A DNA stretch of 34,537 nt from Lysobacteraceae bacterium (GTDB lineage Bacteria > Pseudomonadota > Gammaproteobacteria > Xanthomonadales > Xanthomonadaceae), in contig JAGWUF010000024.1 of the NCBI GenBank assembly GCA_028868545.1, positions 1 through 34,537 of the forward strand, read 5' to 3'. Position numbers and translations under genes: made by a program. A model generated the notes under the pieces. The model was given only the letters and a program-made list of their open reading frames with translations. It made no database searches and was not told the DNA's origin. Every line of letters begins with the position of its first letter. The stretch's first letter is position 1. Below are positions 1 to 34,537 of the stretch, piece by piece.

Positions 1-46
1 GGACGGAGGGAATTAAGCGCGCTTAATTCCCTCCGTCCCCTTTTGC
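1..46. repeat. Palindromic intergenic repeat, copy A (cut by window edge)
   Basis: Positions 1-38 form a perfect inverted repeat with 19-base arms, followed by CCCCTTTTGC-type tail bases up to 46. The 46 bases match 2378-2423 with a single difference in the centre (GC against TC). The palindrome ends about 20 bases beyond the stop codon of the leftward peptidase gene, so it may also act as a transcript 3' end structure. It resembles a REP-type extragenic palindrome; the family assignment is inference. Confidence 0.85.
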
Positions 47-58
47 ATACTCTGCGTA

Positions 59-2197
59 TCAGGGCATATCCAGCGCCTGCTTGAGGAACGCCAGTCGGTC
101 CACCTGCGAGCGCAATTCGCCGTCAGCGGACGAAGTTGAATGCCCCGCATCGTCTTCGACGCTCAGCCAGACATTGGCGCGCCGGCGTGCGTTTTGCAGC
201 AGCGCCGCGGCAAACTTCGCGACCTGCCAGGACTCCACCCGCTGGTCGTTGAGGCCCGTGGTCAACAGGATTGGTGGGTAATCAACGCCCTTGCGCACCG
301 CCCGCACGGAATCCATGGCCAGCAGGCCACGGAACCCGTCGGGATCCTTCACCGATCCGAATTCGGCCACGTTGCCGGGACCATTGGCGGTGAACTCGAA
401 ACGCAAGGTATTGAACGCCCCGACATCGCCGATAGCCGCATTCCACAGGTCGGGCCGCTCCGTATAGGCGCGCCCGACCAGAATGCCGCCGGCAGATCCG
501 CCCCACAGCGCAAGCTTGCCCGGTGCCGCATGCCCTTCGCGCAGCAACCATTCGCCGACATCGATGGCGTCGCGCCAGGTGTTCGGCTTCTTCAGCTTCA
601 TGCCATCGCGATGCCAGGCCTCGCCCAGATCGCCGCCGCCGCGCACGCCCACGGTGGCGATATCGATGCCGCTTTCCACCAGCGCCAGCAAGTCGGGCCT
701 GAAACCTTGACTTGTCGGAGACCCGTAGGCGCCGTAAGCCTGCAGCAGGACTGCACGTGGGCCCGTGGCCTGTCTTTGCCGCAACAGCGTGACCGGAATC
801 ATCGCTCCGTCACGAGCCGCCACCCGCGTGCGCAGCACCTCGAAGCGCGACAGGTTCCAATCCGCGGGCACCGACACCGACACCCCTGCATCATGCAAGC
901 CCGGCCCCTGCAACGACGACACCTGATAAGCAGCCGGCAAGCTGTTTCTGTCGGAAACGACATAGCGAAAACCGGCCAGCGCCCGATCCGCGCGCAGGTG
1001 GCTGATCTGGCCATCAGGCATCTCGGTCACCGCCTCCACCTTGCCATTGCGGGCAATCCGCACGACCTGACTGCTGCCCAGCAAGGCGCGCAACACGTAC
1101 AGCCCGTCACTGGCCACCGCCATCGAATCCAACACTTGCTCCGCGGCCGGCAGAACCACCTCCGCGGAACTGAATTCGCCACCATGCGCGTCGATGGCCC
1201 GCAGCTCGCCGTTAGCAACCCGGCCGTTACCGATGGCGTACACGACATCGCCGACCAGCGCCAGTTGCTGGATGCCGTCTTCGCTGCCGGCGATCCGCCG
1301 CCACTGCAATTTTCCAGCGCCCAATCCGCTTCCATCGGCGATGTAAATCTGATTCAGGAAGGTGTCGTTGACGCGATGGATCCCGAGGATCCATCGCGAA
1401 CCGGGCGCACCCTCGCAATAAGGTTCGTCACTGCTCTGGGGCTGGAAGCCGGGGCCTTCGCCTGCCGAAAACACCCGTACATCGGATGTCGGATCCGCTC
1501 CGATCACATGCAGCCAGCAAGCCCCACCTTCACGGAAGTCCGAAGCACCGACAACCGCGTCATCGCGGCGACGATAGAGGAATACGCCGTTGCCGTCGGC
1601 AGTCCAGCCCGCCCAATCCGCTACCCGCGGATCCATGGGCGAATCGGCCAGTGTGTCCAGACCGATGACGCGCGGCAGGCTGAGTTCGGTTCCGCCCTCG
1701 GACAGACCGTAGGCGAACCAGCGACCATTGGGGGACAGCGAAGACCAGTCCGCACTGAAGGTCGAACTGGCGCTCCCGCCCTTGGCATCCAACAGCAGGG
1801 TTTCCCGGCCGTCGCGGCGCAGGAAATAGCGAACCCACGGCACCTCGCTGGAAAACCGCATCACGATCTCCCGGCCATTGCCGGCCTCAGCGACGACGGC
1901 GAGATCCACACCCTGTCGGTAACGCATGACCTGCGCCCAGGCAGCATCCCGCCCGGGCAGTGCGTCCAGCCGGTTGCGCGTGTACGCGTTCTGAGCAGTC
2001 AGCCACGTCGCCAGGCGCGGCACGATCGGCGCACCTTCCATCCAACGGTAGTGATCCACCAACGTGACGCCGTGCAGCATCTCCCGGACAGGCTCGTCTG
2101 CTGCCAGCGGCGGCAGCGTTCCTGTTCGATCTTGCGCAAAGGCTGGCAACAGGAAACCAAGCAGTGCTGCGCACAACCCCAACCGGCGAATAGACAT
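59..2197 (-). CDS. Secreted prolyl oligopeptidase family (S9) serine peptidase
   Basis: The 712-aa product begins with a Sec signal peptide (about residues 1-21, ending PAFA-Q). The reading frame stays open for 34 more codons upstream, but the ATG at 2197 has a GAGG-rich ribosome binding site and places the signal peptide at the N-terminus. After it come the N-terminal S9A segment (HGVTLVDHYRWMEG), a long beta-propeller region, and a C-terminal alpha/beta hydrolase domain. The hydrolase domain shows the nucleophile motif GGSAGG, the Asp motif TTGLNDQRV and the His motif DDAGHS, so the triad looks complete. Enzymes of this family cleave short peptides, often after proline. An exported member would act in the periplasm or outside on peptide nutrients. 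The gene stands alone between two copies of a palindromic repeat. Exact substrate preference cannot be read from the sequence. Confidence 0.9.
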   Translation of the reverse strand: MSIRRLGLCAALLGFLLPAFAQDRTGTLPPLAADEPVREMLHGVTLVDHYRWMEGAPIVPRLATWLTAQNAYTRNRLDALPGRDAAWAQVMRYRQGVDLAVVAEAGNGREIVMRFSSEVPWVRYFLRRDGRETLLLDAKGGSASSTFSADWSSLSPNGRWFAYGLSEGGTELSLPRVIGLDTLADSPMDPRVADWAGWTADGNGVFLYRRRDDAVVGASDFREGGACWLHVIGADPTSDVRVFSAGEGPGFQPQSSDEPYCEGAPGSRWILGIHRVNDTFLNQIYIADGSGLGAGKLQWRRIAGSEDGIQQLALVGDVVYAIGNGRVANGELRAIDAHGGEFSSAEVVLPAAEQVLDSMAVASDGLYVLRALLGSSQVVRIARNGKVEAVTEMPDGQISHLRADRALAGFRYVVSDRNSLPAAYQVSSLQGPGLHDAGVSVSVPADWNLSRFEVLRTRVAARDGAMIPVTLLRQRQATGPRAVLLQAYGAYGSPTSQGFRPDLLALVESGIDIATVGVRGGGDLGEAWHRDGMKLKKPNTWRDAIDVGEWLLREGHAAPGKLALWGGSAGGILVGRAYTERPDLWNAAIGDVGAFNTLRFEFTANGPGNVAEFGSVKDPDGFRGLLAMDSVRAVRKGVDYPPILLTTGLNDQRVESWQVAKFAAALLQNARRRANVWLSVEDDAGHSTSSADGELRSQVDRLAFLKQALDMP

Positions 2198-2355
2198 GGC
2201 CACCCCCCTCACTGGACGAAGCGGGCCATTTCCAGCGGAAGTCCGGAACAATGCGCCTGGTATCGTGCCCATTTCAGGATCGCACCACGCCCCGACCACC
2301 TGCTACCCCAGCCCGTATTGATCACTTCAACGACCAACGGCGGGGAGAGCGGACA

Positions 2356-2423
2356 GCAAAAGGGGACCAGCAAAAGGGGACGGAGGGAATTAAGCTCGCT
2401 TAATTCCCTCCGTCCCCTTTTGC
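2356..2423. repeat. Palindromic intergenic repeat, copy B, with duplicated foot
   Basis: Arms of 26 bases at 2370-2395 and 2398-2423 are perfectly complementary around a two-base centre. The 12-mer GCAAAAGGGGAC that starts the left arm also occurs just before it at 2356-2367, so the foot of the element is directly duplicated. The palindrome begins three bases after the nadB stop codon on the leftward strand, where it could also terminate or stabilise the nadAB transcript. Copy A lies at the far side of the peptidase gene. Confidence 0.9.
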
Positions 2424-2426
2424 TTT

Positions 2427-3848
2427 TTACACACGGTAATGCGCGCCCAGGCTGTCCTTGCGCTTCCACGCGGCGTCCAGCAACGCCGTTGCCAGCGCGG
2501 CCTGCCATCCCTGCAACCCGGCACAGGCCTGAAGCCCTTCCCGCAACCCGTGTTCCGTGCGCAGCGGCCCCATCGCCTGCATCAGCCACGTCCGCACGGC
2601 CGCCAGCTCGGCACCCGCCAGCGACGGCGGGCGATGCAGCAGCCGGTAATGGCCTCCGTCCACCGCATCCGCCGGCAGCCCCCGCAGCAGCGCACCCAGC
2701 CGACGCCCGAACACCACGCCCTCCAGCAGCGAATTGCTAGCCAGGCGGTTCGCGCCATGCACGCCGTTGCAGGCCACTTCGCCCACCGCGTACAGGCCCG
2801 GCAGCGAGCTGCGGCCGTCGGCGTCGACGACGATCCCGCCCATGTGGAAGTGCGCCGCCGGTGTCACCGGGATCGGCTGCACGCGCGGGTCGATGCCATG
2901 ATCCATGCAGGCCTGGAACACGGTCGGGAACTTGCGCGGGAAATCGGCACCGACCACGGCCGCATCCAGCAGCGCCCCACCCTCCTGGCATGCCTGCCAG
3001 ACGCGACGCGCGACGATGTCGCGCGGGGCCAAGTCACCCAGCGGGTGCACGCCGGCCATCAGCGCGCGGCTCTTGCTGTCGCGCAGGGTGGCACCGGCAC
3101 CGCGCAGCGCCTCGGTCACCAGCGGCAGGCTGTGCAGGCCGGGCAAGGCCAACGCGGTGGGGTGGAATTGCACGAACTCCAGGTCACGCAGGGCGACACC
3201 CGCCGCCTGCGCCAGCGCCAGCCCGCTGCCATCGGCATCGGCCGGGTTGCTGGTCTGCGCGAACAGGCCGCCGATGCCGCCGGTGGCCAGCACCACCGCA
3301 CGGCCATGCACCACCGTGCGGGTGCCGTCGGCTTCGGTCAGGCAGACACCGCAGGCGCGGCCATCGCGCAATACCAGGCCGTCCACTTCGACACCGGCGC
3401 GCCGGGTGATGTGGCCGGCAGCGCGCGCAGCAGCCACCAGCGCCTCCATCACCTTCGCTCCGGTGGCATCGCCGCCGGCGTGGACGATGCGCGGGCGATC
3501 GTGCCCGCCTTCGCGCCCGAATTGCAGGCGGCCATCGGGTTCGCGGTCGAACGCCACGCCGATCTCCTGCAACCATTGCACGGCATCGGCCGCGCAGGTG
3601 GTCAACAGATCGACGATCGCCGCGTCGTTGTGGAAGCTGCCGGCCACGCAGGTGTCATGCGCGTGCGCCTGCGGGCTGTCGCCGGGGTCGATGGCTGCCG
3701 CGATGCCACCCTGCGCCATCGCGCTGGCGGCACCGCGCGCACCGGGTGCACGGGTCAGCAACAGCACCGGCGCGGGCGCAGCCGCCAATGCGGTGGCCAA
3801 CCCGGCAATGCCACCGCCGACGACGAGGATGGGTTGTTCCGCGTTCAC
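2427..3848 (-). CDS. nadB: L-aspartate oxidase NadB
   Basis: This FAD enzyme oxidises L-aspartate to iminoaspartate, the first step of de novo NAD synthesis, and passes it to NadA. The 473-aa protein opens with the FAD dinucleotide-binding motif VVGGGIAGLATA and keeps SAMAQGGIAAA, the FHPTAL segment, the LAPRDIVARRVW segment and a C-terminal NGVHGANRLASNSLLEG motif. The GTG start at 3848 shares the four bases GTGA with the nadA stop, so the two genes are translationally coupled; the same frame runs open far into nadA but that part is not NadB-like. At 473 residues it is shorter than the usual 520-540, mainly at the C-terminal helical end, yet it still finishes with the family's R-x-S-x-GAHYR signature. 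I judge it functional. Confidence 0.93.
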   Translation of the reverse strand: MNAEQPILVVGGGIAGLATALAAAPAPVLLLTRAPGARGAASAMAQGGIAAAIDPGDSPQAHAHDTCVAGSFHNDAAIVDLLTTCAADAVQWLQEIGVAFDREPDGRLQFGREGGHDRPRIVHAGGDATGAKVMEALVAAARAAGHITRRAGVEVDGLVLRDGRACGVCLTEADGTRTVVHGRAVVLATGGIGGLFAQTSNPADADGSGLALAQAAGVALRDLEFVQFHPTALALPGLHSLPLVTEALRGAGATLRDSKSRALMAGVHPLGDLAPRDIVARRVWQACQEGGALLDAAVVGADFPRKFPTVFQACMDHGIDPRVQPIPVTPAAHFHMGGIVVDADGRSSLPGLYAVGEVACNGVHGANRLASNSLLEGVVFGRRLGALLRGLPADAVDGGHYRLLHRPPSLAGAELAAVRTWLMQAMGPLRTEHGLREGLQACAGLQGWQAALATALLDAAWKRKDSLGAHYRV

Positions 3849-4873
3849 ACCTTTTCGCCGCGCCCCACCGCCAGCATGCGATCCAGCGCGCGCCGCGCCT
3901 TCACGATCACGTCCGCCGGCACGTGGATCTGGTTGCGCATGTCGCGCAGGCAGGCATGGATGTTGGGCAGGGTGATCCGCTTCATGTGCGGGCACAGGTT
4001 GCAGGGTTTGATGAACTGCACCTGCGGGAACTGGTTGCGCAGGTTGTCGGCCATCGAGCACTCGGTGATCATCGCCACCCGCTCCGGCTTTTCCTTTTCC
4101 AGCCACTTGCCCATGGCGCTGGTGGAGCCGACGAAATCGGCCTCGGCCAGCACCTCCGGCGCGCATTCCGGGTGCGCCACGATCTTCGCGTCGAAACGCT
4201 CGCGGGTGTGGCGGGCCTCCATCGCGGTGAACTTCTCGTGCACTTCGCACACGCCGCTCCACAGCACCAGCTCGACGTCGGTCTGGGTGGCCACCCACGA
4301 CCCCAGGTAGCGGTCAGGCAGGAAAATGACCTTGCGCACGCCGAACTCCGCGGCAATCGCGTTGACCACCTGCACGGCATTGGCCGATGTGCAGCAGGCG
4401 TCGGACTCGGCCTTCACCGCCGCGCTGGTGTTGACGTAGCTGACCACCGGCGTGCCGGGATGCTGTGCACGCAGCGCGCGCACGTCGGCGGCGGTGATCG
4501 AGGAGGCCAGCGAGCAGCCGGCTTCCAGGTCCGGGATCAGCACGGTCTTGCCGGGCGCGAGGATCTTCGCGCTTTCAGCCATGAAGTGGACGCCGCACAG
4601 CACGATCAGGTCGCTGTCGCATTTGGCCGCGGCCTGCGCCAGCGCCAGCGAATCGCCGGTGATGTCGGCCACGCCGTGGAAAATCTCCGGTGACTGGTAG
4701 CTGTGCGCCATGATCACCGCGCCGCGTTCGCGCTTGAGTTCCTCGATGGCGGCCACCCACGGCAAGTGCAGCGGCACCTCCATGCAGGGCATCAACTGTT
4801 CAAGCTTTTCGACCAGGGGTGCGTAACGGGTTTCGAGTTCCGGGGACCAGGCCGGTACGGAGAGTGCGTTCAT
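3845..4873 (-). CDS. nadA: Quinolinate synthase NadA
   Basis: NadA condenses iminoaspartate with dihydroxyacetone phosphate to quinolinate, using an oxygen-sensitive 4Fe-4S cluster. The 342-aa product has MAHSYQSPEI near residue 55, the first cluster cysteine in IVLCGVHFMAESAK, the catalytic region DLEAGCSLA, YVNTSAAVKAESD, a second cysteine region in WSGVCEVHE, and the last cysteines in FIKPCNLCPHMKRITL. Length is normal for the family. The ATG at 4873 has only a weak GAG upstream. The gene lies 74 bases downstream of the chorismate mutase-ubiT gene on the same strand, with a hairpin in between, so it may be partly expressed by readthrough from the FNR-controlled unit. Confidence 0.95.
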   Translation of the reverse strand: MNALSVPAWSPELETRYAPLVEKLEQLMPCMEVPLHLPWVAAIEELKRERGAVIMAHSYQSPEIFHGVADITGDSLALAQAAAKCDSDLIVLCGVHFMAESAKILAPGKTVLIPDLEAGCSLASSITAADVRALRAQHPGTPVVSYVNTSAAVKAESDACCTSANAVQVVNAIAAEFGVRKVIFLPDRYLGSWVATQTDVELVLWSGVCEVHEKFTAMEARHTRERFDAKIVAHPECAPEVLAEADFVGSTSAMGKWLEKEKPERVAMITECSMADNLRNQFPQVQFIKPCNLCPHMKRITLPNIHACLRDMRNQIHVPADVIVKARRALDRMLAVGRGEKV

Positions 4874-4888
4874 TTCAGCTCATGGGGG

Positions 4889-4926
4889 AAAACAAGCAAT
4901 GCCCGCGCGGCATGGCCGGCGCGGGC
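4889..4926 (-). terminator. Possible rho-independent terminator or attenuator between ubiT and nadA
   Basis: On the leftward strand GCCCGCGC (4919-4926 side) pairs with GCGCGGGC (4901-4908 side) and further GGC/GCC pairs extend into the loop. The stem is followed by the T-rich run ATTGCTTGTTTT. It begins 22 bases after the stop codon of the chorismate mutase-ubiT gene and ends just before nadA. The T-tract is interrupted, so termination is probably partial. Confidence 0.45.
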
Positions 4927-4947
4927 AGCTGCGGATTCTAGCGAAAC

Positions 4948-5814
4948 TCAGGCTTTGGCGTGGTAAGCCGTGCGTGCGGCATTGGCGAAACGCGCGCCGC
5001 GGTTGAGGGCGATGCGCAACCCCAGCGGCACTTGTTCCCACGGCAGGCGGTCCAGCAGGTTGCGCGCGGTCAGGCCCAGTTCGACATCGCCGGTCAGCAC
5101 CAGCCGGCGCTGGAAAAACAGCGTGTCGGCATCTTCCAGCCGCCCCGCCAGCAGCAGCAGGTCGGTGGCGGTACCGCGCACGGTGGCTTCGGCGGGGGCG
5201 TCCACCACCAGCAGGCGCTCGCCCTGCAATTCCACCACCCAGCGCAGGCCCAGGTCCGACACTTCGATGCCCAGCCGGCGACCCGCCATGAACTCCAGCG
5301 CATCGCCGGCCAGCGGCCCGGCCAGCACCTTGGCCATGGCGCGCTCCAGCAGGCGGGCCTGCACTGCAGGCGGCACCACTTTCAACAGCGGGGCGAGGCG
5401 ACGCGGCGGCGGCAGCAGCCGCAGCAGGGAATGCGCCGGTGACGGCGTGGCGGTGGCGTGCGTGTGCATGGTGGCCGGCATCATGCGGCCTGCGTCGGCA
5501 TTACCACCTTGATCCAGATCAGAATCCAGACCTTGGGCACGACAGGCCGCGCCGATGGCCACCCCCAGCACGCCGCTGGCAGTGCCGGGTGCCAGGCCCA
5601 CGACGGCGGCCAGCGCCTCGGCACGACGGCGGATGCGGGCTTCGCGCAGGCCATCGCGCCCTTGCACGCCTGCCTGCACCTTCAACCGGCCCGCCAAACG
5701 CGCCAGCCGTGCACGTGCGGCCAGCAGCAGAACCAGCCCATCGTCCACGCCATCGATGGCGAAACGCACCGGGGCCAAGCCCGCAGGCGTCAAATCCGGG
5801 GTGCGATCAGCCAT
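4948..5814 (-). CDS. ubiT: Chorismate mutase (AroQ)-UbiT (SCP2) fusion protein
   Basis: This 288-aa protein has two domains. Residues about 8-96 are an all-helical AroQ-type chorismate mutase domain: R17, R34, K45, D54, R57, E58 and Q94 fall at exactly the spacing of E. coli chorismate mutase R11, R28, K39, D48, R51, E52 and Q88, while the S84 position is Ala90. A His/Thr/Pro-rich linker (about 110-128) joins it to residues about 130-280, an SCP2-type lipid-binding domain closely resembling E. coli UbiT (YhbT), including GRRLGIEVSDLGLRW and DADTLFFQRRLVLTGD. UbiT is an accessory factor of oxygen-independent ubiquinone synthesis, probably presenting the hydrophobic intermediates. The ATG at 5814 has an AGAGGAAG ribosome site and overlaps the preceding gene by eight bases. 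What the mutase domain does here is unknown; prephenate formation, pyruvate-lyase chemistry as in PchB, or chorismate sensing are all possible. Confidence 0.85.
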   Translation of the reverse strand: MADRTPDLTPAGLAPVRFAIDGVDDGLVLLLAARARLARLAGRLKVQAGVQGRDGLREARIRRRAEALAAVVGLAPGTASGVLGVAIGAACRAQGLDSDLDQGGNADAGRMMPATMHTHATATPSPAHSLLRLLPPPRRLAPLLKVVPPAVQARLLERAMAKVLAGPLAGDALEFMAGRRLGIEVSDLGLRWVVELQGERLLVVDAPAEATVRGTATDLLLLAGRLEDADTLFFQRRLVLTGDVELGLTARNLLDRLPWEQVPLGLRIALNRGARFANAARTAYHAKA

Positions 5815-7069
5815 GTCGTCTTCCTCTCCGTGCAGCGTCGTCAAAAAACCGGTTCGCGCGCCAGCGGGCTGCCAGTTGCACACCCACACCCGCCGCATGG
5901 GCCAGCAGCAGCGCCAGCCCCGCCCCATTGGCAGGTATCCAGCCCAGGCACGCCATGACCAGCATCAAGCCGGCAACAAGCTGTGCACCCAGTACCCCCC
6001 ATTTATCACGTGCCGGCACCAGCCATTGCACGCCCGGCAAGTGCACGCCACGCCCGCAGCGCCGCTGCAATTCGATCCAGCCAAGGAAGCCGGTGATTTC
6101 CAGTTGCATCCCGGTCACCAGCAGCGGCAACCCGATGGCCAGCACCAGCACGCCCGCCAGTACGTCCTGCGCGTCGCTGGCCAGCAATACCAATGCCGCA
6201 CTGGCCAGTGCCAGCAGGCCGCAACGCCAGAAATACAGCAATGGCACGATGCGCAACTTCGCGGCACGCAGTTGCAGCAACAAGCCGCCCAGCGCGAACG
6301 CCAGCAACAGCAGCCCGCCGGCGATCCGCGCACCCGGCAGCGCGCGCCCGGCCAGCGCCATCACCAGCATCGCCAGCAACAGCCCGTACAAGGCGATTTG
6401 CCATGCCCCCTGCGCGCGCTGCGGGGCCGGCCCGGCCCCCTGGAACATCGGTGCCACCACTCGTGCCACCGCCGCCAGCAGGCCCAGCACCCAGCCCAGC
6501 ACGCCCCAGCCGGCATGCACGTCGGTGAACAGCGGCTGCGCGATGACGACCGTACCCGCCAACCCCAGCACCAGCAGCACGCCCAGCCCGGCGGTGACCA
6601 GCGCCGCCAGCAGCGCGCAGCCCATTCCCCAGCGCAGGAAGCGCTGCCCGCCGACCGCCCACAGCCCCGGCAACAGGATCGCCAGCAGCCACAGGAACGC
6701 GCCGCCCAGCACCACGCCACCCCAGTGCGGCGACACCAGCGCAGGCCAGCGCAGCGCGACCACCAGCAGCGCCGCCCCCGCATTCAACAGTGCATGCAGC
6801 AGCGCCGCTGCCACGTGCCCGCCGCGCACCCGCACCTGCACCGCCACCGGCAAAAATTGCAGCAGGCTGCCGAACATGGCATTGCCCAACACGCCCAGGG
6901 TGAAAACATGCACCAGTACCAGCGTCGACGCATTCCAGCGCGATGCCAGCACGCTGCCGTCGTCCAGCACCAGCAGTACACCCGCCACCATGCCCCACAG
7001 CGACGCCGACAGCAGGAACCGGCGCGGCATGGCCGGCGTCGGTGCCTGCTGCATCACCAGTTTGGTCAT
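5807..7069 (-). CDS. Polytopic membrane protein, NnrS / haem-copper oxidase subunit I-like
   Basis: The 420-aa product is almost entirely hydrophobic, with roughly twelve predicted membrane helices. Histidines sit in or next to helices: H54 in LVHVFTLGVLGNAMFG, others in GGHVAAALLHALL, FTDVHAGWGVLGW and LLLAHAAGVG. This H-x-F-T-L-G pattern followed by G-x-L-L-Q-F-L-P recalls NnrS proteins and haem-copper oxidase subunit I, families that bind haem or metal in denitrifiers. I did not find a full NnrS signature, so the family is a best guess. The gene follows the DUF2249 gene by ten bases and overlaps the chorismate mutase-ubiT gene. With the shared FNR-box promoter this points to a role in nitrite/NO metabolism or quinol chemistry at the inner membrane. 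Confidence 0.6.
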   Translation of the reverse strand: MTKLVMQQAPTPAMPRRFLLSASLWGMVAGVLLVLDDGSVLASRWNASTLVLVHVFTLGVLGNAMFGSLLQFLPVAVQVRVRGGHVAAALLHALLNAGAALLVVALRWPALVSPHWGGVVLGGAFLWLLAILLPGLWAVGGQRFLRWGMGCALLAALVTAGLGVLLVLGLAGTVVIAQPLFTDVHAGWGVLGWVLGLLAAVARVVAPMFQGAGPAPQRAQGAWQIALYGLLLAMLVMALAGRALPGARIAGGLLLLAFALGGLLLQLRAAKLRIVPLLYFWRCGLLALASAALVLLASDAQDVLAGVLVLAIGLPLLVTGMQLEITGFLGWIELQRRCGRGVHLPGVQWLVPARDKWGVLGAQLVAGLMLVMACLGWIPANGAGLALLLAHAAGVGVQLAARWRANRFFDDAARRGRRHG

Positions 7070-7079
7070 TGCGGCGGGC

Positions 7080-7298
7080 TCAGCCTGCGGGGCACACGAT
7101 CACCACCCGCACCCCGCCATCGGCACACGGTTCGGAACGCCAGCGCAGGCCACGCGTGTCCAGTACTTCCAGCAACGGGGCCGGCAGCAACGGGGTCAAT
7201 ACTTCCAGCGCTTGCCCCGATTGCAGCGCATCGGCAGCCGCCAGCGCCCGAACCAGCGGCTCGGGTGCCGGCAGGTGGCGAAAATCCAGCCGGATCAT
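7080..7298 (-). CDS. DUF2249 domain protein
   Basis: This 72-aa protein is a single DUF2249 domain. It starts MIRLDFRHLPAPEPLVRALAA and continues with L-x-S-G-Q-A-L-E-V and a P-x-P-L-L-E-V-L segment. The domain is distantly like TusA/SirA, but where TusA has a sulphur-carrying cysteine in its L-D-x-R-G-L-x-C-P motif, this protein has Ala-Pro, so persulphide transfer by that residue is excluded. DUF2249 proteins recur beside nitrite and NO metabolism genes, with no settled function. The ATG at 7298 overlaps the porin stop codon (ATGA), so it is translationally coupled. An upstream in-frame extension reads into the porin gene and is rejected. Confidence 0.8.
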   Translation of the reverse strand: MIRLDFRHLPAPEPLVRALAAADALQSGQALEVLTPLLPAPLLEVLDTRGLRWRSEPCADGGVRVVIVCPAG

Positions 7299-8512
7299 TG
7301 CGCCAGCGCGCGGTTGCCCTTCCATTCCACTTGCAGCCATAGCTTGGTGTTGTCGCGCGATAAGTGGTCGGCGCGATAGTCCGCCACTTTCAGCATGCCG
7401 TTCAAGCCCCCCGGCAGCGGGAAGCCCAGCGAGGCATTCCACTCGCTGCCGTAATGCAGGCCGCCGACATCGGCGCGGTAGTCGTGCCAGGTCACCGCCC
7501 AGTTGAGCTTGCCGGCCGCCTTGCCACTGCCGAATTTGCCACCGACGCCGAAGTAGCGATCTTCCAGGCCCTTGGCCGGGGTAGCCAGGAACTGGTCATC
7601 CCAGCCATTGAACGCGTGCAGGGTGGCCAGCGGCGTTTGCAGCGCCACCACGCCATTGCTGCCCAGATGTTCCCAGCCGGCACGGAAGGTGGTTTTGCCC
7701 TGCGTCCAGGTGGGTTCCAGCAGCCAGTAATTCACGCTGAAACGGGCCGGGTTGCGGGCGTGGTCGGTTTGCCGTGCGTATTCGGCCGACCAGCCGAAGC
7801 CCTGCCCGTCCGCAGCCACCGCGCCGGCCCAGCGCAGGCCGTAGGTCGCGCTGGACGCGCTGGCCACGTCGCGGTCGTCGTGCAGGTAGGCATAGCCGAT
7901 CCACTGCTGGCGACCGCGCTTCCACGCCACGTTGACCAGATGGGTGTCGAGGCGGCGCTCGCGCGCCAACCTGTTCAGCGCCTTGTCGCCGGCCGAACGA
8001 TGCACTTTGTCCAGCCAGTAATAGCTCAAGGTCAGATCCTTGACCGGCTTCCACTGGGCGGCGAAGGCATCGAAGGTCTGCTCGTTCTGACGCCAACCCA
8101 CGTTCCCCACCCAGCGCTGGTTGTCCAGCAGGATGCGCTGGCGGCCCAAGCTCACGCCGCCCTGCGCATTCTTCCAGCCGATCCAGGCCTGGTTGAGTTC
8201 GGCGCCGGTGGGATCCATCACCAGCGGGTATTGGGTCTTGCCGTTGGCACCGCTGTTGTAATTGCCGAAGCCGGCCACGCCCCCGCCCTCCAGCAGCACC
8301 GTCCAGCCGGCAGCCGGGGCCAGCCGCAGGCCGGCGCGCAGGCGTGCGGTGGTGGCGTCGGCATCACGGGCAAAACCGTCGTCATTGACCATCTCGCTGC
8401 GCACCCGCAAATCCCATTCAAAAGCAGACTTCGGGGCATCGGCCGCATGCAGTGCCGGCATGGCCATCAAGGCCAGGGTCAGGGCGGAAAACCGGAGCGC
8501 AAACATGGACAT
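7295..8512 (-). CDS. Alginate-export family outer-membrane porin
   Basis: The 405-aa protein has a signal peptide (MSMFALRFSALTLALMAMPALHAA-D) and then a run of alternating amphipathic beta strands typical of the alginate-export (AlgE-like) barrel. Recognisable parts are FEWDLRVRSEMVNDDGF, LRAGLRLAPAAGWTVLLEG, LNQAWIGWKNAQGGVSLGRQ and RWVGNVGWRQNEQTFD. It ends in a barrel strand (WLQVEWKGNRALAQ). Despite the family name, such porins occur in respiratory clusters without alginate genes, and none are seen here, so the solute is unknown; nitrite or another small anion is a guess. The ATG at 8512 has a strong GGAGG site. It is the first gene of a leftward unit that starts about 21 bases after the transcription start predicted from the nearest FNR box. 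Confidence 0.85.
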   Translation of the reverse strand: MSMFALRFSALTLALMAMPALHAADAPKSAFEWDLRVRSEMVNDDGFARDADATTARLRAGLRLAPAAGWTVLLEGGGVAGFGNYNSGANGKTQYPLVMDPTGAELNQAWIGWKNAQGGVSLGRQRILLDNQRWVGNVGWRQNEQTFDAFAAQWKPVKDLTLSYYWLDKVHRSAGDKALNRLARERRLDTHLVNVAWKRGRQQWIGYAYLHDDRDVASASSATYGLRWAGAVAADGQGFGWSAEYARQTDHARNPARFSVNYWLLEPTWTQGKTTFRAGWEHLGSNGVVALQTPLATLHAFNGWDDQFLATPAKGLEDRYFGVGGKFGSGKAAGKLNWAVTWHDYRADVGGLHYGSEWNASLGFPLPGGLNGMLKVADYRADHLSRDNTKLWLQVEWKGNRALAQ

Positions 8513-8540
8513 GTTGAAGTCCTCCTGAAAAGTTGCGCTC

Positions 8541-8546
8541 AGGGTA
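8541..8546 (-). promoter_or_regulatory. Candidate -10 element of the porin-DUF2249-NnrS-like-ubiT unit
   Basis: On the leftward strand the hexamer TACCCT (TANNNT form) lies 31 bases from the centre of the FNR box at 8568-8581. That is the geometry of a class II FNR promoter (box centred near -41.5), giving a start near 8533 and a leader of about 21 bases before the ATG at 8512. Confidence 0.5.
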
Positions 8547-8567
8547 AAGTTCCGGTTTCCGATCACG

Positions 8568-8581
8568 TTGATGCAAGTCAA
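8568..8581. promoter_or_regulatory. FNR/DNR-type box 1 (TTGATGCAAGTCAA)
   Basis: This matches the FNR consensus TTGAT-N4-ATCAA at nine of ten defined positions. It is centred at 8574.5, suited to class II activation of the leftward porin unit. The FNR-type regulator encoded at 12938-13708 is the obvious candidate to bind it. Confidence 0.8.
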
Positions 8582-8605
8582 GATTCGCGGCGGCCCTTCC
8601 CGCGG

Positions 8606-8619
8606 TTGACCCAAATCAA
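8606..8619. promoter_or_regulatory. FNR/DNR-type box 2 (TTGACCCAAATCAA)
   Basis: It matches the FNR consensus at nine of ten positions and lies in the middle of the divergent region. It is 38 bases from box 1 and 49 from box 3 (centre to centre). It could act as an upstream class I site for either direction or as a second regulator's site. Confidence 0.75.
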
Positions 8620-8654
8620 GCAAGCACTCCGGCAACCCGCATCACTGGCATTAT

Positions 8655-8668
8655 TTGACCTGAATCAA
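8655..8668. promoter_or_regulatory. FNR/DNR-type box 3 (TTGACCTGAATCAA)
   Basis: It matches the FNR consensus at nine of ten positions, centred at 8661.5. A class II start would fall near 8703, leaving a leader of about 39 bases before the nirK ATG at 8742. The -10 region around 8692-8697 (GATGCT) is weak, as expected for an activator-dependent promoter. Confidence 0.8.
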
Positions 8669-8741
8669 CAAGCATCAGCCGCTTGCAGGCCGATGCTTCA
8701 CCGCATCACCAAAGACACCATTCAGACGAGGAAGACCCACG

Positions 8742-10268
8742 ATGAAATCCGCAGTTCGGTATGCCACCCTTGCCTTGGCCGTTGCCGCCACGCTGGGACT
8801 TTCCGCCTGTCGCATCGAACAGCCGAACCCGGCTCCGAACGGTGCCGTGCCGCACGAAGAAACCGGCGGCTCCGCCAAGGGCGATTTCGGGCCGCCGGTG
8901 GGCGAACCGATCGAGGCGGTTCTGACCTCGCCGCCGCACGTGCCACCGCCGACCGGTCGCAGCACGCCGGCCAAGGTGATCGTGTCGCTGGATGTGGTTG
9001 AAAAGGAAATGCCGATTTCCGAGGGCGTGACCTACACCTTCTGGACGTTCGGCGGCACCGTGCCGGGCAGCTTCATCCGCGTGCGCCAGGGTGACACCGT
9101 GGAATTCCATCTGCGCAACATGCCGGACAGCAAGATGCCGCACAACATCGACCTGCACGGGGTCACCGGCCCCGGCGGCGGCGCGGCCTCCAGCTTCACC
9201 GCGCCCGGTCACGTCAGCCGCTTCAGCTTCAAGGCACTCAACGCCGGCCTGTACGTCTACCACTGCGCCACCGCGCCGGTGGGCATGCACATCGCCAACG
9301 GCATGTACGGCCTGATCCTGGTCGAGCCGCCGGAAGGTTTGCCGAAGGTGGATCGCGAGTTCTACGTGATGCAGGGCGATTTCTACACCACCGGCAAATA
9401 CCGCGAAAAGGGCCACCAGGGTTTCGACATGGAGAAAGCCATCGACGAACACCCCACCTACGTGCTGTTCAACGGCATGGAAGGCGCGCTGACCGGCGAC
9501 AAGGCCCTGCAAGCCAAGACCGGCGAAAAAGTGCGCCTGTACGTGGGCAACGGCGGCCCCAACCTGGTGTCCAGCTTCCACGTGATCGGCGAGATCTTCG
9601 ACAAGGTCTGGTACGAAGGCGGCACCCGCTTCCAGGAAAACGTGCAGACCACGCTGATCCCGGCCGGCGGTGCGGCGATGATGGAATTCCACATGGAAGT
9701 GCCGGGCAGCTACGTGCTGGTCGATCACAGCATCTTCCGCGCCTTCAACAAGGGCGCACTGGCAATCCTCAAGGCCGATGGCAAGGAGCGCAAGGACATC
9801 TACTCGGGCAAGGAAGTGGACGCCGTGTATCTGGGCGATCAAGCCGCCGGCACCAACCGCGCACCGGTGGCCGCCGCTGCCGCCGCCTTCAAGGAAGGCA
9901 AACTGACCAAGGAAGACCAGATTGCCGCCGGCAAGGTGCTGTTTGCCGGCACCTGCTCCACCTGCCACCAGCCGGACGGCAAGGGCATGGAAGGGGTGTT
10001 CCCGCCGCTGGCGGGCTCGGACTTCATCAAGGCCAACCCGAAGCGGCTGCCTGAAATCATCACCCACGGCCTGGTGGGCCCGGTGAAGGTCAACGGCAAG
10101 GACTACAACTCCAACATGCCGCCGATGGCGCAATTGACCGACGACGAAGTGGCCAACATCGCCACCTACGTGCTCAACAGCTGGGGCAACCCGGGTGGCC
10201 AGATCAGCCGCGAAGATGCGGCCAAGGCCCGCGCCGCCAAGCCGGCCAGCGCGTCGTCGGGGCACTGA
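8742..10268 (+). CDS. nirK: Copper nitrite reductase NirK, lipoprotein with C-terminal cytochrome c domain
   Basis: NirK reduces nitrite to NO, the defining step of denitrification. The 508-aa protein has a lipoprotein signal with lipobox LSAC (C23), so it is probably lipid-anchored in the periplasm. Two cupredoxin domains follow. Type 1 copper ligands are H134, C175, H183 and M188; type 2 ligands are H139, H174 and H329; the catalytic pair is D137 and H280. Spacing fits the Alcaligenes enzyme. Residues about 390-485 are a class I cytochrome c domain with haem motif CSTCH (405-409) and a likely axial Met in SNMPPM. Such three-domain enzymes are known from Ralstonia; the haem domain tethers the electron donor. 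The ATG at 8742 has a GAGGAAG site. It leads an operon with nirV and a SCO gene, behind FNR box 3. Confidence 0.97.
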
Positions 10269-10272
10269 GGCC

Positions 10273-11055
10273 ATGCGTCGCGCCCTGCTTGCCCTGCTGC
10301 TGGCCCTGCCGGTTGCCGGCCTGGTCGCCGGAGCGGCAGTGTCCGGCCGTTACGCGGGGCTGCAGGGCGGTGTCTTCAAATCGGTCTTGCGCTACGAAGA
10401 CGCCAAGAGCGGGGTGCGCATCAAGCCTTTCGCGCTGATGCGCACACCGGTCACCAATGCGCAGTTCCTGGAATTCGTGAAACGCCAGCCGCAATGGCAG
10501 AAGGGCAAGGTGCCCGGCGTGTTCGCCGAGCCGCGTTACCTGCAGCATTGGGCCGGGCCCGCCACGCTGGGTGCCCGCGCCCTGCCCGACCGACCGGTGG
10601 TCTGGGTCAGCTGGTTCGCCGCCGAGGCTTATTGCAAATCGCTGGATGCGCGCCTGCCCACCTGGAACGAATGGGAATATGCCGCTGCCGCGGATGAAAC
10701 CCGCACCGATGCCCGCGCCGACCCGACATGGCGCGAGCGCATCCTCGGCTGGTATGCGCGCTCGTCGAAAGACGCATTGCCGCGCGTGGGCCTGCAACCG
10801 GCCAATGTCTATGGCGTGCAGGATCTGCACGGACTGGTGTGGGAATGGACCGAAGACGCGTCCTCGCTGATGGTGGATGGCGACAACCGCAACCAGGGCG
10901 ACCCCGACAAGGGCAAGTTCTGCGGTGCCGGCGCGCTGTCGATGGACGACCGCGAAAACTACGCGGTACTGATGCGGGTGGCGATGCTGTCTTCCCTGGA
11001 AGGCCGCGATGCCACCGCCAACCTGGGTTTCCGTTGCGCAAGGAGCGCCCGATGA
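10273..11055 (+). CDS. nirV: NirV-like formylglycine-generating-enzyme (SUMF1) fold protein
   Basis: The 260-aa protein has an N-terminal hydrophobic signal or anchor (residues 1-24) and then an FGE-sulfatase (SUMF1) domain. Visible parts are PFALMRTPVTNAQFLEFV, RPVVWVSWFAAEAYCKSL, ARLPTWNEWEYAA, NVYGVQDLHGLVWEWTED and a closing NLGFRCARS. In catalytic FGE two cysteines bind copper in the segment before the last motif. Here that segment (around ENYAVLMRVAMLSS) contains none, so sulfatase activation is unlikely. SUMF1-like NirV proteins are frequent partners of NirK, with unproven roles. It starts four bases after the nirK stop and overlaps the SCO gene by ATGA, so it belongs to the nirK operon. 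The assignment as NirV rests on fold plus position. Confidence 0.85.
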   Translation: MRRALLALLLALPVAGLVAGAAVSGRYAGLQGGVFKSVLRYEDAKSGVRIKPFALMRTPVTNAQFLEFVKRQPQWQKGKVPGVFAEPRYLQHWAGPATLGARALPDRPVVWVSWFAAEAYCKSLDARLPTWNEWEYAAAADETRTDARADPTWRERILGWYARSSKDALPRVGLQPANVYGVQDLHGLVWEWTEDASSLMVDGDNRNQGDPDKGKFCGAGALSMDDRENYAVLMRVAMLSSLEGRDATANLGFRCARSAR

Positions 11056-11636
11056 ACGCCGTTCTCCGCTGCATCGCCCTGGCCTGCCTGCTCGCCTTCA
11101 CCGCCCTTGCCAATGCCGCGCAACCGGCATCGGCATTGCCCGGGGATTCGATCTACCAGCTGCCACTGCCGCTCACCGACGCCAGCGGCCAGACCCGCGA
11201 CTGGCGCAGCCTGCGCGGCAAACCACGGCTGGTGTCGATGTTCTACACCTCGTGCCAATTCATCTGCCCGCTGATCATCGAATCCGGCAAGGCGATCGAA
11301 CGCCAGCTCACGCCCGCCCAGCAAGCCCGCCTGGGTATCGTGCTGATCAGCATGGATCCGCCGCGCGACACCCCGGCGGCGCTGCGCAAGGTGATGGAGC
11401 AACGCAAACTGGACGCGGCGCGCTGGACACTGGCGGCCCCCCGCCCCGATGACGTGCGCGCGGTGGCCGGGGTGCTGGATATCCGCTATCGGCAGCTGGC
11501 CGACGGCAATTTCAACCACAGCAGCGTGCTGATCCTGGTGGACGCCGACGGCCGCATCCTGGCCCGCAGCGAAAAGATCGGCACCAAACCCGACCCCGAC
11601 TTCGTGGCAACGGTACGCAAGGCCACCGGCGGCTGA
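11052..11636 (+). CDS. SCO1/SenC family copper chaperone
   Basis: The 194-aa protein has a signal peptide (about 1-23) and a thioredoxin-fold SCO domain. The copper site is complete: C68 and C72 in FYTSCQFICPL and H156 in FNHSSVLILVD. SCO proteins deliver copper to, or reduce, the CuA and CuB sites of terminal oxidases in the periplasm. Here the gene overlaps nirV by ATGA and is third in the nirK operon, so copper insertion into NirK is the simplest job. Help to the nearby cbb3 oxidase is also possible. It ends 13 bases before the convergent DUF4010 gene, with no clear terminator in that gap. Confidence 0.92.
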   Translation: MNAVLRCIALACLLAFTALANAAQPASALPGDSIYQLPLPLTDASGQTRDWRSLRGKPRLVSMFYTSCQFICPLIIESGKAIERQLTPAQQARLGIVLISMDPPRDTPAALRKVMEQRKLDAARWTLAAPRPDDVRAVAGVLDIRYRQLADGNFNHSSVLILVDADGRILARSEKIGTKPDPDFVATVRKATGG

Positions 11637-11649
11637 AACACCACCCGGG

Positions 11650-12885
11650 TCATGCCCAGAGCCACAACCCCAGGGCGAACGCCAGCACCATCGCCACCAC
11701 GCCCGGCAACAAGCGCCACAGATAGGCGCGCCCGCCGTTCACCCCGGCCAACAGCAGTTTGACCGCCGAATTCGCGGCCAACGCCAACACCACGCCCGGC
11801 AGCACGTCATCGACAGCAGCGCGCCCGGTTGCCACCAACTGGGCCGCCGACGCCGCCGCTGCATGCGCATCGGCCAGCCCCGACAGCGCCAGCACGATCG
11901 TCAGCGCCACCTCGCCCAGCCACGCCTGCAACCCGGCCGACGCCAGCATCACCGTGGCCAGCACCCCCACGAACAGCAGCGCCTGTCTCGGTTCGAACGC
12001 CCTGCCCACCGTTGCAGCGGCATCACTTTGCACATGCCGCGCCGCCCGTGCGGCCAGCAGGGAAAACACCACCACCGTCACCCCCGACAGCAACAGCGCC
12101 GGCCACAGCCCGGCCAGCAGCGGCGGGGACACGATCCCCACCACCACCGCCAATTGCACCACGGTGCTGACGTTCGAGAGCATGCCGGCACCGGCGCAGG
12201 CACTGGCTACGGCCGGTTCCCGGCGCGCCCGCGCACCCATCCCGGCAATGGTGGCGGCACTGGAGGCAAAGCCACCCGCCAGCCCGGCCAGCAGCAAGCC
12301 GGTGCGCGGCCCAAAAGCGCGCTGGGCGACGTGGCCGGTGGCGCTGATCGCCATCACGATCACCACCAGCAGCCACAATTTCCGGAAATTGAGCACGTGC
12401 CAGGGATCCACCGCCTGATCCGGCAGCAGCGGCAACACGATGGCCGCCGCCGCGGCCAGCAGCAGGGCATCGTGCAATTCCTGGTCGGTCAGCACGCTCC
12501 GCACGAAGCGATGCGCCCGCGATTTCGCCGCCAACAGCACCGCCACCACCACCCCCAGGCCCGCTGCCAGCACCAGATCCCGCATCGCCAGCACGCCCAG
12601 CAAAAACACCACCAGCATCGCCATCTCGGTGGTCAGGCCCGGATCCTTGGCGCGGCTGGCACGATAGCTGGCCAGCGCCAGCAACACCACGAACGCCCCG
12701 GCCACGGCGATGCCGATGCCGCCGAGCAGGTTGGCCACCGCCCCGGCCAGGCCCAGCAACGCAAAGGTGCGTACCCCCGCCACGCTGGCCTCTCCATTGG
12801 CGCGTCGGCGCTCGCGCTCCACGCCCACCAGCAGGCCCAGCCCCACGGCCACGGCCAGTCCTTGCAACGTTTCCCAATCGGTCAT
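11650..12885 (-). CDS. MgtC/SapB-DUF4010 family membrane protein
   Basis: The 411-aa protein is polytopic. The first part is MgtC/SapB-like, with the signature GLGLLVGVERERRR near residue 15 and GVRTFALLGLAGAVANLLGG. The second part is a DUF4010 domain with LAGGFASSAATIAGMG and LSNVSTVVQLAVVVG. Members are inner-membrane proteins of uncertain function, sometimes linked to magnesium or acid stress. The ATG at 12885 gives the MTDWETLQG start; a longer open frame upstream lacks similarity. It lies 52 bases downstream of the FNR-type gene on the same strand, separated by a short hairpin. I see no reason to tie it to respiration beyond position. Confidence 0.85.
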   Translation of the reverse strand: MTDWETLQGLAVAVGLGLLVGVERERRRANGEASVAGVRTFALLGLAGAVANLLGGIGIAVAGAFVVLLALASYRASRAKDPGLTTEMAMLVVFLLGVLAMRDLVLAAGLGVVVAVLLAAKSRAHRFVRSVLTDQELHDALLLAAAAAIVLPLLPDQAVDPWHVLNFRKLWLLVVIVMAISATGHVAQRAFGPRTGLLLAGLAGGFASSAATIAGMGARARREPAVASACAGAGMLSNVSTVVQLAVVVGIVSPPLLAGLWPALLLSGVTVVVFSLLAARAARHVQSDAAATVGRAFEPRQALLFVGVLATVMLASAGLQAWLGEVALTIVLALSGLADAHAAAASAAQLVATGRAAVDDVLPGVVLALAANSAVKLLLAGVNGGRAYLWRLLPGVVAMVLAFALGLWLWA

Positions 12886-12912
12886 GCCGGCAGCTTTGCC
12901 GAAACCACCGCG

Positions 12913-12930
12913 GCGGGCAAGCCTGCCCGC
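12913..12930 (-). terminator. Weak hairpin after the FNR-type gene
   Basis: GCGGGCA (12913-12919) pairs with TGCCCGC (12924-12930) around a four-base loop, eight bases after the regulator's stop codon. No T-run follows on the leftward strand, so it is a weak terminator candidate only. Confidence 0.3.
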
Positions 12931-12937
12931 AACCGGC

Positions 12938-13708
12938 TCAGGCGCGGTTGCGCTTGTGCGGATGCGGGCCGGCGCCGCCTTCGCAACCACTGGCGGCGGC
13001 TTTCAAGGCGTGGGTATCCAGGATTCGCACCCGCCGGCCATGCACCTCGATGATCCCGTCCTCGTGCAGGCGGCTGAAGCCGCGGCTGACGGTTTCCAGC
13101 ACCAGCCCGAGGTAACGCGCGATCTCGTCGCGGCTCATCGGCAGCTGGAAATCGTCGGCCGGGCGGCCGATCCGGCGATAGCGATCGCTCAGGCCGTGCA
13201 CGAACAGGGCGATGCGCTCGCTGGCCTGACGCCGCGACAGCACATCGACATGGTCATGGTCGCGGTCTGCGCTTTGGCCGATCACCCGCAGCAACTGATG
13301 CTGCAGGCTGGGCACCTGCGCCGCGATCGACGACAGATGCGCATAGGGCAGTTCGCAGACGCGGGCATCGCCCAGCGCCACCGCTTCGCAACGATGCTTG
13401 CCGCTGCCCACGGCATCCAGCCCGAACAATTCCCCGGGCAGGTGGAACCCCAGCACATGTTCCTCGCCCGCCTCGTTCAACACCACGGTCTTGAACACGC
13501 CTTCGCTGGCCACGTACACCGCACGCAGCGGATCGCCGGCACGGAACAGGCTTTCGCCCTTGACCAGCGGCTTGCGCCGCTGCACCACGGCCTCCAGCCG
13601 CGAAACATCCTCGGCGTCCACCCCCGCCGGCAGGCACAGCATCTGCAACGAGCACTCCGCGCACGTACGGCGCAGGCGCGCCAGATCCAGCGGAATGGGG
13701 TCAGTCAT
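12938..13708 (-). CDS. fnr: FNR-type oxygen-sensing transcription regulator
   Basis: The 256-aa protein is a CRP/FNR regulator with an N-terminal cysteine cluster, a cyclic-nucleotide-type sensory barrel, a dimer helix and a C-terminal helix-turn-helix. C16, C19, C25 and C118 fall at exactly the spacing of E. coli FNR C20, C23, C29 and C122, so it should carry a 4Fe-4S cluster and respond to oxygen directly. This argues against the cluster-less DNR or NNR type. The recognition helix region SRDEIARYLGLVLETVSRGFSRL keeps the E-x-x-S-R pattern that reads TTGAT half-sites. It diverges from ccoN, and boxes of that type lie before ccoN and between the porin and nirK. Start ATG at 13708; an upstream in-frame extension is not FNR-like. 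Confidence 0.93.
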   Translation of the reverse strand: MTDPIPLDLARLRRTCAECSLQMLCLPAGVDAEDVSRLEAVVQRRKPLVKGESLFRAGDPLRAVYVASEGVFKTVVLNEAGEEHVLGFHLPGELFGLDAVGSGKHRCEAVALGDARVCELPYAHLSSIAAQVPSLQHQLLRVIGQSADRDHDHVDVLSRRQASERIALFVHGLSDRYRRIGRPADDFQLPMSRDEIARYLGLVLETVSRGFSRLHEDGIIEVHGRRVRILDTHALKAAASGCEGGAGPHPHKRNRA

Positions 13709-13818
13709 GATCTGCACAAATATGGGAGAGCCACGGTTACAATTATGGGCGATTCTGCTGGAACTTTCCCTCGTCACCCCTCTTGCATGAACGCACCGGC
13801 CCATGCAACCCCTCTAAA

Positions 13819-13832
13819 TTGACCCAGATCAA
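13819..13832 (+). promoter_or_regulatory. FNR box upstream of ccoN (TTGACCCAGATCAA)
   Basis: It matches the FNR consensus at nine of ten positions, centred at 13825.5. The hexamer TAGCCT at 13855-13860 lies 32 bases further, the class II arrangement, giving a start near 13867 about 21 bases before the ccoN ATG. It sits in the 179-bp gap between the divergent regulator and ccoN, so the regulator may also affect its own gene from here. Confidence 0.82.
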
Positions 13833-13887
13833 GCCTTGGCAACAAGGCCTGGCGTAGCCTTGCACAGCTTTTACCTTGGAGAACCGT

Positions 13888-15327
13888 ATGCAAGCCTCAC
13901 CCGGCACATACAACGATAAAGTCGTCCACCAGTTCGCGGTGGCCACCGTGATCTGGGGCATCGTCGGCATGGCGGTCGGCGTGCTCTGTGCCGCCCAGCT
14001 GTACTGGCCGGCGCTGAATTTCGACACCCCGTACCTGACCTACAGCCGGATCCGCCCGCTGCATACCAACGGCATGATCTTCGCTTTCGGCGGCTCGGTG
14101 CTGTTCGCCACGTCGTTGTACGTGGTGCAGCGCACCTGCCATGTGCGGCTGATCTCCGACAAGCTGGCGCAGTTCGTGTTCTGGGGCTGGCAGGCGGCGA
14201 TGGTGGGCGCGGTCATCACCCTGCCGCTGGGCATCACCCAGAGCAAGGAATACGCCGAGCTGGAATGGCCGCTGGACGTGCTGATCGCGATCGTCTGGGT
14301 GGCCTACGGCTGGCTGTTCTTCGGTACCCTGGCCAAGCGCCGCACCAAGCACATCTACGTCGCCAACTGGTTCTACGGCGCCTACGTGATCGCGGTGGCG
14401 CTGCTGCACATCGTCAACAACCTGGTGATGCCGGCCGGGCTGTGGAAGTCGTACTCGGTCTACAGCGGCGCGGTCGATGCGATGGCGCAGTGGTGGTACG
14501 GCCACAACGGCGTGGCGTTCCTGCTCACCGTCGGCTATCTGGCGATGATGTACTACTTCGTGCCGAAGCAGGCGCAGCGCCCGATCTACTCCTACCGTTT
14601 GTCGATCGTGCACTTCTGGGCGCTGATCTCGATCTACATGTGGGCCGGCCCGCACCACCTGCACTACACCGCGCTGCCGGACTGGGCGCAGTCGGTGGGC
14701 ATGGTGTTCTCGGTGATCCTGCTGGCACCCAGCTGGGGCGGCGCGATGAACGGCATCCTCACGCTCTCGGGTGTGTGGCACAAACTGCGCACCGACCCGA
14801 TCCTGAAGTTCCTGATCGTGGCGATCAGTTTCTACATGATCGCCACCTTCGAAGGTCCGCTGCTGTCGATCAAGACGGTCAACTCGCTGTCGCACTACAC
14901 CGACTGGACCATCGGCCACGTCCACGCCGGCACCCTGGGCTGGGTGGCGATGATCTCGATCGGCTCGCTGTACTCGCTGTACCCGCGCCTGCTGGGCCTG
15001 AACGGCATGTACTCGACCAAGCTGATCGACACCCATTTCTGGATGCATACCATCGGCGTGGTGTTCTACATCGTCTCGATGTGGATCGCCGGCATCACCC
15101 AGGGCCTGATGTGGCGCGCCACCAACCCCGACGGCACGCTGACCTACAGCTTCGTCGAAGGCCTGGTCGCCACCTATCCCTACTATCTGGGACGCCTGCT
15201 GGGCGGCAGCCTGATCCTGCTCGGCATGTGTCTGATGGGCTGGCACATGTGGAAGACCTGGCAGCAGTCGCAGGGTGTCGCCGTACATCCGATCCTGACC
15301 CCCGACGCCGCCGAAGCGCGGGCCTGA
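13888..15327 (+). CDS. ccoN: cbb3-type cytochrome c oxidase subunit I CcoN
   Basis: CcoN is the catalytic subunit of the high-affinity cbb3 oxidase, reducing oxygen and pumping protons at the inner membrane. The 479-aa, 12-helix protein keeps all metal ligands: low-spin haem b H59 and H346, haem b3 H344, CuB H206, H256 and H257, and the helix VII cross-link tyrosine Y250. These are each one residue below the Pseudomonas stutzeri numbers as I recall them. The ATG at 13888 follows a GGAGAA site; an in-frame TTG at 13876 would place the start inside that site and is rejected. It is the first gene of the cco locus and has an FNR box 55 bases upstream. Confidence 0.97.
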
Positions 15328-15337
15328 GGACGAGACC

Positions 15338-15952
15338 ATGGCACTTGCACACGAGAAAATCGAAAAGAACGTCGGCCTGCTGGCCATCCTGGCCGCCATC
15401 GCCGTGTCCCTGGGCGGGTTGGCGGAAATCGTGCCGCTGATGTTCCAGGCCGAGGCCATCCAGCCGCTGCCGGGCGTCAAGCCCTATCCGGCGCTGGAAC
15501 TGGCCGGGCGCGACGTCTACATCCGCGAGGGCTGCTACAACTGCCATTCGCAGATGGTGCGCACGCTGCGCTTCGAAACCGAGCGCTACGGCCATTACTC
15601 GATGGCCGGCGAGTCCGTGTACGACCGCCCGTTCCAGTGGGGCAGCAAGCGCACCGGGCCGGACCTGGCCCGCGTGGGCGGCCGCTATTCCGATGACTGG
15701 CACCGCGTGCATTTGAACAACCCGCGCGACGTGGTTCCCGAGTCGAACATGCCGTCGTTCCCGTGGCTGGCCAAGAGCAAGGTCGACGGCCCCACCATCC
15801 AGTCGCACATGCAGGCACTGAAACGGCTGGGTGACCCCTACACCGACGCCGAGATCAAGGCCGCCCCGGCCGCCGTGGCCGGCAAGACCGAACTGGATGC
15901 CGTGGTGGCCTACCTGCAAGGCCTGGGCAAGCACGCACCGCGAGGGAGCTGA
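15338..15952 (+). CDS. ccoO: cbb3 oxidase monohaem cytochrome c subunit CcoO
   Basis: CcoO passes electrons from CcoP to CcoN. The 204-aa protein has one N-terminal membrane helix (about residues 11-36) and a periplasmic cytochrome c domain with haem motif CYNCH (66-70) and axial Met138 in [10 protein letters not shown]. The family block [16 protein letters not shown] follows the haem site. It starts ten bases after ccoN, with GAGGACGAG upstream, and is followed five bases later by ccoQ. Length is normal. Confidence 0.97.
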
Positions 15953-15957
15953 ACGCA

Positions 15958-16131
15958 ATGATTTCCGGAATCGTGACCACCGTGCTGATGCTGTTGTTTA
16001 TCGCCGTCTGGATCTGGGCCTGGCAACCGCGTCTGCGGGCCGGCTTTGACGCCACCGCCCGCCTTGCCGTGGACGACACCATGCCCGAAGGCGAAGCCAT
16101 CGCCAGCACCGACTCGAGGACGCCCGCATGA
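15958..16131 (+). CDS. ccoQ: cbb3 oxidase small subunit CcoQ
   Basis: This short gene encodes 57 residues: one membrane helix (ISGIVTTVLMLLFIAVWIWAW) followed by a basic stretch and an acidic cytoplasmic tail. CcoQ stabilises the CcoNOP complex. The position between ccoO and ccoP, a GAGGGAGC ribosome site and the ATGA overlap with ccoP support it. The W-x-W-x-W end of the helix and the length are typical. Confidence 0.93.
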   Translation: MISGIVTTVLMLLFIAVWIWAWQPRLRAGFDATARLAVDDTMPEGEAIASTDSRTPA

Positions 16132-17063
16132 CCACCGCATGGAACTGGTACGTCATCATCCTTGTGCTGTTCAACCTGCTGGGCATCACCTGGCTGCTGT
16201 GGTGGACATCCAAGCGCCGCCCCGGCGATCCCAAGCCGGAGGAAACCAGCCACTACTGGGACGGCGACATCACCGAGTACAACAAGCCGATGCCGCGCTG
16301 GTGGATCAACGGCTTCTACATCGCCATCGTGTTCGCCTTCGGCTATCTGTTCTGGTACGGCGGCTTCGGCACCTACCAGGGCTTCGGGCACTGGAGTTCG
16401 AAGGGCGAGCACGATCAGGAAGCGGCGGTCGCCAACGCCCGGCTGGAAAAGACCTTCGCCCCGTACAAGGGCCAGGCCATCGACGTGCTGGCACGGAATC
16501 CGCAGGCATTGAAGCTTGGCAAGTCGATTTTCGCCAACACCTGCTCCACCTGCCATGGTTCGTCGGCGAAGGGCGCCATCGGTTATCCCAACCTGACCGA
16601 CCAGATCTGGCATTGGGGCGGCAGCCCCGACCAGATCCTGCACACCGTGCTGAACGGCCGTGAAGGTGTGATGCCGGCCTGGGGCAAGACGCTGGAAGGC
16701 ATGGGCGGGCCGGATGCGGTGGACTACGTGATCGCCTACGTCCGCACCCTCGGCGAAAAGGAAGGTGCCGCGCGCACCGACTTCGCCGCCGCGCGCGGCA
16801 AGACCCTGTATGAAGGCCTCTGCGTGGCCTGCCACGGCAAGGACGGCAAGGGTGACCAGAAGGTCGGCGCACCGGATCTGACCGACAGCTACTGGCTGTA
16901 CGGCGACAGCCGTGAGCAGTTGCACGAAACCATTGCCAACGGTCGCCACGGCGTGATGCCGGCTTGGGGTACAGTATTGGGCGATACGCGTTCGCGCCTG
17001 GTGGCCGCCTATGTCTGGTCGCTGTCGCACTCATCCCAACCCGGTACCGCAACGGCGCAATGA
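16128..17063 (+). CDS. ccoP: cbb3 oxidase dihaem cytochrome c subunit CcoP
   Basis: CcoP receives electrons from soluble cytochromes or the bc1 complex. The 311-aa protein has two N-terminal membrane helices (about 5-27 and 59-80), as in Pseudomonas-type CcoP, with SHYWDGDITEYNKPMPRWW between them. Two cytochrome c domains follow, with haem motifs CSTCH (139-143) and CVACH (232-236) and axial methionines in two G-V-M-P-A-W-G repeats. It overlaps ccoQ and the next small gene by ATGA on both sides. Confidence 0.97.
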   Translation: MTTAWNWYVIILVLFNLLGITWLLWWTSKRRPGDPKPEETSHYWDGDITEYNKPMPRWWINGFYIAIVFAFGYLFWYGGFGTYQGFGHWSSKGEHDQEAAVANARLEKTFAPYKGQAIDVLARNPQALKLGKSIFANTCSTCHGSSAKGAIGYPNLTDQIWHWGGSPDQILHTVLNGREGVMPAWGKTLEGMGGPDAVDYVIAYVRTLGEKEGAARTDFAAARGKTLYEGLCVACHGKDGKGDQKVGAPDLTDSYWLYGDSREQLHETIANGRHGVMPAWGTVLGDTRSRLVAAYVWSLSHSSQPGTATAQ

Positions 17064-17353
17064 CCGACTTCACCACTCCGAGCTTCGACCACCCGCCGCG
17101 CCCGATGGCGCAGCGGATTGGGGCCATTCTCTGGCCCAGTTTCTTCGCAGCCGGGGTGGCGACGATGGTGTTTTTCGCCTTCATCGACCCGTTGGAACTG
17201 CGGGACATGACGTTCCCGCAGCTGGATATCACCCGTGGCCTGGGTTACACCATCGGGTTCTTCACCTTCTGGCTGGCGACGGCGTCGTCCAGCCTCTTCA
17301 CCTGGATCCTGCTGCGGCCCGCCAGCCGCTTCAACGGACCCAAAATCAGGTAA
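17060..17353 (+). CDS. Unnamed 97-aa two-helix membrane protein in the cco locus
   Basis: I do not recognise a named family. The protein has a short polar N-terminus, a first hydrophobic helix (about residues 20-43, ILWPSFFAAGVATMVFFAF), a loop rich in L, E and D, and a second helix (about 62-86, GYTIGFFTFWLATASSSLF), ending in basic residues. Its ATG overlaps the ccoP stop (ATGA) and it ends eight bases before the ccoG start, so it is co-translated with the oxidase. That suggests a small accessory subunit or assembly factor, comparable in position though not in sequence to small cbb3 subunits such as CcoM. Coding is supported by operon packing and helix pattern only. Confidence 0.8.
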   Translation: MTDFTTPSFDHPPRPMAQRIGAILWPSFFAAGVATMVFFAFIDPLELRDMTFPQLDITRGLGYTIGFFTFWLATASSSLFTWILLRPASRFNGPKIR

Positions 17354-17360
17354 TACCACC

Positions 17361-18911
17361 GTGAGCAAACGCATCGACATCGACCTGCTGGATTCCGGCG
17401 GCGACTCCGTCTATGTGAGTGAACGCAAGGTCTATCCGCGCGATGTGTCCGGGCGCTTCGACCGCCTGCGCCGATTGGCGGTGTTCTGGCTGCTGGGCAT
17501 GTACTACGTGTTCCCGTGGTTGTCCTGGAACGGCCGGCAGGCGGTGTTGTTCGACCTGCCGGCGCGCAAGTTCCATGTCTGGGGGCTGACCTTCTGGCCG
17601 CAGGATTTCAGCCTGCTGGCGATGCTGCTGATGATCCTGGCCTTCACCCTGTTCTTCACCACCGCGCTGGCCGGCCGCCTGTGGTGCGGCTACGCCTGCC
17701 CGCAAACCGTGTGGACGGAGTGCTTCTTGTGGATGGAACGCTGGACCGAAGGCGACCGCGCCAAGCGGATGAAGCTGGACGCTGGCCCGTGGAACCGCGA
17801 GAAGGTGTTGCGCAAGGGCGGCAAGCACATCCTGTGGCTGGTCTTTGCGCTGTGGACCGGGTTCACCTTCGTCGGTTTCTTCACCCCCATCCACAGCCTG
17901 GCCGCACGTCTGCCGGCGCTGGACTGGAATGGCTGGGAAACCTTCTGGGTGTTGTTCTACTCGCTGGCCACCTGGGGCAATGCCGGCATCCTGCGCGAGC
18001 AGGTCTGCAAGTACATGTGCCCGTACGCGCGCTTCCAGAGCGCGATGTTCGACCGCGACACCCTGATCATCGCCTACGACCCGATGCGTGGCGAGCCGCG
18101 CGGGCCGCGCAAGAAGGGCCTGGCCAGCGTGCTGCAGCGTGCCCGCGGCCTGCTCGACATCGGTGCCGCCTACGACTACGTGTTCCGTGCCAGCAAGCAT
18201 CCCAGCGCCGCCGCCGCACGGCTGCAGGCGGCCGGCACGGTGATGCTGGAGGACGCCAATGTCGATGCCGCGCCGCTGCCGAAATTCGAAACCGAACAAC
18301 TGGGCGACTGCATCGACTGCACGATGTGCGTGCAGGTCTGCCCGGTCGGCATCGACATCCGCAACGGCCTGCAGTACGAATGCATCGCCTGCGGTGCCTG
18401 CATCGACGCCTGCGACGACGTGATGGACAAGATGGGGATGCCGCACGGGCTGATCCGCTACACCACCCAGCACGCGCTGGACGGCCAGGCCGTGCACGTG
18501 GTGCGCCCGCGCATCCTGGTCTACAGCCTGCTGCTGACTGCGCTGGTATCGGCCTGGGTGTGGGGCGTGTTCCACCGCAGCCCGCTGATCGCCGACGTGC
18601 TGCGCGACCGCAATGCGCTGTACCAGCAGCAAGGCGAGCACATCAGCAACGGCTACACCTTGAAGCTGGTGAACAAGACCGATGTCGAGCACAGCTACAA
18701 GGTGACCATCCAGATCCCCGACAAATCCGCGCTGGTGCTCAAGGGCAGCCCGCTGGAAGTGCGCGTTCCTGCCGGCCAGGTATTGGCGCAGGCGGTCGAA
18801 GTGGGCAGCGACAGCCCCGTCAAGGGCCGCCACGACCTGACTTTCGTGGTCGAGGCCAGCGACGGCAGCAGCAAGGCGCAAGTGGTCAGCACCTTCTTCG
18901 GGCCGATGTGA
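17361..18911 (+). CDS. ccoG: CcoG (FixG) cbb3 assembly cupric reductase
   Basis: CcoG is a membrane iron-sulphur protein that reduces Cu(II) for cbb3 assembly. The 516-aa product shows an N-terminal membrane part with CGYACPQTVWTECF (109-121) and CKYMCPYARFQ (216-226). Two 4Fe-4S motifs follow (C317, C320, C323, C327 and C341, C344, C347, C351), then a late helix and a C-terminal immunoglobulin-like domain. Between RGEPRGPRKKG (about 243-253) and the first ferredoxin cysteine there are about 60 residues, where most relatives I remember have about ten; the extra part is helical and Ala/Arg rich. The start is GTG at 17361 with only a weak ribosome site, since the longer frame upstream overlaps the previous gene. 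Confidence 0.94.
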   Translation: MSKRIDIDLLDSGGDSVYVSERKVYPRDVSGRFDRLRRLAVFWLLGMYYVFPWLSWNGRQAVLFDLPARKFHVWGLTFWPQDFSLLAMLLMILAFTLFFTTALAGRLWCGYACPQTVWTECFLWMERWTEGDRAKRMKLDAGPWNREKVLRKGGKHILWLVFALWTGFTFVGFFTPIHSLAARLPALDWNGWETFWVLFYSLATWGNAGILREQVCKYMCPYARFQSAMFDRDTLIIAYDPMRGEPRGPRKKGLASVLQRARGLLDIGAAYDYVFRASKHPSAAAARLQAAGTVMLEDANVDAAPLPKFETEQLGDCIDCTMCVQVCPVGIDIRNGLQYECIACGACIDACDDVMDKMGMPHGLIRYTTQHALDGQAVHVVRPRILVYSLLLTALVSAWVWGVFHRSPLIADVLRDRNALYQQQGEHISNGYTLKLVNKTDVEHSYKVTIQIPDKSALVLKGSPLEVRVPAGQVLAQAVEVGSDSPVKGRHDLTFVVEASDGSSKAQVVSTFFGPM

Positions 18912-18979
18912 ACCAACGCCCCCGATCATGATCCAACCCGTGCCCGCCACCCCGGGCCGGGATGCAAAAGGAACTCCGG

Positions 18980-19492
18980 ATGGAACAGAAAACCTCCCCG
19001 TGGCGCCAGCCCATCGTCTGGTTGATGGTGGTGTTGGTGGGTGCCGTGGTCATCGGCAGCGTCGTGATGTACGTGGTCGCCAACCAGGACGGCCCGATGG
19101 ACGTGGTGCCGGACAAGGTGCAGCGCACCGGCCAGGCCCAGCAGGCCGACATCGGCCCCGATGCGCGTGCCGCCGACATGAAGCTGGGTGCGATCGCGCG
19201 GATCGACGATGAGCACGGCTATGTGGAAGTGCTGCCGGTCAGCGGCGACTTCGACCACGGTGCGCCGCTGCAACTGAAGCTGCACCACCCCACCCGCGAA
19301 GCCGAGGACCAGACCCTGGTGCTGCCGCCGCATGAAACCGGCTGGCGACTGGACTCCAAACCGGCGATCGACCACGACTGGCTGCTGCAATTGCAACCGG
19401 CCAGCGGCGAGCAATGGCGTCTGCGCGGGCGGATGCCGAAGGGCCAGCTGGCCGCGCAACTGCGCCCGGCGGTGGACGACAGCCAGCCCTGA
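18980..19492 (+). CDS. ccoH: FixH/CcoH family cbb3 assembly protein
   Basis: The 170-aa protein has one N-terminal membrane helix (PIVWLMVVLVGAVVIGSVVMY) and a periplasmic domain rich in short beta strands, the FixH layout. FixH/CcoH helps cbb3 maturation and copper handling with CcoI. Two starts are possible. The ATG at 18980 has AAAGGAA about eight bases upstream, while the in-frame ATG at 18962 lacks a site, so I prefer the shorter form. It follows ccoG by 68 bases and precedes ccoI by five. Confidence 0.85.
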   Translation: MEQKTSPWRQPIVWLMVVLVGAVVIGSVVMYVVANQDGPMDVVPDKVQRTGQAQQADIGPDARAADMKLGAIARIDDEHGYVEVLPVSGDFDHGAPLQLKLHHPTREAEDQTLVLPPHETGWRLDSKPAIDHDWLLQLQPASGEQWRLRGRMPKGQLAAQLRPAVDDSQP

Positions 19493-19497
19493 CCGCC

Positions 19498-21873
19498 TTG
19501 GCCAACCCCGCCGCCGATGCCTGCCATCATTGCGGCGACGTGTTGCCGCCGGTGCCGCTGTGCGCGGACATCGACGGCCAGCCGCATCAATTCTGTTGCG
19601 AAGGTTGCGCGGCGGCCTCGCGCTGGATCATCGACGCCAACCTGCAAGACTATTACCGCCTGCGTGACCAACCCGCCGGGCGGGTGGATGCCGATGCGCC
19701 ATCGCTGGCGGCGTGGGATCGGGAAGAGTTGCTGGCCGGCCATGCCCGCGACGTCGACGGCGGCCGTGAAATCACCGTGCTCACCGACGGCATGCGCTGC
19801 GCCGCCTGCGCCTGGTTGATCGACCGCGCCCTGACCCGCGAAACCGGCGTGCTGGATTCCACCGCCAATGCCATCACCGGGCGCATCCGCATCCAGTGGG
19901 ATCCGGCACGCACGCCGCTGTCGAAGCCACTGACGCGGCTGGCCGCACTCGGCTACCGGCCCTATCTGGCCACCGGCGAAGCCCGCGAGGCCGCACGCCG
20001 GCGTGCGCGCAACCGCGACCTGCTGCGCATTGGCCTGGCCGGCATCGGCGCGATGCAGGCGATGATGTTCGCCGAGGCGCTGTATCTGGACACGCGCGGC
20101 CAGATGCCCTTGCCCACCCGCGATTTTTTCCGCTGGATCACCTTCATGGTGTCCACCCCGGTGGTGTTCTGGGCCGGCTGGCCGTTCATCGTCGGCGCCT
20201 GGAACGAACTGCGCGGCCGCCGGCTGGGCATGGACGTGCTGATCGCCGGCTCCACCCTGCTGGCGTGGGCGGTCAGCGTGGTGGAAACCGTGCGCGGCGG
20301 CCCGCATGTCTGGTACGACGCTGCGGTGATGTTCATCTTCCTGCTGCTGGTCGCACGCCAACTGGAGCAACGCGCCCGCAATATCGCCAGCGCCCAGGTG
20401 GATGCGCTGGCGCGGGCACGCCCGGCGTTCGTCACCCGCGAGCTGGCCGACGGTCAGCGCGAATCGGTGCCGATCGACGCGCTGGCCATCGATGACATCG
20501 TGCGTGTGGCGGTGGGCGAGCCGGTGCCGGCCGATGGCGTGCTGCTGGACGCCGACGCGCACTTCGAGGAATCCCTGCTCACCGGCGAAGCCACGCCGGT
20601 GGCCAAGCAGGCGGGCGATGCCGTGTTTGCCGGCACCGCCTGCCGCGAGCACGCCGCCCGCATCCGTGTGACCCACGTGGGGGCCGGCACCCGGTTGGCG
20701 GAGCTGGTGCGGTTGGTGGAAACCGCGCAAGCCCATCGCCCGGCGCTGGCATTGGGTGCCGAACGCATTGCCGGCTGGTTCGTGGCCGGGCTGCTGCTGG
20801 CTGCGGCGGCGGTGTATCTGTGGTGGCGCGTGCACGACCCGGCACGCGCCTTCGAGGTGACGCTGGCGCTGCTGGTCATCAGCTGCCCCTGCGCACTGTC
20901 GCTGGCGGTGCCGGCAGCGTTGGCGGCGGCACATGGCGCGCTGGCGAAACTGGGCGTGCTGTCGGTGCGGCCGGACGGGCTGGACCGGCTGGCCCGCGTC
21001 ACCGACGTGGTATTCGACAAGACCGGCACCCTCGGCGATGGCAAGCCGCAATTGCACGGCATCGACGCCTGCACCGGCATCGACGCCGACACTGCCCTGC
21101 GCGTCGCTGCCACACTGGAACGCGACAGCAGCCATCCGCTGGCCGCCGCGTTCGCGCACGTCACCGACGCGCCCGCCTCCGGAAATGTGCGCGCGGTGGC
21201 CGGACAGGGCGTGGAAGGCACGATCGATGGCGTCCGCTGGCGCATCGGCACTGCGCCGTTTGCCATCGAACGGGCGGATGATGGCGCGGTGTGGCTGGGC
21301 AATGACGCCGGTGCGCGTGCGCGCTTCACTTTCGCCGAGCGCGAGCGCCCGGATGCCGCGCAAACGGTAGCACGGCTGCGCGAACAGGGGCTGGCCCTGC
21401 ATCTGGCCAGCGGCGACGCCAATGCGCCGGTGGCGCGCTTCGCCAACGCGGTCGGCATTGCCGATGCGCATGCCCGACAGTCGCCGGAGGACAAGCTGGC
21501 GCTGGTGCACACGCTGCAACAACAGGGCCGGGTGGTGGCGATGGTGGGGGATGGCTTGAACGATGCACCGGTGCTGGCCGGTGCCGATGTCTCGCTGGCG
21601 ATCGGCGATGGTGCGGCACTGGCGCAACGCGCCGCCGACCTGGTGCTGGCCGGCAGCACGTTGGTCACCATCCCCGCCACCGTGGCCATCGCCCGCCGCA
21701 CGCGCCGCATCATCCGCCAGAACCTGGCCTGGGCACTGGGTTATAACCTGCTGGCCCTGCCCTTGGCCGCCACGGGCCACGTCACCCCGTGGCTGGCCGC
21801 GCTGGGCATGGCCCTCTCCTCATTGGCCGTGACCGCCAATGCCCTGCGATTGACGCGGATTCCCACCCGATGA
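19498..21873 (+). CDS. ccoI: CcoI (FixI) copper-exporting P1B-type ATPase
   Basis: CcoI pumps copper out of the cytoplasm to supply the CuB site of cbb3. The protein (791 aa from this start) begins with a small cysteine domain (C9-x2-C12 and FCCEGC at 32-37). A heavy-metal domain with MRCAACAW follows, then membrane helices, the actuator motif ESLLTGEA, the ion-path motif SCPCALS, the phosphorylation site DKTGT and the hinge GDGLNDAP. The SPC-flanked CPC and eight-helix plan are of the copper class. The start is uncertain: no ATG lies between the ccoH stop and the first domain, so I take TTG at 19498; an in-frame ATG at 19414 inside ccoH is the alternative. The end overlaps ccoS by ATGA. Confidence 0.92.
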   Translation: MANPAADACHHCGDVLPPVPLCADIDGQPHQFCCEGCAAASRWIIDANLQDYYRLRDQPAGRVDADAPSLAAWDREELLAGHARDVDGGREITVLTDGMRCAACAWLIDRALTRETGVLDSTANAITGRIRIQWDPARTPLSKPLTRLAALGYRPYLATGEAREAARRRARNRDLLRIGLAGIGAMQAMMFAEALYLDTRGQMPLPTRDFFRWITFMVSTPVVFWAGWPFIVGAWNELRGRRLGMDVLIAGSTLLAWAVSVVETVRGGPHVWYDAAVMFIFLLLVARQLEQRARNIASAQVDALARARPAFVTRELADGQRESVPIDALAIDDIVRVAVGEPVPADGVLLDADAHFEESLLTGEATPVAKQAGDAVFAGTACREHAARIRVTHVGAGTRLAELVRLVETAQAHRPALALGAERIAGWFVAGLLLAAAAVYLWWRVHDPARAFEVTLALLVISCPCALSLAVPAALAAAHGALAKLGVLSVRPDGLDRLARVTDVVFDKTGTLGDGKPQLHGIDACTGIDADTALRVAATLERDSSHPLAAAFAHVTDAPASGNVRAVAGQGVEGTIDGVRWRIGTAPFAIERADDGAVWLGNDAGARARFTFAERERPDAAQTVARLREQGLALHLASGDANAPVARFANAVGIADAHARQSPEDKLALVHTLQQQGRVVAMVGDGLNDAPVLAGADVSLAIGDGAALAQRAADLVLAGSTLVTIPATVAIARRTRRIIRQNLAWALGYNLLALPLAATGHVTPWLAALGMALSSLAVTANALRLTRIPTR

Positions 21874-22091
21874 ACATCCTGCTGTTCCTGATCCCCATCA
21901 GCCTGGTGATGATCGGCGTGGCCGCGCTGCTGTTCCGTTGGGCGGTCAAACATGGCCAGTTCGAAGACCTGGACACCCCCGCGCTGGACATCCTGCGCGA
22001 AGACCCGCCACCGCTGCGGGAGGCACCCCGCCCTGCAGTCGAGCAGGCCGCCGAACCCGCGACCGACACCAAGCCCGACCATGCCGGTTGA
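21870..22091 (+). CDS. ccoS: CcoS cbb3 oxidase maturation protein
   Basis: CcoS is a small protein needed for cofactor insertion into CcoN. The 73-aa product shows the family pattern: one N-terminal membrane helix (LFLIPISLVMIGVAALLFRWAV), then KHGQFEDLDTPALDIL, which matches the conserved G-Q-F-D-D-L-D-x-P segment. The tail is Pro/Glu/Ala rich. It overlaps ccoI by ATGA and the next gene by 11 bases. Confidence 0.94.
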   Translation: MNILLFLIPISLVMIGVAALLFRWAVKHGQFEDLDTPALDILREDPPPLREAPRPAVEQAAEPATDTKPDHAG

Positions 22092-22803
22092 TCTGCTCGT
22101 CCTCGGCGCCGCCCTGCTCACCGGCGTGCTGGGTGGCGCGCACTGCGTGGCGATGTGCGGCGGCATCGCCACCGGCTTTTCCACCCATTCGCGCGGCCTG
22201 TGGCCGGCACTGCAACCCAACCTGGGCCGGGTACTGGGCTATGTGCTGGCCGGCGCATTGGTCGGGGGTCTGGGCGGTGGCTTGCTGGGCCTGGCCCGGT
22301 TGCCGTGGCTGCCGCTGGCGATGCGCGCGGCGGTGGGCTTGGTGCTGATCCTCGCCGGCCTGCGTATGCTGGATCGCGGCAACAAACTGCCGCGCTTCTT
22401 CGGCGGCCCCGGCAACCGCCTGTGGCAGCTGCTGCGCCCGCTGCGACGCCGGCTGCTGCCCGCCAACACCGCCCCGCGCCGGTTGCTGCTGGGCATGCTG
22501 TGGGGCTGGATGCCCTGCGGTCTGTCCACCACCCTGCTGGCCGCCGCATGGCTGTCGGCCAGCACCGTGCATGGCGCGCTGACCATGGCCGCGTTCGGGC
22601 TGGGCACCTTGCCGGTGATGGTGTCGCTGACCTGGGCCGGGCAGCGCATCGGCCAGCGTTTGCAGCGCGGCGCCGTGCGCAATACCGCCGGCCTGCTGGT
22701 GATTGCCGCCGGTCTGCTGACCGTGGCCGCCCCGTGGCTGATGCAACTGCCGGCGATGCATGGCGTGCTGGCCGCGCTGGGCTGCCGCAGCCTGCCCGGC
22801 TGA
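22081..22803 (+). CDS. Sulfite exporter TauE/SafE-like (DsbD_2 type) membrane protein of the cbb3 locus
   Basis: The 240-aa protein has about six membrane helices. It opens with GVLGGAHCVAMCGGIATGF, the paired H-C and M-C-G-G motif of this group, and has LLGMLWGWMPCGLSTTLLAAAW in the middle with a second Pro-Cys. Relatives often close cbb3 loci and are thought to handle copper or thiol/redox transfer across the inner membrane; the sulfite-export label comes from distant kin and is probably wrong here. It starts 11 bases inside ccoS and ends the cco cluster. Confidence 0.85.
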   Translation: MPVDLLVLGAALLTGVLGGAHCVAMCGGIATGFSTHSRGLWPALQPNLGRVLGYVLAGALVGGLGGGLLGLARLPWLPLAMRAAVGLVLILAGLRMLDRGNKLPRFFGGPGNRLWQLLRPLRRRLLPANTAPRRLLLGMLWGWMPCGLSTTLLAAAWLSASTVHGALTMAAFGLGTLPVMVSLTWAGQRIGQRLQRGAVRNTAGLLVIAAGLLTVAAPWLMQLPAMHGVLAALGCRSLPG

Positions 22804-22834
22804 ACCGTGCGATGCGTCACCTGGACACGCCCGC

Positions 22835-22862
22835 TTGGCTGCCTGCAGCGGTGCCCTACAAT
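22835..22862 (+). promoter_or_regulatory. Predicted sigma70 promoter of the two-component genes
   Basis: TTGGCT at 22835-22840 and TACAAT at 22857-22862 are separated by 16 bases, a good -35/-10 pair. The start would fall near 22869, about 21 bases before the leader ORF. This gives the two-component pair its own promoter apart from the cco genes. Confidence 0.6.
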
Positions 22863-22889
22863 CGTGGCGAACTCGCCGGAGGACTCACG

Positions 22890-22934
22890 ATGCCTGTGCG
22901 AACTGCCCCGCCCGATCCGAGGAATGCCACGTGA
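22890..22934 (+). CDS. 14-codon leader ORF (MPVRTAPPDPRNAT) before the histidine kinase
   Basis: A strong GGAGGA site at 22878-22883 lies six bases before an ATG at 22890. The frame reads 14 codons and stops at 22932-22934, overlapping the kinase ATG (TGATG). The peptide contains A-P-P-D, a tripeptide context known to slow ribosomes that lack EF-P. It looks like a leader peptide coupling or gating translation of the kinase. That it is translated is inferred from the ribosome site and overlap. Confidence 0.6.
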   Translation: MPVRTAPPDPRNAT

Positions 22935-23638
22935 TGACGTGGCGGCGCTGGTGGAAAGCCAGCCCGGTGCAGGTGGCGGCCACCACCTCGGAGCTGGCCG
23001 CGCTGCAGCAACAGCTGGCGGTGGCGCAAGCGGTGGAAACCGAGCGCAGGCGCATCTATGACGACCTGCATGATGACGTCGGCAGCCGTCTGCTGAGCTT
23101 GCTGCACCGCGTGCCCGCCACCGAACAGCCGCTGGTGCGCGAGATCCTGCAGGATCTGCGTGCCATTCTCAGCCGCGAACGCAGCGTGGAAGGCAGCTTG
23201 CTGGAAGTGCTGGCCCAGCTGCGGGACGAAACCGAGCAACGCCTGCAAAGCCGCGACCTGCCGCTGGACTGGCAGCAACGTGACGGCCTGCCCGACCCGC
23301 CACTGAACCGCGCACAGACCATGCACCTGTTCCGGATCGGCCGCGAAGCGGTCACCAATGCGCTCAAGCATGCGGACGCAGGGCGGCTGCGGGTGGTGAT
23401 CGGCCAATCCGGGAACGACCTGATTTTCGAAGTCACCGATGACGGCCAGTTCGACCCCGCCCGCATCGGTGACGGGCGCGGCACCCGCAGCATGCGCAAT
23501 CGCGCGGACGAGCTGCAAGGGGCCATCCAGTGGCAGCAAGGCACGCTGGGCGGCACCAAGGTGCGCCTGAGCTTCCCACTCCCCCCCGCAGCAGCGGGAT
23601 GCCCGGCCGTCACCGACCGCGCCACCATCCCCCCATGA
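22934..23638 (+). CDS. Cytosolic NarX-type (HisKA_3) sensor histidine kinase without input domain
   Basis: The 234-aa protein lacks membrane helices and any recognisable sensory domain. It has a short basic Trp-rich N-terminus (MTWRRWWK), a coiled-coil (about 18-40), a HisKA_3 dimerisation helix with ERRRIYDDLHDDVG (phosphoacceptor H46), and an HATPase domain with REAVTNALKHA (N142), TDDGQFD (D169) and GRGTRSMRNRADEL. This is the layout of NarX/DegS-type kinases. The partner regulator follows with an ATGA overlap. The signal must come through the coiled-coil, the N-terminus, a partner protein or the leader ORF. GTG at 22931 is an alternative start. Its place after the cco genes hints at a respiratory or redox cue, unproven. 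Confidence 0.88.
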   Translation: MTWRRWWKASPVQVAATTSELAALQQQLAVAQAVETERRRIYDDLHDDVGSRLLSLLHRVPATEQPLVREILQDLRAILSRERSVEGSLLEVLAQLRDETEQRLQSRDLPLDWQQRDGLPDPPLNRAQTMHLFRIGREAVTNALKHADAGRLRVVIGQSGNDLIFEVTDDGQFDPARIGDGRGTRSMRNRADELQGAIQWQQGTLGGTKVRLSFPLPPAAAGCPAVTDRATIPP

Positions 23639-24291
23639 CCGGCCTCCCCACTCACGCCCTGTTGCTGGAAGATTTGCCGGACGTCGCGCAGTGGTTGACC
23701 CGATTGCTGCAGGCGCGGTTTGCCGGCATCCAGGTCACCCATGCTGCCAACCTGGCCGAAGCCAGGCGCGCATTGCAATCGGCAACGCCCGCGCAATTGG
23801 CGCTGGTGGATCTGGGCCTTCCCGATGGCGATGGCACGCAATTGATCCGCCCCCTCGCGCAGCAATGGCCGCACTGCACGATCGTGGTGACCACCTTGTT
23901 CGGCGACGATGCCCACGTATTCCCGGCACTGCGCGCCGGCGCGCACGGCTATTTGCTGAAAGACCAGCCGGAAGAACGGCTGGCAGCGGCACTGGACGGC
24001 ATTCTGCAGGGCGAGCCGCCATTGTCACCGGCCATTGCCCAGCGCCTGTTGCGCACCTTCCAGTCAGCCACGGGCGAGCTGGCGCCCGGCGTAGAAATCC
24101 TCACCCTGCGCGAGCGCGAGGTACTGGTGCTGGTCAGCAAAGGCTGCCGCCTGCCGGAGCTGGCGGACAAGCTGCAGATCAGCCGCCACACCGTGTCGGA
24201 TCACCTGAAAAGCATCTATCGCAAGCTCAATATCAACAGCCGCGCCGAAGCCACGCTGGAAGCCGCGCGGCTGGGGTTGGTCAAGATTTGA
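23635..24291 (+). CDS. NarL/FixJ-type response regulator
   Basis: The 218-aa protein has a receiver domain and a LuxR-type helix-turn-helix. Receiver residues are E12 and D13 in LLLEDLPD, the phosphorylation site D59 in LVDLGLPDGDG, T86 and T87 in VVTTLFG, and K109 in YLLKDQ. The DNA-binding part (about 150-215) reads LTLREREVLVLVSKG, then LADKLQISRHTVSDHLKSIYRKL. It should be phosphorylated by the kinase just upstream and control target promoters. The targets are not visible here, and I see no NarL heptamer pairs near the gene worth reporting. Confidence 0.92.
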   Translation: MTGLPTHALLLEDLPDVAQWLTRLLQARFAGIQVTHAANLAEARRALQSATPAQLALVDLGLPDGDGTQLIRPLAQQWPHCTIVVTTLFGDDAHVFPALRAGAHGYLLKDQPEERLAAALDGILQGEPPLSPAIAQRLLRTFQSATGELAPGVEILTLREREVLVLVSKGCRLPELADKLQISRHTVSDHLKSIYRKLNINSRAEATLEAARLGLVKI

Positions 24292-24316
24292 GGGAATCCC
24301 AGCACCCCCATCCCAA

Positions 24317-24410
24317 CCCTTCCCCCGTGAAGGGGGAAGGGCTTGAGAGCAAGGGCCTCTGCTGTTCCTTCTCCCCTTGCGGGAGAAGGTGGCGCGCAGC
24401 GCCGGATGAG
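24317..24410. repeat. Double-hairpin intergenic repeat after the two-component genes
   Basis: Two hairpins lie in tandem. The first is CCCTTCCCCC (24317-24326) with GGGGGAAGGG (24332-24341); the second is CCTTCTCCC (24367-24375) with GGGAGAAGG (24381-24389), followed by GTGGCGCGCAGCGCCGGATGA-like bases. This CCTTCTCCC-loop-GGGAGAAGG plus GGATGAGG pattern is a dispersed intergenic repeat common in xanthomonads, from memory. It may also end the kinase-regulator transcript, although no T-run follows. Confidence 0.65.
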
Positions 24411-24473
24411 GGGCTTGCGCGCAGTGCACCTGCGACGATGCCGACAGAGCACCCCTATCTCAGTGCACTTACA

Positions 24474-24809
24474 TCACTTGCACTTGATGAACTTGCCCTT
24501 GGCGTCGCGGCAGGGCTCTTTTTTCTTGGCCGCCGCCGGGCCATCGCACTTGGTGAACTTGCCCTTGGTGTCGCGGCAGGTTTCCTTTTTCGCCGACTTT
24601 TCTTCCATCGTGGCGGCGGGCTTGGCGGCAGCGGCCGGGGCGGCCGTACTGGCGGCGGCCGGCTTGGCGGCGGTTGCCGCGGCGGCAGGTTTTGCCGTGG
24701 GTGCGGCCTTGCTGGCAGGTGCCGGGGCGGCGGATTGTGCGGCCGCAAACGACTGCCCGGCCATCAACATGAACGCCGTCAAGGTGATGGCTTGAAGAAC
24801 TTGTTTCAT
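24474..24809 (-). CDS. Exported Ala/Lys/Pro-rich protein with duplicated CRDxKGKFxKC motif
   Basis: I do not recognise a functional family. The 111-aa product has a signal peptide (about 1-23, ending SFAAA), a low-complexity Ala/Pro/Lys segment (about 25-70), and two C-terminal copies of K-K-x-x-C-R-D-x-K-G-K-F-x-K-C separated by an Ala/Lys spacer. Each copy has two cysteines that could form a disulphide after export. The repeated units are also visible at DNA level (24474-24590). The ATG at 24809 has GGGAG upstream. Ala/Lys-rich exported proteins may bind envelope polymers or nucleic acid; this is speculation. Confidence 0.75.
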   Translation of the reverse strand: MKQVLQAITLTAFMLMAGQSFAAAQSAAPAPASKAAPTAKPAAAATAAKPAAASTAAPAAAAKPAATMEEKSAKKETCRDTKGKFTKCDGPAAAKKKEPCRDAKGKFIKCK

Positions 24810-24949
24810 TGCCCTACTCCCGTCGTGGTGGATGGATCGGTATCAGCATCAGTGCCCGCTGTCGTGGTCATCCTGCAAAAGCACGGTTCACCGCAAGCTC
24901 TCACCAGAATGACGAATCGTTAATCTGCAACACGCAATCCGCCACCGGC

Positions 24950-25447
24950 TCAGGCCAGCAGGTGTTCGACGCCGCGCAAGGCCGTGGCCACGGTTTGCCG
25001 GCGTACCGCCTCGCGATCGCCTTCGAAGTGGAAGACCTCCGCGCGGGCATAGCCGCCGCGTTTTTTCCAGCCCACCCAGACCGTGCCTACGGGTTTGTCG
25101 TCGCTGCCGCCGCCGGGGCCGGCGATGCCGGTCACCGCCACCGCAATGCTGGCGCCCGAATGCACCAGCGCGCCGGACACCATTTCCACCACGGTCTCGC
25201 GGCTGACCGCACCGAACTGCTCCAGCGTCTGCGGACGCACCCCCAGCAAGGCCTGCTTGGCTTCGTAGCTGTAGGCCGCCATGCCGCAGTCGAACCATGC
25301 CGACGAGCCCGGCACATCGGTCATGCACTTGGCGATCCAGCCGCCGGTGCAACTTTCCGCCGTCACCAGCATCTGCCGGGCGGCCAGCAGGCGCTGGCCA
25401 GTGCTGGCGGCAAGAGCATCGAGTTCGGCATCGGTGGGCGGGTTCAT
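24950..25447 (-). CDS. pncC: CinA-type nicotinamide-nucleotide amidohydrolase PncC
   Basis: The 165-aa protein is a stand-alone CinA C-terminal domain, which converts NMN to nicotinate mononucleotide and ammonia in NAD salvage. It carries TAESCTGGWIA near residue 29 with the active-site serine, YSYEAKQALLGV, and TGIAGPGGG followed by KPVGTVWVGW. Length matches single-domain PncC. The ATG at 25447 has a weak site; the frame is open a further 13 codons upstream. It lies downstream of the TonB receptor gene on the same strand, 69 bases apart, with a hairpin between. Confidence 0.93.
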   Translation of the reverse strand: MNPPTDAELDALAASTGQRLLAARQMLVTAESCTGGWIAKCMTDVPGSSAWFDCGMAAYSYEAKQALLGVRPQTLEQFGAVSRETVVEMVSGALVHSGASIAVAVTGIAGPGGGSDDKPVGTVWVGWKKRGGYARAEVFHFEGDREAVRRQTVATALRGVEHLLA

Positions 25448-25462
25448 CGGCAAACACTCGCA

Positions 25463-25494
25463 GGGCGTGCACGCGTTGTAGCGCATGCACGCCC
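25463..25494 (-). terminator. Hairpin between the TonB receptor gene and pncC
   Basis: GGGCGTGCA (25463-25471) pairs with TGCACGCCC (25486-25494), nine base pairs with a 14-base loop. It lies 22 bases after the receptor stop codon. No T-run follows on the leftward strand, so it may be a weak terminator or a stabilising 3' structure. Confidence 0.35.
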
Positions 25495-25516
25495 AAAACG
25501 GAACCGCATCAATCCG

Positions 25517-28141
25517 TCAGAACCTGAACCGCAATGTCGCCCCGTACATGGCCGGCGCCCCCAGGAAGGCGTCGTAGGTGTTCTTCGGGTTGCCCGGCTC
25601 CGGCGTGCCCAGCGCCTGCAAGGGGCCGTCGAAGCCCACTTGCACGTACTTGGCATTGAACACATTGGTACCCCACAACTCCAGCTGCCATTTGCGGTCG
25701 CGTGCGCCGATCCCCACGCGGACATTCGCCACCGTGTACGCACCCTGCTGCTTTTCGGCATCCAGATCGGAGCCGGTGTTGTAGCTGGACATGTACTTGC
25801 CGCCGATGTTGAAGCGCCCTTCCAGGTTGCTGCCGATGTCCCATTCATAGGTCAGCGATGCCGAGCCCGAGAATTGCGGCGCAAAGCTCATGCGCGCGCC
25901 CGGCAGCTTGTACAGCGCGCCGGGAAACACGAAATCGCTGCCGGGAATGTGCTTGCCATACTTGGTGTCGGCATACATCAACCCGGTCTGCAGCATCAGC
26001 CCCGGCACCGCCTTGGGTTGCCACAGCAGTTCCGCGTCCAGCCCCTGCGACACCACTTCCGGAATCGAGCGCACCACGAAGCTGGTACCCAGGAAACTGT
26101 TCAACTGGAAGTTGGTGTAGCGCTGATGGAACAAGGCCGCGTTGAGCAACAGATTGCCGCCGGCCCAGGTGGTCTTGGTGCCCAGCTCCCAGCTGTCCAC
26201 GAACTCGCCCGGGAACGACGTGTCATTCACCGGCGTGATGCCCTGGCCGCCGCTGGACAAGCCATCGAAGGACTGCACGCGGTCGAAGTTGAAGCCGCCG
26301 GCCTTGTAGCCGCGCGCATACGACAGGTAGGTCATCGCATGCGGGTTCCAGCGATACGCCGCCTTCACCGTGCCCGACCACTCGTTCTCGCTGCGCGACT
26401 GGTGGGTGTTGCGGCCGTTGTGCAGCACGTTCGCCCACGGCAGGCAGCTGTAGCCCACCACATTGCTGATCAGGGCCTGCTGGTTGGCGGCAGGCAGCGA
26501 AGCGAACGGCACCCCGCGCGCGGTGAGTGCCGCCGCAATGCGGCCAATCGCCGCCGGGCTGATGCCGGTGGGACCGAAATACGACGCACACCCCAGGCTA
26601 CCATTGGGGTTGCTGAACGCCGACTGCAGGTCCTTGGTTTCGCGGGTGTAACGCAGCCCCAGGGTGATATCCAGCGCCTCGCTGGCATGCCAGGTGTTGT
26701 TGCTGAACAAGGCCGTGCTCTTGGCGTCCTGCTTGTAATGATCCAGCGCGCCCAGGCCGGCGAACACCGTGCCATACGGCCGTCCGGTGGCATCGGCCAT
26801 GAAGGTGGCGGCATTGGGCAGGCCGGCCAGCGCCGGGTTGATCATCGACAGCAGGCCGATCGACAGATACGGCTCGTACGCCGCGCCCATCCGGTAACTC
26901 TCGGTGCGATGGATGGTCTCGTTGCTGTAGAAACCGCCCACCAGCCAGTCGAGCTTGTCGGTGCTGCAACTGAGGTGGACTTCCTGGCTGAAGAATTTCA
27001 CCCGCGCATAGGATTCATCCTGCTGCGGGTTCATGTAGATCAGATCCGCAGTGGAAAAATCGAAATCGCGGCCGTTCACCGCATCCCAGTCACGACCGGC
27101 GGTGATCGACGTCAACCTGGCACCGCCCCACCGATCCAGGTCGATGTTCACTTCCGCCTGCACGCCGCGGTCGTTGATCTTCTGGGTGGTGTCACGGTTG
27201 CTGTACGCCACCCGTGCCCACGGGTCGGCCTGGCCGGTGGGGGCGATGGCATTGCCGCCGCCCAGCTTGTTGATCAACACCGAGCTGCTGCCGCTGACCA
27301 ATTGCACCGCCGTGCAGCAGTTTTCATTGCGGCGGGTGGAATCGGCCGACAGCACAATCTCAACCTTATCCGTCGGGGCCAACAAGAGTTTGGCGCGGAA
27401 GGTGTCGAAGTCTTGGTCGTAATCGCGGTTGTTGCTGCGCGGGCCGGGCGCGGTGACCACCTTCATCCAGCCATCGCGGTTGCGATGCGCGGCATACACA
27501 CCCAGCGCGGCATAGTCGCCCAGCGGCACATTCAAGCCACCGGCCAGGCCCAATGCACCGTAATTGCCGAAGGTGACTTCGCCATTGGCTGAAAACTCAT
27601 GGTCTGGTTTGCGGGTGACCACATTGATCACACCGGCCGAAGTATTTTTCCCGAATAAGGTGCCCTGCGGGCCCTTCAGCACCTCGATGCGTTCCAGCTC
27701 GCCCAGGTCGCCGAAACCCACCGAATTGCGCGGCCGGTACACGCCGTCGATGACCACGCCCACCGACGATTCCAGCCCGATGTTGTCGCCCACCGTGCCG
27801 ATGCCGCGCAGGCGCGCCGTGGTGATCGCCTCGCTCTGGGTACTGGTCACGGTCAGCCCCGGCACCAGCACCTGCAAATCCTTGATGTCGCGCACGCCGG
27901 TGTCCTGCAGGGTCTGCTGCGTCAGCGCCGTGACCGCAATCGGCACGTTCTGCATGATTTCCTCGCGTTTCTGCGCGGTCACCACCATCGTGTCCAACGT
28001 CTTCGGCTCGGACTTCTCGGCCGGCTTGGCGGCATCCTGCGCCAGCGCGGGCAGGCAGCTCATCCCCATCAAACCCGCCAGAACGGCGACAGTCAGCGGA
28101 CGGCGTTGCGGTGACAGGATTTGCGAATGCGTGCGGTACAT
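25517..28141 (-). CDS. TonB-dependent outer-membrane receptor
   Basis: The 874-aa protein has a signal peptide (about 1-34, ending PALA-Q) and a TonB-box-like stretch (DTMVVTAQKREE). A plug domain follows (VPIAVTALTQQTLQDTG, LRGIGTVGDN, GVYRPRNSVGFGDLGELERIEVLKGPQGTLFGKNTSAGVINVVTRKP). A 22-strand barrel ends with the terminal aromatic signature LRFRF. It imports a large solute across the outer membrane with TonB energy. The AQKREE and NVPIAVTAL motifs belong to the broad receptor group that serves sugars, siderophores or aromatic compounds in alpha- and gammaproteobacteria. No transporter or regulator gene lies beside it to name the solute. The ATG at 28141 has GAAGGGGGG upstream. Confidence 0.95.
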   Translation of the reverse strand: MYRTHSQILSPQRRPLTVAVLAGLMGMSCLPALAQDAAKPAEKSEPKTLDTMVVTAQKREEIMQNVPIAVTALTQQTLQDTGVRDIKDLQVLVPGLTVTSTQSEAITTARLRGIGTVGDNIGLESSVGVVIDGVYRPRNSVGFGDLGELERIEVLKGPQGTLFGKNTSAGVINVVTRKPDHEFSANGEVTFGNYGALGLAGGLNVPLGDYAALGVYAAHRNRDGWMKVVTAPGPRSNNRDYDQDFDTFRAKLLLAPTDKVEIVLSADSTRRNENCCTAVQLVSGSSSVLINKLGGGNAIAPTGQADPWARVAYSNRDTTQKINDRGVQAEVNIDLDRWGGARLTSITAGRDWDAVNGRDFDFSTADLIYMNPQQDESYARVKFFSQEVHLSCSTDKLDWLVGGFYSNETIHRTESYRMGAAYEPYLSIGLLSMINPALAGLPNAATFMADATGRPYGTVFAGLGALDHYKQDAKSTALFSNNTWHASEALDITLGLRYTRETKDLQSAFSNPNGSLGCASYFGPTGISPAAIGRIAAALTARGVPFASLPAANQQALISNVVGYSCLPWANVLHNGRNTHQSRSENEWSGTVKAAYRWNPHAMTYLSYARGYKAGGFNFDRVQSFDGLSSGGQGITPVNDTSFPGEFVDSWELGTKTTWAGGNLLLNAALFHQRYTNFQLNSFLGTSFVVRSIPEVVSQGLDAELLWQPKAVPGLMLQTGLMYADTKYGKHIPGSDFVFPGALYKLPGARMSFAPQFSGSASLTYEWDIGSNLEGRFNIGGKYMSSYNTGSDLDAEKQQGAYTVANVRVGIGARDRKWQLELWGTNVFNAKYVQVGFDGPLQALGTPEPGNPKNTYDAFLGAPAMYGATLRFRF

Positions 28142-28306
28142 GGCGTTCCCCCCTTCGGATATCCCTTGCGGGCATTGGTTTTGAACACGACAGACACCGC
28201 CATGCAGGCCGGTGACGCCGGGCGCATGTGCACGTCATGTGGGGGGATGCGGCACGGTTTGAAGCTAGCACATCTTCACGCGGAAAGAACATTCCCGCGG
28301 ATACCG

Positions 28307-28338
28307 GAAAAACAAGACCCGCCTGTTCGGCGGGTCTT
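28307..28338 (-). terminator. Rho-independent terminator of the pilin operon
   Basis: AAGACCCGCC (28314-28323) pairs with GGCGGGTCTT (28329-28338) around a five-base loop. On the leftward strand it is followed by G-TTTTT. It begins 22 bases after the pilE stop codon. It separates the pilin operon from the TonB receptor gene. Confidence 0.88.
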
Positions 28339-28359
28339 GGGACGATTCCGTTTCAAACG

Positions 28360-28764
28360 TTACCAACAGCCGCTGGTCGTGGGGCTTTTGGTGCCGGCCT
28401 GGTTGATGGTCAGGGTGCCGCAGGAATCGCCGGATTGCTTGCCGGCGGGGGCTGCCGATACGGTGAAGGTTTTGTCGGCCGCCGTGCGCGAGAACGTATA
28501 GAACGTCAACGTTTCCGGCTCGCATGCACCTGTCAGCGCGCCGATGGCGGGCGCCGAAGTGTAGGACATGTCGGTGGTGTAGACACGCTCCATGCGCTGC
28601 GCCACCGTTGTCAAACACGCCGTCCCCGCCGCCCGGCGCGTCTTGCGCTGGTGGTCGTTGTAGGACGGCAGGGCGATCGAGGCAAGAATACCGATGATCG
28701 CCACCACCACCATCAACTCGATCAGGCTGAAACCGGAGACAGCGCGGGTACGGGGTTGAGACAT
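28360..28764 (-). CDS. pilE: Type IV minor pilin PilE
   Basis: The 134-aa prepilin has a short leader cleaved after G11 ([27 protein letters not shown]) with Glu at +5, the PilD processing and methylation signal. The globular part holds four cysteines (two in T-A-C-L-T and G-A-C-E-P, two in D-S-C-G-T and S-G-C-W), the last pair probably forming the D-region disulphide. It is last in the operon, as in Pseudomonas fimU-pilVWXY1Y2E. The ATG at 28764 with AAGGAAT upstream is preferred over an in-frame start at 28797 that overlaps pilY1. Confidence 0.92.
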
Positions 28765-28793
28765 TGCAGATTCCTTGTTGTCATTCATGGCCG

Positions 28794-31700
28794 TCAATCA
28801 CTCCGGATTTCACGCCAGGAGACGCGGCTCCATGATTTGCCGGAAATACCGCCGGAGCCTGGCTTGTTGCCGGCATTGGTACCCCCCACTACCAACTTGC
28901 CATCCAGGAAGATCGGCAAGGTGGGCATGCCTACGCCGAAGTTCACCGAACCCACTGGCACACCACCAATCACGCTGTCGAGCGTGGAACCATCACCATT
29001 CAGATCGAAGAACGAGCTGCCGGCGCTGGTTCCGGTAAATGCATCCAATGCATTGATATAGCCGGTCCCCCCCGACTCGCAGCCATTGCCTTCCGGAATC
29101 ATGCTGGCGGTGACCAGAATATTCGACACCAGCTGCGCATCCTGCACGATGCGCTCGCCTGCTCCGGGCAAGGTCAGATACCAACCCTTCTTGCCCGCAG
29201 GCAGATCCGCCTTGGCATCGAAGGTGCGCACCGGATAACCGTCCTGGATCGCACCGGTGTTGTTCACGCCCCGCTTGACCAGATCGGCGTACGCCACGGT
29301 GCTGCCATCATCCACGAACCCGTACATGCCCTGCGTGGAGGCCGTCTTGTCGGCCGCTTCGCCCGTGGTCATGAAACTGCCCGTGCCGAAGAACACCCAA
29401 CGCTTGTAGGTTCTGGGGTCAGTGGCAACGGTCACGGCGCCCGTGATCGGCTGTACCGCACCGGTGCCGTCGGCAGACTTGGCGGTGAACATTTTGGTGG
29501 CCGTCCAGCTGCTGGGGGTGGCGCTGGTCATGTCGAATTTCCAGACATTGCCCAGCCGATCGCCTGCATAGGCATAGGCAATGGACACGCCATCCGGCCC
29601 CAGAATGCCGGTCGGTGCGGCCAGCGCATTGGGGGCAACGGACGAGCCGGCGCCCGTGTCGATTTCGCGGATCACGGCGCCGGTCTTGACATTGACCACG
29701 ATCAGCACGGCCCTGTCATTGGTGCTGTTGACGCCATTGCCAACCACCGCGGCAATATCACCGGTACTGACCTGGGTCAGGATGGGCCGACCGGTGACCA
29801 ACCCCATGTTGCCATTGGGTGTATCCGACAGCTCCCACTTCACATCGCTGGCACCAAAACTGCCCGGCGAGGTGACATCCAGGCCATACATGCCCTTGCC
29901 ACCGCGCCCCAACGAGCCAACCAGCAAATTCTGGCTGGGCGTCAACTTGCGGCTGGTAACCGCTACCGGCCCATCCACCGACCATTTGTGGTCGTAGTCG
30001 CCACGACTGATCTGCGCCAGGTTGCCAAAATTGAGCAGGTTGGGGACATAGGCAAATTGTTCGACGCCGGTACCGGCATCAAACGCATGCAACATGCCGT
30101 CATTGGCCCCTACGTACAGGGTGGTAGTGTCATTCACATAGGCTGGTGAAGAATCCACGATGTCGCCCAGCACGGTGTCGCGCTGCCGCAACTTGCCCAC
30201 CGCAGTGCCCTCACCCGACTGGTCACCCATGATGTAGTCGGCATTCTTGGCGCCGGTCACCGGGTAGTCCACCGGGCCCACGCCACTGCGATCCAACTTC
30301 GTAATCTGGTTGGCGGTCGGGAATGTAGTACCCATGCTGCCGTTGTAGGTGAACACCTTGGACTTGCGGGTGCTGAAGGCAGGAATCGACGCCGTCCAAG
30401 CCAATGACGACGGATTGTTGCTGGCATCCAGGGTCCACGCATTCACCGCACCGGTCCAGATGCCCGAGACATAACTGGCATTGAATACCTTGCCGCCGGT
30501 CTTGATGGTGGCCGCATTGGTGGCGATGTTGGAGGAAGAGCTGGTGCGGCGGGCGATGGTGGCCAGCGCCTGGGTGAGGCCCTGGGCGAACAAGGAGGGA
30601 TTGGTGGCCGCCACGAACTTGCCATGACCATTGACGGCGGCGTGCAGCAGGTCATCGACGTTGGCTGCCAAATCATTCCCGGGTTGCGGCCAGTTCAACG
30701 GGTTCTTGTTGTATGCGTCATCGACACTGGCAAGCCCCAGCGTGGTTTTCATGCCAATGGAGATGCTGAACGTCACCATGTGCTGCCAGAAGGCAGGGTC
30801 GTCATCGGAGGTGGGAACGTTGTTGCCAGCGGGCTTCGAGGGGGTTCCCATCGCGTCGATGTCGGTACGCAGGTCGGTCACCCAGTATTTCATCGCCACA
30901 TCGGCCAATGTGCTGCTCCAAGTGGTGGAGCCATCACTGAAGGGGCGCGTGGGCGAATAGGTATAGGTTTGATTCGGGTCACCCTTTTGCTTGGGAGCAC
31001 CGGTAATGGTGGGCTGCGACTTGCTGTCCACATCGCCAGTACTTGCAGTACCACCATTCCAGTAACCATCGGTGGTCAAAATCGTGAAGTTCTGACGGCA
31101 GGAGTATTGGTTCGCGCCGGACTCCGGCCCGTACGGGCCGGAAGCACTTGGGCTCTTGAAATACTCACCCGCGTTCTGCAATTCGACCTGAAGGGGAGTG
31201 CCTTGACTTGCGTAGGCGGCAAACAAGCGATTGTACCAACGCGAGCGGGTAATGGTTGCCGCCGCATCACCATTGGCCACGTTGCCATTGACGAAGCGCC
31301 CGTCGTTGCCATCCGTCACCGGGATATCGAAATTGGGGGAGATGGAACCGTTGTTGCTAGGATGAAGGCTGCGATAACCCACGCGCACCTTGTTGCCCTG
31401 TGGCTTGAAGGCCTCGGCAGCACCACCCTTCGCCGCCTTGATGCGAGTACGGTAATAGGAATACCAGGTGGCGAAATTGGTCATCTCGCTCGCAACGCTG
31501 CGCCCGGTAGGGGTTGCGGAGGTGCAGTTGATCCAGCCATAGGAGCCGGCACTGTCGCCATCGCAGCTATTGGTCGTGGTGTAGGTGACAGTCAGGGTCA
31601 CATCCGTGAACGCCTTATTTGCATACAACCCGATGTAGTAAGTGCTGGTGCTTGGCGAGTTGATCGTGCAGGACTCGTTGCTGCTACCGCCGGTGGAAGA

Positions 31701-32555
31701 GCAGTCAAATGTGCCCGTCGTGGGATTGGAACCCTTGCGGACATACAGATTCAAATCACCGTTGTTGCCACTCGTGGTGACCTTGAAGGCGGTTGCGTCC
31801 GCAGGCACGCTGAAACTGTAGTACAGCCAGGCACCTTTGGTCTGGCTCAACCCGCTTTTTGGAAACCCGGCAACCGTGGTAGTCGTGGCTTGCACCAAGC
31901 CATATTCCGCTCGCACCACATCCGAAGTGCTGGCAGGAATCTGGTACCGATAGTAGTTATCCACCTTGCCGAGATAAGCATTATCCGAACTCGTCGTATC
32001 TTTGGGCGCATAAAACGTCTTGGTTCTGCTCGCCAGGTTCGTGGTACCGCTGGATGTATTTTTATCCACCCCGGTGTAGTTGACGTAGTGGTTATCGCTG
32101 TATGCGCTGCCGTAACTCGTACCCCCCGTCAGACGGTTGCCGGAAGCATCCACCCATGGCTCGTAGTCCACCGTGGGGTTGTAATACAGGGTGTTGGTGA
32201 CATAGTTCTGCATGTACATGTTGCTGCCACCCGTGGAATCCGTGGTCACGGACGTTCCTACGGTGATGCCATTCGCATCCGGCGTGCTGTAGTCCCCGCC
32301 CGCCGCCTTCACGATCTTGGTGATGTCCTGATTGTTCATGTTGCCCCAGGCCATCGAGCCCGAGTTGTCCAGAATGAACAGGATATTCGGTGCCACGCGC
32401 ACGCCGGTATCCAGCGGCTGGTCGGGGATCGGCACATACGTGCCAGCATGCACCGGCAGCGCCAACAGGGTAGCCATGAAGGCCGCAGGTGCCGCCCACC
32501 AACGCGTTGTGGCGGCCAGACGGCGGCGGCGGAACTGGGTGTTGAAGCTCTTCAT
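28794..32555 (-). CDS. pilY1: PilY1 pilus tip adhesin with inserted PPC-like domain
   Basis: PilY1 caps type IV pili, promotes adhesion and supports pilus extension. The 1253-aa protein has a signal peptide (about 1-37) and a von Willebrand A-like start with the metal motif DNSGSM (63-68). A segment at about 233-328 reads like a bacterial pre-peptidase C-terminal (PPC) domain ([50 protein letters not shown]). The remaining vWA-like part follows, then the conserved C-terminal beta-propeller ([41 protein letters not shown]). The calcium loop usual before YAGD is degenerate ([11 protein letters not shown]). Near the C-terminus [10 protein letters not shown] resembles another calcium loop. A GTG at 32567, overlapping the pilX stop, is an alternative start. 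Confidence 0.93.
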
Positions 32556-32563
32556 GATCAGAC

Positions 32564-33106
32564 TCACAGCCGCTGGAAGCGGTAGATGACATCGGTTTGC
32601 AGGGTCACGGCCGCGCGGCCAACGGCGCGGCTGCGTGCGGTGATGCGGAACATCGGGCCCAGGGTGACCGTTTCCGACGAAGGAATCACGCCACCGGTCT
32701 CCATCACGGTCTGGTTTTCACCCAGATATTCGATCCAGTAATCGGTGGTGGTTTGCGGCACGCCATTGGCGCCACCAACCGTTGGTCCGGTGACCCAGGT
32801 CGCGCTGCCGGTATCGGTGAAGGTGGGGCAAACCCCTTCATTCGTGCATGTGGCAGCAGTGGGTGTGGTGCTGCGCCACTTTGTATTCGCATTGAGATAG
32901 GTCTGGCCCGCTGCAAGCGCCGTCTCTGCTGCCTGCGTAGCCAGGCTGCGGTCGCGCAAATTGGCCGCCATGCGCTCTTGCATGGACGAACTGCGCATTA
33001 CCGCCACGCCCAGGATGGACATCACCACCAATAAAATCAGCACCACCAGCAAGGAGATACCCTGCTGCCGACGCCCACCCAAATGCATGCGCTGAAAAGT
33101 TTTCAT
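32564..33106 (-). CDS. pilX: Type IV pilus assembly protein PilX
   Basis: The 180-aa prepilin-like protein has a leader cleaved after G16 (QQG/ISLLVVLILLVVMSILGVAVMRSS). It has Val rather than Glu at +5, as is usual for PilX and GspK-type tip pilins. The PilX N-terminal block SSSMQERMAANLRDRSLATQAAETAL follows. It forms part of the minor-pilin initiation complex with PilV, PilW and FimU. The start overlaps the pilW stop by ATGA. Confidence 0.93.
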   Translation of the reverse strand: MKTFQRMHLGGRRQQGISLLVVLILLVVMSILGVAVMRSSSMQERMAANLRDRSLATQAAETALAAGQTYLNANTKWRSTTPTAATCTNEGVCPTFTDTGSATWVTGPTVGGANGVPQTTTDYWIEYLGENQTVMETGGVIPSSETVTLGPMFRITARSRAVGRAAVTLQTDVIYRFQRL

Positions 33107-33975
33107 AGCCCGCGATTCCTGATACTGACCGTGGCGGCCATGGTGCGGTTGATGTTGCGGTTTTCGCTGGATTTGCTTTGCGAGACCGCACGCATGGGAG
33201 CTGTCAGCCGCACGGCGTTGACGTATTGGTAATCCGAGGGCGAGGCTTCATAGGTGGTGGGCGTGCCGCCTGCAATGCGATGAAAGGCCAGCGTCAGGCT
33301 TTGCACGCCGTCGGCCACTTCCTGCCCTGCCGCACCCGCACGGGAAACGAACAACGAATTGGCGCTATCACGGCCATTGCTGCCCACATACCAACGGTTA
33401 CTGCGGAAACGGGCAATGGACATGCTGCCGGCCGCGGCATTGGCGGTATTGGCGGGGTCGAATGGCAGGGCTGCGGCAAAGGTGACCGTCTTGCCGGATA
33501 TCGCGGCGACCTTGGCAAACCCGGTCATCGCGGCATTGCAGACCATCACGATATCGTTGACCTTGAAAATGTCGGTCGCACTGGGGCTGGATTCCACCAG
33601 GGTGACCGAACTGGCGCTTCCCGAGGCCACACGATACGAGAGATCGTCGGCCGAGGTCGTGGTCATGCCGCTGGCGCTGTAGGCCAAGGGGGCACGAAAG
33701 GCCGTGCTGTAGCTGTCGGAACCCAGCACCATGGCCTCGGACGAGCAGGCCGAGCTGCCGACCGAGCGAATATCCTTGGTCATCATTTCATAGGCGATAC
33801 GGGCATTTTCCTGCACCCGGTTCTGGCCTTCGTTGGCGCTGAATGTTTTCTGGTTGGACTGGAACACGGCCAGCGCTGCCCCCAGCACCAGCAAGCCCAG
33901 CACCATGGCGATCATCAGCTCCACCAAGGTGAAGCCTTGTTGTTTGGCGTGCATGCGCAAGGAGTTCCATTTCAT
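33103..33975 (-). CDS. pilW: Type IV pilus minor pilin PilW
   Basis: The 290-aa prepilin has the processing site QQG/FTLVELMIAMVLGLLVLGAAL (G14, Glu +5) and the PilW block VFQSNQKTFSANEGQNRVQENARIAYEMMTKDIRSVG. A long, Ser/Ala/Thr-rich globular domain with paired cysteines follows. PilW sits in the tip complex that primes pilus assembly and carries PilY1. Both gene ends overlap their neighbours by ATGA. Confidence 0.94.
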   Translation of the reverse strand: MKWNSLRMHAKQQGFTLVELMIAMVLGLLVLGAALAVFQSNQKTFSANEGQNRVQENARIAYEMMTKDIRSVGSSACSSEAMVLGSDSYSTAFRAPLAYSASGMTTTSADDLSYRVASGSASSVTLVESSPSATDIFKVNDIVMVCNAAMTGFAKVAAISGKTVTFAAALPFDPANTANAAAGSMSIARFRSNRWYVGSNGRDSANSLFVSRAGAAGQEVADGVQSLTLAFHRIAGGTPTTYEASPSDYQYVNAVRLTAPMRAVSQSKSSENRNINRTMAATVSIRNRGL

Positions 33976-34460
33976 ATGCTGGCATCCGTCACGATCTGGC
34001 GTTTGTCATCCGTCGAATTTCCGGCGCGGGTGTCATCCCACTGCACGGTCACGCGGTAATTGTTGCCGCCCAGCGAAACAATTTTCCCGCAGGTGGTCGT
34101 CGCGGAGCCAATGGTGTTTTTCAGGCTGGTGACCCAAAAATTGAGATCGTTGGAGGCCAGCGTGGTGCCTGCTGCCGGTGTTGATGTGCAAGACGTGGTC
34201 CCGTCATAGACATAGGCGGCCGCATTCGCGCGATTGGCGCGCATGGCTTCGATGATGGAATTGCTGGCCATCACGGCCTGACTGGTTTCCAGCGAGCCCT
34301 GGCCGCCCCGCAACGCGATCGACTGCATGGCTGCGATGCCCAGCAAGCCAATTCCCAACACCATGACCGAGACCAGGACTTCGATCATGCTCATGCCGCG
34401 CACAGGCGCAGCGCCGATGCGCTGCCGCAACTGCCGACGCTGGGGGATTGCAATACTCAT
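33972..34460 (-). CDS. pilV: Type IV pilus modification/minor pilin PilV
   Basis: The 162-aa prepilin has the processing site VRG/MSMIEVLVSVMVLGIGLLGIAAMQ (G22, Glu +5), typical of PilV, then SLETSQAVMASNSIIEAMRANRANA. The globular domain has two cysteines. The ATG at 34460 has a GGAG site; an in-frame TTG at 34466 is the alternative start. It overlaps pilW and the upstream partial pilin gene by ATGA. Confidence 0.93.
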   Translation of the reverse strand: MSIAIPQRRQLRQRIGAAPVRGMSMIEVLVSVMVLGIGLLGIAAMQSIALRGGQGSLETSQAVMASNSIIEAMRANRANAAAYVYDGTTSCTSTPAAGTTLASNDLNFWVTSLKNTIGSATTTCGKIVSLGGNNYRVTVQWDDTRAGNSTDDKRQIVTDASI

Positions 34461-34537
34461 GGGCAAGCTCCGCCGCCATCGTTGTTTTTGGAAATCACCA
34501 CGCCACTGATCATCACCGTCAGCACGCGTTGGTTGAT
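34457..34537 (-). CDS. C-terminal end of a FimU/FimT (GspH-type) pseudopilin, partial
   Basis: The last 26 codons of a leftward gene read into the window and end in TGA at 34457-34459, overlapping the pilV ATG. The residues (RVLTVMISGVVISKNNDGG then ACP) are a beta-strand end with a terminal Cys, as expected for the C-terminus of FimU/FimT pseudopilins, which precede pilV in this operon. The identification is by position; the start lies outside the window. Confidence 0.7.
   Translation of the reverse strand: MNQRVLTVMISGVVISKNNDGGGACP

Follow-up and report, generated by a model that had tools for sequence, protein, structure and literature searches.

The window analyzed here, a stretch of 34,537 nt of a Lysobacteraceae genome (contig JAGWUF010000024.1, assembly GCA_028868545.1), encodes a protein in which an AroQ-type chorismate mutase (CM) domain is joined to UbiT. 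This CM-UbiT fusion is real and conserved. As its best explanation we regard a local supply of prephenate for the O2-independent hydroxylation of ubiquinone, a reading that we consider probable.

Structure and setting of the fusion gene

The fusion gene (4948..5814, minus strand) encodes 288 aa, and its translation contains no internal stop. The ATG at 5814 is preceded by GGAGAGGAAG; the 5′ end overlaps the upstream gene by 8 nt, and the long form is served by a Shine-Dalgarno sequence of its own. Three parts were distinguished, all on the minus strand: (i) the AroQ-type CM domain (5527..5781, residues 12-96); (ii) a linker (5413..5526, residues 97-134) with a pLDDT below 50 over residues 100-123; and (iii) the UbiT SCP2 lipid-binding domain (4951..5412, residues 135-288). 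A preliminary description of this DNA had proposed a fusion of AroQ to the SCP2 domain of UbiT, and the domain search bore this out. Within the single 288-aa frame, Pfam CM_2 (PF01817; residues 17-85, 34.7 bits versus a cut-off of 27), Pfam SCP2 (residues 167-255, 55.3 bits versus 21.3) and the NCBIfam UbiT model NF047962 (residues 144-261, 125 bits versus 46.9) were all found above cut-off; the CM domain scored under every NCBIfam CM cut-off. In the predicted structure, a monomer model, the three-helix AroQ fold was present, and the SCP2 part displayed a UbiJ-like fold. A read-through artefact instead of a true fusion is disfavoured, since a single frame spans the CM part in 79 of the 80 named loci (the best 80 out of 290 relatives, a selection that gives no rate for UbiT proteins at large).

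Upstream of the fusion gene, on the same strand, lie genes for a hydrophobic protein of 420 aa (5807..7069) with no Pfam or NCBIfam match, which we take to be NnrS-like, a DUF2249 protein (7080..7323; PF10006, 43.6 bits; start uncertain), and an outer-membrane porin-like protein (Alginate_exp, PF13372, 33.2 bits; 7295..8512, start chosen by eye), taken as the first gene of the unit. The 3′ neighbour, here and in many relatives, is nadA (3845..4873, minus strand). The adjoining gene for a nadB-like FAD protein (2427..3899, minus strand; FAD_binding_2, 271 bits; start uncertain) is presumably nadB, and the nadA-nadB pair (2427-4873 in the window) was observed downstream of the fusion in many families. 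The window further carries nirK, encoding a copper nitrite reductase with a C-terminal cytochrome c domain (8742-10268, plus strand), the gene of an Fnr-like regulator (12938-13804, minus strand; 208.8 bits, just below the subfamily cut-off of 228), and the cbb3 oxidase genes ccoN and ccoO with a FixG-type gene (13876-18911, plus strand). Together, these genes make up a low-oxygen respiration region. Also encoded in the window are a DUF4010/MgtC membrane protein (11650-12990, minus strand) and a PilY1-like, PPC-domain protein (28794-32567, minus strand).

When up to one mismatch was allowed, five FNR-type boxes were detected in the window, versus 0.32 expected. Three of them (at 8568, 8606 and 8655, spanning 8568..8668 on the plus strand, one mismatch each) lie between the porin-like gene, and hence the unit, and nirK; one lies between fnr and ccoN, and one in the linker of the fusion. 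Boxes above chance and an encoded Fnr-like protein support, at the level of sequence, a putative FNR-type control of the unit, as the preliminary description had assumed.

Distribution of the fusion and association with UbiU and UbiV

The survey of fusions that the preliminary description had recommended recovered the full-length fusion in 23 of 200 genomes of the order, spread over four families; in its other families, the match was restricted to the UbiT part. Among the matches listed for 369 genomes of the class, the full-length fusion was found only inside the order. The nearest named relative (best 80 of 290) was from Thermomonas (82%), and the genera represented in this set comprised Thermomonas, Lysobacter, Stenotrophomonas, Dyella, Rhodanobacter, Frateuria, Arenimonas, Luteimonas, Pseudoxanthomonas, Xanthomonas, and others.

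In the phylogenetic tree, 19 fused CM domains formed one clade (97/95) separate from four PheA CMs; the alignment is short, branches are long, and the placement of CMs encoded adjacent to ubiT is weak. One fusion event would be the simplest reading. A duplication of PheA as the source of the fused CM is unsupported by this separation. A further CM domain is encoded by 22 of the 23 fusion genomes; in G116, a 99% complete genome, the fusion is the sole PF01817 match. Two cases of decay were noted. In G184 (locus L056), ubiUV and any U32 match are absent, and the UbiT match contains an in-frame stop and has no CM match beside it; this locus still holds nadA, nadB and the genes upstream. In G012 (L188, 4100-4410), the CM piece of the fusion is retained without UbiT, and the Lys45 position is occupied by Arg.

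UbiU and UbiV are U32 proteins. At least one U32 match was present in all 23 fusion genomes, and two in 20 of them; no U32 match was obtained in the 11 genomes of the panel that lack an intact UbiT. The typical gene order, whole or partial, across families was CM-UbiT, nadA, nadB, with ubiU and ubiV facing these genes. In some relatives, no nadA or nadB was detected at the fusion locus. The preliminary description had suggested that ubiU and ubiV be sought elsewhere in the genome: both are present in the same assembly on a separate contig (C20), whose end cuts ubiV.

A proposed role in prephenate supply

The hydroxyl group of anaerobically synthesized ubiquinone is reported to derive from prephenate as the oxygen donor; according to the same source, the chemical fate of prephenate in U32 hydroxylation without O2, and its direct use by U32 enzymes, are still to be demonstrated (PMC11574389). 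Prephenate is also reported to be required by the U32 protein TrhP, whose function is restored by a CM-only pheA (PMC6599085). For UbiUV, an oxygen donor other than O2 and a requirement for UbiT have been described (PMC10470549).

We propose that the fusion is a two-domain part of the O2-independent ubiquinone pathway under FNR-type control. The N-terminal AroQ domain would convert chorismate to prephenate. The UbiT domain would bind polyprenyl ring intermediates and associate with UbiU-UbiV, a role adopted from published work on UbiT and similar to that of UbiJ in the aerobic complex. Prephenate could then be generated next to UbiU-UbiV, independently of the P-protein (PheA), either as a local supply or by channelling. 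Since prephenate is the reported oxygen donor of the pathway, the probable effect of the fusion is delivery of this donor at its point of use.

Conservation of the CM active site

A profile built from 19 fused CM domains (set A2, which omits L005, L008, L011, and L019 from the 23) aligned to E. coli CM (EcCM; 1ecm) over 83 columns without gaps. R17, R34, K45, D54, R57, E58, A90, and Q94 of the fusion fall on EcCM R11, R28, K39, D48, R51, E52, S84, and Q88, with the residue numbers and roles of EcCM being those that we assume for 1ecm. Both the AroQ active-site spacing with its offset of +6 and the replacement of Ser84 by Ala, as given in the preliminary description, are borne out by this alignment. 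Six of the eight E. coli CM active-site positions (R17, R34, K45, D54, R57, and E58) were invariant in all 23 sampled fusions; position 94 was Gln in 22 and His in one, and position 90, the Ser84 equivalent, was Ala in 20. The named loci overlap with the sampled fusions. In the 79 with a CM-covering frame (best 80 of 290 relatives), the residues were kept as follows: R17 and R57 in 79, R34, K45, and E58 in 78, Q94 in 77, and D54 in 75 (Asn in the other four). Dropping L131 (aberrant active-site letters) and L133 (without the CM part in frame) reduced the 80 loci to 78 named fusions, in which 10 of 84 CM columns were conserved to at least 97%, including 6 of the 7 catalytic positions (hypergeometric p = 3.5 × 10−6, a value that ignores relatedness).

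As the active-site letters are near-invariant across fusions, chorismate chemistry is under selection at the catalytic site; retention of the catalytic letters would be unexpected for a bare scaffold. In DAHP synthase-CM fusions, an AroQ domain is likewise fused to another function, although the partner differs, and in some DAHP synthases the CM domain has a sensing role. By analogy, the fused CM could be regulatory, with binding of chorismate or prephenate gating UbiT or the assembly of UbiT with UbiUV; a chorismate-gated UbiT was also among the suggestions of the preliminary description. We consider this unlikely, given that nearly the whole catalytic set is kept, including Gln94 in all but two of the 79 named loci, which is beyond what binding alone seems to need.

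Linkage of CM and ubiT in other lineages

A link between CM and ubiT was also found in other families of the class. In 80 of 92 UbiT-bearing genomes from these families, all CM matches except six lay in long frames (318-789 aa). The six exceptions were small stand-alone CM genes, five of which are located within approximately 320 nt of ubiT; these five belong to five families, three of them in one order. Within that order, 12 of 19 genomes matched a CM of the adjacent type, and ubiT was present inside the 1.5 kb flank in all 12 (on the opposite strand in 11, on the same strand in one); the search started from a CM encoded next to ubiT, a choice that favours the recovery of similar genes. Two of the 12 genomes carry an extra small CM gene beside which no ubiT was found. 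At four of the five loci examined, the interval from CM to ubiT contains an FNR-type box with 0-2 mismatches. The fifth locus has CM on the downstream side of ubiT, and its box, a perfect one, is situated between ubiT and ubiU (both are raw counts with no chance baseline). None of the five stand-alone CMs has an equivalent of Gln88, and Asp48 is replaced in most of them, which weighs against a simple mutase reading; the R, R, K, R, and E positions are retained. Within the same-order set L190-L201, divergent CM-ubiT pairs were observed, several with an FNR-type box in between, and the CMs checked look catalytically altered. A general adjacency of CM and ubiT in the phylum was not found: in 56 of 75 further UbiT genomes for which a UbiT position was available, no CM lay within approximately 360 kb on the same contig (coordinates compared by eye).

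This recurrence bears on the view that the fusion is a general mutase, adding CM capacity for Phe and Tyr in low oxygen, and that its attachment to UbiT is incidental. Synthesis of Phe and Tyr does require prephenate, and in G116 no other CM match could serve. However, the linkage recurs as fusion, divergent pair, and same-strand neighbour, and G184, which has lost ubiUV, has no CM match beside UbiT. We regard an incidental attachment as quite improbable.

Source of 4-hydroxybenzoate

PchB illustrates that the AroQ fold is capable of lyase chemistry, and the preliminary description had raised the idea of a pyruvate lyase of this fold feeding 4-hydroxybenzoate (4-HB) into the ubiquinone ring. 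UbiC had no match above cut-off in any of 42 genomes, and one fusion genome (G041) is without a XanB2-like match, as would suit such a lyase. Against it, a XanB2-like chorismatase is encoded in 36 of the 42 genomes, including the window's, and in 22 of the 23 fusion genomes (matches below the FkbO/Hyg5 cut-off, but with E values of 1.9 × 10−44 or better). In Xanthomonas campestris, 4-HB is a reported product of XanB2 (PMC5069965). The UbiC domain Chor_lyase (PF04345) was absent from the fusion protein in the Pfam scan, and the PchB-type lyase model PRK07075 gave 12 bits against a cut-off of 126. With the fused CM profile, 1ecm scored 48.5 bits versus 28.5 bits for the isochorismate-pyruvate lyase PchB; CM models were matched by 19 of 19 fused domains, the isochorismate lyase model by 11 of 19 and more weakly. 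The lyase reading is thus highly improbable. Five genomes of one family, rated 100% complete (G023, G040, G047, G081, and G086), had neither a UbiC nor a XanB2-like match.

The broader proposal of the preliminary description, that chorismate use is coupled to anaerobic quinone synthesis, finds good support in synteny, in the recurrent linkage of CM and ubiT, and in the conservation of the active site.

An FNR-type box within the coding sequence

The FNR-type box in the linker, CTGATCTGGATCAA (5509..5522, minus strand; one mismatch), is part of the coding sequence, where it is read as D-L-D-Q. Conservation of this box was evaluated against synonymous shuffles, which preserve the peptide and codon usage; relatedness is ignored in all three of the following comparisons. 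A linker box with at most two mismatches was present in 51 of the 78 named fusions (best 80 of 290 relatives) versus a shuffle mean of 11.8 (maximum 21), one with at most one mismatch in 24 of 78 versus 2.5 (maximum 8), and a linker box in 15 of the 23 sampled fusions versus 2.7 (maximum 7). In the 51 named fusions, the boxes kept a constant reading frame and lie 95-137 nt ahead of the UbiT PPP motif. In the box motif of the 15 genes, Asp was encoded by GAT in 22 of 27 cases (134 of 378 at other sites of the 23 genes) and Gln by CAA in 10 of 14 (42 of 185 at other sites), a comparison that is partly circular because the 15 genes were chosen by their box. No box with at most two mismatches was found in the linker or upstream in 16 of the 78 named fusions. 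An upstream box was present in 20 of the 78 (a raw count without control, for which the start rule misplaced a few starts); some loci without a linker box, such as L093 and L137, have a perfect box upstream of the gene.

Two candidate internal starts are predicted on the minus strand of the window, Met116 (5467..5469) and Met111 (5482..5484), at 46.5 and 31.5 nt from the box centre, respectively. Both distances are seen again in relatives: in the 51 genes, the in-frame ATG or GTG codons that follow the box are concentrated at 44 or 46 nt (49 occurrences) and at 32 or 34 nt (49 occurrences) from its centre. An internal start with a Shine-Dalgarno sequence found little support, a 4-nt core preceding the linker start in just 12 of the 78 named fusions. 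Because such sequences are rare before linker starts, a near-leaderless message would be required for a short product. Box and start spacing suggest an internal promoter giving a short UbiT product. Two products may exist, a long CM-UbiT from the operon and a short UbiT from the internal box. We infer that the ancestral arrangement may have been CM gene, FNR box, and ubiT, later joined in frame with the box retained.

Local prephenate supply, the reading preferred here, can be extended to a dedicated module, which we put forward tentatively and as somewhat less likely than not to hold in full. In it, an FNR-controlled CM, tied repeatedly to UbiT as fusion, divergent pair, or same-strand neighbour, would pass the oxygen donor directly to UbiU-UbiV, and the internal FNR box would yield CM-free UbiT, with oxygen setting the donor-to-carrier ratio.

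Comparison with known systems and implications

The fusion resembles E. coli UbiT (YhbT) in its SCP2 domain above the UbiT cut-off, in the nearby ubiUV of relatives, and in its FNR-type boxes. E. coli UbiT is given as 174 aa, mostly SCP2 (PMC6747719), and the fusion adds an AroQ domain and a linker in front. With the CM of the E. coli P-protein (1ecm) it shares the fold and the catalytic set in register; it differs in having Ala at Ser84, no prephenate dehydratase domain, and UbiT as a partner. A gene fusion within the UbiTUV pathway, ubiT-ubiU, is also reported for Zymomonas mobilis (PMC6747719). There, a lipid carrier is joined to a hydroxylase, whereas CM-UbiT joins the carrier to a donor-making enzyme.

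In the literature covered, which did not extend to the key 2024 PNAS paper on prephenate, no description of the CM-UbiT fusion was found. No paper covered dealt with chorismate mutase together with UbiT; the fusion was not mentioned where one paper treated chorismate mutase and peptidase U32, and a single item on chorismate mutase and SCP2 appeared unrelated. The words 'fusion' and 'fused' do not occur in the main text of two quinone-pathway surveys that treat UbiT (PMC11707229, PMC13386864). The preliminary description had mentioned neither the likely link, prephenate as oxygen donor for the U32 hydroxylases, nor an FNR-type box within the coding region of the fusion.

An FNR-type box in a conserved open reading frame would mean that a regulatory site and a peptide linker share one sequence. 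CM-UbiT with UbiUV would also offer a reagent in which donor supply could be switched off by one active-site change. Finally, the joining of an enzyme that forms prephenate to an accessory factor of the pathway itself provides genetic evidence, from outside E. coli, for prephenate-donor chemistry.
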